Source of the DNA: Methanomethylovorans hollandica DSM 15978
Lineage (GTDB): Archaea; Halobacteriota; Methanosarcinia; Methanosarcinales; Methanosarcinaceae
Direction: 5' to 3'
Length of the DNA: 64,000 bases
Assembly (NCBI RefSeq): GCF_000328665.1
Contig: NC_019977.1
Coordinates: 1,604,011 to 1,668,010, forward strand
In this document: one piece after another, positions 1-64,000 of the stretch
How positions within the stretch are numbered: the first letter of the stretch is position 1
Layout: each line of letters starts with the position of its first letter
Made by a program: the position numbers and the translations under genes
The notes under the pieces: model-generated
Database searches by the model: none
What the model saw: the letters and a program-made list of their open reading frames with translations, nothing else
What the model was told of the DNA's origin: nothing

Positions 1-573
1 TAATGAATGAGGAGCAGGATAATCAACATTTTCCTTACTTATAGACAGAATTTTTCCCGTTTCACTTTCAAGAAGACATATATTCCCTTTGTTATCACAT
101 TCTATGTCAAGGATCTTGTGCAAAGGCTTTCCATCGTGATCTTTGCAGACAACCCACCGAATCTGGAAGTCCCTCTTTGAAAGTGCTATCATGCGGGCAT
201 TATCTGCACCATTTATTGAAACGAAATCTGCAATGTATAGTGTATCCCTGTCTACCCCGATCGCTGAAAGTGTGTTCAGTTTTAATGGAAGAATCCCAGG
301 ATAGCATCCGATTGCCTTCGGAGCATCGTTATGCTGATCGTATGTGAGGATCAGATTTCTTTTTTCATCTACAAGGTAAAAGACATCACATTCATCTATA
401 GAGATATCAATTATGCTTAAATTATTATCATCAAGCAGTACATCCCCAAATTTGTACACATGATCGCTGTTTAAGCGTATATCACCACTTTCCAGATCCA
501 CGTTCTGTGCATAAGCTTTGAAACTGTCGAGGAGCTCTTTTGTGTTGATGAGTTTGTAATTTACTTTCTGCAT
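1..573 (-). CDS. Propeller-like tail protein of the injection system (partial, 3' end outside window)
   Basis: A reading frame of 191 codons runs from an ATG at 573 to the window edge without a stop, so the C-terminus is missing. It starts 4 nt after the stop of the upstream baseplate gene and is the last visible gene of the operon. The protein begins MQKVNYKLIN and has short repeated strands such as LYIADF and GNICLLES, which look like NHL or SMP-30-type beta-propeller blades. In eCIS and related phage loci the gene after the second baseplate J protein often encodes a propeller or fibre tail protein. The role as a fibre or tail-tip component is inferred from place and composition only. Confidence 0.6.
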   Translation of the reverse strand, partial: MQKVNYKLINTKELLDSFKAYAQNVDLESGDIRLNSDHVYKFGDVLLDDNNLSIIDISIDECDVFYLVDEKRNLILTYDQHNDAPKAIGCYPGILPLKLNTLSAIGVDRDTLYIADFVSINGADNARMIALSKRDFQIRWVVCKDHDGKPLHKILDIECDNKGNICLLESETGKILSISKENVDYPAPHSL

Positions 574-577
574 ACGA

Positions 578-2545
578 TCACCCGCTTTTGCGGCACAGAC
601 CTGTTTCTCTGCTGAGCTTCACTGTGTGGCTGCCAGAATATACACATGCATGTTTTGAATTAAGCAAAAGGTTCCCATCGCTATCAGTAGATGCACCTTT
701 ATCCCCGGAAACTGAGAGTTTTATAACACAGTTCACACCCTCAACATGCTCTATAAGATTGTACAATTCTGAAACATAAACAGCCCTGCCTATAGGCCAG
801 CCTTTTCCATCCTCTCCCCCCTTTATCGGGTGGAGGAAGCCATTGAGCTTTTTGATCACGTTGTCCCGAACCAGGCTGTCGTCACGAAAACCATCCATCG
901 GAACAACTGTGGCGATGACACTGACCTTTACATAATCAGGCGGGATCACATGGATCTGAGTTCCAAGAAGACGGTGCTTGTCCAGATGCCTGCATACTGC
1001 ATTTTTGAATCCCTCGGAAGGCTGTGGGGGGACATTCAATATCTCAAGAGGCGTATAAGGAATGATCACAACTGTCACAGACCCCTTGTTATCGTCAGGA
1101 TTTATCGCTTTGGGGTTAAAAGGGTCGTAATTTGGGATCGCTTTTGCTCTTGCCACCCTCAGACCGGGTGTATTTATAGCTATATATTCAAAATCCTTTG
1201 CTGTGACAGTTGTATAGGGAGTTCGTAGATCTTTAAGAAAATCCTCGATCGCCTCTTCAATGGTCTGTGCATCCATTCCACCGCTTGCAGGTCTGTGATT
1301 TGTTATGAAACCGTTAAATCCATCTACATTCCAGGTATATTCTGCGTTCAGATTTACTTCTGCGCCTCCTCCGCTCGCATATCCCATAATCCGTATTGCA
1401 GAGCCGGCAGGAGGTACAAAACCTCTCTCCCCATCACCAAATTTAATTTTACCTTTTTCATAATCAAAGACAAAGTGTTTATCAGAGGGGCCAGACCCGT
1501 CCAGATCTTCAAATTCTTTCCAGTCTTCTTCTTCAATTGATAATTTCAATGTCCTGTCAAGGACGGGAATTTCCTTTAGCTTAAAGACCTGATTTGGCAA
1601 CCCGGTACTGATCCGCTCCTCATTATCATCCTTTACTGTAAAACCATGAGTTGCAGAAACCGTATTAAGCCTCAAATTTTCTATGCGGGGAGGATATTCG
1701 TAACATGAATCTTCCACCCGGCAGCGCAGCCAGAAATAATCAGAATTAAATTTCTGACCCGGGATCGTTGATGAAGCTGTCCATCCTTCTATTCCTTCAA
1801 AAATTATTCTTCCGCTCTTCCTGAAATCCTTTGTTTCATCAACGGCATCAATATATTTCCAAATATTTCCATTTGAAGATACCGAAAATTCCCATTTCAA
1901 GCGTGCGTTCTTAAACTCATAATCCTGTTCCTCTCCATGCTTTCCAGGTGCTATGAGGTCTTTTTCATAGAGATAGCACATAAAGTCCAGTGCATCAGGA
2001 ACATTACCATTCTCTGTTTTGAACCCGAGATACAGGGCACAGCCCTTCTGGACATATTCCCCAAAGGGAGCAAAGAAAAGATCTCCGTTTTCATTTGAAC
2101 TGCTTCTATCAAAAATACCCGACGTGAACTCATCAACCACTATTTTCTCAAGTGTCGCAGGAAGTATAGTAATATCATTATCTAACTGAAAATGAACTCT
2201 TTTTCCCTCAATCTTTGTTGATACCAACATGCCTTTTTTCAATACTGGCTTTTGCGCTACTGACTTTTGAGAAGAAGTGAATGTTAAGTCCACTTTTGCA
2301 GGTTTTGCCGGCTGGGGCCTGATTCCCAGCAGCTTGAGATATTTCAAGCGATGCTGATCTGTCACACGATCGATCCGATATAAGGCTATCTCAGAAAGCC
2401 ACGCAAAAAGCTCGATAAGAGTTATACCGGGATCGCTTTCATTGTGATCGGTCCATGCCGGAGAATATCGTGGAACAAGTGTTCTGGCTTCAGCTACCAG
2501 CTGCTCGAATGTTCTATCATCAAGATCAGGCTTAGGCAGCGACAT
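578..2545 (-). CDS. Baseplate J-like protein (Afp12-type), 655 aa
   Basis: Likely a baseplate wedge protein of the contractile injection system. The N-terminus has the pattern seen in the putative baseplate assembly protein family (around residues 25-65: PRYSPAWTDHNESDPGITL, then ELFAWLSE). A central region carries KGKIKFGDGERG and the last third has a baseplate J-like fold with GINCVIKL-type strands around the HVEGVN motif. The ATG at 2545 follows a GGAGGGG ribosome binding site and lies directly after the stop of the larger J-like gene, so the two are probably translated together. In known particles the two J-like proteins pair to form the wedge ring around the hub. The family call is firm; the exact Afp12 equivalence rests on gene order. 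Confidence 0.88.
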   Translation of the reverse strand: MSLPKPDLDDRTFEQLVAEARTLVPRYSPAWTDHNESDPGITLIELFAWLSEIALYRIDRVTDQHRLKYLKLLGIRPQPAKPAKVDLTFTSSQKSVAQKPVLKKGMLVSTKIEGKRVHFQLDNDITILPATLEKIVVDEFTSGIFDRSSSNENGDLFFAPFGEYVQKGCALYLGFKTENGNVPDALDFMCYLYEKDLIAPGKHGEEQDYEFKNARLKWEFSVSSNGNIWKYIDAVDETKDFRKSGRIIFEGIEGWTASSTIPGQKFNSDYFWLRCRVEDSCYEYPPRIENLRLNTVSATHGFTVKDDNEERISTGLPNQVFKLKEIPVLDRTLKLSIEEEDWKEFEDLDGSGPSDKHFVFDYEKGKIKFGDGERGFVPPAGSAIRIMGYASGGGAEVNLNAEYTWNVDGFNGFITNHRPASGGMDAQTIEEAIEDFLKDLRTPYTTVTAKDFEYIAINTPGLRVARAKAIPNYDPFNPKAINPDDNKGSVTVVIIPYTPLEILNVPPQPSEGFKNAVCRHLDKHRLLGTQIHVIPPDYVKVSVIATVVPMDGFRDDSLVRDNVIKKLNGFLHPIKGGEDGKGWPIGRAVYVSELYNLIEHVEGVNCVIKLSVSGDKGASTDSDGNLLLNSKHACVYSGSHTVKLSRETGLCRKSG

Positions 2546-2546
2546 A

Positions 2547-5500
2547 TTAATTCCCCTCCTTTTTGCTATTCTCCCATTTTACGGTAATCTCATGTTCACC
2601 ATTGCATGGAAGAGCATATTCAGGCAGCTTCACCATGGCGGATGCATCATCGATCTTCATGACCTTTGAACTGTTGTGAAGACTTATTGTTACGTTATTT
2701 ACATGGTCCACGTCTTCTATTTTTTCAAGTATTGAGTAGATGTCAGATATGCATGGGGCAAAGCCGAAACCCCAGCCTTTTCCCTCAGCTGAACCGGTTA
2801 GGGGATGCAAGAACTCGGTGATCCTTCTTTTGGCTTCCATTTCTACTATCGGCATCTCATCAATAACACCGGTAACTAGCTCAGCGCCAACATCTATCTT
2901 CACATAAGAAGGTGCCATTACATTCAGGTTTACTACGGCAGGACACCTTTCGGTCAAGTATTCTGTTACCTGACGTTTTAATTCAGTGGGGGGCACAGGT
3001 TGCGGGTCTGAACTTGCAGGGACGATGATCACTGTTACGCAACCTGTGCTGAATTTCCCTTCGGAATTAAAATTAGGAAGTACCTTGACCCTGGACACAT
3101 TCCTGGAAGCTTCCTTTGCCAGCCATTCGTAATCCTCAGCTGCCATCGCCCTGTTCCTATGTTTAAGGATAACAGGTGCCCTATTAAGCAGACTTTCGAT
3201 ATCTTCTGTTTCACTGCCACCCTCAGAGCTGACAGGATTGAAGACCTTATCTGCAAAAGCTATGGAACTCTGAAGCTTTGAAATCGCTAAAGCCTCAAGA
3301 TTTCCTGATCTTCCTCCGCCTATGCTGTACGTAGCTCTGATATTGTTAGCACCTATGGGAGGAAGCATCCCATGTTTTCCATCTCCGAAAGATACCTCGC
3401 CTGAAGTTCTGTCAATTATGTAATGTCGGCCTTTGCCTGTCGATTCAAAGAAGTCATGTACTGCTGTCCACTTGACCCAGAATTCCAGGATATTGCCTCT
3501 ATCATTCTTTCTTAAGATCAAGTTGCCTGGACCTTCCAGCAGTATCTGCTTTTCCTTTTCTGAAAGGGCAGTGTTCTCATTCACCCATATAGTTTCATTT
3601 ATTACTGGAGTGTTAATAAGACTGAACTTTTGATTTGCTTCTCCATTACCTGAGCCAAGTATTTCATCTCTGATCGTCCTTGATTGCACAGCCCAGACTG
3701 AATTAAAATAAAAACCAAGGACCTTCGGAGGAAGTTTTTCTAGATCTTCAGGCATCATATCAATATTAAAAAGTTCAAACTCCTTTTCACATTCTTTAAT
3801 CTCCTCAACATCTAAAATTTTGATTGGAGTTGAAGCATCAGATCCCTTGATCAAACGTTGCTCATCTGCTTTAGGGGCATTTAATACCATTTTCGGATTC
3901 AGGACAACAGGAAAGTCCATAACTTTCAGAGGCTCTATTCTGGACAAATCCAAGCCTTTCATCACTAAATTTCTATAAATTGAAGGCCTCTTCTTTTTTA
4001 AATGCATTATATATTGCTGAGGAGGCAAGGAATTTTGTGAATCAGTAACAAAAAGTTCTCTATTAAATAAATCTCCCGTTATTACTGCCCGAATCCAGTA
4101 CAGATCCTCTGCACCGAATAATTGAGAAGCTTTCATTTTTTCCGGAACAGTGAATTTCACCATTTCCATTTTCTTAAACCCTGAGGTTTTATCCAGTACT
4201 TCCAGTTCTTTCCATTCTTCAGGGTCTTCATCACTTAGGTACTGCCACTTTGCTTTTGGAGTGAATGATTCCGGGTATTCAAGGCTTTCATCAATATTTA
4301 TAAAAAGGCTGAATGGTCCCTTTTTGAGTTCTCTGTCAAATCCAAAATAAACCGCTGGATATGTATCCGGAAGAGCCAGGAAAGGCCTTGATCTGGCATT
4401 TGTTTTTAGTTCATCGAGGCAATTCTTTGATTCGATGTTGTTCGTAGCAAAAATGTATTCTGGCTGGGTCTCTTTTCCAGTTCCATCATAAAGGATTTTA
4501 AGATCTTTTATCTTAGGGGGACAGAAAGAACCAGGATTAACACTATTACCATTGATCTCGTATTCTTTTCCGTAGTTTCCTCCCACCAGCCGGGTGCGGA
4601 TCCAGTAATTTTCTTTTCCATTAACTCTGACTGGTTTTACATCAGGCATATCAGAAATAGTTAAAACCATGGAAATGAAATCAGATGCAGTAGCTCTTCT
4701 GGAATTACTTCGTTTGGCACATTCAGTATTATCACTTAAGTTTTTCTTGTCACTTTCATCAATCTTAAGAATGCTCCAGCTTTCCCCATCCCAGTACTCC
4801 CATGAAAGTATGGGGATATCCGATCTATCAGATGAACTCGGATTACCATGATCCAAACTAAAATTCAGACTGACTTTATATCCTTTTTTTGAAAAAGCAT
4901 CCTCACACGCTATGTAAAAGGTATCGTAAATTTGTGGTTTTGTTCCAAAAGGATACAGTGTCTTCTCCGGACTTTCTATCGGAATAGGAGTATCGTTGTA
5001 ATATAAAAGATCAGGCACTATCCCCTGTAAATCTGTATTGCTGGAGGTATCTTTGCTCTCCATGTGCGCTGTTTCTACAGTTTTGTCGAAAAATTGCTTT
5101 CGAGCCGCTTCAAGGATGTTTTGAGCCCGTTTCCTACTGCATTGGAGCCGAAATGCCAATTCTTCTTCATTGAGCTTTAATAGTTGATCAAGAGTTTCAA
5201 TTTTATTTGGAATGTTGTTTCCTGCAAGTTTGGAATAGAACACATCTCCTATTCCTTGCACCTTTTTTACAGATTCACTTTTATGGACGGAGGTCTGCAT
5301 AGGCGAAATTGAGACCTTAAGTCCTGTTAAGCTCAGATCCTTGAACTCATCTATCTGGTTCTCGGATATTTCACACTTTATCCATCTGCTCTCTATACCG
5401 TTTATCGCCACTTTATCAGAGATCACTGCCTCATTTTCGATTGCTTTACATTCACCGGTAGCAGGATCCTTTTTTATTATTACCTGATTTCCATTAACTG

Positions 5501-6221
5501 CAACACTTCCAAAACGACACCACCTTATTGCCTCAACTTCTTTTCCATCCTTTTTTTCTTTTATCTTTACTCCATATTTCCACTCAGCAAGCCCCTTTTG
5601 CTTCTCTGTATCATTATATCCTAGTTTACGCAGTAAGTTCACATCACTTCCACAAAAAAGAACACTGATGTATCCTTCCTGCAAGTTGAAGAGATTTTCA
5701 TCTCCTATATAGAGAACATGTTCCTGTAAGGAGCTATCTCCTGTAAAAAGCTCTGCTGGTGCTGTTCCATTTATGGCTACTGTATGTTCGAATATTTCGT
5801 CTTTGTCCTTTATCACACTATAAACGGATACCAGCTTTGATGGCGTTGCAATAATATTTGTTTCCGTCTCAAAGATGACCGGCTTTCCGTCAGGACCTTC
5901 TGCAGAGGCCTGCACAGAAGACTCAATCAGCACATTTTCAGAAGTTCCTTCGCTGAGCACGAACGTAAGCGGGACTCTTGCAGGGCTGGCAGGGATCAGT
6001 GAAAAATCGAGCATTTCAAGAAAAGATAGAAAATGCTTGTGAGGAGCTTCATTTAATCTGCTTGTGATGGTATCTGTCATGTTGGCAAAGATCCTTGAAA
6101 GGCCAACCCCAAAGTCCCTCTCATCTTCAGTATTCCACTCAGGCACATAAAATGACGCCTTCTTCCTGATATCTGCCAATATTGTTTCCGCATTCATCTG
6201 GCTGATCTGGGGTGCTCTCAT
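2547..6221 (-). CDS. Large baseplate J-like protein (Afp11-type) with helix-hairpin-helix insert, 1224 aa
   Basis: Large baseplate wedge protein. The start chosen is the ATG at 6221, which overlaps the end of the gp25-like gene; an upstream TTG or ATG would bury the protein in that gene. The N-terminal part has the DFGVGLSRIFA motif of the large J-like family; a GEVSFGDGKHG motif and the C-terminal J domain (RNRAMAAEDYEWLAKEAS) are also present. Around residues 321-379 there is an inserted segment (GIGDVFYSKL, then KIETLDQLLKLN and CSRKRAQNIL) that reads as tandem helix-hairpin-helix units of the kind normally used for DNA binding or protein contacts. Length is within the range of Afp11-like proteins with added domains. 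The family assignment is strong; the insert's function is unknown. Confidence 0.9.
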   Translation of the reverse strand: MRAPQISQMNAETILADIRKKASFYVPEWNTEDERDFGVGLSRIFANMTDTITSRLNEAPHKHFLSFLEMLDFSLIPASPARVPLTFVLSEGTSENVLIESSVQASAEGPDGKPVIFETETNIIATPSKLVSVYSVIKDKDEIFEHTVAINGTAPAELFTGDSSLQEHVLYIGDENLFNLQEGYISVLFCGSDVNLLRKLGYNDTEKQKGLAEWKYGVKIKEKKDGKEVEAIRWCRFGSVAVNGNQVIIKKDPATGECKAIENEAVISDKVAINGIESRWIKCEISENQIDEFKDLSLTGLKVSISPMQTSVHKSESVKKVQGIGDVFYSKLAGNNIPNKIETLDQLLKLNEEELAFRLQCSRKRAQNILEAARKQFFDKTVETAHMESKDTSSNTDLQGIVPDLLYYNDTPIPIESPEKTLYPFGTKPQIYDTFYIACEDAFSKKGYKVSLNFSLDHGNPSSSDRSDIPILSWEYWDGESWSILKIDESDKKNLSDNTECAKRSNSRRATASDFISMVLTISDMPDVKPVRVNGKENYWIRTRLVGGNYGKEYEINGNSVNPGSFCPPKIKDLKILYDGTGKETQPEYIFATNNIESKNCLDELKTNARSRPFLALPDTYPAVYFGFDRELKKGPFSLFINIDESLEYPESFTPKAKWQYLSDEDPEEWKELEVLDKTSGFKKMEMVKFTVPEKMKASQLFGAEDLYWIRAVITGDLFNRELFVTDSQNSLPPQQYIMHLKKKRPSIYRNLVMKGLDLSRIEPLKVMDFPVVLNPKMVLNAPKADEQRLIKGSDASTPIKILDVEEIKECEKEFELFNIDMMPEDLEKLPPKVLGFYFNSVWAVQSRTIRDEILGSGNGEANQKFSLINTPVINETIWVNENTALSEKEKQILLEGPGNLILRKNDRGNILEFWVKWTAVHDFFESTGKGRHYIIDRTSGEVSFGDGKHGMLPPIGANNIRATYSIGGGRSGNLEALAISKLQSSIAFADKVFNPVSSEGGSETEDIESLLNRAPVILKHRNRAMAAEDYEWLAKEASRNVSRVKVLPNFNSEGKFSTGCVTVIIVPASSDPQPVPPTELKRQVTEYLTERCPAVVNLNVMAPSYVKIDVGAELVTGVIDEMPIVEMEAKRRITEFLHPLTGSAEGKGWGFGFAPCISDIYSILEKIEDVDHVNNVTISLHNSSKVMKIDDASAMVKLPEYALPCNGEHEITVKWENSKKEGN

Positions 6222-6225
6222 AGGC

Positions 6226-6621
6226 TCACACTCCCTCTTTGATGTAGAAGGGATAGACCATATTGAATTGGGTATTGGTTGTCCGAACCTTGTAATCAAT
6301 GTTTATCAATAGCTTTCCCTCCTCTTTTGACCTTGTATCAGCCTTTACACCAAGCACTTCAATGCGCGGCTCCCACTTTGTCAATGCCTCGTGGACTGTA
6401 TTCTCTATAAGATGGAGATTCAGTGTATCCATTGAACAGAAAACGTATTCATTTATGCCGCATCCAAAATCAGGCCGCATCAAACGTTCACCTTTTGCGG
6501 TCCCAAGGATGATCCAGATAGCCTCTTTAATATCGTCCTCAAAGCTTGAAACTGCCACTTTCCTATTGTAGTCCACATTGAATGGAAATTTCCATCCTTT
6601 TCCCAGAAACTCCCTGCCCAT
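6226..6621 (-). CDS. gp25-like baseplate wedge protein (Afp9-type), 131 aa
   Basis: Small lysozyme-fold-like baseplate protein of the GPW/gp25 family, which docks sheath to baseplate. The sequence shows the family core: KGWKFPFNVD near the N-terminus, EDDIKEAIWIILGTAKGERLMRP around residues 30-52, and WEPRIEVLGV near residue 83. The ATG at 6621 is preceded by AAAAGGGGATCTGAA, which supplies a ribosome binding site; a longer frame reaches back to 6699 but would overlap the PAAR gene and has an unlikely basic N-terminus. The 3' end overlaps the start of the large J-like gene. Gene order spike, PAAR, gp25, J, J matches eCIS loci. Confidence 0.93.
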   Translation of the reverse strand: MGREFLGKGWKFPFNVDYNRKVAVSSFEDDIKEAIWIILGTAKGERLMRPDFGCGINEYVFCSMDTLNLHLIENTVHEALTKWEPRIEVLGVKADTRSKEEGKLLINIDYKVRTTNTQFNMVYPFYIKEGV

Positions 6622-6674
6622 TTCAGATCCCCTTTTCCCAAAGCATATTGACCTTTCAGCCCCCGCTTTTGTCT

Positions 6675-6968
6675 TTACCCTATCAGCACAGTGGGACATC
6701 CCATCACAATAGTGTTAGGAGGACCGATTTCTGCAATGACATCTCCCTGTCTGGCAGCAGGTAGGTTGTTAATGAACACCGTAACACTTCCTGCTATCAC
6801 AACTCCTCCCACATGAGGTACTACCCCTGAAATAAGAGGGCAGTTATGAATATCAGCTGTTGCTCTCCAGGCAGGCATACCTCCTATCAGTACATTAGGA
6901 CTTCCAGGCCCCGGACCTAAAGGAGTTCCATGCGATGTCACATCTCCAACTCTTGCTGCAGGCGGCAT
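6675..6968 (-). CDS. PAAR-domain spike tip protein, 97 aa
   Basis: Caps the central spike of the injection machine and sharpens its tip. The protein opens MPPAARVGDVTSHGTPLGPG and repeats a PAAR element (NLPAARQGDV) near residue 71, with the G-rich metal-binding turns and His residues (H13, H41, H52) typical of PAAR proteins that hold a zinc or iron ion at the apex. There is no C-terminal extension, so this version carries no toxin domain. It lies between the gpV-like spike and the gp25-like gene, 9 nt after the spike stop codon. Identification is confident. Confidence 0.94.
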   Translation of the reverse strand: MPPAARVGDVTSHGTPLGPGPGSPNVLIGGMPAWRATADIHNCPLISGVVPHVGGVVIAGSVTVFINNLPAARQGDVIAEIGPPNTIVMGCPTVLIG

Positions 6969-6977
6969 AAAATAACC

Positions 6978-7637
6978 TCAGTTTATCTTTATAGGCATCC
7001 CCTGGATGGTCAAAGCGGCATTGGATTTCAGTGTTAAGGAAGTGGATCCCTCGATCTCCACAATATTTGCCTTGATAGTAAGCTTCATCGCACTTTCCAT
7101 TGCAATGGAATTCTGTACTGAGTCAATAGTAATTTTGTTATTTCCGCTCTTATCCACAATTTCGATCTTTTCCTTGCCGCTGGAATCATCCAGGATTATC
7201 CTGTGTCCTCCTTTGGTGTGTATCTCGATCTTTTCCTGCTTCGCTTTGTCATCATCATTGAATATGAGCTCATGCCCGCTTCTGGACCTTATCTTACGGA
7301 TGTTGTTCTTCCCATCTGCATTGGTTTCAGGTGGTTTGTCCTGTCCGTTCCAGAGAGCACCGATCACGTAAGGAAAGGTGATATCCCCCCGATCAAAGGC
7401 CACAAGCACTTCATCACCTACTTCAGGATAAAAGACGATCCCTCTTTCGTTCCCAGCCATAGGACTTGCGATCCTGGCCCAGTAGCTTTCATCGTTCTCT
7501 CCTCTCCAGGGCAGGTTCACCTTTACTCTACCACGCTTTTCCGGATCACTATTATTTGTTACAATGCCAATAGCAACTCCGTAGATGTTCCTGTTCTGCT
7601 GGCTTTCTTCCCTGCTTAACAATTCACTAAGGCCCAT
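6978..7637 (-). CDS. gpV/VgrG C-terminal-like spike protein, 219 aa
   Basis: Central spike of the baseplate. Residues 15-100 form an OB-fold of the phage baseplate assembly protein V type (GVAIGIVTNNSDPEKRGRVKV, then YPEVGDEVLVAF and PYVIGALWNG), followed by about 100 residues of short alternating strands (KIEIHTKGGHRI, KIEIVDKSGNN, KLTIKANIVEIEG) that should form a triple-stranded beta-helix. The ATG at 7637 overlaps the stop of the hub gene in a TAATG junction, so the pair is probably translated in a coupled way. In many T6SS and eCIS the hub and spike are fused in one VgrG; here they are two genes. Confidence 0.92.
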   Translation of the reverse strand: MGLSELLSREESQQNRNIYGVAIGIVTNNSDPEKRGRVKVNLPWRGENDESYWARIASPMAGNERGIVFYPEVGDEVLVAFDRGDITFPYVIGALWNGQDKPPETNADGKNNIRKIRSRSGHELIFNDDDKAKQEKIEIHTKGGHRIILDDSSGKEKIEIVDKSGNNKITIDSVQNSIAMESAMKLTIKANIVEIEGSTSLTLKSNAALTIQGMPIKIN

Positions 7638-8722
7638 TATAAACACCTTCGAACTTCAAGGGTAGTTTTGTAGCCGCTTTCCCCAAGCACATGCCTCGTC
7701 TTTGTAACATAGTAAACTCCACTGAAGAAACATTTCCCCACCTTTTCAATATTTATCGTCATGCCAGACCGAAGTTGCGGATTCCCGGCACATTCAAGAG
7801 TTCCTGTAATGAATCCCATATTTCGTTTTTTCAATTCAGAAAGGGCGATTGCCTTTGCTTCTTCTCTGGAGCGTACAACCCTCCCCTCCAGTTTTAAGCT
7901 GCTCTTTTCTCCTTCTGCCTTTTCTACAATACTGGAAAAATCGGGGATTCCTATACTGCTTTCTATCTCTTTGATATTTGCTTTTTCGGAAATGGTTTTC
8001 TTTTCTTGTTCACTCCATGCAGTTACTCTAACTTCATGTACCAGATTTGCAGAGCTCATTCGCGGACTGAAACTTATTATATTCTGATTAAATGTGAAGC
8101 TTACATTTGCAGTAAGATCATCTTTTGGTTTTCTGAAATAGAGAGTTTTATTCCTTACAAAAAACTCAAAGCCAATGTTTTTTGCAAGGCCCTGCAAAAA
8201 GGCATAGTCCATTTCATCGACTTTTCGTTCTATTTTTGGATGGACTATCAGTTTATCGCTTTCTACACCAGCAGGAGACAAATCATTCTTCATAGCGATC
8301 TCCCTGGCCACATCTGCATAGGTCACATTGTCACATTTTACTTTATGCTGTCTTTTTTGCAGGTCATGGGAAAGGTCATAACCTTCTACGATCAGTGCCT
8401 GAGGCCCCCCTGACAGAAAACCAGGTGATATAGCTTTGATCTTACCCATAATTGTTCCTTGCTCCTGAGGTGCAGAAGCATATCCAAAAGAGATCATGAT
8501 CCTGGTGCCGGGCTCGATACGTCTGTCATCCAACCATTTGAATTGCTGTTTGGCGAGATCGAACTGTTCATTGAAAGAGATCTTAAACATGCCAGGACTT
8601 TCCAGATCTTCATCGATCTCTACTCCAATTATGTCATCCTTTGGAATGCCCTCGTTATTTTCTTCCCATTTAACAGTAAAAGAGGGAACATATATTTCCG
8701 GACCTATTAGAAGACCTGCCAT
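7637..8722 (-). CDS. gpD-like hub protein (VgrG N-terminal-like, late control D family), 361 aa
   Basis: Forms the trimeric hub that links the tube to the spike, equivalent to T4 gp27 or the N-terminal part of VgrG. The sequence shows GTIMGKIKAISPGF and EGYDLSHDLQKRQHK around residues 87-125, MDYAFLQGLAKNIGFEFFVR around 175-195 and a C-terminal strand set ending KTTLEVRRCL, all typical of the phage late control gene D family. The ATG at 8722 sits 3 nt after the stop of the LysM adaptor gene, and its stop overlaps the start of the spike gene. Confidence is high from both motifs and order. Confidence 0.92.
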   Translation of the reverse strand: MAGLLIGPEIYVPSFTVKWEENNEGIPKDDIIGVEIDEDLESPGMFKISFNEQFDLAKQQFKWLDDRRIEPGTRIMISFGYASAPQEQGTIMGKIKAISPGFLSGGPQALIVEGYDLSHDLQKRQHKVKCDNVTYADVAREIAMKNDLSPAGVESDKLIVHPKIERKVDEMDYAFLQGLAKNIGFEFFVRNKTLYFRKPKDDLTANVSFTFNQNIISFSPRMSSANLVHEVRVTAWSEQEKKTISEKANIKEIESSIGIPDFSSIVEKAEGEKSSLKLEGRVVRSREEAKAIALSELKKRNMGFITGTLECAGNPQLRSGMTINIEKVGKCFFSGVYYVTKTRHVLGESGYKTTLEVRRCL

Positions 8723-8725
8723 GTC

Positions 8726-9373
8726 TTACTCCACGGATGGAATAACTAATTCCATTCCCATTTCAAGCGATCTTGGATCATGAATCTTATTTGCATCTGC
8801 AATATGCCTCCACAGTGCCGGATCTCCGTATTCTCTGTAGGCGATCGACCATAAACTGTCCCCCTGCTTTGTTACATATAGTTTTGTCCTGTCAGAGGAT
8901 TCTACTACCCTTTCACGTTCATTAAGCCCGATTTTGAATTCTTTAAGTGTTATACTGAGCCTGGCACGGACAGGAATGCCATCTGAATTGAACATTGTAA
9001 AGCGCGTGGTCACCCTTTCCAGTACACAGGCAAAGGGTTCCTGTGAAGACATTCCCCATATAAAATGCAAATTAGGTGGGGCATGTATTTTTGGGTCAAT
9101 GTTCATAAGGTCAGAAAGCTGTTTTGTAAAATCCCGAACATCGGTTCCTGCCTCATAGGTATCATAAAATGCTTCAAGCGTGATACTGCCTGTATTCCCT
9201 TTCACGTACTGCAAGTAAGGAGCTTCGAGGCCAGGAATGGAGATCTCTGCAAACGTGTTACTTTTTTCAAAGGAATATTCTGGTGGGAAATAGAGGATCT
9301 CGATCTGTTCTCCTTTCTTATTACCATTCAAAATTTCAATGAACCCTTTTTTTGCTTTTGGATTTACTGCCAT
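8726..9373 (-). CDS. LysM-containing tube/baseplate adaptor (Afp7-type), 215 aa
   Basis: The first 155 residues match the CIS tube-adaptor family (IEILYFPPEYSFEKSNTFAE, residues about 24-43, then TLEAFYDTYE), and residues about 166-213 form a LysM domain (VTKQGDSLWSIAYREYGDPA). In eCIS and T4-like particles such gp53/Afp7 proteins join the first tube ring to the hub, and the LysM is used for protein packing rather than for peptidoglycan binding; this is family knowledge. The ATG at 9373 follows GGAGGGGAATTCTGTAA and abuts the upstream stop. The archaeal host has no murein, which agrees with a structural role. Confidence 0.9.
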   Translation of the reverse strand: MAVNPKAKKGFIEILNGNKKGEQIEILYFPPEYSFEKSNTFAEISIPGLEAPYLQYVKGNTGSITLEAFYDTYEAGTDVRDFTKQLSDLMNIDPKIHAPPNLHFIWGMSSQEPFACVLERVTTRFTMFNSDGIPVRARLSITLKEFKIGLNERERVVESSDRTKLYVTKQGDSLWSIAYREYGDPALWRHIADANKIHDPRSLEMGMELVIPSVE

Positions 9374-10387
9374 TTACAGAATTCCCCTCCTTTCACATTC
9401 TATCTTTAAACGATGGTCTATTTGCCTGTAGACCTGCTCCGAGATCTGATCAATGTTAAACTGACGTTTAAGATCAGTTTCTATTTTGGAATATGTAATG
9501 GCAGATTGTGTCAGCATTGTCTCTTTTGTGAGGGCTACACTGCTTTTTATTTCCATGAGTTTCTGATTTATCAGGTGATCTAGATCAGGCAGAGCATGAA
9601 AAACAAGTTCTTTGCCTGCTCCTGAAACATCGCTTACCTCTATGTTCCGAGAAACAATACCCTCGTTGCTGACAGCAGAATTTCTGGCTCCGTTAATTCT
9701 CAGGATATTCTTGGAATCAGGGAGGCCGAACCCATACTTATGGGCCGGATGAACCGGGAAATTTCTGTTAACACCGGCCAGGCTGAGGGAAGAGATAAGA
9801 TTATTTTTTTTCCATCCAGAGCGAACAATGTCAGTGAGATCTGTATTTGGCATGTATGATGGTAAAGACAGCTTATGCCCTGATTCAAAATAAGATATCA
9901 ACTTATTTGTATTGTGAACAGAATAATTTTTGATATCTTCTGCTCTATATAGCTTTCCTTCATTCAGGATATCCCTATTAGTAACTTTTCTTAAAAAACT
10001 GACAGAATTTAAACGACCTGGAGCTCCCAATGGGCTATGTATTACCTTTTTTGAAGGCAAACCCATTATATTTGAAACAAATATCTTTTTCGCTTCTTTA
10101 GTGGCAACAGGGACCCGCTGAAAAATCTTTTTTGGCAAAGATATTGCTGATCCCTTTACATAATATCTGTTATTCTTGAGTGCTGAAACCTCTGTAACAG
10201 TCTTATAGGCAAAACCCTGGAACATTTGTTGCAGTCGGACGGTCACATGCATTTTGTTGTGCAAAGTGATGAACCATCGGGGAATTTGATCGTAAACAAG
10301 TGCTGGAAAAAGAATATATTTTCTTTTTCCTGGCAGGTGTTTATGCATAATTCTTGTATGGAACTTAGGATCAGATAAAGTAAACAT
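9374..10387 (-). CDS. Unrecognised injection-system protein with helical C-terminal tail, 337 aa
   Basis: No domain is recognised with certainty. The ATG at 10387 lies 14 nt after the tube gene, behind a GGTGG box; a longer frame to 10546 would overlap the tube gene and is rejected. The first 250 residues are basic, rich in Asn, Ser and Lys and low in clear structure. Residues about 265-337 are strongly helical (LINQKLMEIKSS, then LKRQFNIDQISEQVYRQIDHRL) and end KIECERRGIL, a tail that resembles the C-terminus of uncharacterised proteins found between tube and LysM genes in other eCIS operons. It may be an assembly factor or a tube-lumen protein; this is inference. Confidence 0.7.
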   Translation of the reverse strand: MFTLSDPKFHTRIMHKHLPGKRKYILFPALVYDQIPRWFITLHNKMHVTVRLQQMFQGFAYKTVTEVSALKNNRYYVKGSAISLPKKIFQRVPVATKEAKKIFVSNIMGLPSKKVIHSPLGAPGRLNSVSFLRKVTNRDILNEGKLYRAEDIKNYSVHNTNKLISYFESGHKLSLPSYMPNTDLTDIVRSGWKKNNLISSLSLAGVNRNFPVHPAHKYGFGLPDSKNILRINGARNSAVSNEGIVSRNIEVSDVSGAGKELVFHALPDLDHLINQKLMEIKSSVALTKETMLTQSAITYSKIETDLKRQFNIDQISEQVYRQIDHRLKIECERRGIL

Positions 10388-10400
10388 TTTAATCCACCCG

Positions 10401-10838
10401 TCAGCTATCTTTCTTGATACCATTATGAACCAGTTCAACGGTCTCGAATGCAATTGTATTGCTGTCAGCCTTAAGGTCGGGTCCGGTCCATTTAACCGGG
10501 TATGCAGCGGAAAAATTCCAGCGCCATTTATCCTCTCCTGTAGCATCCATTAAAATGATAGCTCCTGATTTCCTTTCGAACTTGCCGTTCACCACGTCCT
10601 GATACCACTGCCACATCTGGTCAAGCTCGGTGATTCCCCGTTTTAAAATGATTTTCTGGTACTTTGTTCTTTTAGGAAGCTGATGCACATAATCGTTGAC
10701 ACCTCCTTCCTCATAGGATTCGGTCTCTGTTTCTATCTGAAGGCCCGTAACCTCGGACATCTGGGCAAATGTGATCCCATCGATCTCTACACGAAACCGA
10801 AAGGACATGAAAGGATCCGTTTTTCCTGCAGTGGTCAC
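10401..10838 (-). CDS. Tail tube protein 2 (T4 gp19-like), 145 aa
   Basis: Second tube paralogue of the operon. It shows the Hcp/gp19-type pattern FRFRVEIDGITFAQMSEVTG near residues 13-33, KRGITELDQMWQWYQDVVNG around 75-94 and the closing ETVELVHNGIKKD strand. The start is a GTG at 10838 with a GGGGGG ribosome binding site 6 nt upstream. It lies next to the baseplate half of the operon, and in Afp/PVC particles the tube paralogue encoded nearest the baseplate genes makes the first rings on the hub, so this one may be the initiator tube. That role is inferred. Confidence 0.92.
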   Translation of the reverse strand: MTTAGKTDPFMSFRFRVEIDGITFAQMSEVTGLQIETETESYEEGGVNDYVHQLPKRTKYQKIILKRGITELDQMWQWYQDVVNGKFERKSGAIILMDATGEDKWRWNFSAAYPVKWTGPDLKADSNTIAFETVELVHNGIKKDS

Positions 10839-10878
10839 CTTTTTCCCCCCTTTGCATCTGAAGAAAATAGAATATACC

Positions 10879-11064
10879 TTATTCTACCTCGAGAATACTC
10901 CGTTGTTTCTCTTCACTCATGCGCTGATTGATTCTGGAGATCTCTTCACACCATCTATGTCTATCCTGGTGTTCCATATTGATTATTTCTTCAAGGGACC
11001 AGTGGAAATGGTATGCAATAAAGGCTACCTCCTCGTATATCCTCTCGGGGGGGTAGCCTTTCAT
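10879..11064 (-). CDS. DUF6760-type small protein, 61 aa
   Basis: Very small gene whose product opens MKGYPPERIYEEVAFIAYHF and continues WSLEEIINMEHQDRHRW, a pattern I recognise from the DUF6760 family of CIS operons. The protein is predicted all-helical, with many aromatic and charged residues. Its ATG at 11064 overlaps the stop of the tail assembly gene (ATGA), showing translational coupling. In phages the equivalent position holds the second part of the tail assembly chaperone pair that binds the tape measure, so a chaperone role is a reasonable guess and has no direct support here. Confidence 0.8.
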   Translation of the reverse strand: MKGYPPERIYEEVAFIAYHFHWSLEEIINMEHQDRHRWCEEISRINQRMSEEKQRSILEVE

Positions 11065-11426
11065 TCCCCCAGATACTCACTCTCAATATCGAATTTCTCT
11101 CCGCATTTTGGACATGTAGTTCTTATTTTGGATGTGCCGTCTTCGTTAATTCTGTTGTAAAAGTCCTGCAGGAAGGCAAGGTCCGAAGCAAAGAGGTTCT
11201 CGATCGTATTTGTGCTGATGTGCTCCAGATTCCCAAGTTTTGTGATCACCCTTGAAAGCAGGATCACAGTGAGGTAAGCTGGATTTGCCTGTACCTTCGG
11301 ATCCTTTAATGGAAGGATCTCATCGGCTGCAGTGGCCAGACGCATGATACCATTTTTATGCAGAGTTCCTTCCTGGTCCACATACCCCCGGGGTAAATCA
11401 AATTCGAATTCTGTCTGGAATGTCAC
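11061..11426 (-). CDS. Tail assembly protein with CxxC motif, 121 aa
   Basis: Matches the phage tail assembly / T4-gp14-like chaperone type seen in CIS operons: LPRGYVDQEGTLHKNGIMRLATAADEI in the first 40 residues and LSRVITKLGNLEHISTNTIENL in the middle. Near the C-terminus there is one CPKCG motif (around residue 106) in a TTCPKCGEKFD context that looks like half of a zinc ribbon. Only one Cys pair is present, so metal binding would need another ligand or a dimer. The gene overlaps DUF6760 by 4 nt and lies between the two tube genes. Confidence 0.82.
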   Translation of the reverse strand: MTFQTEFEFDLPRGYVDQEGTLHKNGIMRLATAADEILPLKDPKVQANPAYLTVILLSRVITKLGNLEHISTNTIENLFASDLAFLQDFYNRINEDGTSKIRTTCPKCGEKFDIESEYLGE

Positions 11427-11444
11427 TTATATGCCTCCGCATTA

Positions 11445-11879
11445 TCAGGAATCCCTCTTAAAGCCTTCATGCACTATTTCCAGTGTCTCGATGGCAACTT
11501 CATTACCTTTGGCACTGAAATCCACTGGATCATATTTACTTGGCCATGCTCTTACAATGTTCCACCGTGCCTTATCACTTCCAGCCTCGTCGATAAGTAT
11601 GATGGACATATTTCTCCTCGCACCCTGAGCACCCGAATCTATGACCTGCTGCCTCCAATTATAAAGGTCCATGGAATCTGTGATCCCCCATTTGAGGGTG
11701 ATGTTCCCGTATTTGGTTAAACCTGAAAGCTTACGGAATACAGGTATTTCGTCCCCTTCCCTATATTCAACAGGGTCGGTGGTGGTATCTGCAAAAGTAC
11801 ACTCGCTAAAACCAGCCTGGCTTATTCCATCGATTTCAACCCTGAACCTGAACTGTCTGTATGGATCCTGTCTTACCAT
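11445..11879 (-). CDS. Tail tube protein 1 (T4 gp19-like), 144 aa
   Basis: Main inner tube subunit candidate. The sequence has YRQFRFRVEIDGISQAGFSE at residues 5-24, LKWGITDSMDLYNWRQQV around 73-90 and the closing strand AIETLEIVHEGFKRD. The ATG at 11879 is chosen over an ATG five codons upstream because the GGAGG box lies 8 nt before it. It directly follows the sheath gene, the usual place of the principal tube gene in eCIS. It is a clear paralogue of the tube protein encoded at 10401-10838. Confidence 0.93.
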   Translation of the reverse strand: MVRQDPYRQFRFRVEIDGISQAGFSECTFADTTTDPVEYREGDEIPVFRKLSGLTKYGNITLKWGITDSMDLYNWRQQVIDSGAQGARRNMSIILIDEAGSDKARWNIVRAWPSKYDPVDFSAKGNEVAIETLEIVHEGFKRDS

Positions 11880-11928
11880 TATAGTTTCCTCCAATGATTA
11901 TTCTCTTTTTCAGGAATGCAACTGCCAT

Positions 11929-13551
11929 TTATTCCGTGGCTGCGCTCCCTCCTGCCCACTGGGCTATACGGAATATCACAAATTCTGCAGGTTTTACAGG
12001 AGCTATGCCGATCACACAGATCAACCTGCCATTGTCAATATCGTCCTGGGTCATGGTCGTCCTGTCGCATTTCACAAAGAACGCTTCTTCGGGCTTTGTA
12101 CCCATCAGAGCGCCGTCCTTCCAGACAGTGGTAAGGAATTGGGTGATGGTAGCCCTGACCCTTGCCCAGAGCCTTTCGTTGTTCGGCTCGAAAACAACCC
12201 ACTGAGTGCCTTTTTCAATGGACTCTTCAATATAGATGAAAAGACGGCGGACATTGATGTATTTCCAGAGAGGATCAAGCACGATATTCCTGGCTCCCCA
12301 TACGAGTATTCCCCGATCTGTAAAATTACGGATCACATTGATCCCTCTGGGGTTCAGGATGCCTTGCTCATCTTTAGTTAACTCGAACTCAAGCCCTAAT
12401 GCTCCTCTTACAACCTCATTTGCAGGAGCCTTATGCACTCCACGCTCGATATCGCTGCGGGCATAGATGCCAGCAACATGCCCGCCTGGCGGGACCTGCT
12501 TGATCTGCTGGCTCAGGGGATCATACACCTTTAACCATGGATAGTAGATAGCCCCGTACTTGGATTGTCTGCCAGCAGTGCTAATAATTGTCAAGCCTGA
12601 AATGTTAGGGTTGTCTTTCCCCACTTCAAGGATAGCAAACCTGTCCTTGAGGACTTCACACTGGGTAAGAAGATCGCTTATTAATGTCTTCCTTATATCC
12701 GAAGAGAGTTGATGCAGGTCCGGAGCACATAGGATGGATATTTCATCGATATCCCCTAAAGCAGTAAGCCCCTCTTTTTTCCCCGGTACTGCTGCAGGAT
12801 CTCCGAGGAAGTCACGCCTGCTTAATGGCACTGATGTTTCTTCTGCATCAAGGCCGTCTTCCAAGACATCGAAAAATACAGTGTCTTCTGTGTTTGAAGG
12901 CCTGCCTGAACCTTCCATGACTACGAGATTTGAAAGATTGTTCAGTGGATCTCCTAACTTTTTAAGAAAAAAGTCCGATGATGTTGCATCTTCTGAAAGA
13001 TTGTCAAAAGTCTCCACAGAATCCGCTCTTTCAAGTAGTTCCCTAAATTTTCTCTCTTTTTCCGTGTCGGGAACATTAAAATTTGCTGGAAAATTCACAT
13101 TCTTCCAGTAAGCTATTGTCAGTTTAAAGGATCGTTTTCCGGCAGGTTCATCATTTTCAGGGTCGATCGAAGAATTGTCAACTCTTATAGCAACCCTGTT
13201 GCCCCAGGCCCCTTCTCCAATGGCCTTGAAGATCACTTCGCCCTTGGTCAAAGCAGCAGATTCTGCTCCTCCGGCACCTTCAACACCCCGTCGGACAACC
13301 CGTGCAATATAACAACGTTTACCTCCATTACTGAAAAAACCTTCCACTGCATATGGAAGGTAGGAATCTTCGGTATAACTGCCGTAGACTCTCATGAACT
13401 GGGTCCAGCTTGTGACCAGTTTAGGCGGGATTGTGGGGCCGCGCTCGGTAAGACCGAGGAAACCCACTGTACTTGTACTCACTCCTTCGATCGGCCTGGC
13501 ACCGATCTCAAACTCTTCTATATAGACTCCTGGTGTTAAATACTCTGGAAT
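11929..13551 (-). CDS. Contractile tail sheath protein, 540 aa, apparent AUU start
   Basis: Sheath subunit whose contraction drives the tube. The C-terminal half has the conserved sheath core (GRQSKYGAIYYPWLKVYDP, then PPGGHVAGIYARSD and ARNIVLDPLWKYINVRRLFI). The first ATG/GTG/TTG codon in frame is a GTG at 13482, but the codons upstream of it read PEYLTPGVYIEEFEIGARPI, the conserved N-terminal strand and linker of the family. An AGGAGG box at 13560-13565 lies exactly 8 nt before an ATT at 13551, and no ATG, GTG or TTG is available there, so translation probably starts at AUU. An ATC one codon earlier is a weaker option. Only one sheath gene is seen, whereas Afp and PVC have three. Confidence 0.93.
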   Translation of the reverse strand: MPEYLTPGVYIEEFEIGARPIEGVSTSTVGFLGLTERGPTIPPKLVTSWTQFMRVYGSYTEDSYLPYAVEGFFSNGGKRCYIARVVRRGVEGAGGAESAALTKGEVIFKAIGEGAWGNRVAIRVDNSSIDPENDEPAGKRSFKLTIAYWKNVNFPANFNVPDTEKERKFRELLERADSVETFDNLSEDATSSDFFLKKLGDPLNNLSNLVVMEGSGRPSNTEDTVFFDVLEDGLDAEETSVPLSRRDFLGDPAAVPGKKEGLTALGDIDEISILCAPDLHQLSSDIRKTLISDLLTQCEVLKDRFAILEVGKDNPNISGLTIISTAGRQSKYGAIYYPWLKVYDPLSQQIKQVPPGGHVAGIYARSDIERGVHKAPANEVVRGALGLEFELTKDEQGILNPRGINVIRNFTDRGILVWGARNIVLDPLWKYINVRRLFIYIEESIEKGTQWVVFEPNNERLWARVRATITQFLTTVWKDGALMGTKPEEAFFVKCDRTTMTQDDIDNGRLICVIGIAPVKPAEFVIFRIAQWAGGSAATE

Positions 13552-13696
13552 GATGTTCTCCTCCTTATATATTTATAGTGTTATTGAAATATATTTTACT
13601 GATCTACAACTAATCTAAATGTTATCATGAAAACAAAAACAATTATGAATTATAATTTGAAATTCCTACTCCAGAATATCTGGATCAGGCACTTCA
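13552..13696 (-). promoter_or_regulatory. AT-rich gap with possible internal promoter before the sheath gene
   Basis: This 145-nt gap is the largest within the operon before the sheath. On the minus strand it holds an AT-rich element AAAATATATTT near 13585-13595 that could be a TATA box, followed by the strong ribosome binding site of the sheath gene. A 13-nt inverted repeat CCAGAATATCTGG lies at about 13672-13684. An extra promoter would fit the high copy number needed for sheath and tube, but there is no expression evidence. Confidence 0.35.
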
Positions 13697-14296
13697 TCAG
13701 GGAAGAGAAATAAAACCCGATGAAACTGTTTGGAACTCTTTTGCAGTAACATTAATTGTTCTGGTAATACCATTTTTTTTGCTCTCAATGCTTACCTCCT
13801 CTTCATTCTCAATGCCACTCAAATAAACAACAAAACTTCCCTTCCCATCACTTATGGTTTCCATATTTCTGCCTATCACCCTCAACTGAGCACCTTTTAC
13901 GGGTTCATTTGCTCCATCCCTGACAACACCCCTTACAAGTGTTGCATTTGAGGAAAATGGGTACTCAGGTCTGGGCTTAAGGACTATTTCAGTTATCAAA
14001 GGATTTTTTGGATCGAGAATAGGTGGAAGATCAACAGTTGTTTCCTTTGGGAAATACATATCGGAGTCAACTCTCACAGTGTAAGTTCCAGCTTTGAGGT
14101 CCGTAAAGAGATAATAGCCGCTTGTGTTTTTCATGGCTTTTTTGTCTGTTTCCTTTACCTTCACCTTAATGTTGCCAATGGTTTCGTTTTTTGTTAGATC
14201 ATCGATTAGCTGAACTGCAAAAGAAAGTGTGGTTGTCACCACATGATCCAGATATGCAACATACTGACCGGTCTCATAAGGTGTGGAAAAAGCCAT
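13697..14296 (-). CDS. Two-domain CarboxypepD_reg (Ig-like) protein of the injection system, 199 aa
   Basis: The protein consists of two beta-sandwich domains of the carboxypeptidase regulatory type. The first spans about residues 25-105 (NIKVKVKETDKKAMKNTSGY, LKAGTYTVRVDSDMYFPKE), and the second about 118-190 (VRGVVRDGANEPVKGAQLRV, SDGKGSFVVYL). It has no signal peptide or membrane segment. It lies between the Pvc16-like cap gene and the sheath gene, 4 nt after the former. Some Pvc16-family proteins carry such a domain as a C-terminal fusion, so it may bind the cap or decorate the particle surface. That role is inferred from position. Confidence 0.8.
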   Translation of the reverse strand: MAFSTPYETGQYVAYLDHVVTTTLSFAVQLIDDLTKNETIGNIKVKVKETDKKAMKNTSGYYLFTDLKAGTYTVRVDSDMYFPKETTVDLPPILDPKNPLITEIVLKPRPEYPFSSNATLVRGVVRDGANEPVKGAQLRVIGRNMETISDGKGSFVVYLSGIENEEEVSIESKKNGITRTINVTAKEFQTVSSGFISLP

Positions 14297-14300
14297 TGTG

Positions 14301-14915
14301 TCATCCTTCTTGCTGACTTTCTTTCTTCGTCATCATTTGCATATAATCCATCTCTTTGGATATCACTCTCTGAACACTCATCTTCCGAGTTGAATCGATC
14401 CTCACCGGAGTTACCACGTAGCAAACTGAAGATTTGAAGGGTCTGCCCGCAAAGGTGGTCCATATCTTAGTAAGGTCGTCCAGACTGAGGGAAGTTAGCG
14501 TTATATGCAATTCATCGCTTCTGTCAAGGTTTCCCTTCAAAAGTGATCCGCCCAGGATAGAATTATCATGGAGGACCTGCAGAGCTCTTCCCAAAACCCT
14601 GTGCTCTTCCAGCGCCTTTTCGGTTTTATCTTGTTCCCCGGAAGATACATGAGATGTCAGCATGTAATATAATTCAAGGATTTGGGGCGGAAACGTAACC
14701 TTTGTGGGATCACTCAACTGCATCTCCTGGTTCTTTAAATGGGCATTTTCAAGTATCTGGTATAAGAAGAGAGATAGTCGAACATTATCTTTGGCATCGA
14801 TCTCTCCCGGAGAAGCCAATATTATAGAATCCGCCGGTATCAGATCTTTCATATTATCCTTTAATAATTCTATCAACGTTTCTCCGACATCTGCTATCGC
14901 TCTGTAATCAGACAT
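14301..14915 (-). CDS. Pvc16/Afp16-type cap or tube terminator protein (DUF4255), 204 aa
   Basis: Matches the Pvc16 N-terminal family: MSDYRAIADVGETLIELLKD at the start, SPGEIDAKDNVRLSLFLYQI around residues 37-56 and PPQILELYYMLTSHVSSGEQ around 75-94. In Afp, the homologue ends tube and sheath growth and caps the distal end. The ATG at 14915 overlaps the last 8 nt of the ATPase gene; a longer frame starting at 14987 would lie inside the ATPase gene and lacks the family start. Coupled translation with the ATPase agrees with their joint role in assembly. Confidence 0.9.
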   Translation of the reverse strand: MSDYRAIADVGETLIELLKDNMKDLIPADSIILASPGEIDAKDNVRLSLFLYQILENAHLKNQEMQLSDPTKVTFPPQILELYYMLTSHVSSGEQDKTEKALEEHRVLGRALQVLHDNSILGGSLLKGNLDRSDELHITLTSLSLDDLTKIWTTFAGRPFKSSVCYVVTPVRIDSTRKMSVQRVISKEMDYMQMMTKKESQQEG

Positions 14916-17133
14916 TGTCCTTTTCTCCGGATTGCTTGATCCAACGGGAATACTCTCCAAAATCAGCTTCAGTAAAAAGCTTCCCAATCTTTTGTAATTC
15001 CCTTTTTGTAGCTTTTATCAGGTGTTCCATTCCCACAATACCTGAACTCCCTGCAGCCAGAAAGGCTGCTGCAAGTGCTATATTTTTAATGTTTCCTCCA
15101 GTGAACCTGAACTTTGATAGGAAAGAGAAGTCCACATCATCTCCAAGGGGAGTTTCAGCCGGAAACATGCCCTTCCAGATCATTTCCCTGGACATGTCAT
15201 CGGGGAGTGGGAATTCGATAGTGAAATGCAGCCTGCGCAGGAATGCATCGTCTATATTTTTTCGGAAATTACTTGCAAGGATCACCGTTCCTACATGTTC
15301 CTCCATTTTCTGGAGCAGATAGGCAATTTCAATGTTTGCATACCGATCATGAGCATCCTTAACTTCCGATCTCTTTCCAAAAAGTGAATCCGCTTCATCA
15401 AAAAAGAGGATCGCATTGCTTGATTGAGCTTCATTGAAGATCTTTTCCAGGTTTTTTTCAGTCTCCCCAATATATTTACTAACCACATTTGATAGATCGA
15501 TTTTATAGATGTCCAGATCCACCACATTTGCAACGATCTCCGCAGCCATGGTCTTTCCGGTTCCGGATGGCCCGGAGAAAAGAACATTCAATCCCTTTCC
15601 CAGGGATAGTTTCTTTTCGAAGCCCCAGTCAGAGTATACTTTTCCTCTGTACCTGATAAAACCACAGACTTCTTTTAACTGCGATTTTGTATCCTTGGGG
15701 AGAACTATATCTTTCCAGGTATAATGTGGATCGATCTTTATGGCAAGAGAACTTATTTTTTGATTGGACTGGAGCCTACAGCCCTCGTAAAGGTCTTCCA
15801 TCGATAAGACAGGATTGGAAGGGTCCTTCAACTTTGCGAAAGTATGTGCTGTGAGGACCGCATCCTTTATTCGACCACCCGTTAGCTGGAACTTGCTTGC
15901 AAGAATGTTCGTATCCACATTGAAGGCTACGTTGTAACCTTCCAAAGCATTCTCCCATAATTGTTTACGCAGCGGATATGAAGGCAAAGGAAAGGAAAAA
16001 TGTATAAACCCATTGTTCATGAGCTCTTCTTTCAATCCCTCACTGCGCTCCAAAGGTTTCGTTCCGGCTATGAATAACCAATTAGGGAAAGCCATTAAGA
16101 CCTGGATCAGAGATCTTATCTGAGTTTCCGATTCCCTGAAAGTCAAAGCCCCCTGATCTTCTAACAACGCATCAAAATTCTCGAGATACAATGCCGAATT
16201 TTGCAGGAGTGCTTCTCGTAGTATGAGAGCGGCTGTTTCTGAAGCCTGAGAAGAGGTGTCTTTAAACAGGGATTTTGTATCAACTACAAGCATATCCATT
16301 CCTGCTATCCTGCAGGCTGCTTTTGCTGCACTCGTTTTTCCACTGCCATTAACTCCAGAGAACAGGAACTTCAAGGGAGAACTATTCTGAATATGCCATA
16401 TTATCATGTCCTTCAGCCTGCCTTTGAGGTCAGCAGGAAGGATCAGATCATCAAAAGAACTCTCAGGGTTAACTAAGTGTGAAAGTTCCCGAACTTTCCT
16501 GTCAGGCTGGTCAGACCCCAGTAAAAAACCGATTATTCTCTCATCAACTTTGATGAAGCTGGATATAAGGGGTAACTGTCCATTCTGTCCATCTCCTGTA
16601 AGATGGATCAGCTTGTTTTTAAGCAGCGATGAAGATAGAGAAAAATAGGTTCTGGATCTTAATTTTGCTTCCATCGTCGGGCAGAGCAGATTCATGACCA
16701 GATCGATCCCGGGACGTTTGCGGGTCACATCATTTTGAAGGTAGGAATATATTTTTTCATATTTCAGATCCAATTCCGGAGCAAGCCCGATCAAAAGAAC
16801 GTCGGTTTCGAATGTATCCAGGCCGAACATTTCAACAAGCGTATGAAATCGTAGTTGAGTACCTTGCTTCAGGCTTGCGGCCATTTTAGAGTTAATATTT
16901 TTGCGAATTGCTTCCAGTTCTTTTCTTTTTTCATCTGGCAACGCTTTAAAACTGCCCTGAAAAACCGGTAATTTTTGAAGATTTTGTATTTCACCCTCTG
17001 AGATATAGAGACCCATAAATTCAATAGGTTCTGAATTATCGGCACGTACTGTTTCAAGATAGGTCATAATAACCTGGTCGATCCTTGAAAGCTCATCCAG
17101 CAGATGTTCCAGATTGTCAGTATAAGGTATCAT
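14908..17133 (-). CDS. Double AAA+ ATPase of the injection system (Afp15-type), 741 aa
   Basis: Residues about 1-210 form a helical N-terminal region, followed by two AAA+ modules. Module 1 has a good Walker A (GVNGSGKT, 260-267) but a poor Walker B (LYLENFDALL, about 316-325) without the usual acidic pair. Module 2 is canonical: GPSGTGKT (521-528), ILFFDEAD (575-582), a sensor Asn in LASN and an arginine finger in FLRRL (631-635). All eCIS operons carry a related ATPase, thought to act in particle assembly and not seen in the mature particle. Module 1 may bind ATP without turning it over; this is inferred from the motif loss. Confidence 0.93.
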   Translation of the reverse strand: MIPYTDNLEHLLDELSRIDQVIMTYLETVRADNSEPIEFMGLYISEGEIQNLQKLPVFQGSFKALPDEKRKELEAIRKNINSKMAASLKQGTQLRFHTLVEMFGLDTFETDVLLIGLAPELDLKYEKIYSYLQNDVTRKRPGIDLVMNLLCPTMEAKLRSRTYFSLSSSLLKNKLIHLTGDGQNGQLPLISSFIKVDERIIGFLLGSDQPDRKVRELSHLVNPESSFDDLILPADLKGRLKDMIIWHIQNSSPLKFLFSGVNGSGKTSAAKAACRIAGMDMLVVDTKSLFKDTSSQASETAALILREALLQNSALYLENFDALLEDQGALTFRESETQIRSLIQVLMAFPNWLFIAGTKPLERSEGLKEELMNNGFIHFSFPLPSYPLRKQLWENALEGYNVAFNVDTNILASKFQLTGGRIKDAVLTAHTFAKLKDPSNPVLSMEDLYEGCRLQSNQKISSLAIKIDPHYTWKDIVLPKDTKSQLKEVCGFIRYRGKVYSDWGFEKKLSLGKGLNVLFSGPSGTGKTMAAEIVANVVDLDIYKIDLSNVVSKYIGETEKNLEKIFNEAQSSNAILFFDEADSLFGKRSEVKDAHDRYANIEIAYLLQKMEEHVGTVILASNFRKNIDDAFLRRLHFTIEFPLPDDMSREMIWKGMFPAETPLGDDVDFSFLSKFRFTGGNIKNIALAAAFLAAGSSGIVGMEHLIKATKRELQKIGKLFTEADFGEYSRWIKQSGEKDNV

Positions 17134-17155
17134 GATAATGTACCTTTATTCTGTT

Positions 17156-17476
17156 TCACGCATTTTTCAAAACTTCATGATATGCATTCATCAAAATTTC
17201 CACATCCCGTAATCTTCCCTGTGACTTGAACCTCTCTACTGCAAGCAGGAACTGTGCAGTATTTTCAACGGGCAGATTTTTCTGTGCAAATTTGCATGCA
17301 AGAACTCTCAGTTCTTTTCTGGAAGAATATTTCTTTGGCCCTTTCCCATCTGCAAAATTGAACATTAGACCACAGTTCCTGTGACCAACTACCCTTGTAG
17401 ATGGATTAAAGGATGTTTTCATATAATCTTTGAATATATCAGTCTCTATGAACTTCCCACACTCACACAGGATCAT
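17156..17476 (-). CDS. Small Cys/His protein at the head of the injection operon, 106 aa
   Basis: No family is recognised. The N-terminus reads MILCECGKF and a second element GHRNCG lies at residues 31-36, so C4, C6, H32 and C35 could form a zinc site. The rest is helical and charged (SSRKELRVLACKFAQ, then LLAVERFKSQGRLRDVEILM). The ATG at 17476 has a GGGGTG box 5 nt upstream. The gene is first in the transcript and 22 nt before the ATPase gene. A regulator or small assembly factor is possible, but nothing in the sequence decides between them. Confidence 0.75.
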   Translation of the reverse strand: MILCECGKFIETDIFKDYMKTSFNPSTRVVGHRNCGLMFNFADGKGPKKYSSRKELRVLACKFAQKNLPVENTAQFLLAVERFKSQGRLRDVEILMNAYHEVLKNA

Positions 17477-17928
17477 CTAAGCACCCCGATTTTTCAAAAA
17501 TATAAAGCTAGCACTTAATAAAAGGGTGTATCATCGCCCAATCGCTCGCCCCTTGTATTATTGTACTAATATTCAATCCCACTGTACTAATTGTAAATTT
17601 GGTGTGGCATACTATTTAAACATTTTTCTTGTATTTGACTTTTACCTACTGGCATATATAATTTTATTTTGAATAAGTTATAATATTATCTTTTTTAAAA
17701 AATATATCAAATTTTCTTTTTCTAAGTTCGAAAAGAGATATCAAGAAAAAAAATACATACGATCGGCTAAACAACTTGAAAGATAAGAAGCACACATGCT
17801 GAAGAGGGCCATTATTTTTTGCTGATGACCACAACCTTAATAAATATTAATACAACAATTGTGCTGCATTCCTATAATATAACCAATTAATCTATGTCTG
17901 ATTTGTCAGACCCCAGGGAGGAAAGTTG
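17477..17928. promoter_or_regulatory. Divergent promoter region between injection operon and ppdK
   Basis: This 450-nt AT-rich gap separates two divergent genes. For the minus-strand operon, GTTTAAATAG (17612-17621) is a fair TATA box, and a second one, CTTTATATTTTT, lies near 17499-17510. For ppdK, TTAATAAATATTAAT (17836-17850) is a fair TATA box about 80 nt before the start codon. No gene, tRNA or clear repeat is seen in the gap. The calls rest on base composition and spacing only. Confidence 0.45.
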
Positions 17929-20595
17929 GTGGCAGACAATAAATTCGTGTACTTTTTCGGCGGTAATAAGACAGAAGGAAAAAACAGTATGAAAGAACTG
18001 CTGGGTGGTAAAGGTGCAAACCTGGCAGAAATGGCCAACCTTGGAATTCCGGTACCACCTGGTTTTACCATCACGACTGAAGTCTGTGTGCAGTACCTCA
18101 AAGATAAGGACTATCCAAAAGGACTGCTGGAACAGGTGGATGCTGCTATCGTAAAGCTTGAAGAGGTAGTCGGGAAAAAATTTGGTGACAACGAGAACCC
18201 ATTGCTGGTTTCGGTACGTTCCGGCGCGAGGGTTTCCATGCCTGGGATGATGGATACGGTCCTTAACCTTGGACTGAATGACGCTTCTGTACTGGGTCTT
18301 GCCAAAAATACTGAGAATCCAAGGTTCGCTTATGACAGTTACAGGCGTTTTCTTACAATGTTCGGGGACGTTGTTCTGGGGATCGAACATGACAAGTTTG
18401 AACATGCTTTGAGTGAAAAAAAGCACGCTTTAGGTGTCAAACTGGATAATGAGCTCGGGGTTAACGCTCTCAAGGAACTTGTGGAACAATTTAAACTTAT
18501 AATAGAACATGAAACCGGGAAACAATTCCCTCAGGATGCACGTACACAGCTTCTCATGTCCATTGATGCTGTTTTCCAGTCCTGGAACAATCAGCGTGCA
18601 ATAACATACCGCAAGCTCAATAATATTCCCATGGAATGGGGTACAGCGGTCAATGTACAGTCCATGGTTTATGGAAACATGGGAGAGACATCCGGCACGG
18701 GTGTTGCTTTTACAAGAGACCCTGCAACGGGGCATAAACGTTTTTATGGCGAATATCTCATCAATGCCCAGGGCGAGGATGTCGTAGCAGGTATAAGGAC
18801 ACCCAGACCGATCTCCACTCTGAAGGAAGCAATGCCAATTGCCTTCAAACAGCTTGAAGAGATCTATATAAAACTGGAAAATCATTTCCGCGATATGCAG
18901 GACATTGAGTTTACCATAGAGCAGGGCACACTGTACATGTTACAGACCAGGAATGGAAAGCGTACTGCTGCTGCTGCCATAAAGATCGCTGCAGACATGG
19001 TCGCTGAAGGTCTTATCGATAAGAAGACCGCTATTTTGAGGATAGAGCCTAACCAGATTGACAAGTTGCTGCATCCGATGATCGATCCACAGGCAACTCT
19101 GCAGGTCGTGGCTACAGGACTTCCCGCTTCTCCGGGAGCTGCAGTGGGTAAAGTTGTGTTCACTGCGGAGCATGCTGAACAAATGGCAGAGTCCGGTGCA
19201 AAGGTGATCCTCGTACGTACGGAGACATCTCCCGAAGATATAGGCGGTATGAACGCTGCCGAGGGGATTCTCACAGTGCGCGGCGGAATGACATCACACG
19301 CTGCAGTAGTGGCAAGAGGCATGGGGAAACCCTGTGTTGCCGGATGTGGCGAAATATCCATAGATATAAAGAAAGGTGTATTCTCTGCAGGATCCTGCTC
19401 GATCCATGAAGGCGATTATATATCCATAGACGGTTCAACAGGTCACGTTATAGTGGGCAAGGTCCCCCTGATCACTCCTGAAGTTAGCGGGGAACTTAAG
19501 ACCGTGCTCAAGTGGGCGGACGAAGTGAGAACCCTTGGTGTGAGAACGAATGCCGATACTCCTTATGATGCCAGTGTTGCCAGGGAATTTGGTGCAGAAG
19601 GCATTGGATTGTGTCGTACAGAGCACATGTTCTTCGGTGAAGAGCGTATTCCCGTAGTAAGGGAAATGATCATGGCCGAAACAGAAGCGGCAAGAAGGAG
19701 TGCTCTTGTAAAGCTTCTCCCGATGCAGAGAGAGGATTTTGCAGGCATATTCCATGCCATGGAAGGATATCCGGTAACCATCCGTTTGCTTGATCCTCCG
19801 CTTCACGAGTTCCTGCCTAACCATGAGGAAGCTCTGGAAAAATTAATGGAGCTTGAGAGCAAAGATGCTCCTGAATCTGAGATCAATAAGGTAAAGAAAG
19901 TTATGGAAAGGATAGAGTTCCTGAAAGAGATCAACCCTATGCTAGGTTTCAGGGGTTGCAGGCTTGGAGTTGTCTATCCTGAAATATATGAGATGCAGGT
20001 GCAGGCTATTATTGAGGCGGCCTGTGAGCTTACCAAAGAAGGCATGACTATAGTGCCAGAGATAATGATTCCCCTCATATCCCATGTTAAAGAACTGCAG
20101 ATAGTCAAGCAGCAGGTTGTAAAGGTAGCAAGTGCTGTTATGGCAGACAAAGATGTGAAAATAAATTACAAAATCGGTACCATGATAGAACTTCCAAGGG
20201 CTGCCCTTACAGCTGACAAGATAGCCCTTGAGGCGGATTTCTTCTCATTTGGTACAAATGACCTTACTCAGACTACCTTTGGTTTCAGCAGAGATGATGC
20301 AGCCAAGTTCCTGCCCGCTTACATAGAAAAGTCCATACTGGAACACGACCCTTTTGCCGTGCTTGACCAGAGCGGTGTGGGTGAACTTATAAAAATAGGA
20401 ATTGACAAAGGCCGCTCCACCAAAAGTGATCTGAAAATAGGCATTTGCGGTGAACACGGAGGAGAGCCCAGTTCTGTTATCTTCGGGCATAAGGTGGGCC
20501 TTAATTACGTCAGTTGTTCACCATTCCGTGTGCCTGTGGCCAGAATGGCAGCTGCACATGCAGCAATTCAGGAAGAAGAAATGAACAAAAAATGA
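17929..20595 (+). CDS. ppdK: Pyruvate, phosphate dikinase, 888 aa
   Basis: Catalyses the reversible conversion of pyruvate, ATP and phosphate to PEP, AMP and pyrophosphate, feeding gluconeogenesis in methanogens. It has the three parts of the family: an N-terminal nucleotide-binding domain (GGKGANLAEMANLGIPVPPG), a swivelling domain with the phosphorylated His in GGMTSHAAVVARGMGKPC (about residue 458), and a C-terminal PEP/pyruvate barrel with GFRGCRLG and the catalytic Cys in GICGEHGGE. Length fits PPDK rather than PEP synthase. GTG at 17929 is preferred over an adjacent TTG because the GGGAGG box lies 7 nt upstream. It is a single-gene unit with a terminator-like hairpin after it. Confidence 0.96.
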   Translation: MADNKFVYFFGGNKTEGKNSMKELLGGKGANLAEMANLGIPVPPGFTITTEVCVQYLKDKDYPKGLLEQVDAAIVKLEEVVGKKFGDNENPLLVSVRSGARVSMPGMMDTVLNLGLNDASVLGLAKNTENPRFAYDSYRRFLTMFGDVVLGIEHDKFEHALSEKKHALGVKLDNELGVNALKELVEQFKLIIEHETGKQFPQDARTQLLMSIDAVFQSWNNQRAITYRKLNNIPMEWGTAVNVQSMVYGNMGETSGTGVAFTRDPATGHKRFYGEYLINAQGEDVVAGIRTPRPISTLKEAMPIAFKQLEEIYIKLENHFRDMQDIEFTIEQGTLYMLQTRNGKRTAAAAIKIAADMVAEGLIDKKTAILRIEPNQIDKLLHPMIDPQATLQVVATGLPASPGAAVGKVVFTAEHAEQMAESGAKVILVRTETSPEDIGGMNAAEGILTVRGGMTSHAAVVARGMGKPCVAGCGEISIDIKKGVFSAGSCSIHEGDYISIDGSTGHVIVGKVPLITPEVSGELKTVLKWADEVRTLGVRTNADTPYDASVAREFGAEGIGLCRTEHMFFGEERIPVVREMIMAETEAARRSALVKLLPMQREDFAGIFHAMEGYPVTIRLLDPPLHEFLPNHEEALEKLMELESKDAPESEINKVKKVMERIEFLKEINPMLGFRGCRLGVVYPEIYEMQVQAIIEAACELTKEGMTIVPEIMIPLISHVKELQIVKQQVVKVASAVMADKDVKINYKIGTMIELPRAALTADKIALEADFFSFGTNDLTQTTFGFSRDDAAKFLPAYIEKSILEHDPFAVLDQSGVGELIKIGIDKGRSTKSDLKIGICGEHGGEPSSVIFGHKVGLNYVSCSPFRVPVARMAAAHAAIQEEEMNKK

Positions 20596-20602
20596 GGTAA
20601 GA

Positions 20603-20650
20603 CAGGGTTTTTCCAGGCCCTGCACATGATTTTTATTAACTGTTTTTTAT
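20603..20650 (+). terminator. Hairpin and T-rich tail after ppdK
   Basis: A CAGGG/CCCTG inverted repeat at 20603-20622 with a 10-nt loop is followed by T-rich runs from 20630 to 20650. Archaeal termination depends mostly on the T tract, so the tract rather than the stem may be the working part. Confidence 0.5.
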
Positions 20651-20739
20651 TATCTGGGCTTCAGTACAATAACATATGATAGCGATCTGATTTTTAAAAT
20701 ATCATGATTAATGGGATCGGATCATAAATAGGACCCAAT

Positions 20740-21705
20740 TCAATAAGATCGCTCTATCATATAATCTGCTATTGCAAGGAGTATCTCTTTTGCTTCTGAA
20801 TCACCCAGTACATCCAGTTTCGCTTTACCTTCACGGATGTGTGCAAGAGCCACATTGCGCGCATATTCGATAGAACCAGATTCTTCAAGCTGTCTGATAG
20901 CATCTTCCAGTTGTCCCCTTGAAGCCTTGCCCTTGCCGAATATTTCCAATTGCACGCCGGAGTTGAGGGCGTGAATGGCTATGAGGGTCTTTTTTCCTTC
21001 CATTATATCGCTTCCCCTCACTTTGCCCAGCGTTTCTTCAGGGGTCACTATATCCAGCACATCATCATATATCTGGAAAGCAATACCTATCATGCGGCCA
21101 AACTCGTACATCTGGTCCGCTACTTCAAGGGAAGAGCCACCAAGCAATGCACCTATCTTACATGCAGCTCCATAAAGCACAGCAGTTTTCTTCTCCACCA
21201 TTTGGATGTACTCTTTTTCAGAGACCATGTCCTTATGCTCGAATTCCACATCCAGCCACTGACCTTCACATATCTCTGTGCAGGTCCTTGCCAGGATATA
21301 GATGCACTTTACTATGCGTGCAGGATCGTTATCCATGCGGGTTATTATCTCAAAGGCTCTGGAGTATAATGTATCTCCTGCAAGGATAGCTCCGGGTTCT
21401 CCCCATTTCACATGTGCTGCAGGCATTCCCCTGCGTACATCGTCCCTGTCCATGATATCATCATGCATCAGAGTGAAATTATGTACCAGTTCTACAGCAA
21501 CAGCAGCAGGCAGGACGGTCTGAAGATCAGACCCCACAGCTTCTGCGGTCAGTATTACTGCTGCAGGCCTGAGCCTTTTTCCGCCTGCATCAGGCAGGTA
21601 TCGTGCAGCTTTATATAGTTCTTCGGGGTGTTTAATAGGGAGCATTTCCCGAATGCCCTCATCCACATGCACACTCCGTTTTTTGATCTCGTCAATCAGG
21701 TTCAT
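20740..21705 (-). CDS. idsA: Short-chain isoprenyl diphosphate synthase (GGPP/FPP synthase), 321 aa
   Basis: Condenses IPP with allylic diphosphates to make farnesyl and geranylgeranyl diphosphate for archaeal membrane lipids. Both aspartate-rich motifs are present: first motif DDIMDRD (about residues 98-104) and second DDVLD (about 219-223), plus the GGKRLRP substrate motif near residue 41. It is the last gene of a minus-strand block that also contains the IPP isomerase, isopentenyl phosphate kinase and mevalonate kinase, so the block covers most of isoprenoid precursor supply. Chain length cannot be fixed from the sequence by eye. Confidence 0.94.
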   Translation of the reverse strand: MNLIDEIKKRSVHVDEGIREMLPIKHPEELYKAARYLPDAGGKRLRPAAVILTAEAVGSDLQTVLPAAVAVELVHNFTLMHDDIMDRDDVRRGMPAAHVKWGEPGAILAGDTLYSRAFEIITRMDNDPARIVKCIYILARTCTEICEGQWLDVEFEHKDMVSEKEYIQMVEKKTAVLYGAACKIGALLGGSSLEVADQMYEFGRMIGIAFQIYDDVLDIVTPEETLGKVRGSDIMEGKKTLIAIHALNSGVQLEIFGKGKASRGQLEDAIRQLEESGSIEYARNVALAHIREGKAKLDVLGDSEAKEILLAIADYMIERSY

Positions 21706-21725
21706 GATATCTCGTCACTGCTAGA

Positions 21726-23069
21726 TTACTCTTCTATGTATAGTTCCTCTCCGTTCCTTAACAGATGGAGCGTATCTCCCAGTACATAGCCTGCATCTTC
21801 TGCCATCTCTATGTATGCGGCATGCATTTCAATGGTTCCATGAGCAGGTATGACATGTTCAGGTTTGACCATCCTCAGCAGTTCCCAGTGATCTTCTCTG
21901 TAGGCGTGTCCTGACACATGTACATTATCATATATCCGTGCACCTTTCATTCTGAGCTTTGTTTCCAGAGCATAGCGGTTAGCCCGAGTGAGAGGATTGG
22001 GTATCACATTAGCGGAAAAAACGATCTTATCCCCGGGTTCTATAATGTAAGGCAGATCACCGTTTGCTATACGTATCAATATGGAACCGGGTTCTCCCTG
22101 ATGCCCGGTAACAATAGGCAGGTATTTGTTTTTGCCTCCTCTCATCACCTTTTCCAGAGCCTTTTCTACTTCACGGCGCTGACCGTATATTTCTACATTC
22201 CCCGGAAGGTCAACGTATCCCAGTTCTTTTGCTGTGCTCATGTACCTGTCCATGGACCTGCCAAGCAATATGGGTATACGTCCCATTTCTTTAGCGAAGG
22301 AGATAATGGAATTCAAACGGGATATGTGAGAAGCAAAAGTAGTAATTATCATTCCCACATCAGACTCCTCGGTACCCAGCAGCACGTCCTTTACCAGGTC
22401 ATGTGCAATCTGCTCGGAAGGTGCTTTACCGGAACGTCCGGAATTTGTACTTTCGGTAATAAGTGCAATGACCCCCTCTTCTCCGAGGGATTTGAGCCTG
22501 TTGAAATCCGGAGCTTCTCCTAAAGTAGGTGTCCTGTCCAGTTTGAAATCACAGGCGTACATAATAGCACCTTTAGGAGTGTGGATGACCGCGAACACCG
22601 TATCTATTATGCTATGCTGGGTATTGATGAACTCTACAGAGACATCTTTTGTTATTTCATAGGTCTCTCCTGCCTTCATGGAGATGAGATTGTTCTTCAC
22701 ACCGAATTTGCGTTCCGAGTCTATCTGATGTTTTATAAGTGCTGTTGTGTATGGTGTACTTATGATAGGTGCACTATAGCGATGCGCCAGCTTGGGGATA
22801 GCACCGATATGGTCAAGATGACCATGTGTGCATACAATAGCCCGCACATTCCCGTTTACATCTTTCATTATTGTGTCATCGGGTATGGCTCCCATATTTA
22901 TAAGCTCAAGGGAGTGCATTTTATCTATTTCTACATCTTCATGTATCTGCACTCTGTCCAGCCGCAGACCCATATCAAGGATGATTATATCCTCATCAAC
23001 TCTTATAGCAGTCATGTTGCGGCCCATTTCATTATAACCGCCAACTGCTATTATTCCGATTTCTGTCAT
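21726..23069 (-). CDS. rnj: Archaeal RNase J (beta-CASP metallo-beta-lactamase), 447 aa
   Basis: 5'-3' exoribonuclease of the metallo-beta-lactamase/beta-CASP superfamily. The zinc-binding motif THGHLDHIGAIP lies near residues 80-91, the beta-CASP part includes ITESTNSGRSGKAPSEQ, and the C-terminal metal ligand is in HVSGHAYREDHWELL and PAHGTIEMHA. At 447 aa it lacks the long C-terminal domain of bacterial RNase J, as is usual in archaea. It sits between the IPP isomerase and prenyl synthase genes, a conserved archaeal arrangement. Confidence 0.94.
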   Translation of the reverse strand: MTEIGIIAVGGYNEMGRNMTAIRVDEDIIILDMGLRLDRVQIHEDVEIDKMHSLELINMGAIPDDTIMKDVNGNVRAIVCTHGHLDHIGAIPKLAHRYSAPIISTPYTTALIKHQIDSERKFGVKNNLISMKAGETYEITKDVSVEFINTQHSIIDTVFAVIHTPKGAIMYACDFKLDRTPTLGEAPDFNRLKSLGEEGVIALITESTNSGRSGKAPSEQIAHDLVKDVLLGTEESDVGMIITTFASHISRLNSIISFAKEMGRIPILLGRSMDRYMSTAKELGYVDLPGNVEIYGQRREVEKALEKVMRGGKNKYLPIVTGHQGEPGSILIRIANGDLPYIIEPGDKIVFSANVIPNPLTRANRYALETKLRMKGARIYDNVHVSGHAYREDHWELLRMVKPEHVIPAHGTIEMHAAYIEMAEDAGYVLGDTLHLLRNGEELYIEE

Positions 23070-23126
23070 ATTAATTCCTCAAATTCTAAAATATATTGTT
23101 ACTATATTGTTCCTTACAAACGATCT

Positions 23127-24230
23127 TTATACGATCTGTAATTCGCTACGGTTAGAACGTAGAGCGAATTCTTTTACATTAAATCCACGCAATTCAAGGT
23201 ATTCCCTTGTCCACCCGGTGATAACTGTGGGTGTTATATGCAGCCTGTGCATGTCTTGGCATCCGCAGAGGAACATTGCTACTTTAAGCTCGTTCATCAT
23301 AAGCTTCAACCTCTTAAGCACCATCTCTTTACTCTCCAGTGCCGGAGCAACAAAAGGAAGGGCCGCACTGGCGACACTGGCACCAATGGCTATTGATTTG
23401 GCAATATCCATACCTGTCCTTATCCCACCGGTGGCTATCACCGGCAGCGATACATTGCATTCCACAACACTTGCTGCTGTGGGGATACCAAAATCCCAGA
23501 ACAGTTCTCCCAGCATTTCCGACATGACGTCTTTTCTGTCCCGTGCCCTGTATACTTCTACTCCGGACCAGCTTGTGCCACCGACTCCGCCTACATCAAT
23601 GGCAGAAACACCAGCTTTCTTTAGCAGCAAAGCATCCTCATGAGATATCCCTGCACCTGTTTCCTTCACAATGATAGGCAGATCCAGAGAGCATATCTCT
23701 CTGATGGCTTCCAGGGCACCTTTTGCACCGGCATCTCCTTCCGGCTGTATGGCTTCCTGTAAAAAATTAAGGTGTATTGCCATTGCATCCGCATCGATCA
23801 TTTCTACAAGACGTTCTATCCCTTCGAGACCATATTCTTTGATCTGGGCAGCTCCTATATTGCCATATATAAAGGCATCAGGCGCCACATCCCTCATTAT
23901 GGAAAAAGAACTTTCCTGGGCCGGGTCCTCGATAGCGGCTCTCTGGCTGCCTACACCTATGCCGATGCCCATTTCTTCTGCGGCCTGTGCAAGAGCAGCA
24001 TTAATAGGTTTTGTGTCAGGATGTCCTCCTGTTATAGATGCTATAAAAAAAGGAGCATCCATTCTCTTTCCAAGAAAATCTGCATGAAGATCTACGTCCT
24101 CTACATCGAATTCCGGAAGAGCTCTGTGCACCAGCATTACATCTTCCAGACCTGTACCTTTTGTCCTGGACTCTACCGGACTTGAAGAACATAGATTGAG
24201 GTGCTCTATCTTTCTCTGGGACGTGCTCAT
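23127..24230 (-). CDS. fni: Type 2 isopentenyl-diphosphate delta-isomerase, 367 aa
   Basis: FMN- and NAD(P)H-dependent isomerase that interconverts IPP and DMAPP. The sequence shows the type 2 pattern: RKIEHLNLC at the start, FFIASITGGHPD around residue 65, VKETGAGISHEDALLLKKAG around 190-210, and GGVGGTSW binding FMN phosphate. The ATG at 24230 lies just after the stop of the IPK gene behind an AGGT box; an ATG nine codons upstream overlaps IPK and is less likely. It works with the neighbouring IPK and mevalonate kinase in the archaeal mevalonate pathway. Confidence 0.95.
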   Translation of the reverse strand: MSTSQRKIEHLNLCSSSPVESRTKGTGLEDVMLVHRALPEFDVEDVDLHADFLGKRMDAPFFIASITGGHPDTKPINAALAQAAEEMGIGIGVGSQRAAIEDPAQESSFSIMRDVAPDAFIYGNIGAAQIKEYGLEGIERLVEMIDADAMAIHLNFLQEAIQPEGDAGAKGALEAIREICSLDLPIIVKETGAGISHEDALLLKKAGVSAIDVGGVGGTSWSGVEVYRARDRKDVMSEMLGELFWDFGIPTAASVVECNVSLPVIATGGIRTGMDIAKSIAIGASVASAALPFVAPALESKEMVLKRLKLMMNELKVAMFLCGCQDMHRLHITPTVITGWTREYLELRGFNVKEFALRSNRSELQIV

Positions 24231-24231
24231 A

Positions 24232-25023
24232 TTAAGACCTGCATTCATATTGTTCATGTGTTATAGCTGTGCCTATTTTCTCGCCTTTAAGGAAATGTTC
24301 GATATTGCCGGGTTGTCCGGCATCGAAGATATATGAAGTGAGATGGGTACTGGCACTAAGATCAAGCATTTCCTGAACTTTCCCCAGCATACCTCCTGTG
24401 ACATCCGTGTTCTCTGAGCCTTTTATATATTCTTTTACGTTCTCGAAGTTCGTGGGCGTGATTATAGGGATAGTTGAACCATTGTCGTCAAGAACCCCTG
24501 CAGTTGCACTTCCTATACCCAAGAGACTTGCTTTCAGACGTTTTGCAAGATATGGAACGATCTGGTCCCCGGAGATCACGGATGTTCCAAGACTATGGTC
24601 CATTACCACATCTCCGTGCAAGACCGGAACGATGTCCTTTTCCAGCATACAATGTATCTGGTCAAGGAACATGGTCTGAATTCTTCCGTTATCTGCAAGC
24701 ATACAACACATCGGATGAACTCCCACAGCGCATATGCCATTAGCATTGAGTATATCGACTACCATACTGCAGAGCTCTTTTACCGAAAGATGGGTTATAA
24801 TAGAACCAGTGGCATTGAACTCTTCATTAAGAGAGAACTTTTTTGCCTGAGGATGACCAAAAGAACCTGCTCCATGCACTATCATGAGCTTTCCTTTGAA
24901 GCCGGATATTTCCTGAGCTATTCTACGTATCTCATTTACCCTGACCACTCCATCGTCAGCTCTTTTGTCAGTGATGACACTCCCGCCGATCTTAAGTATG
25001 GTTAGACTTTCCGATGAAACCAT
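24232..25023 (-). CDS. ipk: Isopentenyl phosphate kinase, 263 aa
   Basis: Phosphorylates isopentenyl phosphate to IPP, the last step of the archaeal version of the mevalonate pathway. It belongs to the amino acid kinase superfamily: LKIGGSVITDKRAD at the start, VHGAGSFGHPQAKKF around residues 49-63 with the His that marks IPK, and DVTGGMLGKVQEML near 207-220. The ATG at 25023 has a GGAG box 8 nt upstream and lies next to the stop of the mevalonate kinase gene. Confidence 0.95.
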   Translation of the reverse strand: MVSSESLTILKIGGSVITDKRADDGVVRVNEIRRIAQEISGFKGKLMIVHGAGSFGHPQAKKFSLNEEFNATGSIITHLSVKELCSMVVDILNANGICAVGVHPMCCMLADNGRIQTMFLDQIHCMLEKDIVPVLHGDVVMDHSLGTSVISGDQIVPYLAKRLKASLLGIGSATAGVLDDNGSTIPIITPTNFENVKEYIKGSENTDVTGGMLGKVQEMLDLSASTHLTSYIFDAGQPGNIEHFLKGEKIGTAITHEQYECRS

Positions 25024-25024
25024 A

Positions 25025-25939
25025 TCAATGCTCCACTCTTACTCCGTGTTCAGTTACTTTGGTTATAATGGCCTTTCCTCCGACCCTTGTTATTGCCGAA
25101 GCCACCTGTTCCGCCTCAGAAAGTGGAGTTAGTGCTACCATGCATCCTCCTCCTCCTGCACCCGTTATCTTTGCGCTGTATGCGCCGGCATTGCGGGCAG
25201 CATATATAAGATCTGCAAGCTCCGGACTGCTTACACCGATAGCATCAAGAAGTCCCTGGTTAATGTTCATGAGCACCCCTATGGACTCATATTCCTTTTT
25301 GGCGACCATTTTCTCTCCGGTAAGCGAGATCCTGCCTATAGTGGAAAGTATGGGATCGATTATCTTAGGATAATTTTTCTTAAGCTGTGCCACATTAGAT
25401 ACCAGCTGCCGTGTGGAAGAAAATTTTCCGGTATTACCAATAACAATACCACAATCAATAATATGAAGCTTCTTTTTCAGAGGTACCATCACAACTCCGC
25501 CCATAGTGCTGACATACGTATCAGTTGAACTGGCCACACCCTGTATCTTTTTCTCTATGCTGTGTCCCAGGGTTGCAATATCTTCTGCTCCCAATCCACA
25601 TTCAAACAACAGGTTCAAAGCTTGTATAGTGGCAATTGTCACTGCCGCGGATGAACCCAGGCCTGAGCCAACAGGTATATCGGACTTGATGCACAGCTTT
25701 ATACCTTTGATGTCTGTGATCTCTGACATCTTCTCTACCACAGATGAAACGTACGGGTACCTGTCATGGTCGATTCCGGTATCACCCAGCACCGAACTGA
25801 TCTGGACGGTATCGCTTAGACAGGCTTGTACCTGAGTACGCAAGTCTACAGCACAGCATATTGCGCTTTCCCCGTAAACTACCGCATGTTCACCGAACAG
25901 ATATATTTTTCCGGGAGCAGAACATGTTATCTTTTGCAT
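25025..25939 (-). CDS. mvk: Mevalonate kinase, 304 aa
   Basis: GHMP kinase that phosphorylates mevalonate. The substrate motif PGKIYLFGEHAVVYG lies near the N-terminus, the ATP-binding motif PVGSGLGSSAAVTIA around residues 90-104, and the third motif KITGAGGGGCMVAL near 260-273. The ATG at 25939 is preferred; a TTG six codons upstream is possible, since neither has a strong ribosome binding site. It is placed between MEMO1 and IPK, as in many archaea. Confidence 0.95.
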   Translation of the reverse strand: MQKITCSAPGKIYLFGEHAVVYGESAICCAVDLRTQVQACLSDTVQISSVLGDTGIDHDRYPYVSSVVEKMSEITDIKGIKLCIKSDIPVGSGLGSSAAVTIATIQALNLLFECGLGAEDIATLGHSIEKKIQGVASSTDTYVSTMGGVVMVPLKKKLHIIDCGIVIGNTGKFSSTRQLVSNVAQLKKNYPKIIDPILSTIGRISLTGEKMVAKKEYESIGVLMNINQGLLDAIGVSSPELADLIYAARNAGAYSAKITGAGGGGCMVALTPLSEAEQVASAITRVGGKAIITKVTEHGVRVEH

Positions 25940-25949
25940 CGTATTCGAC

Positions 25950-26750
25950 TCATTCAAATATTAAGGAGGCGTATCCCACTACGCCGGAATCGTCACCTGT
26001 CACTTCTCCACTTGTTGCATACTTAAGAAGTTCTGCTTTGCTTGCTCCAAGTTTCCTGGCAGCAGTAATGGTTGCTGCAATGGGTCCATAACCGCATGCC
26101 GATATATCCCTGGCGTACAGCCTGTTATAGAGATCATCCACGTTCATGTCCAAAATAGCTTTTATCAGGTACCTGTCATTGCTCTCTGCCACATGTGCAG
26201 GCTGGTAATGAGTGAAGTCACTTGATGCGATTATAACAGCCTTTCTGCCAATAGCTGTGATAGCCCTGGCAATTTCCATGCCGACCTCAAGGGCTATTTC
26301 CTCATCCTGCATTCCTATGCATACAGGCAGTATCCTGAAATCATGCTTAAAACGATACTGTAGGAAAGGTATTTGCACCTCGATCGAATGCTCGAAACGA
26401 TGTGCAACCTCATCTTGGCAGATAATACTGCCTGCAAGCTTTTCCGCCAGTTCATGGTCCGTCTCTACTTTTCCCAGAGGGGTAGACCATGTTTCTGTTG
26501 AAAGAGCTACCGGTGATCCATAGCCCGTATGATTTGGGCCGAAGATCACATAAGTATCTGCCTCTGGCAGTACCGCATAGGAGCGAGCTGCGACCCTTCC
26601 AGAGTATATGTAACCGGCATGGGGTACCACAACACCCTTTATACCGGACCTTGGATCGATTGTGGTGCCGCTGAAGCAATTATCTAACTCTTTCCTCAAA
26701 GCTTCTGGATTAGCCGGGTAGAATTTCCCGGCAACTGTAGCCTGTCTCAT
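25950..26750 (-). CDS. MEMO1 family protein, 266 aa
   Basis: Member of the MEMO family related to non-heme iron dioxygenases of the LigB type. The sequence opens MRQATVAGKFYPANPEALRK, shows GVVVPHAGYIYSGRVAARSY around residue 45 and IIASSDFTHYQ around 174, with His residues at the positions expected to bind metal. The gene forms a conserved archaeal cluster with mevalonate kinase and uS2, but its biochemical role in archaea is not established. Identification of the family is firm. Confidence 0.92.
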   Translation of the reverse strand: MRQATVAGKFYPANPEALRKELDNCFSGTTIDPRSGIKGVVVPHAGYIYSGRVAARSYAVLPEADTYVIFGPNHTGYGSPVALSTETWSTPLGKVETDHELAEKLAGSIICQDEVAHRFEHSIEVQIPFLQYRFKHDFRILPVCIGMQDEEIALEVGMEIARAITAIGRKAVIIASSDFTHYQPAHVAESNDRYLIKAILDMNVDDLYNRLYARDISACGYGPIAATITAARKLGASKAELLKYATSGEVTGDDSGVVGYASLIFE

Positions 26751-26820
26751 ACTACGTCACCCCGTGTAAATATTATAAGGGGTACATTGTATATGTAGTA
26801 TGCTTCCAAAGCAAAGCCTT

Positions 26821-27492
26821 TCAAATACCAGCTTCGAAATCCTCGAACTCGTAATTGAAGTATGTGCCATTGGCCTTTGCGATCTCTCTTGCAAGCAACC
26901 AGTAGACGAGGGAGAGGGCTTTTCTTCCTTTGTTGTTGGTCGGTATGACCATGTCCACATTGGAAGTCATGTTGTTCGTATCACAAAGTGCTACAACAGG
27001 GATCCCAATGTTCACAGCTTCTTTAATTACCTGTGCATCTCCTGCAGGGTCTGTGACTATGATCACATCGGGCTCAAAGAATGCTTCGACTGTCGGATTT
27101 GTAAGTGTGCCTGGAATGAAGCGGCCAACCATTGACCTGGCCCCTACAGCTTTTGCGAACTTCATTGCCGGGAACTGACCATATTGTCTTGCAGAAACCA
27201 CAAGCATCCTGGATGGTTCATATTTGGACAGGAAGTTTGCCACCAGTTTTATCCTTTCATCAGTTGACTGGATGTCCAATACATAAAGTCCGTCAGTCCT
27301 TACCCTGTATACGAACTTCATCATGTTCTCTGTCTTCTGCTGGGTACCAATATGTACACCAGCTGCCAGATACTCATCTATAGGAACAAGTGAAGTAGAT
27401 TTCTCTGCATCTGCACTGACGTCTGATAGTTTATCATCAGTATCCACTTGTATATCTGCATTATCAGTAACCTGTATTTCTTCTGTGGTCAT
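26821..27492 (-). CDS. rps2: 30S ribosomal protein uS2, 223 aa
   Basis: Small-subunit ribosomal protein. The core reads [20 protein letters not shown], then FIPGTLTNP and [20 protein letters not shown], characteristic of archaeal and eukaryotic uS2. The first 35 residues are an acidic, Asp/Thr-rich extension not seen in bacterial S2, which is common in halotolerant or methanogenic archaea. It follows rpoK by 15 nt and continues the ribosomal/RNA polymerase block. Confidence 0.96.
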
Positions 27493-27507
27493 TGGATCAC
27501 CTTGAAT

Positions 27508-27696
27508 TTATAGTACCTTTTTATGGTCCCTTTTAACAGTAATTGGGATAACCCCAAGCTCTAGTTCTTTCTTTGCTATATACAGAGATTGAGTACCGGG
27601 ATCATCGATCAGGACGGGTGCGCCCATAGAGATCTGCAGGGATCTGGCACCGATAATCCTTGCTCGCTCATATCTAGTATAATGTTCTGTGCTCAA
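27508..27696 (-). CDS. rpoK: RNA polymerase subunit Rpo6 (RpoK), 62 aa
   Basis: Archaeal homologue of RPB6/omega. The sequence [20 protein letters not shown] followed by APVLIDDP and [15 protein letters not shown] is diagnostic. It lies between the tRNA-Pro gene and rps2, as in many Euryarchaeota. About 200 nt upstream of it hold no other gene before the tRNA. Confidence 0.96.
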
Positions 27697-27898
27697 AAAA
27701 TCACCTTAAGGAATATGATAGAACGTGATCATAAGGATATAATATCAGGTATTGTCAACTAAAAGCTGCATAAGTAAAGCTTACATCCGTGAGTGTTCTT
27801 TCCATACCTGAGATAGTTTTATCCGGAATCCCTCCGAATGTGGTCACACATCTATTCTTGCAGGCCAGTCTATATTAATTACAGTAAGAGTAAGGGAA

Positions 27899-27996
27899 TG
27901 GGACCGCTGAGATTTGAACTCAGGTTCCGGCGTGATTCGCGTACTACAAAGTACGTCCCGAACGCCGAAGGATGGTCCAGGCTACCCTACGGTCCC
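27899..27996 (-). tRNA. tRNA-Pro (anticodon CGG) with a 23-nt intron
   Basis: Folding by eye gives a 7-bp acceptor stem (GGGACCG/CGGTCCC) with discriminator A, a D arm of the archaeal tRNA-Pro form, an anticodon stem CGGCG/CGCCG, a T arm CTGAG-TTCAAAT-CTCAG and no encoded CCA. The anticodon loop TTCGGGA reads CGG only if 23 nt at 27934-27956 are removed after position 37, the usual archaeal intron site cut by the tRNA splicing endonuclease at a bulge-helix-bulge. The mature form is 75 nt. It lies between rpoN and rpoK. Confidence 0.93.
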
Positions 27997-28185
27997 TTAC
28001 TGATATGGTGCCAGTGTATCTACAAGCTCCACATGGGACAGGAGTATGCGACGGCAGCAGTAACGTGTGATACCCAGGTCGTCCATGACCTGGGCAGGAT
28101 CTTCGCCATCTTTGGTTCTCCTTTTGTATTCATCCCAGCTGCTTGCGATAACTTTACCACAACTGAAACAACGGACTGGTATCAT
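27997..28185 (-). CDS. rpoN: RNA polymerase subunit Rpo10 (RpoN), 62 aa
   Basis: Archaeal homologue of RPB10. The zinc-binding pattern [13 protein letters not shown] and the CC pair in [17 protein letters not shown] are diagnostic. Its stop codon abuts the 5' end of the tRNA-Pro gene, with no spacer, so the tRNA is probably processed from the same transcript. It lies 11 nt after rps9. Confidence 0.97.
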
Positions 28186-28196
28186 CTATATATGCC

Positions 28197-28601
28197 TTAC
28201 CTGTATGATTTCTGATACTTAGCACGTGCACCAGGTCCACCAAACTTCTTGGTTTCTTTCTGCCTGGAATCGTTAACAAGAAGGTTACGGTCATATGCCA
28301 TATACGCATCACGAAGATTGGTATCATTGGCCCATTCCACTATACCTCTTGAGATAGCCGTCCTTATGGCATTGGCCTGTCCAACAATGCCTCCGCCGCT
28401 TACTTTCACATCGATGTCCAGTCCCTCTGCAACTTCGCCTGCAAGCATAAGGGATTCATAGATCTTCATCTTTGCGAATTCAGGTTCATATATCTCAACG
28501 GGTTTCTTGTTTATGCGAGTTCTGCCTGCTCCTTTTTTGATAGTTGCACGGGCAATTGCGGTCTTGTTCTTACCTGATGAATTGACTACTTTGTTTGACA
28601 T
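28197..28601 (-). CDS. rps9: 30S ribosomal protein uS9, 134 aa
   Basis: Small-subunit protein near the tRNA-binding sites. Motifs: [19 protein letters not shown] at the start, [20 protein letters not shown] near residue 70 and the basic tail ending KYQKSYR that reaches the decoding region. It follows uL13 by 11 nt, the gene pair conserved in all domains. Confidence 0.97.
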
Positions 28602-28612
28602 GATGATCCTCC

Positions 28613-29032
28613 TTAGAACTTGCCGCCCATCTTTGTGCTCACGTCCCCAAGTCTCATGTATTTGTTAGAACTGAGCCTCTTCATACTTGCTTCGGCAACC
28701 TGTATCATTTCCTTGTCCTTTAGATCGAGCGGGACTCCTACATGCACTTTAAGACGAGCCATTGCATCGCGTCCTCTTGATCTCCTGTAAGGCAACATTC
28801 CCCTTACTGTCCTTTTAAGAATACGTTCCGGCCTCTTTGGGAAATGAGGACCAAATTCGGTAGAACCTATAGAGATCTTGTTCCTGTACTCTGCTATAGT
28901 ATCGAGCTTGGAACCGGAGATCACTGCCTTTTCAGCATTAACTATATCTATTTTATCTCCTGCAAGCAGCCGCTTTGCCACATCACTTGCAAGCCTTCCC
29001 AGAATAAGCCCATTGGCATCGATTATTGTCAT
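28613..29032 (-). CDS. rpl13: 50S ribosomal protein uL13, 139 aa
   Basis: Large-subunit protein. The sequence [40 protein letters not shown] and the C-terminal SSNKYMRLG mark archaeal uL13. The ATG at 29032 is preferred, with a GAGGTG box 6 nt upstream; a GTG three codons earlier would lie on top of that box. Confidence 0.96.
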
Positions 29033-29044
29033 CTTCAACACCTC

Positions 29045-29425
29045 TTACTGCAGTATCCTTATCTTTGATCCGCGGGGGTTCTCTTCAAGGATCTGTTCAA
29101 TCGTCAGATATTTGCCACCGACCTCATTAATCTTGTCAATAGCAGTGCCACTGAAATCAAGAGCTGCTATCGTTACTGATGTCTTAAGCTCACCAGCACC
29201 CAGTACTTTACCGGGTATAAGGACGACCTCTCCTTCCTTAGCGTATCTGTTGATTTTACTGAGATTGACCTGAGCATACCTGCGGCTTGGTTTCTCCAGT
29301 CTCTTTGCAATATCTCTCCAGATCAGAACATCATTGTTCCTTGACTCTTCCTTAAGAGTGGATATAAGTTCAGGTATTCTGGGGTTTGTTTTTCTTGTAA
29401 CTTTTCTTTGTGTCTTGTTTCCCAT
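29045..29425 (-). CDS. rpl18e: 50S ribosomal protein eL18, 126 aa
   Basis: Archaeal/eukaryotic large-subunit protein. Motifs: [18 protein letters not shown] near the start, [20 protein letters not shown] and [13 protein letters not shown] in the middle. The ATG at 29425 follows GGAGGGACATT, a good ribosome binding site, so the longer frame starting at 29461 is rejected. It is the first gene of the eL18-uL13-uS9-Rpo10 transcript. Confidence 0.96.
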
Positions 29426-29485
29426 AATGTCCCTCCGCAAGATCATCCGGACCTTACTCACGCAGGTAGGCTGCGTTCAAACATC

Positions 29486-29535
29486 CATGAGTGTCCTTCA
29501 GGGTATTTCATGTCCATAAGGACATCTGACTCATG
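29486..29535 (-). promoter_or_regulatory. Inverted-repeat leader of the ribosomal protein operon
   Basis: The 5' leader of the eL18 operon contains a 7-bp repeat CATGAGT/ACTCATG (29486-29492 with 29529-29535), extended inward by GTCC/GGAC. The element GGACA (29520-29524) can pair either with TGTCC at 29492-29496 or with TGTCC at 29511-29515, giving two mutually exclusive hairpins. A TATA-like CTTTATGTACT lies just upstream on this strand, near 29551-29561. Autoregulation by a ribosomal protein is a guess. Confidence 0.4.
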
Positions 29536-29568
29536 AATACTATTACTAGTACATAAAGATTTTGTGGC

Positions 29569-30036
29569 TCACTCCATGTTTGGGAACATGTCAGCCAGCA
29601 CTTTTGGATAGATCCTGCTTATGTCACACCCTATTTCCCTCGCAACTACAAGTGCTGCGATCTCGATATCCACCATATCCCCCAGGGTTTCCTGTTTTCT
29701 GCTTATAAGAGCAGCCACATTCCGATTATCCATACCTGAACAGGCAGCTATCATCGCCATGATCTGTTCTATCAGGGGCCTCTCATGGAATATTTTCTCC
29801 GATGGGCGAAAACCACGAGGAATCTCCACTTTTCCTATATCGAATGTAGGAACCAGCTTATTCTCATCTGCTTCCAATAAGCGCAGGGCAAGAGCAGTAT
29901 CCCTCACCTTTGACGCATTTTCGGGCGACATCCATTTCAGGCCAAAAGAAAGGGCGAACTCAAAATCCCTTATAGAAATGCGATCCGTAGCATGCTGTTT
30001 GAAAGGTGCTGATACAACGCACAAGAATTCGTCCAT
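29569..30036 (-). CDS. DUF2240 family protein, 155 aa
   Basis: Archaeal conserved protein of unknown function. The sequence begins MDEFLCVVSAPFKQHATDRI and has a helical, winged-helix-like middle (RISIRDFEFALSFGLKWMSP) and the DFxxG-type element TFDIGKVEIPRGFRPSE, which I recognise from the DUF2240 group. Its ATG overlaps the TAA of the gene before it (TAATG), so the two are translated together. Confidence 0.75.
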   Translation of the reverse strand: MDEFLCVVSAPFKQHATDRISIRDFEFALSFGLKWMSPENASKVRDTALALRLLEADENKLVPTFDIGKVEIPRGFRPSEKIFHERPLIEQIMAMIAACSGMDNRNVAALISRKQETLGDMVDIEIAALVVAREIGCDISRIYPKVLADMFPNME

Positions 30037-30515
30037 TATGAACCGCGCCTGATTTCTTCTATAATGGTGTCTGCAACCCTCCCGGCTTCTGTCCTACCGG
30101 GCCCTTCTATCCTGTGTATCTGCAGTACGAGCACTTCATTCTCAAGCAGAGCACGCACAAGATAAGTATCCCCTCTAAAAGGTACACGGTTGTATTTCCC
30201 ATCCAGGTAACTGTAGTTGAGGACCACCTTGAAATCTATAATCCCCTCTTTTTCGATCGTGTCGATCATCTGATCTACATTCTTGTAATTGAGATTTTCA
30301 AAATCCACTCCATTACTCACGATCTCGATACTGATCTCCCTTTTTGCCTGTATCCGGTGCCCTCTCTGCACTACAGATTCAGTGACGAACATCCCGAACT
30401 TCCCGTCCATATTAGCCATCACTTTTACAAGATAGGGAAGATCCGAGTGGTATCGGTACTTCTGTTCGAACTCGACCTCCCTATGCGGGAACTTGTGATA
30501 TATGCGCTTTCTCAT
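30036..30515 (-). CDS. Conserved methanogen protein of unknown function, 159 aa
   Basis: No family is recognised with certainty. The protein starts MRKRIYHKFPHREVEFEQKY, is rich in alternating hydrophobic strands (ISIEIVSNGVDF, FKVVLNYSYLDGKYN, LENEVLVLQIHRIEGPGR) and ends with a helix DTIIEEIRRGS. It has no signal peptide or membrane segment. It overlaps the DUF2240 gene and lies between serA and the ribosomal block. Confidence 0.65.
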   Translation of the reverse strand: MRKRIYHKFPHREVEFEQKYRYHSDLPYLVKVMANMDGKFGMFVTESVVQRGHRIQAKREISIEIVSNGVDFENLNYKNVDQMIDTIEKEGIIDFKVVLNYSYLDGKYNRVPFRGDTYLVRALLENEVLVLQIHRIEGPGRTEAGRVADTIIEEIRRGS

Positions 30516-30572
30516 GCTTCGGACCTGGAATAGGCCATATTACCAATATTTTGTTTGAAACACCTATGGCTT

Positions 30573-32144
30573 TCAGAGCTTGACAAGTTTTGCTGTCAGT
30601 ATCCCATCAACACCACGCATTTCCTCCAGAATGGCAGGAGATACTTCAGAGTCTACGTTAAGGGTCATGATAGTGACCCCCCCGATAGCTGCTCTGCCGA
30701 CTTGCATTCCCGATATGTTGATGTTGTTCTTTCCAAGCACCATGCAGCAAGGCCCTATCACATTGGGTCTGTTGATGTGCTTTGCAACTATCATATAACC
30801 GGATGGGATTATATCCACACGTTCTCCGTCAATTCCAGTGATCCGGGCTTCGTCCCCTATCATGGTTCCTGTAACAGATACAGATTCACCATTATTGTTT
30901 AATTTTATCTGGATTTCAGAGGGTCTTTCTCCGGAAGTTTCGGATTTACTCTCTATCACTTCGATCTTCCTTGATTTTGCAAGTGCAGGAGCATTCACAT
31001 AGTTCACACTGGAACCCAGGGCATTCTGCAGCATGCCCTTCAACGCAGCAACTGTAACTGGCCTGATGTCCTTCTCAGCAATCTCTCCGTAATATGATAT
31101 CTCAACTCTCTCATAGCTGGTGCCAAGCAATTGAGCGCAGACATCCGCCATGGTCTCTGCAAGATTGATATAAGGTGCAAGAACCCGCATCACTTCCGGT
31201 TTTACAGAAGGTATATTGATCGCGTTCTTTGCCGTTCCACCATTCAGTACTGAAGTAACTTCTTCTGCGATCGTTATGGCTACATTTACCTGAGCTTCCT
31301 CGGTGGATGCTCCCAGGTGAGGAGTCATGATAAGATTGTCACACTCAAGCAGAGGGCTGTCCTTTGGAGGTTCATTGATGAATACATCAAGCGCTGCTCC
31401 TGTGATCCTTCCACTCTTGAGCGCCTCAGCAAGGGCCTCTTCACTGATGATGCCTCCACGGGCACAATTGATGACCCTCGCTGTTTTCTTCATCACATTG
31501 AACTCTTCAGTATCGAGGATATTCCGGGTCTCTTTTGTAAGTGGTGTATGCACTGTAATGAAGTCGGCATTTTCTGCGATCTCCTTTACTGTGGCAAGCT
31601 TTATTCCAAGCTCCTGTGCTTTCTCTTTTGATATGTAGGGATCGTATCCCATTATGGTCATATTGAGGCCCTGTGCCCTTCTAGCAACTTCTGTCCCAAT
31701 GCGTCCCAGACCGATAACCCCCAGCACCTTACCATTGACCTCCACGCCCATGAAATTCTTACGTTCCCATTTCCCGGCTTTCATTGAAGCGTTTGCCTGA
31801 GGTATGTTCCTTGCCAAGGACATCATCATGGCAATAGTGTGCTCTGCAGCGGAAAGCATATTACCTTCAGGTGCATTAGTGACGATGATACCTTTTTCAG
31901 TAGCAGCTTCGACATCCACGTTGTCAATGCCTACCCCCGCTCTGCCTATGATCTTGAGATTACTGGTAGATTCGATAACCTTTCTTGTTACCTGTGTTCC
32001 ACTACGGATGACAAGAGCATCATAGTTGACTATCTTAGCTGACAGCTCGCTCTCGGACAACCCCGTGATAACATCTACATCAAAATGTTTCTGGAGCATT
32101 GCCAAGCCTTCCTCAGATAACGGATCACTGACTAATATCTTCAT
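30573..32144 (-). CDS. serA: D-3-phosphoglycerate dehydrogenase, 523 aa
   Basis: First step of serine synthesis, oxidising 3-phosphoglycerate with NAD. It has the N- and C-terminal substrate domains around the NAD domain (VLGVIGLGRIGTEVARRAQG), the signature ITVHTPLTKETRNILD, the catalytic His in MTPHLGASTEEAQVNVA, then an allosteric substrate-binding domain and a C-terminal ACT domain (MIVAKHINRPNVIGPCCMVLG). The length equals the long form of archaea and Mycobacterium. The ATG at 32144 follows an AGGAG box at 8 nt; longer frames upstream lack coding character. Confidence 0.97.
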   Translation of the reverse strand: MKILVSDPLSEEGLAMLQKHFDVDVITGLSESELSAKIVNYDALVIRSGTQVTRKVIESTSNLKIIGRAGVGIDNVDVEAATEKGIIVTNAPEGNMLSAAEHTIAMMMSLARNIPQANASMKAGKWERKNFMGVEVNGKVLGVIGLGRIGTEVARRAQGLNMTIMGYDPYISKEKAQELGIKLATVKEIAENADFITVHTPLTKETRNILDTEEFNVMKKTARVINCARGGIISEEALAEALKSGRITGAALDVFINEPPKDSPLLECDNLIMTPHLGASTEEAQVNVAITIAEEVTSVLNGGTAKNAINIPSVKPEVMRVLAPYINLAETMADVCAQLLGTSYERVEISYYGEIAEKDIRPVTVAALKGMLQNALGSSVNYVNAPALAKSRKIEVIESKSETSGERPSEIQIKLNNNGESVSVTGTMIGDEARITGIDGERVDIIPSGYMIVAKHINRPNVIGPCCMVLGKNNINISGMQVGRAAIGGVTIMTLNVDSEVSPAILEEMRGVDGILTAKLVKL

Positions 32145-32358
32145 CTTTATGTCTCCTGTAAATGGATGATATGGTCGTGGCGATTTAAGCCAATTTCCAC
32201 CTGTTCGCAGTATGTTAAGTCCAACTGTAATTACCATGCAAGTATATTTAGTAGTTGTTATTACAGCAATACACCAGAAAAGATATTGTACATACATATA
32301 TCTTCCTTATAGGAGAGCCATATCCGGCCATATCTGCACGCTGGTGCCCGGATCATTA

Positions 32359-33063
32359 TTATCTGAAACGTAAATACACCCTTCTGTTGTTCTTGCCTTT
32401 GTTTTCGGCCTTGAATATCTCTATATGAGGTATTTCTCCGGTGCTGGCAACATGTGTTCCCCCACAAGCCTGCCTGTCCACTCCCGGGATGGTGATCACT
32501 CGTATGTTAAGGACTTCCGGGGGAAAAGCATCTTTAAGTTTTACTACCGAAGGTATCCCGAAGGCTTCCTCACGATCCATTGTTTCAATGGTGACAGGAA
32601 TATTCCTGTCTATCACATCGTTGACCTTTACCTCATAGGCCTTGAGTTGTTCCCTGTCGAACTCCTCCAGGGAGAAATCCACACGTGTCTTGTCCTCTGA
32701 CAACTGATTACCGCTTATCTTAGCACCCGTCTCGCTATGTATGATGGAACTCAGGATATGACATGCAGTGTGGTAACGCATAAGCAGATATCTCCTATCC
32801 CAGTCGATAACCCCCCTTACCACATCTCCATCGTTTAGTCCGGCTTTCCCGATTTCATGATATACCTTTCCATCTGCTTTCCTCACGCCTGTAACCGGAT
32901 ATTCTTTACCGGCACAGTACAGAAAGCCAATATCATGGGGCTGTCCTCCGGCTTCAGGGTAGAAAGCGGTCCTGTCCAGTACTATATACCTTTCATCGAC
33001 CACATTTTCAACTACGGCATCGAACTCTTTGAGATAACAGTCGTCAAAATACAGTTCTTCCAT
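32359..33063 (-). CDS. alaX: Alanyl-tRNA editing protein AlaX, 234 aa
   Basis: Free-standing editing protein that hydrolyses Ser-tRNA(Ala). Zinc ligands are visible: YHTACH (HxxxH, about residues 97-102) and CGGTH (about 199-203). The N-terminal TAFYPEAGGQPHDIG belongs to the AlaRS-like second domain, making it the AlaX-M size class. The gene is divergent from the MFS transporter gene and separated from serA by about 210 nt in which no gene is seen. Confidence 0.94.
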   Translation of the reverse strand: MEELYFDDCYLKEFDAVVENVVDERYIVLDRTAFYPEAGGQPHDIGFLYCAGKEYPVTGVRKADGKVYHEIGKAGLNDGDVVRGVIDWDRRYLLMRYHTACHILSSIIHSETGAKISGNQLSEDKTRVDFSLEEFDREQLKAYEVKVNDVIDRNIPVTIETMDREEAFGIPSVVKLKDAFPPEVLNIRVITIPGVDRQACGGTHVASTGEIPHIEIFKAENKGKNNRRVYLRFR

Positions 33064-33151
33064 GCCTATGAATGATGAGGTATAACATAAATCTGTTTCT
33101 TATGCACCATCAGCAAAATTTCTAATATCAATACATTCCATATATGCAGCG

Positions 33152-34465
33152 ATGCTGGAATCAAGGATCTCAATATATCCCATGCTTGCTGTGAACTTCA
33201 TAGGCACCCTGGGTCTGAGCCTTGTTCTTCCCTTTCTGATATTCCTTGTGGAACGGTTCGGAGGCAATGCTATCATCTATGGTCTTGCAGCTTCAATGTA
33301 CCCTGTCTTTCAGCTAATTGGCGGACCATTGCTCGGAAGATGGTCAGATATATACGGCCGGAAAAAGGTACTGTTCCTGAGCCAGATAGGCACCTTTATT
33401 TCCTGGGTCATTTTTCTGACGGCTATGCTTATCCCGATCACCAGGATCATCGATGTGAGATCAGGCGTACTGGGAAGTTTTGTCCTCACCTTGCCTCTGA
33501 CGCTTATTTTTATAGCCAGAGCCTTTGACGGCCTGACAGGCGGGAATGTATCCGTTGCCAACGCCTATCTTGCTGACATCACTGAGGATAAGGACAGGAG
33601 CAGTGTATATGGTAAGCTTTCGGTTTCAACTAACCTGGGCTTCATATTCGGACCGGCGCTTGCAGGCATACTGAGCGTTACAGTGTACGGTGAGATCCTG
33701 CCCGTGATTGCTGCAGTCCTGATATCGTTTGCAGGAATATTGATGATATCTTTTCTTGTGCCGGAGCCCGAGACACGTGGTTTGCATGACCCTCGGGTCC
33801 AGGTTGATGAAACGCAACACATGGAGATGCAGGCCGGAACTTCGAACAGCACAAATAAACTCAGTTTTCTGGAAGTGATAAGGATGCAAGGCATTTTCAG
33901 CCTTTTACTTATATATTTCCTAATATTCCTCGGCTACAATATTTTCTATACTGCCTTTCCAGTACATGCCGCAAACAACCTCACATGGAATGCAGCTACC
34001 CTTGGCCTGTATTTTTCTGCGCTCAGTCTGCTGCTTGTTGTTGTTGAAGGTCCTGTACTCTCATGGGCCAGTAAAAGATATTCAGATGCTGCACTCCTTA
34101 CTTTTGGCAGCTTCGTGCTATGCATCAATTTCTTGCTGCTTTTTTTCGGTACTGATCTTATCACATACTGTGCATTGATTTTCTTTGCAGTGGGAAACGG
34201 ATTTATGTGGCCTTCACTGATGTCCATACTTTCCAAAACAGCTAAAAAGGAATATCAAGGAGCTGTACAGGGTGTATCTACCAGTTTCATCGGTCTTGCC
34301 AGCATCATAGGGCTTATAGCAGGAGGCTTTATGTTCTCATTCCTTGATGCAGGTACCTTCCTTATAGCAGGCGCTATGATATTTGGCGTTTTCCTGCTGT
34401 CCTTTAAGATGGACCCTTTTAAAAAGAAAGGACACAGGAAGATCGATGATGAACGCCCGGTCTAG
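33152..34465 (+). CDS. MFS transporter, 437 aa
   Basis: Major facilitator superfamily membrane protein with 12 predicted helices. The first half shows the MFS loop motif GPLLGRWSDIYGRKKVLFLS (about residues 58-77) and the second half starts after a long hydrophilic loop near residue 240. The similarity is to drug or sugar efflux types (TCR/Tet-like), but the substrate cannot be told. Its stop codon TAG overlaps the TAG of the convergent DUF2892 gene within CTAG. Confidence 0.9.
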   Translation: MLESRISIYPMLAVNFIGTLGLSLVLPFLIFLVERFGGNAIIYGLAASMYPVFQLIGGPLLGRWSDIYGRKKVLFLSQIGTFISWVIFLTAMLIPITRIIDVRSGVLGSFVLTLPLTLIFIARAFDGLTGGNVSVANAYLADITEDKDRSSVYGKLSVSTNLGFIFGPALAGILSVTVYGEILPVIAAVLISFAGILMISFLVPEPETRGLHDPRVQVDETQHMEMQAGTSNSTNKLSFLEVIRMQGIFSLLLIYFLIFLGYNIFYTAFPVHAANNLTWNAATLGLYFSALSLLLVVVEGPVLSWASKRYSDAALLTFGSFVLCINFLLLFFGTDLITYCALIFFAVGNGFMWPSLMSILSKTAKKEYQGAVQGVSTSFIGLASIIGLIAGGFMFSFLDAGTFLIAGAMIFGVFLLSFKMDPFKKKGHRKIDDERPV

Positions 34466-34692
34466 TTCTTTTTCTCAGCTGTGCTGAACCCCATAAGCAC
34501 ATAAGGTGTGCAGTGTCTTGTCATGCCGGTGAACAAGCCTGTGAATGCAACGAGAGCTGTAATCCATTTCCATAATCCAGGTTCCACCAGATCCATGGCA
34601 AGTATAACAATTGCTATCGAGCCCAGCAATGCTCTTAACAGCAGATCATATCCGCCCACGTTCTCCCGGGTCAGCGTATCTTTGAGTTTCAT
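34462..34692 (-). CDS. DUF2892 (YgaP-type) small membrane protein, 76 aa
   Basis: Two membrane helices (LLLRALLGSIAIVILAMDLV and WITALVAFTGLFTGMT) followed by RHCTPYVLMG, the pattern of the DUF2892 inner membrane family often linked to rhodanese domains. The function is unknown; the Cys in RHC is conserved in the family. The ATG at 34692 has GGAGGGATCGT just upstream. Confidence 0.85.
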   Translation of the reverse strand: MKLKDTLTRENVGGYDLLLRALLGSIAIVILAMDLVEPGLWKWITALVAFTGLFTGMTRHCTPYVLMGFSTAEKKN

Positions 34693-34781
34693 ACGATCCC
34701 TCCGTTCTATTATTGTCCAGTGCTCCAATATTAAAATATGCAATGTATCTCAAATACACGAATAAATGGAGGAAGAAATGT

Positions 34782-35231
34782 ATGCATGAGCATGAAAAAG
34801 AGATAGAGGACCTGATCGGTTCCATTATGGCCGCAGAACTTCTTGCTGTACTTGCCACAAAAGCTCCGGAATATCCTTATACGAACCTTGTGGCCTTTGC
34901 AGCCACCGAAGATCTGAAAAGGTTGCTCTTTGTGACCACAAGGTCCACACGTAAATATCTGTATCTGATCTCCGATAACAGGGCTTCTTTGCTTATTGAC
35001 AACAGGTCGAACAGTTTTATTGATTTCAGAGATGCAGTGGCCATCAACGCCACGGGCAGGGTAAGAGAGGCAGACCGTGAGAACTATTCTCGCCTCGGAG
35101 ACATATACCTGCGTAAGCATCCATATCTGCGGGGCTTCTTCAGTTCAGATTCATCAGCACTCATGTGCATGGATGTGGAAAAGTACATCATAGTAAGGGA
35201 TTTTCAGAATGTGGTGGAGCTTGATATGTGA
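34782..35231 (+). CDS. Pyridoxamine 5'-phosphate oxidase-like flavin-binding protein, 149 aa
   Basis: A split-barrel fold protein of the PNPOx-like group, probably binding FMN or a related cofactor. The elements LAVLATKAPEYPYTNLVAF, LLFVTTRSTRKYLYL and DAVAINATGRVREAD follow the family's strand order. Methanogens have many such proteins, some of which bind F420, so the cofactor is open. The ATG at 34782 has a GGAGG box 9 nt upstream. It is monocistronic. Confidence 0.8.
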   Translation: MHEHEKEIEDLIGSIMAAELLAVLATKAPEYPYTNLVAFAATEDLKRLLFVTTRSTRKYLYLISDNRASLLIDNRSNSFIDFRDAVAINATGRVREADRENYSRLGDIYLRKHPYLRGFFSSDSSALMCMDVEKYIIVRDFQNVVELDM

Positions 35232-35260
35232 TGTATCCTTTGCTGTTGCTCCAAAAATAG

Positions 35261-35407
35261 ATCGATGAAGGCCATAAGGCCCTTAACGGTCTAAGAGGCA
35301 GAATAGCCCTGGAATTTACGCGCAAGATTATCATCAATACTGGGGATATTATAACAGTGGATGGTTATCCGGGGATCATAGTAATACAAAAAGCAGATGC
35401 AACTTAA
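35261..35407 (+). pseudogene. Remnant resembling the end of a PEP-utilising enzyme mobile domain
   Basis: An open stretch without a start codon, after an in-frame TAG at 35258-35260, encodes ALNGLRGRIALEFTRKI and IINTGDIITVDGYPGIIVI before a TAA at 35405. The GDIITVDGYPGIIVI element resembles the last strand pair of the PEP-utilising mobile (swivelling) domain. No start, no ribosome binding site and no upstream part are seen, so it is read as a gene remnant. Confidence 0.35.
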
Positions 35408-35493
35408 GGGCTGCTGGTCAGCCATGTTATGCCCGATCGGTTATATTGAAACCACCAATAATTATATTTATTACCACATATTCTATTGATGCA

Positions 35494-36732
35494 ATGATAC
35501 TGCCAGTTGTCGTCCTTTGCCTTGTATTTCTTTTAACGATCATCCGACAGATAGGCAACATAAGGCTTGATCTGTGGCAGATAATGGGCCTTGGGGCCCT
35601 TGCTGTATTGCTCACCGGCCAGATCTCCATCCCGGAGGCTATAGAAGCTATCAATCCGGATATAATGTTATTCCTTTTTGGCGTGTTCGCCATTGGACAA
35701 GCCCTGGAAACCAGTGGTTATCTCTCCCTTGTTTCCTATAATTTCTTTAAAAATGCAAAGAACATGGATGCCATCATCCTGTACGTGCTTTTTGGCATGG
35801 GTTTCGCATCAGCTTTCCTCATGAACGATACTTTGGCAATAATCGGTACTCCTGTAGTGCTCTTGCTTGCAAGGCAACATCAGATCGATCCAAAGGTGCT
35901 CCTGCTTGCACTGGCTTTTGCTGTAACTACAGGCAGTGTTGCAAGCCCGATAGGCAATCCCCAGAATCTTCTCATAGCAATGAACGGCGGTATAAAAGAC
36001 CCTTTTGTGGTCTTTGCACGATACCTACTGCTGCCGACCACAGTTAACCTAATAGCTGCATACCTTGTGCTCAAGTTCTTTTTCAGGGAGCATTTTTCTG
36101 CAGCTGTCCTGAACCATTCAGAACCTCAGACAAGCGATCCTAAACTCGCCAGCTTGTCCCGACTCTCGCTTGTCTTGTTCGTATTGCTGGTGTGTGCAAA
36201 GATCCTCGTGCAATTGCTGTCTATTCCCTTTGACTTCAGACTGACGTATATTGCTCTGATAGCTGCTATCCCGGTGCTTGTTCTGAGCAGCCGCAGATAT
36301 GAACTGGTCAAAAGAATGGATTGGCACACCTTGGTTTTTTTTGCGGCTATGTTCATACTCATGGAAAGTGTGTGGAACTCAGGATTTTTCCAGGGTTTTC
36401 TGACGGATACGCAACAAAGTATCGTTTCGATCTCCATGGTCTTAAGCGTAAGTGTCATCCTGAGCCAGTTCATCTCTAACGTACCGCTCGTAGCTCTGTA
36501 CTTACCTATCCTGTCCCATGCTTCAGTGGATACAGGAGGATTGCTGGCGCTTGCTGCAGGCAGTACCATTGCAGGCAATCTCTCTATCCTGGGTGCAGCA
36601 AGCAATGTGATCATCATCCATAATGCTGAGAAAAAAGGCAATGTAACACTCACTTTCATGGAATTCTTCAAGATAGGGGTACCGCTGACAATTATCCAGA
36701 CCTGCGTCTATTGGTTTTTCTTGTCCTTGTAG
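35494..36732 (+). CDS. SLC13/ArsB-type anion transporter, 412 aa
   Basis: Membrane protein with about 11 helices of the ion transporter superfamily. Typical motifs: DIMLFLFGVFAIGQALETSG, FLMNDTLAIIGTPVVLLLAR and SPIGNPQNLLIAMNG in the first half, and SNVPLVALYLPIL and GNLSILGAASNVIIIHNAE in the second. Substrates in this group include arsenite, citrate and sodium-coupled dicarboxylates, so the substrate is open. The start is uncertain: the ATG at 35494 gives a membrane helix at once; a TTG at 35446 is possible. Confidence 0.88.
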   Translation: MILPVVVLCLVFLLTIIRQIGNIRLDLWQIMGLGALAVLLTGQISIPEAIEAINPDIMLFLFGVFAIGQALETSGYLSLVSYNFFKNAKNMDAIILYVLFGMGFASAFLMNDTLAIIGTPVVLLLARQHQIDPKVLLLALAFAVTTGSVASPIGNPQNLLIAMNGGIKDPFVVFARYLLLPTTVNLIAAYLVLKFFFREHFSAAVLNHSEPQTSDPKLASLSRLSLVLFVLLVCAKILVQLLSIPFDFRLTYIALIAAIPVLVLSSRRYELVKRMDWHTLVFFAAMFILMESVWNSGFFQGFLTDTQQSIVSISMVLSVSVILSQFISNVPLVALYLPILSHASVDTGGLLALAAGSTIAGNLSILGAASNVIIIHNAEKKGNVTLTFMEFFKIGVPLTIIQTCVYWFFLSL

Positions 36733-36797
36733 CTTTCTTGTATTTGCCGTTCTCTCTTACTTGTAAAGATCCGATGCCATTGCTCCTGAGGTACAGA

Positions 36798-37139
36798 TCA
36801 GCATCTCGGATCCATGAGATAAGTTCTGAATACAGCCCTTGCCTTTTCCTCTCCAAGCGTTTTAACTACCAGATCCACGAATACCTGCATGTAGTCGGGA
36901 GGCACACAGCCAAGGCTCTCACTACCATTTTCGATAAGTAAAAGCAAATATTGCAGGTCTTCTGTGCTGAGTTTTTCCAGCCTTTCCCTGAAATCATTTT
37001 CATTTGTGGCAAAATGGTTGGCAAGAGGGGGAAGTAGAGATCTGTAAGGAGCACCCGAACCTGCACAATCCAGACCTTTACATTCCGGAGCTAGTTGTTT
37101 CAATATATCTATATCCTTTTGTGAGAGTTCCCTTGGCAT
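36798..37139 (-). CDS. Conserved archaeal protein of unknown function, 113 aa
   Basis: A small acidic helical protein opening MPRELSQKDIDILKQLAPEC with a CKGLDCAGSGAPY motif and the later element LEKLSTEDLQYLLLLIENG. Helices and three Cys residues are visible but no known domain. The ATG at 37139 follows an AGGAAG box; the longer frame to 37190 is less likely. Confidence 0.65.
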   Translation of the reverse strand: MPRELSQKDIDILKQLAPECKGLDCAGSGAPYRSLLPPLANHFATNENDFRERLEKLSTEDLQYLLLLIENGSESLGCVPPDYMQVFVDLVVKTLGEEKARAVFRTYLMDPRC

Positions 37140-37301
37140 TTTTATATCTTCCTGTCTTACCTTGATCTTCTGGTCAACATATGATCTCAATGTTATTTAT
37201 CCTTATATATTATGTTTAGAGTAAGAATAATTATATAATGTAACTATTGATTAACAATGTCAGAAGATATTGAAAGCTAGGTTAATCTGGAGGTTACTCT
37301 T

Positions 37302-37640
37302 ATGTACAAAAATGTTCAAGCCCTTTCGTCAAGATTATTCCGTCCATGCAGAGTATCTCATAGATAGAATACTAGAAAATCTGGCCCCATGTTTCAACAA
37401 ACTGCCTGCACCCGTTGTATATGGCTTTTCTGTTGTAAGTCTTTCAGAAAATGAAAACCGGATAAGAGAGTTCAGCAGCTTGCCTCTGGCGAGATAATTC
37501 TCAAAGCAACGGATGGTTACCTTGATCTTAAGGCATCGCACGGCGGATGTAAGTATGCAGAACATAGCCCACTTGCATCAAAAGCTGATCCTGAGAGTGT
37601 AACAGCTACTTACCGCAAGGGTTACTGGAAGTGGTCATAA
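37302..37640 (+). pseudogene. Frameshifted small gene
   Basis: An ATG at 37302 with a GGAGG box 8 nt upstream opens a frame that stops after 21 codons (MYKNVQALSSRLFRPC). The coding signal then moves to a second frame (AEYLIDRILENLAPCFNKLP, then PVVYGFSVVSLSENE) and to a third (KRVQQLASGEIILKATDGYL, then LKASHGGCKYAEHSPLA) which ends at the TAA of 37638-37640. Two frameshifts would join them into one protein of about 110 aa. No family is recognised. Confidence 0.4.
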
Positions 37641-37780
37641 AGACATTCAGCTTTGATAAGACAGTGTTGTGGACATCGAATAGAACATTTCACTTAGATA
37701 ATAAATTATTTTTCAGAAACAAATATTTGGGAAATAAAGGATATACTTTTCAGACAAGAATTTATAGAAAATTTTTCCCC

Positions 37781-37841
37781 ATATATAAGTCAAATCCATC
37801 ATTAAAAACAATTATATATAGGCAGAATAATGGAGGTAGGC
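37781..37841 (+). promoter_or_regulatory. Promoter and ribosome binding site of the mrp operon
   Basis: ATATATAAG at 37781-37789 is a good TATA box, with a second AT-rich element ATTATATATAGG near 37810-37820. A GGAGG box lies 5 nt before the mrpA ATG at 37842. The rest of the 650-nt stretch before mrpA holds only the frameshifted gene noted separately. Confidence 0.5.
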
Positions 37842-40208
37842 ATGGACCCATTCATACTGATAACATTGGCTGTATTCCTGCCATTTTTACTGGCCGTTGC
37901 CGTGCCAGCAGTAGAAAAGCTGATCAAACACAGAGTTGGCTGGTTTGCTACACTCGTTGCTTTCATAAGCTTTCTGCTGGTTATCAGTATTTCTCCCCTT
38001 GTGATGCATGGGGAAAATTTCCAGGCATCTGTGGAATGGCTTCCCTCAATGGGAGTAGAATATAGTATATATGTGGATGGCCTGAGCGTTCTTTTCGGTA
38101 TAATTATCACGGGTATAGGCATAATAATTATGTTCTACTCGAATGGGTACATGGGTCACAAGGAAGACCTGCCAAGGTACTACCAATGGCTTCTACTGTT
38201 CATGGGTTCCATGCTGGGAATGGTATTTGCCGCTAATACGATCATGCTCTTTGTCTTCTGGGAACTTACCAGCATCACATCTTTCATGCTCATCGGCTAC
38301 TGGAGGAACAAACCTCAGTCCGTGTATGGTGCGACGAAATCTTTGTTAGTGACAGCTGCAGGCGGACTTTTCATGCTTGCGGGCTTCATCGTGTTGCGTG
38401 CTATTACAGGCACCTTTGATATACCCACCATTCTGCAGAACGAAACACTGATAACAATGGTGAAAGGCCATGAATTGTTCCTTGCAGCTCTTATATTGAT
38501 ATTTATCGGAGCAGCATCAAAATCCGCTCAGGGTCCTTTCTATATATGGCTTCCCAATGCGATGGAAGCACCAACTCCTGTAAGCGCTTTTCTGCACTCT
38601 GCCACCATGGTAAAAGCCGGTATATATCTGGTAGCCAGGATACACCCCATATTTTCCGGAACAGAGGCCTGGTTTATACTTGTCAGCGGCACTGGAATGA
38701 TCACAATGCTGGCAGCAGGTTTCCTGGCTTTCAGGCAGACCGATATAAAAGCAATACTTGCGTATTCCACCATCAGCCAACTGGCATATATTATGGCCAT
38801 GTATGGATATACTACCTATCAGGAGCCAGGCATAGGAGTTGCTGCTGCAACCTTCCACCTGCTTAACCATGCAACGTTCAAAGCATGCCTGTTCCTTGTG
38901 GCAGGTATCGTTGCACATGAAGCTGCTACCCGTGATATCACACGGCTTGGCGGATTGCGGCACGAAATGCCCATCACGTTCATTATTGCCACGATAGGTG
39001 CCCTTTCCATGGCGGGAGTACCACCATTAAATGGTTTTTTGAGCAAGGAAATGTTCTATGAATCTTCCATTGAGATGGGACATGCGCTGGGAAGTCCTTT
39101 TACTTTCATTATCCCTGCGATTGCAGTTGCCGGCGGAGTATTCACTTTTGCATATTCTATAAAGTTCATAGCAGCTATTTTCCTGGGCAAGCGCCCTGAA
39201 AAAGGTATACCGCCCCATATTCATGATCCTTCGCTCATCATGATCCTTCCGGCAGCCTTCCTTGCCGGCCTTATCATTATCTTCGGGCTTGTGCCATCCA
39301 TAGCCGTACAAAATCTCATAGAACCTGCGGCATCTTCAATAATGATGGAAGCCCAGCATCTGCATGTACAGCTCTGGCATGGACTGACAGGCTCTCTGGC
39401 AATGACCGTAGTGACATTCCTGCTGGGCATCGCAGTGTACACAAAATATGACCGTATAGCAGAATGGCAGAACAGCTTTAACCGTAAATATCCGATGATC
39501 AGTGTCAATTACGTATACGATAGCCTTGTGAACAATGCAGGGGACACTTTGAAAGGCTTCTCTTCTTTCATGCAGCCAGGTAGTGTCAAGAGATATGTGG
39601 TTGCACTTCTTATCCTGATGGTCGTATTATTTGCCATACCTTTCCTGAAACTTTCAGCAGGTTTTGCACCGACATTGAACTTAAACCTGGAGCCATACGA
39701 ATTAGTGGTATTTTTCTTCATGATAATGGCTGCTGTGGGAGCAGCGGTGTTGCCCAAATATTTGCCGGCAGTGATCTCCCTTTCAGCCCTGGGGTACCTC
39801 GTAAGCTTACTTTTCATATACCTGTCGGCTCCGGACCTTGCACTTACCCAGGTATTGGTAGAAACCCTTTCCACTATAATCTTCCTGTTTGCTATTGTCA
39901 AGATCCCTCAGACCTTTAAGGAGCATATATCTCCATCCCTGTTCATGCGAGATGCTCTTATAGCAGTATCTGTGGCTTCTGTAGTATTTATTTTGCTGTT
40001 GAGTGCAACACAAGGCATCATTGCGCCCTTTGAGTCGCTTTCTTACTACTTTATAGAAAAGGCATTACCTCTTGCAGGCGGTCATAATATTGTCAACGTG
40101 ATAATCGTGGATTTCAGAGGATATGATACATTAGGAGAGATAGCTGTCATGTGTCTTGCTGCTCTTGGAGTTTATAATCTTATACACAGCAGAGGTGAGA
40201 GCCAATGA
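37842..40208 (+). CDS. mrpA: Mrp Na+/H+ antiporter subunit A, 788 aa
   Basis: Largest membrane subunit of the multisubunit Na+/H+ antiporter, related to complex I subunit NuoL with a C-terminal part like MbhD/MbhE. It shows the proton-channel Glu in LFVFWELTSITSFMLIGYW, the Lys-containing GAASKSAQGPFYIWLPNAME followed by SAFLHSATMVKAG, and LNHATFKACLFLVAG. In Methanosarcina the complex helps to adapt the sodium gradient to ATP synthesis during acetate growth; here its role is inferred from that. It is the first of seven coupled genes. Confidence 0.95.
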   Translation: MDPFILITLAVFLPFLLAVAVPAVEKLIKHRVGWFATLVAFISFLLVISISPLVMHGENFQASVEWLPSMGVEYSIYVDGLSVLFGIIITGIGIIIMFYSNGYMGHKEDLPRYYQWLLLFMGSMLGMVFAANTIMLFVFWELTSITSFMLIGYWRNKPQSVYGATKSLLVTAAGGLFMLAGFIVLRAITGTFDIPTILQNETLITMVKGHELFLAALILIFIGAASKSAQGPFYIWLPNAMEAPTPVSAFLHSATMVKAGIYLVARIHPIFSGTEAWFILVSGTGMITMLAAGFLAFRQTDIKAILAYSTISQLAYIMAMYGYTTYQEPGIGVAAATFHLLNHATFKACLFLVAGIVAHEAATRDITRLGGLRHEMPITFIIATIGALSMAGVPPLNGFLSKEMFYESSIEMGHALGSPFTFIIPAIAVAGGVFTFAYSIKFIAAIFLGKRPEKGIPPHIHDPSLIMILPAAFLAGLIIIFGLVPSIAVQNLIEPAASSIMMEAQHLHVQLWHGLTGSLAMTVVTFLLGIAVYTKYDRIAEWQNSFNRKYPMISVNYVYDSLVNNAGDTLKGFSSFMQPGSVKRYVVALLILMVVLFAIPFLKLSAGFAPTLNLNLEPYELVVFFFMIMAAVGAAVLPKYLPAVISLSALGYLVSLLFIYLSAPDLALTQVLVETLSTIIFLFAIVKIPQTFKEHISPSLFMRDALIAVSVASVVFILLLSATQGIIAPFESLSYYFIEKALPLAGGHNIVNVIIVDFRGYDTLGEIAVMCLAALGVYNLIHSRGESQ

Positions 40209-40621
40209 CCACAGTGATAACAAAAATGATCACAAGGATATGCTTACCATTAGTGATACTATTTTCCATATCATTATTGTTGGCCGGACATAACAATCCG
40301 GGCGGAGGGTTTATAGGAGGCGTCATGTTCGCGTCTATTATAGCCCTTGCTTATGTAGTATACGGACTTGAAACCATTAAAAGATCATTCAATCCGGATT
40401 GGGGCAAGTGGTTCGGTTTCGGATTAGTTCTGGCATCATTCACAGCTTTTGCCGCCCTTCCTTTTGGACATAATTTCTTTAGGAGTGCAGTAGAGTTTGT
40501 ACATATTCCCCTGATAGGGGAGATCGAACTGGTCTCTGCTGGCTTATTTGATATAGGGGTGTATTTTGTGGTGATCGGTTCTTTGCTTAGTATATTCCAG
40601 ATGGTTGGTGAGGACAAATGA
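40205..40621 (+). CDS. mrpB: Mrp antiporter subunit B, 138 aa
   Basis: Membrane subunit of the MnhB type with four helices. The motif LLAGHNNPGGGFIGGVMFAS near residues 22-41 is diagnostic. It overlaps mrpA by ATGA. Confidence 0.95.
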   Translation: MTTVITKMITRICLPLVILFSISLLLAGHNNPGGGFIGGVMFASIIALAYVVYGLETIKRSFNPDWGKWFGFGLVLASFTAFAALPFGHNFFRSAVEFVHIPLIGEIELVSAGLFDIGVYFVVIGSLLSIFQMVGEDK

Positions 40622-41034
40622 ATAACACATTGCTATCCCTTACTATAGCTATACTTTTCGGGATAGGTACTTTTCTTATCCTGCGCAGAGACATTGTAAA
40701 AGTCATCATCGGCTTGAGCATAATGTCCCATGCAGTGAACTTGCTCATAGTATCTGTAGGAGTATTCAGCGGTAAAGATGTACCAATAATCACTCAGCAT
40801 GAAGTGGAGTCTACAAACACAATTTTCAGTGATTCTCTGCAAAGTGGTGTGCTTGCCCCTTTATTGAACGGAACTGAAACTACGCAGTTCGTGGACCCGC
40901 TGGTGCAGGCCCTGGTATTGACGGCTATCGTCATCAGCCTTGCAACAACAGCCGTGATTATTATACTTGCATATCGTATTCATGAAGAATATGGTACCAC
41001 TGATATACAAAAACTAAAGAGGTTGTGGGGATGA
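40618..41034 (+). CDS. mrpC: Mrp antiporter subunit C, 138 aa
   Basis: NuoK-like membrane subunit. Motifs: LRRDIVKVIIGLSIMSHAVN near residues 22-41, and DPLVQALVLTAIVISLATTA near 94-113. A periplasm-facing stretch between helices 2 and 3 is longer than in bacterial MrpC. It overlaps both neighbours by 4 nt. Confidence 0.95.
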   Translation: MNNTLLSLTIAILFGIGTFLILRRDIVKVIIGLSIMSHAVNLLIVSVGVFSGKDVPIITQHEVESTNTIFSDSLQSGVLAPLLNGTETTQFVDPLVQALVLTAIVISLATTAVIIILAYRIHEEYGTTDIQKLKRLWG

Positions 41035-42569
41035 GTTCGATGATCCATCATTTCCCTATTCTGCTTATAGCAATACCCATACTTACAGCGGCTCTCACAA
41101 TGATGCTGCGCTCAAGGTCGAAGCTGCAGGCGGGACTGAGCGTCCTTGCATCATTTTCACTTGTAATTATAAGCTTGTTGTTGCTGATAGAAGTATGGAG
41201 ATCAGGGATACAAGTCTATGAAGTTGGGGAATGGGGCAAATATGGGATCATGCTTGTGGCAGATCTGCTCAGTGCAGGCATGGTGGTAATGAGTGCAGGC
41301 GTGTCTTTCCTTTCACTCATATATTCCCTGGACTACATTGAGAAACGTTCATTGCCCACATATTATCCCCTGTTCAACCTGCTGATAGCCGGTTTGCATG
41401 GTTCCTTCCTTACAGGGGACATTTTCAACCTGTTCGTTTTCTTTGAAGTACTATTACTCTCATCCTGTGGACTTGTAATGGCACTTGAAAAGGGTGGAGT
41501 TACAAAAAGTTCAGACAAGCTGGAAGCAACGTTCAAATACCTTATTCTGAACATGCTAGGCTCTTTCCTTATGCTGATAGCTGTTTCAGCTTTATATGCA
41601 ACCACAGGTACCCTGAACATGGCAGATATATCGGTGAAACTTAGCGCCATGCAGGCAGCGGGCAATCTTCCCTGGCATGTGTTTGCCATAGGTCTTCTGT
41701 TTATAGTTGTATTTGGTAACAAGGCAGCCATATTCCCATTACATTACTGGCTACCCGATGTGCATCCCACAGCACCTTCCCCTATAAGCGCCATGCTAAG
41801 TGGCGTACTTATAAAGGTAGGAGTGTACGGCATGCTCAGAGTATTCTTCTACATATTTACAGACTTACTGGGCATGTTCCAGCCCATAATAATAGTGCTT
41901 GCATTGTTCACAATAGGCATCGGAGCTGCATCGGCAGTTGCACAGACAGATGTAAAGAGATTGCTGGCTTATTCCAGTGTTAGTCAGATAGGCTATGTGT
42001 TCTTAGGTATTGGTTTCGGAAGTGCGGGAGCCATCGCAGCATCCCTTGTGTACCTGGTCAATCATGCTATCGCAAAATCATTGTTGTTCCTTACTTCAGG
42101 AGGTATCATACATCATGCAGGTACTCGCGATATGAGCAAGATGGGAGGTATGGCCAATAGTTCTCCTTTCATGGCCGCAGCTTTCCTGATAGGCAGCATG
42201 TCGATAGCGGGACTGCCTCCCATGGGAGGTTTCATCTCCAAGTTTTCCCTGTTCGATGCTGGTCTTATTGGACAACACTACACAGAAATTGCAATTGCGC
42301 TGCTGTTCGCTGTATTTTCGCTGTTCTATATGTTCAGGGCATGGTTGCTTATGTTCTGGGGTGAGAAAAGAGATGTAAAGATACATGGAGAATACTCACA
42401 GCACGGTAGCTCTCCCCTGATATATCTGCCAATTGCCATTCTGGCCCTGACGGTTCTGGTCCTGGGCCTTTATGCAGAACCTTTGTTTTCCCTGGCTCAG
42501 GCAACTGCAGTGCAGATACTTGACCCCCAGCCATACATAGATGCTGTAATGACAAGGGTGGTAAGATGA
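41031..42569 (+). CDS. mrpD: Mrp antiporter subunit D, 512 aa
   Basis: Antiporter-like subunit related to complex I NuoM/NuoN with about 14 helices. The channel Glu lies in NLFVFFEVLLLSSCGLVM, and the Lys/His line in VFGNKAAIFPLHYWLPDVHP and SAMLSGVLIKVGVYGM. The ATG at 41031 forms an ATGA overlap with mrpC; a GTG two codons earlier is less likely. Confidence 0.95.
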   Translation: MSSMIHHFPILLIAIPILTAALTMMLRSRSKLQAGLSVLASFSLVIISLLLLIEVWRSGIQVYEVGEWGKYGIMLVADLLSAGMVVMSAGVSFLSLIYSLDYIEKRSLPTYYPLFNLLIAGLHGSFLTGDIFNLFVFFEVLLLSSCGLVMALEKGGVTKSSDKLEATFKYLILNMLGSFLMLIAVSALYATTGTLNMADISVKLSAMQAAGNLPWHVFAIGLLFIVVFGNKAAIFPLHYWLPDVHPTAPSPISAMLSGVLIKVGVYGMLRVFFYIFTDLLGMFQPIIIVLALFTIGIGAASAVAQTDVKRLLAYSSVSQIGYVFLGIGFGSAGAIAASLVYLVNHAIAKSLLFLTSGGIIHHAGTRDMSKMGGMANSSPFMAAAFLIGSMSIAGLPPMGGFISKFSLFDAGLIGQHYTEIAIALLFAVFSLFYMFRAWLLMFWGEKRDVKIHGEYSQHGSSPLIYLPIAILALTVLVLGLYAEPLFSLAQATAVQILDPQPYIDAVMTRVVR

Positions 42570-43060
42570 AAAAATACATTCCTCTGGCAGCTATATTTGG
42601 AGTGATATGGTGCTTAATTCATGGCACTATCGATCTGAATAACTTTATATTTGGTTTCCTGCTCGGCCTGCTTACCATAAGGCCTTTCAGATTCCTTTAC
42701 AAGCCTGAAGAGAACTTCAAATTATTATCTCCGCCAAACCGTATAATTTCGATCATAAGGTATTTTATGGTCCTTATTAAGGAGATAATTAAAGCCAACA
42801 TAGTGGTGGCTAAGGTCGTAACAAAACCAAAGATAGATATAAAACCGGGAATCATTGCAGTTCCCATCAGATGCAAGACCGATCTGGGCATCACCGGGAT
42901 CGCAAATACAATAACCCTCACCCCAGGTACAATTACGGTAGATATATCAGATGACCATTCAATGCTCTATGTGCACTGCCTCGATGCATCTGATCCTGCA
43001 GCCGTATGTGCATCTATACGTGATGATCTTGAAAAATATATACTGGAGGCTTTCGAATGA
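42566..43060 (+). CDS. mrpE: Mrp antiporter subunit E, 164 aa
   Basis: MnhE-type subunit with two N-terminal helices and a cytosolic C-terminal domain. The motif NTITLTPGTITVDISDDHSM lies around residues 111-130, and LYVHCLDA after it. It overlaps both neighbours by ATGA. Confidence 0.94.
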   Translation: MKKYIPLAAIFGVIWCLIHGTIDLNNFIFGFLLGLLTIRPFRFLYKPEENFKLLSPPNRIISIIRYFMVLIKEIIKANIVVAKVVTKPKIDIKPGIIAVPIRCKTDLGITGIANTITLTPGTITVDISDDHSMLYVHCLDASDPAAVCASIRDDLEKYILEAFE

Positions 43061-43320
43061 TCAGTTTACTGGATTTCTCCCTGATATTCATGGTGCTTGC
43101 ATTCATACCATGCATGTATCGTATAATCAAAGGCCCCACTATCCCTGACAGGGTAGTGGCCCTGGATGCCATGACAACTGTGATAATAGTCATGCTTGGG
43201 GCCTATTCTTACGATAAAGGCTCAGCCTTTTTCATGGACGTAGCCCTGGTGCTGGCAGTGATATCTTTCGTAGGTACTGTGACCATTTCAAAATACCTTG
43301 ATGAAGGAGTGGTCTTATGA
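43057..43320 (+). CDS. mrpF: Mrp antiporter subunit F, 87 aa
   Basis: Small three-helix subunit. The motif CMYRIIKGPTIPDRVVALDA near residues 19-38 and the later FMDVALVLAVISFVGTVTIS are diagnostic. It overlaps both neighbours by ATGA. Confidence 0.94.
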   Translation: MISLLDFSLIFMVLAFIPCMYRIIKGPTIPDRVVALDAMTTVIIVMLGAYSYDKGSAFFMDVALVLAVISFVGTVTISKYLDEGVVL

Positions 43321-43682
43321 GCATAGTAGGTATATTCAGCATGATAATGAACATCCTGAGCGACATAGTGCTGCTGATAGGCCTAGTTTTCGTATTCCTT
43401 GGTATGCTGGGCCTGATGCGCATGCCTGACGTGTACAACCGTCTGCATACGACTTCCAAGATAGGTACGGTCGGAGCCTTCGGAGTAATGCTGAGCATCC
43501 TCATGAGAGCAGGTTTCACACCTATAGGTATCAAAGCTATTACCGTGGGTCTGTTCTTACTCCTTACAGCTCCTATTGCAGCTCACATGATCACAAGAGC
43601 AGCGCACAGGCATGGAGTAGGATTATGTAAGGAATCTGTTATAGATGAGTATGGAAAAGCATGCGAGAGATGTAAAAAGTAA
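43317..43682 (+). CDS. mrpG: Mrp antiporter subunit G, 121 aa
   Basis: Three-helix subunit of the MnhG type with the motif GMLGLMRMPDVYNRLHTTSK followed by GTVGAFGVMLSI. It is the last gene of the operon; T-rich runs at about 43691-43712 right after it could end transcription. Confidence 0.94.
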   Translation: MSIVGIFSMIMNILSDIVLLIGLVFVFLGMLGLMRMPDVYNRLHTTSKIGTVGAFGVMLSILMRAGFTPIGIKAITVGLFLLLTAPIAAHMITRAAHRHGVGLCKESVIDEYGKACERCKK

Positions 43683-43690
43683 TACCCATA

Positions 43691-43712
43691 TTTCATTTCT
43701 TTTATTTTTTAT
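43691..43712 (+). terminator. T-rich tract after mrpG
   Basis: The sequence TTTCATTTCTTTTATTTTTT directly after the mrpG stop is of the kind that ends archaeal transcripts. No stem is needed or seen. Confidence 0.4.
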
Positions 43713-43877
43713 TTAAAATATACATATATGCTTGAAAAATGTATACACATTTGATTGATCTTGTCGGATTTTTCATAATCGTTGACCCGATGAGAACATA
43801 GCAAAATCAGTATAACAAGTAAAATACAGTATGAAACATTAATCCACACAAATTGAGATCCACTGCATTATAATCAT

Positions 43878-43940
43878 GTGAGCGGGTTGGGGAGTGGGGG
43901 TTAGTGTGGGAGTGGGGTTAAAAATGTTGTACCCGCTCAC
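43878..43940. repeat. 10-bp inverted repeat enclosing a G-rich loop
   Basis: GTGAGCGGGT (43878-43887) and ACCCGCTCAC (43931-43940) are exact inverted repeats. The 43-nt loop holds four G runs of 4, 5, 3 and 4 (43889-43892, 43896-43900, 43908-43910, 43914-43917) spaced so that a G-quadruplex could form. It stands alone between the mrp operon and the promoter of the RuBisCO-like gene. The 560-nt gap has no protein gene. Confidence 0.85.
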
Positions 43941-43962
43941 TTGGCCTTTGATAGGAACTAAT

Positions 43963-44242
43963 GATATATATACTTTCTCTTCACTGGATATCCGTAGTCT
44001 TACTTTATACTTTGCGCTTTAAATCTGATGGTAGAATCTGGTTCTATATATTGGAACTGTTGCGTTCCTGAACATTTCTGCATTACCAGGATGTGGCAAT
44101 TGATCTAATATACATGCTGATACATTTACATAATGCTTATTGCATGACCTCCCCTATATGTGATATGGGCACTACCCTTTATGTCATTGATATTTATTTG
44201 TATTACCCATGTTTTTTATTTCAGTATAAAGGTAGGATAGGA
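43963..44242 (+). promoter_or_regulatory. Promoter and long leader of the RuBisCO-like gene
   Basis: GATATATATAC at 43963-43973 is a strong TATA box; transcription would begin near 44000, leaving about 240 nt of leader. The leader contains two short hairpins: TAGAA/TTCTA (44032-44046) and GGAAC/GTTCC (44053-44068). A GGTAGGA box precedes the ATG at 44243. The frame is open upstream of this ATG to 44093, but that stretch reads like non-coding sequence. Confidence 0.45.
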
Positions 44243-45523
44243 ATGTTAAAAGAGTACATTGACATTGGATATGTTCCTGATGAAACCGATTTTGTATGTG
44301 AATATCATCTGGAACCTGCGCTGCGAGTTAGTTTCGAGGAAGCCTGTAACCATCTGGCCGGAGAATGTTCCATTGGAAAGTGGAGTGATATTGCTCTGCT
44401 GAACCCTAAACTTGCACAGAAATTAAAACCCCATGTGTTCCACATAGATAAAAAGAAACATGTTGTCAGAGTTTCATATCCCCAGGACCTGTTCGAGTTC
44501 TGCTCGGTGTCTCATATCATCAGTACAGTTGCAGGCAGAATACTGAATAGTAATATGATAAGCAGATTAAAGCTGCATGATATTATCTTTCCGCCAGACC
44601 CTGTGAACGAACTCTGGGGACCAAAGTACGGTGTGGGAGGAATAAGAGATCTTACAGGTGTTTATGATCGCCCCCTGGTGAATGCTGCTGTAAGGCCAAA
44701 GGTTGGACTTGATCCGGCAACACATGCAAAGGTCGCATATGATCTTTTTGTAGGGGGCTGTGATATGGTAAAAGACGACGAAAACCTGACCGATCAGAAG
44801 TTCAACAGGTTCGAAAAACGTGCAGAACTCACATTCGAGGCCCGGGAAGATGCAGAAGAGGAAACCGGAGAGAAAAAGATGTATATGTGCAACATCACTG
44901 CTCCCACATGTGAAGAGATGATAAGGAGAGCAAATTTTATAAGCAATATAGGTGGGCATTATGTAATGATAGATGCAGTGCCCACAGGCTGGAGCTCGGT
45001 GCAGACATTGCGTGATGTCACTGAAGAACTCGGACTTGCCATACATGCACAGATTCAGGGACATAATACCTTTACGGGTATGGAAGATCATAGTATCAGC
45101 CTGTATCTGATAACCAAGCTTGCCCGTCTTGCAGGGCTTGACCAGCTTTATATCGGTGACATTGACAAGCATTTCCATGAAAAGAAAAAAGAATTAATGG
45201 CACTGCATGATTGTTGTGTTATGGATAAAGTAAAAGGAAATGAAAAGATGCACATTCTCCCTCAGAACTGGGATGGGATAAAGCCTATGTTCCCTGTTGT
45301 TTCAGGCGGGTACGTACCTGCATTGATACCGGAGCTTATGAATGTATTTGACAAAGATGTTATAATAGATTGCAACAGTGGTATATATTCACATCCAATG
45401 GGCTGCGCTGCCGGTGCAAAATCTTGCCGGCAGGTTATTGAGGCAGTACTTGCCGGCGTGTCTCTGGAAGAATATGCAAAGAGCCATACAGAACTACAAG
45501 CTGCCTTTAACGATAAAGGATGA
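44243..45523 (+). CDS. RuBisCO-like protein with altered active site, 426 aa
   Basis: The fold and length match archaeal form III RuBisCO. The carbamylated Lys and metal ligands are kept (GGCDMVKDDENL: K177, D179, E180), as is SGG at 354-356. By hand alignment with spinach and M. jannaschii RbcL, six other catalytic or substrate residues are changed: T65 is K46, N123 is R99, K175 is R151, H294 is Q270, R295 is I271 and H327 is Y303. The phosphate loop GGG reads NSG (378-380). Carboxylation is therefore doubtful, and an enolase-type or unknown reaction on a sugar phosphate is more likely. It is the first gene of an operon with sua5. Confidence 0.9.
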   Translation: MLKEYIDIGYVPDETDFVCEYHLEPALRVSFEEACNHLAGECSIGKWSDIALLNPKLAQKLKPHVFHIDKKKHVVRVSYPQDLFEFCSVSHIISTVAGRILNSNMISRLKLHDIIFPPDPVNELWGPKYGVGGIRDLTGVYDRPLVNAAVRPKVGLDPATHAKVAYDLFVGGCDMVKDDENLTDQKFNRFEKRAELTFEAREDAEEETGEKKMYMCNITAPTCEEMIRRANFISNIGGHYVMIDAVPTGWSSVQTLRDVTEELGLAIHAQIQGHNTFTGMEDHSISLYLITKLARLAGLDQLYIGDIDKHFHEKKKELMALHDCCVMDKVKGNEKMHILPQNWDGIKPMFPVVSGGYVPALIPELMNVFDKDVIIDCNSGIYSHPMGCAAGAKSCRQVIEAVLAGVSLEEYAKSHTELQAAFNDKG

Positions 45524-45535
45524 TATGATCAAGCG

Positions 45536-46585
45536 ATGAAACACCATACAAAGATCTTTAACATAAATCCTGAGAACTTCTCAGATGTTATAGAAGAATG
45601 TGCTGAAATTATCTGCAGAGGCGGAACTGTGGCCATACCTACGGAAACCGTGTATGGCCTGAGTGCCAACGCACTTGATCCGGTAGCTGTAAACGGAATA
45701 TTCCATGCAAAAGGTCGCCCGGCAGATAATCCGCTGATCGTGCATGTGGCATCTGTGCAACAATTAGACAAATTAGTATTAGAGATCCCTGCAAAGGCTT
45801 TGTCCCTGATGGAGGCTTTCTGGCCCGGACCATTGACACTTATTCTGAAAAGGACTTGTATTGTTCCGGACATAACTACGGGCGGGCTGGATACGGTTGC
45901 TGTGAGAATGCCAGCCGATATTGTAGCACAGGAACTGATACGTGTATCCGGCAAACCTCTGGCAGCACCCAGTGCCAACACTTCAGGCAGACCAAGCCCC
46001 ACCACCGCAGCTCATGTGCTGCATGATCTGGAAGGAAGAATAGATGCAGTGATAGATGCAGGAAATACATGCATAGGAGTGGAATCCACAGTTATCGATA
46101 TGAGCGGAAAGAAACCTGCCATTTTGAGACCTGGATATATACCCGCGAGCAGGATCGAAGAGATCATAGGAGAAGTGGAGATCGGTTATAATGACAATGT
46201 GACAGAAACTGAGGGTGTAATCAGGTCTCCGGGCATGAAATACACACATTATGCTCCAAACGCCACTGTACTGCTTCTGGAAGGGGCCCATGATCTTGTA
46301 CAGGATAAGATCCGCGAAATGTATACTGATTTTACCTGCAGGGGAGCCAGAGTGGGCTTGCTTGTTACCAATGCTGGTCTTTTGTCCCTTACAAACGATA
46401 TGTTCTATCTTGGAAGCAAAGATGAACCTGAAGAAGTAGCCAGAAACCTTTTCCTAGGTTTACGTGCGCTGGATGAAAGAAGAGTGAACATCATACTTGC
46501 AGATGGATCTTTTACTCATGAAGGTGTTGGTGCAGCTGTAATGAACAGGCTGAGGAAAGCCTCTGAAATGATAATCAGACTATAG
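45536..46585 (+). CDS. sua5: Threonylcarbamoyl-AMP synthase Sua5, 349 aa
   Basis: Makes threonylcarbamoyl-AMP for t6A37 of ANN-decoding tRNAs. The YrdC core has TETVYGLSANALDP, FHAKGRPADNPLIVH and SANTSGRPSPTTAAH; the extra Sua5 domain follows from about residue 220, after the linker IRSPGMKYTHYAPNA. It follows the RuBisCO-like gene by 12 nt, so they probably share a transcript, with no obvious shared pathway. Confidence 0.95.
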   Translation: MKHHTKIFNINPENFSDVIEECAEIICRGGTVAIPTETVYGLSANALDPVAVNGIFHAKGRPADNPLIVHVASVQQLDKLVLEIPAKALSLMEAFWPGPLTLILKRTCIVPDITTGGLDTVAVRMPADIVAQELIRVSGKPLAAPSANTSGRPSPTTAAHVLHDLEGRIDAVIDAGNTCIGVESTVIDMSGKKPAILRPGYIPASRIEEIIGEVEIGYNDNVTETEGVIRSPGMKYTHYAPNATVLLLEGAHDLVQDKIREMYTDFTCRGARVGLLVTNAGLLSLTNDMFYLGSKDEPEEVARNLFLGLRALDERRVNIILADGSFTHEGVGAAVMNRLRKASEMIIRL

Positions 46586-46593
46586 GTGTATTT

Positions 46594-46827
46594 ATGAAAC
46601 CATACAAAAAAGACCAATTACATTCAAAGCAACGATACATTGCAATATTGAAAACAAATAAGCAACTTGCCAGGATAAATGTAGTTATATTGTCCCTGGG
46701 CCTGGCATTATCATATCTGGGGAAAGACAATATAGGTAATCCATTGCTCTGGCTGGGGATAATCATTTTCATATACACGATGTCATCTAACCTGATGGTC
46801 CGTCGTTCACTTAAAAAATTGAAATGA
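46594..46827 (+). CDS. Small membrane protein, 77 aa
   Basis: A basic N-terminus (KPYKKDQLHSKQRYIAIL) is followed by two hydrophobic helices (INVVILSLGLALSYL and PLLWLGIIIFIYTM) and a basic tail RRSLKKLK. No family is recognised. It follows sua5 by 8 nt and is probably cotranscribed. Confidence 0.65.
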   Translation: MKPYKKDQLHSKQRYIAILKTNKQLARINVVILSLGLALSYLGKDNIGNPLLWLGIIIFIYTMSSNLMVRRSLKKLK

Positions 46828-46850
46828 CCTGTAAGGTCAAAAGGTCACTT

Positions 46851-47312
46851 TTAAAAAAAACCGGTTGTTTTAAGCATTTTGAATGCCAGATCTGTGACCG
46901 CAAATTTAGCCTTGCTGACAAAACTTACAGGATCAATGGATATGGCTCCGCTTGCACGGGCTTCTTCATAGACAGTAAGCGGGGCTGTAGTTGTGATAAG
47001 GTTTCTGACAGTATCTTCATCGGTAGCGATGATCACAGTAGGATGGTAGTCACTTACATCCTTGACCTTTTCGAATTCTGTCACTCTGCCGTTCTCTGTA
47101 ACTAGCCATACGTTCAGTTCACTTCCATCGTTCATTATAATTCCCGCCAGGATACCTTCGTTCCCAAGGAGAACCTTAATTGAGCCGGGAAGTTCTTCGT
47201 AGTATGCGTTGTATTCCGTAACAGACCTGTCCAGGTCATTGAACAGCTCTGCATTTGCAGTACCCATCGTAATGAACAACAGGATAATTAACATGCATAA
47301 GGTCTTTTTCAT
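46851..47312 (-). CDS. Secreted protein with signal peptide, 153 aa
   Basis: The N-terminus MKKTLCMLIILLFITMGTAN is a clear signal peptide with a likely cleavage after ANA. The mature part is acidic, with strands GSIKVLLGNEGILAGIIMND and a region TTAPLTVYEEARASGAISID that I associate with an uncharacterised archaeal family. A TATA box TATACTAG on the minus strand lies at about 47374-47382. The function is unknown. Confidence 0.7.
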   Translation of the reverse strand: MKKTLCMLIILLFITMGTANAELFNDLDRSVTEYNAYYEELPGSIKVLLGNEGILAGIIMNDGSELNVWLVTENGRVTEFEKVKDVSDYHPTVIIATDEDTVRNLITTTAPLTVYEEARASGAISIDPVSFVSKAKFAVTDLAFKMLKTTGFF

Positions 47313-47424
47313 ACCGTACCTCTTTTTTGTCCATTCAGCAGGAGTTTTTCCGTTAATCCTTGTTTTCTTTTTCTAGTATAAAGCCTTGTTCGTCTTAAAA
47401 AGAACAATTTATTGATATTTCGGG

Positions 47425-47435
47425 CATATATATAT
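47425..47435 (+). promoter_or_regulatory. TATA box upstream of polC
   Basis: CATATATATAT at 47425-47435 is a good TATA element. It lies about 105 nt upstream of the ATG of the polymerase gene, leaving an expected leader of about 80 nt. Confidence 0.4.
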
Positions 47436-47539
47436 GTCCTCTGTCCTGAGATTGTTTTTTATATCGTGGTGTAATTAAGATATTGCTGTAAAGTATCTTT
47501 ATTATTTTCCTTTACACGTACTCACTTCGAGGTTTCCGG

Positions 47540-50500
47540 ATGGGAGAGATAATTGCAAGTGAATCAATGTGGGAGTACTTCCACTGGCTTGAAGCAAAGC
47601 TGAAACAGGAAATGGACATAGCTAACAAGGCCAGAGAACGAGGGCGTGATCCAAAGCCCTTTGTGGAGATACCACTTGCAAAGGACCTGGCTGATCGGGT
47701 AGAGAACCTCATCGGCGTACAGGGTGTAGCTCAGCGTATCAGGGAACTGGAAACGACCATGTCCCGTGAGGAAGCTGCACTTGCTCTCGGAAGAGATGTG
47801 GCTGTAGGTACTGTTGGTAATTTTGAAGACAGGAAAAAAGCCATAGAGGCTGCTATCCGGGTATCCATGGCAGTGATTACGGAAGGTGTGGTGGCAGCCC
47901 CCATTGAAGGTATTGATAGGGTAGACCTGGGGAAGAACGATGACGGTACGGAGTATATCCGCATCCTGTATGCCGGTCCCATACGTAGTGCAGGTGGTAC
48001 TGCCCAGGCCCTTTCTGTGCTGGTAGGCGATTATGTCCGCAGGAGCGTAGGCATCGACAGATACAAGCCACGAAAAGAAGAGGTAGAACGATATGTTGAG
48101 GAAATATTGCTTTACAGAAGGGTGGCAAACTTGCAATACACGCCTTCGGAATCAGAGATCAAGCTGATAGTAGAGAACTGTCCCATTTGCATAGATGGTG
48201 AGCCCACCGAAGAAGAGGAAGTTGAGGGGCACAGGAATCTGGAGAGAGTAGAAACAAATCGTGTCAGAGGAGGCATGGCCCTTGTGCTTGCAGAGGGACT
48301 GGCCCTGAAAGCCCCAAAGGTCCTGAAACACGTAAAAAAGCTACAGATGGATGGATGGGACTGGCTGGAAACCCTCATAGCAGGTACCAAGATCAGTGGG
48401 AGTGAAGAGGAACAAACTGCAGGTGTAAAGCCCAAAGATAAATATCTGAGAGATCTTATAGCCGGAAGACCGGTATTCTCCCATCCTTCAAGGCCTGGGG
48501 GGTTCAGGCTAAGGTATGGAAGGTCCCGTAATACTTCTTTTGCTGCTGCTGGCATCAATCCGGCCAGTATGGTGATCCTGGATGATTTCATTGCTCCCGG
48601 CACTCAGCTTAAAGTGGAAAGGCCTGGGAAAGCTGCAGGTATGGCTCCTGTAGATTCCATAGAAGGCCCCACAGTAAGGCTGAGATGCGGTGATGTTGTC
48701 AGGATCGACGATGTAGAAGAAGCTCATAGATTGCACCCGGAAGTTGAATATATCATCGATATAGGTGAAATATTGATCAATTATGGTGACTTTCTTGAAA
48801 ATAACCATGTATTGATACCTTCACCATATTGTTTTGAGTGGTGGTTACAGGATTATTCTCTTGCTACCGCTGAAGACGGATCAGCTAAGCCGGAACTGAA
48901 GCATCCCTCCCAGGAAGCTGCCCTGGAAATGTGTGAGAAACACAACGTCCCTCTTCATCCCGATTTCACTTACTTGTGGCATGATATAACTGCTAATGAA
49001 TTTGTAAGATTAGCAGAGTTCATCGAAGAACATGGGTCTTTGAATAAAGCGTGCTCGGTTTTATCGTTGCCCCTTAAAGAAAGTGCTGATAGTGGGATAA
49101 AGGTCATTCTTGAAAACATGCTGGTCATGCACAGGGTACTTGAAGGAAATATCCTGATCATGCAGCCTCTTCCTCTGATCCGCTGCCTGGGCCTGGGAGC
49201 TAAACTTCACAGAAGGTGGTCAGTTCTTGAAGCAGAGACAGGCCTTGAAGCTGTCAATGTGGTCAGTGGACTGCTTGTGCGGGCACGTGCTCCTTCCAGG
49301 ATCGGGGCACGCATGGGAAGACCTGAAAAATCGGACAGGAGAATGATGTCACCTGCACCACATGCACTGTTCCCTATTGGGGAAACCGGTGGAAATACCC
49401 GTAAGCTTGAGGATGCTGCCAGCTACAAGGAATCTGTAAACGGAAAAGTGGGGCTTATACGAGTGGAGATCGGCTCAAGGATATGTCCTGCATGTGGCAT
49501 GGACTCTTACGAGTTCAGATGTGAATGTGGTGAATTTACCGTTCCCAAGCTTTCCTGTCCGAGGTGCGGCATTTCGGTTAACAGAGAAACATGCCCTAAA
49601 TGCGGGGTGAACACTACATGTGCCCGCATGCAGCAACTGGATTTCAAGAAAATATATCAGCGGGCCTTTGAGAAACTTGGTGAACGTGAATCGAATATTG
49701 ATGCCATCAAAGGTGTCAAAAGGATGATGTCTCGCAATATGACCCCGGAACCTCTTGAAAAAGGCATTCTGCGTGCCAAGCATGAATTGTATACTTTTAA
49801 GGACGGTACTGTAAGATATGATATGTCGGATATACCTCTTACACACATAAGAGCGGATGAGCTGGGCGTACAAGTGGAAAAACTGCTGGAAATAGGTTAT
49901 TCAGAAGATGTATATGGAAAACCACTTATCAGCGGAGATCAGGTGGTATGCCTTAAAGTTCAGGATATTGTCGTTTCATATGATTGTGCTGGATATCTTT
50001 TAAAAATAAGCCGATATGTAGACGATCTTTTATCCCAGTATTACCATCTTGAACCTTATTATAATGCTCAGAGCATCGAGGACCTTGTGGGCACACTTGT
50101 CATGGGGCTTGCACCCCATACATCCGCAGGTGTTCTGGGGAGACTTGTGGGTTTCACCAGGGCTGCGGTGGGTTATGCTCATCCTTTCTTCCATGCGGCA
50201 AAAAGACGTAACTGCGACGGTGATGAGGATTGTGTAATGCTGCTCATGGATGGACTTATCAATTTCTCAAGGGAATATCTGCCGGACAGAAGAGGTGGAA
50301 AGATGGACGCACCGCTTGTACTTACCACTCTCCTGGACCCGAGCGAGGTGGACAAGGAAGCTCACAATATAGATGTATGTGCCCATTATCCTCCTGAGTT
50401 CTATGAAGCTACTTTGGAATACACGAACCCAAAGGAACTGGAAAGTAAAATGGACCTTGTCAGCAGTCGCCTGGGTACTCCCCTGCAGTACGACCATTTC

Positions 50501-50965
50501 ATGTTTACCCATGATACTTCTGACATAGCTGGAGGGCCGCCTGTAAGTGCTTATAAGACCCTTGGCAGCATGGTCGAAAAAATGGATGCTCAGCTGGCCC
50601 TGGCAGATAAGATAAGGGCTGTTGATGCATCTGATGTTGCTGAAAGGGTTCTGGTGTCGCATTTCCTGCCGGACCTGTTTGGCAATCTGAGGGCCTTTTC
50701 CAGGCAGAGCACACGTTGCATCAAGTGCGAGGGAAAATTCCGAAGGCCACCACTTACAGGTGTATGTCCTAAATGCGGAGGCCGTGTAATATTGACAGTG
50801 CATGAAGGCTCTGTGAAAAAATATCTGGAAGTGTCTAAAAAGGTAGCTATAGATTACAATGTTTCAGCTTATACCAAACAGCGTATTGAACTTGTAGGCC
50901 TTGATATTAAGTCTCTCTTTAATAATGACAAATCAAAGCAGACAGGTCTTTCAGAGTTTATGTGA
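47540..50965 (+). CDS. polC: DNA polymerase D (PolD) large subunit DP2, 1141 aa
   Basis: Catalytic subunit of the archaeal replicative D-family polymerase. The N-terminal domain shows [20 protein letters not shown] and [20 protein letters not shown]; the catalytic region near residues 890-900 has [17 protein letters not shown]. Zinc clusters are seen at about 649-689 (CPACG to CPKCG) and 1060-1077 (CIKC, CPKCGG). Length is normal and no intein interrupts the catalytic motifs, unlike in several euryarchaea. A GAGG box precedes the ATG. The next gene, mmp10, is convergent. Confidence 0.97.
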
Positions 50966-50969
50966 AAAA

Positions 50970-52202
50970 TTATTTGATCGGCAGACCAAAGGCATTTATC
51001 TGGTTGATCAGCTCTGTGAACTGTTCGACCTCAAAGGCTATCACTGCTTCCCGGGTCATGCTTATGGACATTTCCCCGTCATAGCTGAGCATCTCGGGCC
51101 CTCTGCGCACGAACCTGTCAATGCCGTCCCTGGATAATGCTGCCTTTGCTTCAGGATCATGTACGAATGCCCTTCCCGGGATAAGGACTGTTTCTTTGAC
51201 ATTCCCCAGGTCAAGATCATTAAGGTCTTCTATGGTTATAAGGCAACCAATATCCTTGTTAACAGGTACCACGTTCACAAAGCTCCCCAGCCTGTCAAAG
51301 ATCTCTGCAAGTCTTGAAACTGCTGCTTTACTGGTGATAAGTGTTGCCTGCTTTCTTATTTCAGGAAGCTGGGACATGGCCTGCTCATCATTGCGCAGTG
51401 CAAAGGGGCAGCCTATGAGGGGGTCTTCCAGAGGAGTTCCGGTTATCCTCATGCTATATCTTGAAGCAGCTTCCATGACAATGTTCGTGAATTCATCTAT
51501 TGTATGCGTCTTGAAACCGTCCAGTACAGGGCCATTACCCAAAATAAGTCCTTCTTCCCTGCAGTTTGCAAAACGCATGAGTATGGCACCTTTTGCCCCC
51601 ATGTCCTGCAGATCTGCAAGTGTTTTCCATAACTCTTCGCCGTCATTTACACCGGGTATGAGCACAATGGCAGCATAGACATCACAATGCCTGCTGAAAT
51701 CCTTCAGCACCTGCAGGGATGCTTTAGGGTTGGGATCACGCATATGATCTGCCCGAAGTTGTGGGTCTGTAGAAAAGACAGTAAAGGACACTTCTGCAAC
51801 ACCATGTTGTATAAAGAACTCTGCATCATTTGGAGAATTGAAACCTTTGCCGCTGGTGTAGCCCAGATGAATTGGTTTTCTAAGCTGGGAAAGAACAGCT
51901 ACGAGATCTCGCAATTGAGGATAGCAGCTTACATCACCTCCTCCGCTAATGGTGATCTTTTCTATCTCGTTGGCTCTGAACCTGATGCTGTCTGACAGGC
52001 TGTGAAGAACAAACTGCATGGGTTTAAAACCAGTGTATGATTCCCTCACTCCTCTGGTACAGTAATCACACCCTTTATGAAAAGGAAAACAATATTTGCA
52101 CCCGAAGGGTGGTATCTCTTTTACTTTTTTAAAGTAACAATATGTGCAGAACCCATTGCAGTCTATGCCCGGACTGCCACCAACATCGGCTACAATTTCC
52201 AT
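50970..52202 (-). CDS. mmp10: Methanogenesis marker protein 10 (radical SAM arginine methyltransferase for McrA), 410 aa
   Basis: Radical SAM protein that installs 5-methylarginine in McrA. The iron-sulphur motif CNGFCTYC lies at residues 15-22, and a second Cys group follows in [19 protein letters not shown] (about 33-51). [17 protein letters not shown] is the SAM-binding GGE-like motif. The gene is divergent from mcrB across a 400-nt region; the target Arg is present in the McrA encoded nearby. Confidence 0.95.
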
Positions 52203-52600
52203 TTGTATCGTGTGATACCATATGTATTACTTAAATCTTTGTAATGCACGAGAAGCATATGTTCATATAACACGTGCACAAAAGCAAATATATACATAAA
52301 AGTTTATTAATATTATTTTGTATGAAAAATAAAAGTAAATTTACGCAGGATATACATTTAGAAGGCACTTTAAGTGTTACTCTAAAAGCCAATTTAATAT
52401 AATAAATATAATATATAGTACTTACCCTGAAATTGAATGCAGAGAGAATATTGATGCAAAAGGTTTAAAACCTAATTAATCTTAATTAGCGGATATTCCA
52501 ATGGAAAATATCGTATCTTTTAACGATTGTACAGATTTTTTATTAACACTCTATCTGTACACTTTCCATAATGGATCTTAACAAATAGGAGGAAATATAC
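52203..52600. promoter_or_regulatory. Divergent mmp10/mcr control region with structured mcr leader
   Basis: AT-rich TATA-like sequence for mcr spans 52393-52418 (TTTAATATAATAAATATAAT and on), suggesting a start near 52440 and a leader of about 160 nt. Leader repeats: AGGTTTAAAACCT (52461-52473), CTAATTAATCTTAATTAG (52472-52489), GATATTCC/GGAAAATATC (52492-52512) and a 9-bp stem TGTACAGAT/ATCTGTACA (52528-52536 with 52553-52561). The AGGAGG box (52587-52592) lies 8 nt before the GTG of mcrB. For mmp10 a TATA-like GATTTAAGT lies near 52232-52240 and a small repeat GTATCGTGTGATAC at 52205-52218. Confidence 0.55.
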
Positions 52601-53902
52601 GTGTCTGATAAAATAGACATTTACGACGACAAAGGTAAGCTGTTGGAAAGCGGCGTCGATCTTATGGACATTGCGCCAACAAGAAACGCAGCCATACAGA
52701 AAATCGTCAAAGACACCAAGAGGACTGTTGCAGTTAACCTTGCAGGTATCGAGAATGCTCTTGCCAGTGGTAAAATGGGTGGCGCTGGTCGCCGTATCCT
52801 TGGCAGAGAACTTAAATATGACATCGTTGCAAACGCCAGTGCCATACAGGACTCTGTTGCAAAATTGATCCAGGTCAACAAAGACGATGACACCAATGTA
52901 CAAGTACTTGCTGGCGGAAAGCAGTTACGTGTGCAGGTTCCATCCCTTAGGACTGCAATTGGTGCAGACTATGTTTCAGCAAGCACAGTAGGCGCAGCAG
53001 CCGTGGTACAGACCATCATCGACATGTACAAGGTAGACATGTTCGACGCACCTATCGTTAAGGGTGCTGTATGGGGAAGCTACCCACAGACAATGGACAT
53101 GATGGGCAGCAACGTTGCATCCATCCTCAGTATCCCACAGAACAACGAAGGTCTGGGTTACTCTCTGAGGAACATCACCACCAATCACATTGCAGCCATC
53201 ACTGGCAAGAGGGCCATGAACTCTGCAGCACTCTCATCCATCTTCGAGCAGGTAAGCATGTACGAGATGGGTAACTCAGTGGGCTTGTTCGAGAGGCACC
53301 AGCTTCTGGGTCTTGCATACCAGGGACTGAACGCTAACAACATGGTATGTGACATTGTCACCAAGAACAAGACCGGTACTATCGGTACTGTAGTGGAATC
53401 AACAGTTGAGAGAGCTATCGAGGACGGCGTCATTGCAGTTGACAAGAAAGCACCATCCGGATACAACTTCTACAAGGCAAATGATGTCTCCAAGTGGAAC
53501 GCATATGCAGCAGCAGGTATGCTTGCAGCCACCATGGTGAACTGTGGTGCAGGAAGAGCAGCACAGAACGTTTCTTCAACCATCCTGTACTTCAATGACA
53601 TCCTGGAAAAAGAGACAGGACTTCCAGGCTGTGACATGGGAAGAGCTCAGGGTACTGCAGTCGGATTCTCCTTCTTCAGCCACTCAATCTACGGTGGAGG
53701 CGGACCAGGCATCTTCAACGGTAACCACGTAGTTACCAGGCACTCCAGAGGATTCGCAATTCCTTGTGTATGTGCAGCATGTTCACTTGACACAGGCACC
53801 CAGATGTTCACTATTGAGAAGACATCCTCACTTGTGGGCAACGTGTTCGGTTCAATACCAGAATTCAAGGAACCGATCAAGGCAGTTGCAGGAGCGCTCT
53901 AA
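52601..53902 (+). CDS. mcrB: Methyl-coenzyme M reductase subunit beta, 433 aa
   Basis: Beta subunit of the enzyme that releases methane from methyl-CoM and CoB. The sequence begins SDKIDIYDDKGKLLESGVDL; the C-terminal part has SFFSHSIYGGGGPGIFNGNH near the active site. The start is GTG with an ideal AGGAGG box. It is the first gene of mcrBDCGA and is rich in preferred codons, as expected for one of the most abundant proteins of a methanogen. Confidence 0.98.
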   Translation: MSDKIDIYDDKGKLLESGVDLMDIAPTRNAAIQKIVKDTKRTVAVNLAGIENALASGKMGGAGRRILGRELKYDIVANASAIQDSVAKLIQVNKDDDTNVQVLAGGKQLRVQVPSLRTAIGADYVSASTVGAAAVVQTIIDMYKVDMFDAPIVKGAVWGSYPQTMDMMGSNVASILSIPQNNEGLGYSLRNITTNHIAAITGKRAMNSAALSSIFEQVSMYEMGNSVGLFERHQLLGLAYQGLNANNMVCDIVTKNKTGTIGTVVESTVERAIEDGVIAVDKKAPSGYNFYKANDVSKWNAYAAAGMLAATMVNCGAGRAAQNVSSTILYFNDILEKETGLPGCDMGRAQGTAVGFSFFSHSIYGGGGPGIFNGNHVVTRHSRGFAIPCVCAACSLDTGTQMFTIEKTSSLVGNVFGSIPEFKEPIKAVAGAL

Positions 53903-53944
53903 ATCCATTAATATCCTATGTCATGGTATCAAAGGTAATCACAG

Positions 53945-54430
53945 ATGTCAAATATGTCCTCAGACACAACAAAGCATTTGCAGCTTGAAATAGTTCCTCA
54001 GCGTTTGCTCAGGCCCGAAACTGCCCAGGATCTCCTTAATAAGATCCTGGACCTGGAAGGAGTCATAAGGCTGTTTATTCACGGCCCGAGATTGCCCGGA
54101 ACAGTACCATATGGTCCTGCAAAGGGAACCGCCCTGGTCCATGATTCCAGACGCCTTATAGAAATAGAAGGCAAGGCAGTGGAATTGATGGTCAGTGTAG
54201 GTAGCATCCGTCTGGAAGTGACAGATGCCGACGTGAAAGAACAGGTGCATGAGATATGCGAGAAGATACTTCCGTTCCCCTTTGAGTTCAGAGAGGGTAA
54301 TTTCATGCTAAGAAGGCAGACTGTTTCAGGTTATGCAAGGTTCGGACCTGATCAGGACCCCCTTCTGGTGGGTATGACCGATCCGAAAGGCAAACTGAAA
54401 GACCAGGTATGTTTCATCAAAGATGAGTGA
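53945..54430 (+). CDS. mcrD: Methyl-coenzyme M reductase operon protein D, 161 aa
   Basis: Not part of the mature enzyme; McrD binds Mcr and is thought to help assembly or activation. The sequence LQLEIVPQRLLRPETAQDLL and IRLFIHGPRLPGTVPYGPAK are typical. It overlaps mcrC by 8 nt. Confidence 0.96.
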   Translation: MSNMSSDTTKHLQLEIVPQRLLRPETAQDLLNKILDLEGVIRLFIHGPRLPGTVPYGPAKGTALVHDSRRLIEIEGKAVELMVSVGSIRLEVTDADVKEQVHEICEKILPFPFEFREGNFMLRRQTVSGYARFGPDQDPLLVGMTDPKGKLKDQVCFIKDE

Positions 54431-55046
54431 TGTTATGTTCGACCGGGAAACACAAGTTGTTGACTGTAGGCATGGGATGGGACTTGGAAGAGGAGGGGGT
54501 CTCGCACAAAGAGGCACGCTTTCTGAAACCGGAAGATCCGATGTTATAGCAATTGCAATGAGCCCCGGAAGGAGACATATCACAAAACCTGTATGCGAAA
54601 TTACCTACGGTATGCGTCGCGAAGAAATACAGGTGAGCGTCCTGGTACTTAATACAGGATCAGGCATACCTGATACTAACATGGGTTCCGGTACCTTCGG
54701 GATATCACCCGAGGAAGTGGCCCAGATCTCAAGGCATAAACTTGCGGTCATACATACAGGCAATGTAAGGGACCATGTGATCAAGAAAGTAAGGAACATA
54801 CTTGAACAAGTGAATGTTCCTGCCATTATCGTGTGTCAAACTCCCGTAGATTTTGAGGATTTTGCAATGGCAGGTGTGAAGACAAGGCTTGTGAAACCAA
54901 AAGATAAGGATATTGTGACAAAAGGAAAAGTAATGGAAATTGTGACAGGGATTACACGAGGCGAATCATGTTCAAGGGAAAAATTGAACGAACTCGTGAA
55001 AGCCGTGAAAACCACAATGAAATCATTAGATGTTAGGAGTGTATGA
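54423..55046 (+). CDS. mcrC: Methyl-coenzyme M reductase operon protein C, 207 aa
   Basis: Component of the ATP-dependent system that activates Mcr by reducing its nickel cofactor F430. Typical motifs: VDCRHGMGLGRGGGLAQRGT at residues about 13-32 and VLVLNTGSGIPDTNMGSGTF. Upstream it overlaps mcrD; mcrG starts 2 nt after its stop. Confidence 0.96.
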   Translation: MSDVMFDRETQVVDCRHGMGLGRGGGLAQRGTLSETGRSDVIAIAMSPGRRHITKPVCEITYGMRREEIQVSVLVLNTGSGIPDTNMGSGTFGISPEEVAQISRHKLAVIHTGNVRDHVIKKVRNILEQVNVPAIIVCQTPVDFEDFAMAGVKTRLVKPKDKDIVTKGKVMEIVTGITRGESCSREKLNELVKAVKTTMKSLDVRSV

Positions 55047-55048
55047 TT

Positions 55049-55798
55049 ATGGCATATAAACCACAGTACTACCCAGGTGCAACATCTGTTGCAGCAAACA
55101 GAAGGAAACACATGTCTGGCGATGTGGAAAAGCTCAGGGAGATCTCCGATGACGACCTGACTATGATCCTCGGGCACCGCCCAGCAGGCAGCGACTACCG
55201 CAGCACCCACCCACCACTTGCAGAGATGGGTGAGCCAGAGTGCTCTATTAGACAGACTGTAGAACCAACCCCAGGAGCCAAAGCCGGTGACAGGGTAAGA
55301 TATGTACAGTTCGTAGACTCAATGTACAATGGTCCATCTGTACCATACTTCAGATCCTACGGTGCAGCCATTAAGTTCAGAGGCGTGGACCCAGGTACTC
55401 TTTCCGGTCGTCAGGTCGTTGAGGCCCGTGAGAGAGACATGGAAGAGGTTGCCAAGTTCCAGATAGAAACAGAGATGTTCGACCCCGCACTTTCAAGCCT
55501 TAGAGGCGCAACTGTGCACGGCCACTCCCTGAGACTTCAGGAAGATGGTGTAATGTTCGACATGCTGGACAGGGCAAGACTCGAGGAAGACGGTATCGTG
55601 AAGATGCACAAGGACCAGGTAGGAAGACCTATAGACAAAAAGGTTCAGCTTGGAAAGCCAATGTCTGCAAAGGAAGCAGCAAAGAGGACAACCATCTACC
55701 GTGTGGACAACGTTGCTTACAGGAGCGACAAAGAAGTTATTGAATGGGTCCACAGAGTGTTCGATCAGAGAACAAAATACGGATTCAAGCCGGAATAA
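55049..55798 (+). CDS. mcrG: Methyl-coenzyme M reductase subunit gamma, 249 aa
   Basis: Gamma subunit of the hexameric enzyme. It begins MAYKPQYYPGATSVAANRRK and has DDDLTMILGHRPAGSDYRST around residues 32-51. The ATG at 55049 gives the known N-terminus and better spacing to the GGAG box than the ATG at 55043. Confidence 0.97.
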   Translation: MAYKPQYYPGATSVAANRRKHMSGDVEKLREISDDDLTMILGHRPAGSDYRSTHPPLAEMGEPECSIRQTVEPTPGAKAGDRVRYVQFVDSMYNGPSVPYFRSYGAAIKFRGVDPGTLSGRQVVEARERDMEEVAKFQIETEMFDPALSSLRGATVHGHSLRLQEDGVMFDMLDRARLEEDGIVKMHKDQVGRPIDKKVQLGKPMSAKEAAKRTTIYRVDNVAYRSDKEVIEWVHRVFDQRTKYGFKPE

Positions 55799-55812
55799 TC
55801 GAGGTGACATAA

Positions 55813-57528
55813 ATGGCAGCAGACAAAAAGATGTTCGCAAAGCACTTGGAGATCAAGTTCACAAAAGAGCACGGTGCCAACAAGATGGAAGGTGGCAAGA
55901 TCACTGACATGGTTGGTAAGTACTACAGGCTCGGTGTTGACCAGAACCCAAGGAAAGTTGAAATGAAGAAGGCAGGTCAGGAGCTCGCCAAGAAGAGAGG
56001 ACTTGTCGGTTACAACCCCATGATGCACTGTGGTGGTATTCCACTCGGTCAGAGAGCACTTACTCCATCCTTCATATCAGGCACTGACATGATGGTAGAG
56101 GTCGACGACCTGCACTACGTGAACAACGCTGCAATGCAGCAGATGTGGGATGACATCAGGAGAACCTGTATCGTCGGTATAGACTTAGCCCACGAGACCC
56201 TTGAGAAGAGACTGGGTATCGAGGTCACACCAGAAACCATCAACTTCTACCTTGAGACACTCAACCACGCCCTTCCAGGCGGCGCAGTGGTCCAGGAACA
56301 CATGGTAGAGACCCACCCCGCACTTGTGGATGACTGTTACTGTAAGATCTTCACCGGTGACGATGAGCTTGCAGATGAAATAGACAAGCAGTTCCTTATT
56401 GATATCAACAAGGAATTCCCCGAAGAGCAGGCAGCTCAGATTAAGGCAGCTATCGGAAAGACAACCTGGCAGGCAGCCCACATCCCAACCGTGGTCAGCA
56501 GGGTAACAGACGGTGCCCAGACTACCAGATGGATGGCCATGCAGGTCGGTATGTCCTTCATCTCCGCATACAGCATGTGTGCCGGTGAGGCAGCAGTTGC
56601 TGACCTTTCATATGCCGCAAAGCACGCTGGTGTCATCTCCATGGGTGAGATGCTTCCTGCAAGACGTGCACGTGGTCCAAACGAACCAGGAGGAATTTCC
56701 TTTGGTCATCTCTCAGATATCGTACAGACCAGCCGTGTAGACCCAGAAGACCCAGCACACGTAGCCCTTGAGGTAGTCGGTGCAGGCTGTATGCTCTACG
56801 ACCAGATCTGGCTTGGATCATACATGTCCGGTGGTGTGGGTTTCACACAGTACGCAACAGCTGCATACACCAACAACATCCTGGATGACAACCTGTACTA
56901 CAATGTCGACTACATCAACGACAAGTACAACGGTGCAGCCAAGAAGGGTACCGACAACAAGGTAAAGGCCACTCTGGAAGTTGTCAAGGACATCGCCACA
57001 GAGTCCACCCTGTACGGTATGGAGAACTACGAGAAATACCCAACTGCACTCGAGGACCACTTTGGAGGATCCCAGAGGGCAACTGTGCTCTCCGCTGCAG
57101 CAGGTGCTGCAACCGCTATCGCAACTGGTAACGGAAATGCCGGTCTGTCCGGATGGTACCTCTCTATGTACCTGCACAAGGAAGGCCATGGCCGTCTCGG
57201 TTTCTTCGGTTTCGACCTGCAGGACCAGTGCGGTGCAACCAACGTGTTGTCCTACCAGTCCGACGAGGGTCTGCCTGTTGAGCTGCGTGGACCAAACTAC
57301 CCCAACTACGCCATGAACGTAGGTCACCAGGGTGGATACGCTGCAATAGCATGTGCAGCACACGCAGGCCGCGGCGACGCATATGCAGTGAACCCACTCA
57401 TCAAGGTCTGTTTCGCAGACAACCTCCTGCCCTTTGACTTTACAGCTCCAAGGAAGGAATTCGGTAGGGGCGCACTGCGCGAGTTCATGCCTGCTGGTGA
57501 GAGATCACTCATCATCCCGGCAAAGTAA
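55813..57528 (+). CDS. mcrA: Methyl-coenzyme M reductase subunit alpha, 571 aa
   Basis: Catalytic subunit holding F430. [17 protein letters not shown] around residues 283-299 contains the Arg that Mmp10 methylates, and [16 protein letters not shown] around 460-475 carries the Gly converted to thioglycine and the Cys that is often S-methylated. Thioglycine formation needs YcaO/TfuA, not seen in this window. The sequence is fully intact and a terminator follows. Confidence 0.98.
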
Positions 57529-57547
57529 ATCAAAAAGTAAAATACAG

Positions 57548-57578
57548 GTAGGCTTCATGCCTACTTTTTTCTCTTTTT
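57548..57578 (+). terminator. Hairpin-T terminator of the mcr operon
   Basis: GTAGGC (57548-57553), loop TTCAT, GCCTAC (57559-57564), then six T and a further T-rich run to 57578. It lies 20 nt after the mcrA stop codon and looks like an intrinsic terminator. Confidence 0.8.
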
Positions 57579-57702
57579 TCATACTATAACCCCATATTCC
57601 AGCGGCTTATTCTGCTGACTTTCCTAACTGTTATATATCATGCAATTCTTTTTCATATAGTACATTTAGGCTTATACTGCCCGTTTTCATGGAGTGTCAC
57701 CT

Positions 57703-59754
57703 ATGCAATATAGTCTGGGAATAGATGCCGGCGGAACTTTTACAGATGCTGTCCTCATTCGTGATACGGATGGGGCCATCGTGCAGAAAACAAAGGTAAT
57801 TACCACATATCCTGATCCATTAGATGGGATAAGCAGGGCCATCGATGAACTGGATAAGGAATATACCCGCAATGTTAAACTGGTGTCAGTTTCCACCACA
57901 CTTTCCACCAATACTATCCTTGAGGACACCGGATTTCCTGTGGCTGCTATCCTCGTTGGAGATTATGCTATACCACAGGAGGGATTCCCCACACCTAATT
58001 ATATTATGGTTAACGGCGGCCATACAAGTAATGGTGAAGAGGCTGCTCCTCTGGACGAGGAGAAAGTAAGGAATTTCGCTCTGGAGGTAAAGGACAAGGT
58101 AGCTGCATTTGCTGTTTCTGCCTTCTTCAGCAATAGGAACTCGGACCACGAGCTCAGGGTGAAGCACATAATTACGGAACTGACTGGACTGCCGGTAGTA
58201 TGTGGGCATGAACTGTCCCAGGAAGTGGGAGCATATGACCGTGCGATAACAGCATATCTCAATGCCCAGTTGCTGCCCATCACACATAATTTTATACAGT
58301 CCATACTGAAGGATATTCATGCAAGAGGTATTGAGGCAAACCTTCTCATGTTAAAGTGTGATGGCTCTGTGATAGGTATGGAAGAAGCATTGGAGCGTCC
58401 GATAGAATCAATCTTCTCAGGTCCTGCCGCAAGCCTTGTAGGTGCTTCCTACCTTACAAAACTGGACACTTGTGCCATGATAGACGTAGGTGGCACCAGT
58501 ACCGATGTCGCTCTTATAAAAAATGGTGTGCCTGAGCTCAGTGAGCATGGAGCCATTGTAGGAGGCTGGAAGACAATGGTCAAAGCTGTCCGCATGGAAA
58601 CCTCAGCCACCGGAGGAGATAGTCATGTATGGATCAGCGATCGCAAATTCCACGTGGGGCCCCGCAGGGTCATTCCGCTCTGCCGTGCAGCACAGCAATA
58701 TCCGGGTTTTCTAAAGCAGCTTCATGAGAGTAAGAGTCCTTCAAAGAAACTTCTTGATGAGAATGTGCAATCCACTAAATATTTTGTTCGCACTGGATTC
58801 AGACCTATAGGACTGACAAAAAGTGAGGAAGAGATATATGATTATATTTTGCATACTCCTGTATCCTATGTTGACCTCTTCCAGAAAATGAAAAAGCATC
58901 CAAGCACCTATGCTATAGATAACCTCATCAAAAAGCGTCTGATACAGCCTATAGGTTTCACTCCGACGGATATGCTCCATGTACTTGGAGAAATGCAGAA
59001 ATGGGACACTGAAGCTTCTATTGCAGGTGCTGAAAAACTGGCAAAATTATTGCAGCTAGATAAAGAAGAATTCTGCCGACAAGTGAAAAGAAAGGTAGCA
59101 AGAAACATGGCATCAGCCCTGATCTCCTACCTCATAGAAGGTATACCGGCCGATATTGTGCAGCGTATCCTTTCAGCTGAGAATTTTACCCGTTTTAAGG
59201 TCGAAACACCTGTTGTACTACTGGGTGGACCTGTGTGGGCGTTCAAGGAAGAGATGGAAAAACTCATTGATGCGCAGTTCATAGTACCTGAGAATGCTGA
59301 TGTGGGCAATGCAGCAGGTGCACTGGTAGGCAAAGGCATAAAAAGAGTGGACATCCTTATTAAGAAACACTTTGCTCCCATTACCGGAGAAGGTGTCTCG
59401 AATGAGGAGCTAAAAGAGGCAAAAGAAGTTGTGGAATACTTCGTATTCACCCCTGAGGGAAGAAAGGTCTTTACTGACCATGTCGAAGCCATAGCATTCG
59501 CGACAGAAACCGGTAAAAAGATAGTAATGGACTATATGATAGCTGCGGGTTATTGTAGCAACGATGTGGGTATCGAGGTCACCAGAAAAGATATGGTGAT
59601 CACCGAAGGGGAAATGCCCATGGAATCCAAGATCATAGTGGTGGGTGTGGGAACATCCCACATAGTGATGGAAAAGAGCTGTATCCCCGAATATATGCGT
59701 AAAAAAGCATTCAGTTTCAGCAAGGCGCTTGATGGATCATATTCCGGAAAATGA
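57703..59754 (+). CDS. Hydantoinase/oxoprolinase family protein, 683 aa
   Basis: ASKHA-fold protein of the hydantoinase A/oxoprolinase family. The N-terminal phosphate-binding loop GIDAGGTFTDAVLIRDTDGA, the middle ERPIESIFSGPAASLVGASY and the second loop MIDVGGTSTDVALIKNG are typical. The C-terminal 300 residues differ from classic HyuA: a long helical region, a TPVVLLGGPVWAFKEEMEKL element, then a domain with FVFTPEGRKVFTDHVEAIAF. There is no HyuB partner. The ATG at 57703 has a GGAG box at 8 nt. Its place after mcr may hint at a role in methanogen metabolism; the substrate is unknown. Confidence 0.85.
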   Translation: MQYSLGIDAGGTFTDAVLIRDTDGAIVQKTKVITTYPDPLDGISRAIDELDKEYTRNVKLVSVSTTLSTNTILEDTGFPVAAILVGDYAIPQEGFPTPNYIMVNGGHTSNGEEAAPLDEEKVRNFALEVKDKVAAFAVSAFFSNRNSDHELRVKHIITELTGLPVVCGHELSQEVGAYDRAITAYLNAQLLPITHNFIQSILKDIHARGIEANLLMLKCDGSVIGMEEALERPIESIFSGPAASLVGASYLTKLDTCAMIDVGGTSTDVALIKNGVPELSEHGAIVGGWKTMVKAVRMETSATGGDSHVWISDRKFHVGPRRVIPLCRAAQQYPGFLKQLHESKSPSKKLLDENVQSTKYFVRTGFRPIGLTKSEEEIYDYILHTPVSYVDLFQKMKKHPSTYAIDNLIKKRLIQPIGFTPTDMLHVLGEMQKWDTEASIAGAEKLAKLLQLDKEEFCRQVKRKVARNMASALISYLIEGIPADIVQRILSAENFTRFKVETPVVLLGGPVWAFKEEMEKLIDAQFIVPENADVGNAAGALVGKGIKRVDILIKKHFAPITGEGVSNEELKEAKEVVEYFVFTPEGRKVFTDHVEAIAFATETGKKIVMDYMIAAGYCSNDVGIEVTRKDMVITEGEMPMESKIIVVGVGTSHIVMEKSCIPEYMRKKAFSFSKALDGSYSGK

Positions 59755-61038
59755 TCATTCATCAAGCATTTCTATTTTTGCTCCGATGGAACTAATTTCC
59801 TCAAAGAATTTAGGATACGAGATGGACACAGAGTCAGCAGTATCTATCGTGGTTTTTCCGGCAACCATTGCTGCAAGGGTCAATGCCATCACTATCCTGT
59901 GGTCATGCCATCCATGTAGATCTGCTCCGGCGAGCTTGCCGCCAGTGATAGTAAGACTGTCTGGCTCCTCTTTGATCATGATACCCATCTTTGAAAGTTC
60001 CACTGCCATGGCATGCAACCTGTCGGTCTCTTTATAGCGCACATGCTTTGCATTGCCTATCACAGTCACGCCATCGGCAACAGCAGCAAGTACTGCTACA
60101 GTGGGGACAAGATCAGGGGTGGCTCCGGCATCGAAGTTTATGCCTTTAAGTTGTTTTCCTTCAACTGTCACAACACCTTGTTGCGCGTCCCACTGCACCT
60201 CTGCCCCCATGAGCCTCAGCACATTGATGATCTCGGAATCACCCTGCTTTGAAGGGAAAAGATTATGGACAGTGATGCATGAGCCAAGCATTGCTGCAGC
60301 TGCAAGCAGATAGGAAGCAGAAGAAAAATCTCCCGGAACAGTGTAATCTTTAAGATCGTACTGCTGATTTGCAGGAATGATGAACTTAATACCATTGGAT
60401 TCATCCACAAGTATCTTTACTCCTGCTTCCTGTAACATTTCTACTGTAATGTCCACGTAAGGTCTGGACTTCAGCTCTCCTTTTATGGAAAGGATCGTAT
60501 CTTCAGTGGCAAGGGGACAAGCCATGAGCAATGCAGAAATGAACTGCGAGCTCATGGAACCATCTATCTCAGCGGCAGAGCCTTTGAGCCCGCCTCTTAC
60601 TACAATGGGAGCACAGCCGTTGTTCCTTGTGGAAAATACGTCTACATTAAGCCTGTTGAGCACATCCAGAAGCGGCTGATTGGGCCTTCCTCTGATGGAA
60701 CTGTCACCTGTTAGCACTGTCGCGCCATTTGCCAGTGAAGATATGGCGGTCATGAGGCGCAGAGTAGTACCAGAGTTCTTCACATCTATTACATCATCAG
60801 GAACACCGGGTTTTCCCTTCATGCCTATTATATGCAGATCACCATTGACTTTTTCTATTTTAGCTCCTAATTTTTCACAAGCTGCTACGGTTGCCAGTGT
60901 ATCTGCTGACAATAAGGGTTTTCTTACGATGCATTCGCAGGAAAGCGCACCTATGGTAATAGCACGATGCGTATAACTTTTGGACGTCGGTGCGTTCAAC
61001 TCTCCGCCAATATTTGAGACATCAACTGAAACCCTCAT
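59755..61038 (-). CDS. aroA: 3-phosphoshikimate 1-carboxyvinyltransferase (EPSP synthase), 427 aa
   Basis: Sixth step of the shikimate pathway, joining PEP and shikimate 3-phosphate. Motifs: SKSYTHRAITIGALS at the N-terminus, NSGTTLRLMTAIS and RGRPNQPLLDVLNRL, and RYKETDRLHAMAVELSKMG near residue 330. The stop directly abuts the stop of the convergent hydantoinase-like gene. Confidence 0.96.
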   Translation of the reverse strand: MRVSVDVSNIGGELNAPTSKSYTHRAITIGALSCECIVRKPLLSADTLATVAACEKLGAKIEKVNGDLHIIGMKGKPGVPDDVIDVKNSGTTLRLMTAISSLANGATVLTGDSSIRGRPNQPLLDVLNRLNVDVFSTRNNGCAPIVVRGGLKGSAAEIDGSMSSQFISALLMACPLATEDTILSIKGELKSRPYVDITVEMLQEAGVKILVDESNGIKFIIPANQQYDLKDYTVPGDFSSASYLLAAAAMLGSCITVHNLFPSKQGDSEIINVLRLMGAEVQWDAQQGVVTVEGKQLKGINFDAGATPDLVPTVAVLAAVADGVTVIGNAKHVRYKETDRLHAMAVELSKMGIMIKEEPDSLTITGGKLAGADLHGWHDHRIVMALTLAAMVAGKTTIDTADSVSISYPKFFEEISSIGAKIEMLDE

Positions 61039-61143
61039 TTGTGTACAACCTCATCTTGCAAAACTTCTGCTGATGGAAACTAAAAGCTGCCAAAGCATTC
61101 CAATCGCAAAGATAATACTCCACAATGCCTATTAACCTTATTG

Positions 61144-61596
61144 ATGGCAAAAGGACCTACATGTTACACAATCGGATATGGGGATCGTACTCTTGAGGAA
61201 TTCATATCCCTGATACTGAACAGCAATATCACCCACCTTATAGATGTAAGGCATTATCCCCATTCATGGATGGAGGATTTTGACAAGGAATCATTGCAGA
61301 CAATACTTCCAAAGAATGGGATCGCTTATGTGCACTGTGCCGGGGTGGGTGGCATGCGGGAAAGCTCTTACAGTGAATATATGGAAACAGAAGAATTCAA
61401 CAACAGTTTTACCAGGCTTGTTGCTTTCATATTGGAAGTAAATAGCATAGATGGAAACCCGGTCTTAATGTGTGCTGAAAAGAATCCTAAGGACTGCCAC
61501 AGGAGATACCTGGCACAGCACCTGGAACAACAATCGGGAATAGAAATAGTGCATCTGACCGAGACAGGTCAGATGGATCTGTGTTCTTTTTTCTGA
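61144..61596 (+). CDS. DUF488 family protein, 150 aa
   Basis: Small protein of the DUF488 family. It shows TIGYGDRTLEEFISLILN at the start, ITHLIDVRHYPHSWMEDFDK around residue 30 and the C-terminal LMCAEKNPKDCHRRYLAQHL, which holds the conserved Cys/His cluster. The biochemical role is unknown. The ATG at 61144 is one codon after an alternative TTG. It is transcribed away from aroA. Confidence 0.88.
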   Translation: MAKGPTCYTIGYGDRTLEEFISLILNSNITHLIDVRHYPHSWMEDFDKESLQTILPKNGIAYVHCAGVGGMRESSYSEYMETEEFNNSFTRLVAFILEVNSIDGNPVLMCAEKNPKDCHRRYLAQHLEQQSGIEIVHLTETGQMDLCSFF

Positions 61597-61602
61597 TAGT
61601 TA

Positions 61603-62460
61603 TTACATTGACCGAAGACGAGCTACCCTTTCTTCAGTTGCAGGATGTGTCCGGAACAGATTGCTTAAGCCGCCTCCTTTCAGAGGATTGACTATGAACA
61701 TGTGGGCAGTATTGTCCGATGCCTGCACATCTCCCCGCCTTGGCCGGTAGAGAGTCGCACCAGATTCCAGCTTTTCCAGTGCACTTGCTAGAGCCCATGG
61801 TTTTTTAGATATCCTTGCTCCCTCTTCATCGGCAGCAAACTCCCTTGATCTGGATATGGCAAGCTGGATGATGGTGGCTGCAAGAGGGGCTACAATGGCC
61901 AATGCTAAAAAGCCAAGTATATTGTTACTTCCTTCTTCATCACGACCTCCTAGTCCCCCAAATATGGCTGCCCACTGTACCCATGTGGCGATCATGGAGA
62001 TAACACCTGCAATGGTCGCTGCGATCGCACTAATCAGCGTGTCCCTGTTTTTCACATGAGCCATTTCATGTGCCAGTACGCCCTCAAGCTCTTCTGTGGT
62101 CAGAAGGTCCAATATACCTGTAGTGGCAGCTACAGCTGCATGCTTGGGATCTCTGCCGGTTGCAAAGGCATTGGGCATAGCCGTATGGACTATATAGACC
62201 TTGGGCATGGGCATGTCTGCAAGGGTTGCAAGCTTCTTCACTATGTTGTGCAGTTGTGGATGTTCTGAAGCAGTTACCTCTTGTGCCTTGTACATGCGCA
62301 GTACGATCTTATCACTGTACCAGTAAGTACCGAAGTTCATGATTATAGCAAATAAAAAGGCTATAATCATTCCCGAAGGCCCTCCGATGAGCCTTCCCAC
62401 TATGACCAGCAGACCGGTCAAAGATGCCAATAACAAAGTTGTTTTTAGCATGTTTCCCAT
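61603..62460 (-). CDS. htpX: HtpX family membrane zinc protease, 285 aa
   Basis: M48B metalloprotease for quality control of membrane proteins. Zinc-binding HEMAH lies near residue 139, with the third ligand in [15 protein letters not shown] around 210-225. Two helices precede the active site and two follow it. The ATG at 62460 has a GAGG box 10 nt upstream. The upstream gap holds two inverted repeats that may regulate it. Confidence 0.94.
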
Positions 62461-62503
62461 ATTGTTTTTACCTCAAGGATCTCTTTTGAATTTCTCATAA
62501 ATT

Positions 62504-62541
62504 TACATATACTATATGTATGTCCATCTATAAAAATAGAT
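62504..62541. promoter_or_regulatory. Two inverted repeats upstream of htpX
   Basis: TACATATACTATATGTA (62504-62520) is an exact 17-nt palindrome around one central base, 44-60 nt upstream of the htpX start. ATCTATAAAAATAGAT (62526-62541) is a second exact repeat with a 4-nt spacer, 6 nt further upstream. Both overlap the region where a TATA box would lie, as expected for a repressor operator. Confidence 0.5.
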
Positions 62542-62590
62542 CTGCTCAGAATAAATATATAAATTTAGTGTAAAAAGTGGTATGTCACGC

Positions 62591-62860
62591 TCACATCTCT
62601 TCGATGGTGATGTTCTCCTCTTTTTCCATCTCAATGATAAGAGCTTCCAGTTCTTTCATTTCCTGCTCCATATCCTGTACCTCAGTGTCGGTTATACTTA
62701 CATTGCCTTCCGATAATATCGCATCAGCAGCCGCAGTATTATTTGTAAGAGATATTTGAGATGAGGGTGCTTCAGAAGCAGTATCACTTTTATCTGCACA
62801 TCCGGAAATTACAAGGCCACAGGCCATAATGACAAGGATATAAATACTAGCATATTTAAT
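62591..62860 (-). CDS. Small lipoprotein, 89 aa, apparent AUU start
   Basis: The first in-frame ATG (62827) would give MACGLVISGC without a charged N-terminus. An ATT at 62860, with AGGAGG (62869-62874) exactly 8 nt upstream, gives a full lipoprotein signal: one Lys, the hydrophobic stretch YASIYILVIMACGLVI and lipobox ISGC. The mature part is Ser/Thr-rich, then acidic and helical (DMEQEMKELEALIIEMEKEE). It follows the stop of the upstream gene by 3 nt, and its ribosome binding site lies inside that gene's last codons. Confidence 0.75.
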   Translation of the reverse strand: MKYASIYILVIMACGLVISGCADKSDTASEAPSSQISLTNNTAAADAILSEGNVSITDTEVQDMEQEMKELEALIIEMEKEENITIEEM

Positions 62861-62863
62861 ATT

Positions 62864-64000
62864 TTATTCCTCCTGTGAACTATATTCTTCGGGACCACTT
62901 TCAAATCGGGAAGCCCAGTGTTTGCTTTCTTCGCCAGTGACTGCCGTATATGTGCCTTCTCCTGAAAGTACAGTGCTTCCGTTTCCTTCGATTTTCAGAT
63001 CAAGTTCTGTACCTTTTATCATAACCGTAAGCCTGCTACCCGAAATGCTCACTTTGGCTGTAAGGTCAGAATATACCAGTGCTCTCTTTTGCTCAGCCTC
63101 AAGGGAATTATCTAGTTCCAGGACTATTTCAGAACCATTGCTGATCTTTATTTTTGCATCGCCTGCATGGTCCTTGATCACAAGCTGCGCATCATCTATT
63201 GTCATCTCTGCGGCTATATCTCCTGAAAGTACAGCAGTACCATTGCCTTTTGCCAGAAGTGTGCCATCACCATTAAGGGAAACTACTCCCTGCCTGTAAG
63301 TTTGAAGGATCCGAGATATCCTAGAGAGCACAGCATTTGCATCTTTGAGGTTCTCTGCCGAAGCACTCCAATATTTCCCTGAAGTGTCACCACCATTCTG
63401 ATACGTCTCTCTTGCACGTTCCCTATTCTGCCGGGCTTGTTCTATAAGACCATTGTATTCCAGGAGCAATTCTTCAAGTTCTGAAGTATCCTCTCCCTGA
63501 TTTTGAAGTATTTCCACTTCCAGCGAAAGGCGCTCTGAAAGAGAGGTGGACTTGTTCAGATAAATCTCAACTTTATCATCTACGAATTTTACCCTTGTCT
63601 TGTAGGCGTCTTTCACGGCATCTCTCCAGATATCATGAATATTCCTGGCCGACTTAGCGAGTTCCTTGGTTGTGGTAGCATTTTCAACAATATACTTTTC
63701 AGCATCAAGTTTAGAGATATGGTCATCGAGGTCAGCAATGATCTCATCGGCATCTTCTCTCTGAGATTCATCCACTTTCTCCTTAAGGTCTTCTAAATTA
63801 GATATTGTATAATCAATGGTTTCAAGCAAATAGGCCTGCCTTACCTCAAAAACTTCCTTTGAAGAAGCATTGATCTTACCACTGTTCATGTTGACATTTA
63901 TTTGCTGTAATTTTTCCTTTGCAGCAAAATAATCATCTCTGTTCTTTTGCTGTCTTTCAGTGGCACCTTTGTCATCCGGATCATCATTGCCACTTACCGA
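62864..64000 (-). CDS. Coiled-coil envelope protein with beta-strand C-terminal domain (partial, 5' end outside window)
   Basis: The frame is open to the right edge, so the N-terminus is missing; a Met at 63889 is unlikely to be the start. Starting at the edge, the protein has an Asp/Gln-rich stretch, then long helices with coiled-coil character (YTISNLEDLKEKVDES, then LSERLSLEVEILQNQGEDTS) and finally about 140 residues of strands. In these, GNGTAVLSGD and GNGSTVLSGEGTY form a repeat seen in methanogen surface proteins. A role at the cell surface together with the adjacent lipoprotein is inferred. Confidence 0.75.
   Translation of the reverse strand, partial: SVSGNDDPDDKGATERQQKNRDDYFAAKEKLQQINVNMNSGKINASSKEVFEVRQAYLLETIDYTISNLEDLKEKVDESQREDADEIIADLDDHISKLDAEKYIVENATTTKELAKSARNIHDIWRDAVKDAYKTRVKFVDDKVEIYLNKSTSLSERLSLEVEILQNQGEDTSELEELLLEYNGLIEQARQNRERARETYQNGGDTSGKYWSASAENLKDANAVLSRISRILQTYRQGVVSLNGDGTLLAKGNGTAVLSGDIAAEMTIDDAQLVIKDHAGDAKIKISNGSEIVLELDNSLEAEQKRALVYSDLTAKVSISGSRLTVMIKGTELDLKIEGNGSTVLSGEGTYTAVTGEESKHWASRFESGPEEYSSQEE

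Follow-up and report, generated by a model that had tools for sequence, protein, structure and literature searches.

The gene RLP-Mm, at positions 44243..45523 (+ strand) of the window (the whole 64,000-nucleotide stretch of Methanomethylovorans hollandica DNA that was analysed), encodes a degenerate form III RuBisCO of 426 aa (Pfam PF00016/PF02788). Its ancestry is form III rather than remote form IV, and it is maintained by purifying selection. Judging from the residues replaced and the established mechanism, it has almost certainly lost RuBisCO catalysis. On balance, the sequence comparisons favour a non-catalytic RuBisCO pseudoenzyme under selection, which would work by binding a partner or a ligand. 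The new observation is that all three complete orthologs from sister species lack catalytic residues too, though not the same ones.

In the Pfam search, RuBisCO_large (247 bits) and RuBisCO_large_N (131.5 bits) were matched across the entire length of RLP-Mm. The best curated profile was TIGR03326 (form III) with 427.9 bits, under its cut-off of 497.45, and the PRK04208 score of 424.6 was under the cut-off of 438. Two MtnW profiles gave 183 and 151 bits (cut-offs 409 and 513.6) and the OiaX profile gave 155 bits (cut-off 700), all far under the thresholds. In the tree, RLP-Mm was grouped with form III of Methanosarcinaceae (support 97/100), and the Methanomethylovorans copies formed their own clade (100/100), which answers the phylogenetic check proposed in the first-pass annotation. 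Its assignment to the RuBisCO family holds, with both Pfam domains found end to end and the protein placed in the form III clade. RLP-Mm is a RuBisCO-like protein in the broad sense, combining the RuBisCO fold with lost catalytic residues, and lies outside the form IV clades (MtnW, OiaX) by its scores and its tree position inside form III. A recent duplication of the form II/III copy described below was rejected (33% identity, separate clade), and acquisition of a form IV protein by lateral transfer was ruled out by synteny and the tree. The ATG is preceded by a purine-rich, ribosome-site-like stretch, and this start is common to four species; the reading frame is readable from a GTG at 44093, but the ortholog alignment begins only at 44243.

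RLP-Mm and the intact second copy fit the two RuBisCOs named MhR-A and MhR-B, respectively, in a 2017 paper (PMC5399129), with about 32% mutual identity. In the available portion of that paper, MhR-A is described as an early branch from the other Methanosarcinales enzymes without the RAD domain, the function of both proteins is stated as unstudied, and no mention of the active site of MhR-A was found.

Seven genes of an mrp/mnh-type Na+/H+ antiporter (A-G; 37830..43682, +) are located upstream of RLP-Mm, and sua5 (threonylcarbamoyl-AMP synthase; 45536..46585, +; Pfam PF01300/PF03481) starts 12 bases downstream. The downstream order is sua5, a 153-aa ORF, the DNA polymerase D large subunit gene (polC/DP2), a radical-SAM protein gene, and mcr genes. 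The order mrp-rbcL-sua5-DP2 was found with an intact form III gene in G005, and rbcL-sua5-DP2, again with an intact form III gene, in the Methanosarcina-type genome G095. In G027 the upstream genes are others, yet rbcL and sua5 are still adjacent; sua5 adjoins the form III gene in every examined species that has one. In G006, which has only a II/III enzyme, the mrp order is the same and mrpG is separated from sua5 by 447 bases with no RuBisCO between. By synteny (mrp - rbcL - sua5 - polC/DP2), RLP-Mm is orthologous to the active Methanosarcina enzyme, and since this order is common to species with intact form III, it represents the form III gene native to the family, still at its ancestral place. 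As noted earlier from the sequence, no methionine-salvage or sugar-acid genes were found adjoining it. The 153-aa ORF (46851-47312, -) had no Pfam match; it has a signal-like start, is fast-evolving, and is found between sua5 and DP2 with 66-84% identity in the genus. Elsewhere in the window, positions 578-17133 (-) hold a contractile injection system-like cluster in this methanogen (tail sheath, LysM CIS tube protein, baseplate spike OB-domain, tail protein, Baseplate_J proteins, Pvc16_N protein, and AAA ATPase).

Residues were numbered as in spinach RuBisCO, and all codons given here are on the + strand. The six substitutions listed in the first-pass annotation were all present in the alignment: T65K (K46 in RLP-Mm, 44378..44380), N123R (R99, 44537..44539), K175R (R151, 44693..44695), H294Q and R295I (Q270 and I271, 45050..45055), and H327Y (Y303, 45149..45151). 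K201, D203, and E204 were retained, and the second phosphate loop G403-G404-G405 was NSG (residues 378-380, 45374..45382), both as reported. Additionally, K334 of loop 6 is replaced by His (H310, 45170..45172), with a Lys one codon earlier, I/T173 is Ala, and the loop itself reads DIDKHFHE in place of TVVGKMHG. RLP-Mm differs at 8 of the 17 catalytic positions, N123, K175, H294, R295, H327, K334, G403, and G404 all being replaced. Misalignment was rejected as a cause: every catalytic motif aligns without gaps, and the G044 and G027 orthologs keep some of the residues in the same columns.

K175, H294, R295, K334, and the phosphate loops are needed for RuBisCO catalysis; in established RuBisCO enzymology, K175, R295, H327, K334, and the 403-404 loop serve enolisation, carboxylation, and phosphate binding. 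T65K carries less weight than first appears, because Methanosarcina form III has Ser at this position. M. hollandica still has an intact first phosphate site (S379-G380-G381) and retains E60, W66, K177, and H298, so bisphosphate binding would be broken mainly at N123/K175/R295/H327/K334 and at 403-404. The earlier claim that the residues for proton abstraction and sugar-bisphosphate binding are gone stands for these positions, but not for the first phosphate site. With key residues replaced, RLP-Mm cannot plausibly be a RuBP carboxylase, as had been suspected.

Six Methanomethylovorans genomes were compared, among them M. hollandica (G000; 2.71 Mb, two contigs). Complete open orthologs were found in G044 (78% identity), G036 (71%), and G027 (66%), and the C-terminal part of one at a contig end in G051 (75%). 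No ortholog was found in G014 (99% complete), which trees of Sua5 and DP2 nest within the genus beside G044. In the place of RLP, immediately ahead of sua5, G014 has a sirtuin-like ORF (L064:6191-6934; named by eye from the sequence). Each of the four complete copies, RLP-Mm included, has lost 6 to 8 of the 17 key residues, in combinations that differ by species. Position 294 is Q/H/N/H, 295 is I/I/R/S, and 327 is Y/H/Y/F; the phosphate loops are GG/AG/CR/SE at 380-381 and NSG/SIG/DST/SNN at 403-405. The 403-405 loop and loop 6 are retained by none of the four and are different in every species, and a basic residue is located at or beside position 334 in each copy. All four copies retain K201-D203-E204, K177, E60, W66, and S379. 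The evidence that the metal triad is preferentially retained among these seven catalytic residues is weak (about 0.04 by hand calculation).

Elsewhere in the phylum, 59 of 60 further form III-type copies (mostly one per genus) had 0 or 1 difference at the 17 catalytic positions, compared with 8 in RLP-Mm, so its substitutions are not due to chance. The exception, L128 (G124:C34:6504-7718), had four (K177C, R295M, H298A, H327V); its genome also carries an intact copy (L074), and L128 is possibly an independent RuBisCO-like protein. Form IV-like RuBisCO-like proteins with 26% identity and K177S/H298A/H327Q were also seen in Actinomycetota MAGs (L040:1876-3003 and L041:8001-9128).

Selection was estimated with a GY-type codon model (F3x4) written for this analysis. 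Only four complete orthologs entered it, and synonymous sites were near saturation on the longer branches and between distant species; the genus stem branch was saturated (branch length 12), and its dN/dS was left uninterpreted. The gene-wide dN/dS of the four orthologs was 0.162 (bootstrap 0.127-0.185), compared with 0.122 for sua5, 0.062 for DP2, and 0.092 for the radical-SAM gene; two canonical form III sets gave 0.067 and 0.085, and the II/III gene of the genus gave 0.062. The model with omega=1 was rejected by 195 log units (lnL -4169.9 vs -4364.8). Under neutrality about 92 stop codons would be expected over the tree and 0 were seen; the four complete copies have no stop or frameshift over about 6.8 neutral substitutions per codon. 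A pseudogene was rejected on these grounds (dN/dS 0.16, omega=1 rejected, no stops in the complete copies).

The constraint has shifted within the protein. The 21 active-site codons had a dN/dS of 0.336 in the genus vs 0.154 elsewhere (LRT 11.9), and the same sites in the canonical form III sets had 0.001 vs 0.07-0.09 elsewhere. A three-clade fit gave 0.358 in the genus vs 0.005 in canonical form III for the active-site codons, with a summary range of 0.15-0.18 for the remaining codons of the genus. From canonical form III to the genus, dN/dS rose from 0.031 to 0.407 in block 351-390 (phosphate loop) and from 0.023 to 0.239 in block 296-326 (loop 6), but from 0.043 to only 0.085 in block 175-250 (44765..44992, +), which holds beta2 with K201/D203/E204, alpha2, beta3, alpha3, and beta4 and is the most constrained block in the genus. 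Across the four species, active-site columns had 2.1 distinct residues on average vs 1.5 in other canonical-invariant columns (p 0.0008). The rate and residue-diversity tests were clearer than the count of columns with any change, where active-site enrichment among canonical-invariant sites was weak (Fisher p 0.15, 0.08, or 0.04, depending on which reference set was used).

An AF2 model of RLP-Mm (pLDDT 78) predicts that the RuBisCO fold is retained, its best PDB matches all being RuBisCOs, archaeal ones first (TM 0.85-0.90). The model confidence is uninformative on activity, because an intact form III control built with the same alignment scored similarly (76 vs 78).

The proposed check for a separate true RuBisCO revealed an intact form II/III gene in the M. 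hollandica genome (G000:C2:1952752-1954209). This copy is intact in four of the six genus genomes, with a fragment in a fifth, and was not found in G044 (86% complete); the catalytic residues are intact in all four. Among 101 Methanosarcinaceae genomes, each RuBisCO-bearing genus has either the form III type or the II/III type (77-90% identity), and only Methanomethylovorans has both; no sampled genus with the II/III enzyme alone has form III. Genes for AMP phosphorylase and ribose-1,5-bisphosphate (R15P) isomerase are present, and an intact AMP phosphorylase was not found in G044 or G051. Since the intact II/III RuBisCO occurs together with AMP phosphorylase and R15P isomerase, RLP-Mm has likely been released, and the II/III enzyme can still do the old work. 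The second RuBisCO probably freed RLP-Mm from catalysis.

The pseudoenzyme reading is preferred because a new active site would be conserved and a dead gene would be neutral, and neither holds. The form III gene was inherited vertically and stayed at the ancestral Methanosarcinaceae locus, with the distantly related II/III RuBisCO able to serve AMP/RuBP salvage. Relieved of this duty, the form III copy would have lost RuBP carboxylation, as its residue losses suggest, and the substrate-binding residues would then have drifted separately in each species. Selection persists on the N-terminal domain and the barrel, most of all on the K201-D203-E204 block, which would leave a folded, probably dimeric scaffold that may bind a metal or a CO2-carbamate and would act by binding a partner or ligand. 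Two findings speak against this explanation: the gene is dispensable, since it was lost in G014, and all four orthologs retain the metal triad, which an enzyme would need as well.

The latter finding bears on a new enzyme, in which K201-D203-E204 with K177, E60, and S379 would catalyse an enolisation or some other reaction, with a different substrate that may vary by species. The unchanged residues, W66 among them, and the strong constraint on the triad block are in line with such an enzyme, and known form IV proteins demonstrate that the RuBisCO fold is capable of such chemistry. However, the replacing residues are not common to the species and evolve faster than the rest, the 403-405 loop and loop 6 vary throughout, the MtnW and OiaX scores are far too low, and no pathway gene is nearby. 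The metal-dependent enolase-like reaction thought plausible in the first-pass annotation is thus unlikely, because no new active site is conserved among the orthologs.

Slow decay of a dispensable gene, which lost its RuBisCO function, has no role of its own, and would end in loss, is also rather unlikely. The catalytic residues are scattered differently by species, the overall dN/dS exceeds the canonical form III values two- to threefold, and the absence from G014 and from the sampled II/III-only genera would suit such an end state. Against it, dN/dS is far from 1, the reading frames are undamaged despite the many neutral substitutions, and the start region and the sua5 junction are retained.

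It is improbable that RLP-Mm is a CO2/metal sensor or regulator, in which the carbamylatable lysine and the triad would respond and the scaffold would signal to a partner. Sua5, which consumes bicarbonate, would be a candidate partner, by adjacency only. A translated spacer, kept only to couple translation or transcription to sua5, is highly improbable: the rbcL-sua5 adjacency is conserved even where the upstream mrp genes are not, but the amino-acid sequence itself is conserved, sua5 of G014 sits behind an unrelated ORF, and G006 has only a RuBisCO-free gap before sua5. That RLP-Mm still works as a RuBisCO, turning over RuBP in the AMP pathway with its unusual residues, is scarcely credible despite form III similarity over the whole length (428 bits to TIGR03326) and an M. 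acetivorans ortholog that complements a RuBisCO deletion (PMC4575112), given the sub-threshold profile score, the replacement of K175, R295, H327, K334, and the 403-404 loop, an active site less, not more, constrained than the rest, and an intact RuBisCO already in the genome.

On the pseudoenzyme reading, the genus shows an enzyme on its way to becoming a different kind of protein, most probably one without catalysis. RLP-Mm, which a published survey lists among the RuBisCOs, is unfit as evidence of CO2 fixation. The closest known system is form III of Methanosarcina, represented by M. acetivorans RbcL, active by complementation (PMC4575112); it is orthologous to RLP-Mm, with the same locus, clade, and length and about 55% identity over the full length, but its catalytic residues are all intact and its active-site dN/dS is near zero, whereas those residues are scrambled in RLP-Mm. 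The form II/III RuBisCOs (RAD, 'form IIIB') of Methanococcoides burtonii and MhR-B come from the same methanogen family, MhR-B even from the same genome, but share only 32-33% identity with RLP-Mm and, in the genus, keep their catalytic residues; according to the available text of PMC5399129, form II/III RuBisCO carries an assembly domain.

Form IV proteins (MtnW/YkrW, DeepYkr, OiaX) resemble RLP-Mm in having the RuBisCO fold, lost RuBisCO residues, and a kept metal triad. Their clades are ancient, and each has a conserved active site and a pathway of its own, whereas RLP-Mm originated from form III in a single genus and without a conserved replacement site. Archaeoglobus fulgidus, with RbcL1, is another archaeon with two RuBisCO genes, one divergent, in a different lineage. 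To our knowledge, the departure of form IV from carbon fixation is known only from its end products. The step seen in RLP-Mm is recent and local, confined to one genus and one syntenic locus with intact orthologs in neighbouring genera; the second RuBisCO is its likely cause, and one species is already without the gene. With the constraint off the active site and still on the scaffold, 'redundancy first, loss of catalysis second' is directly testable here.
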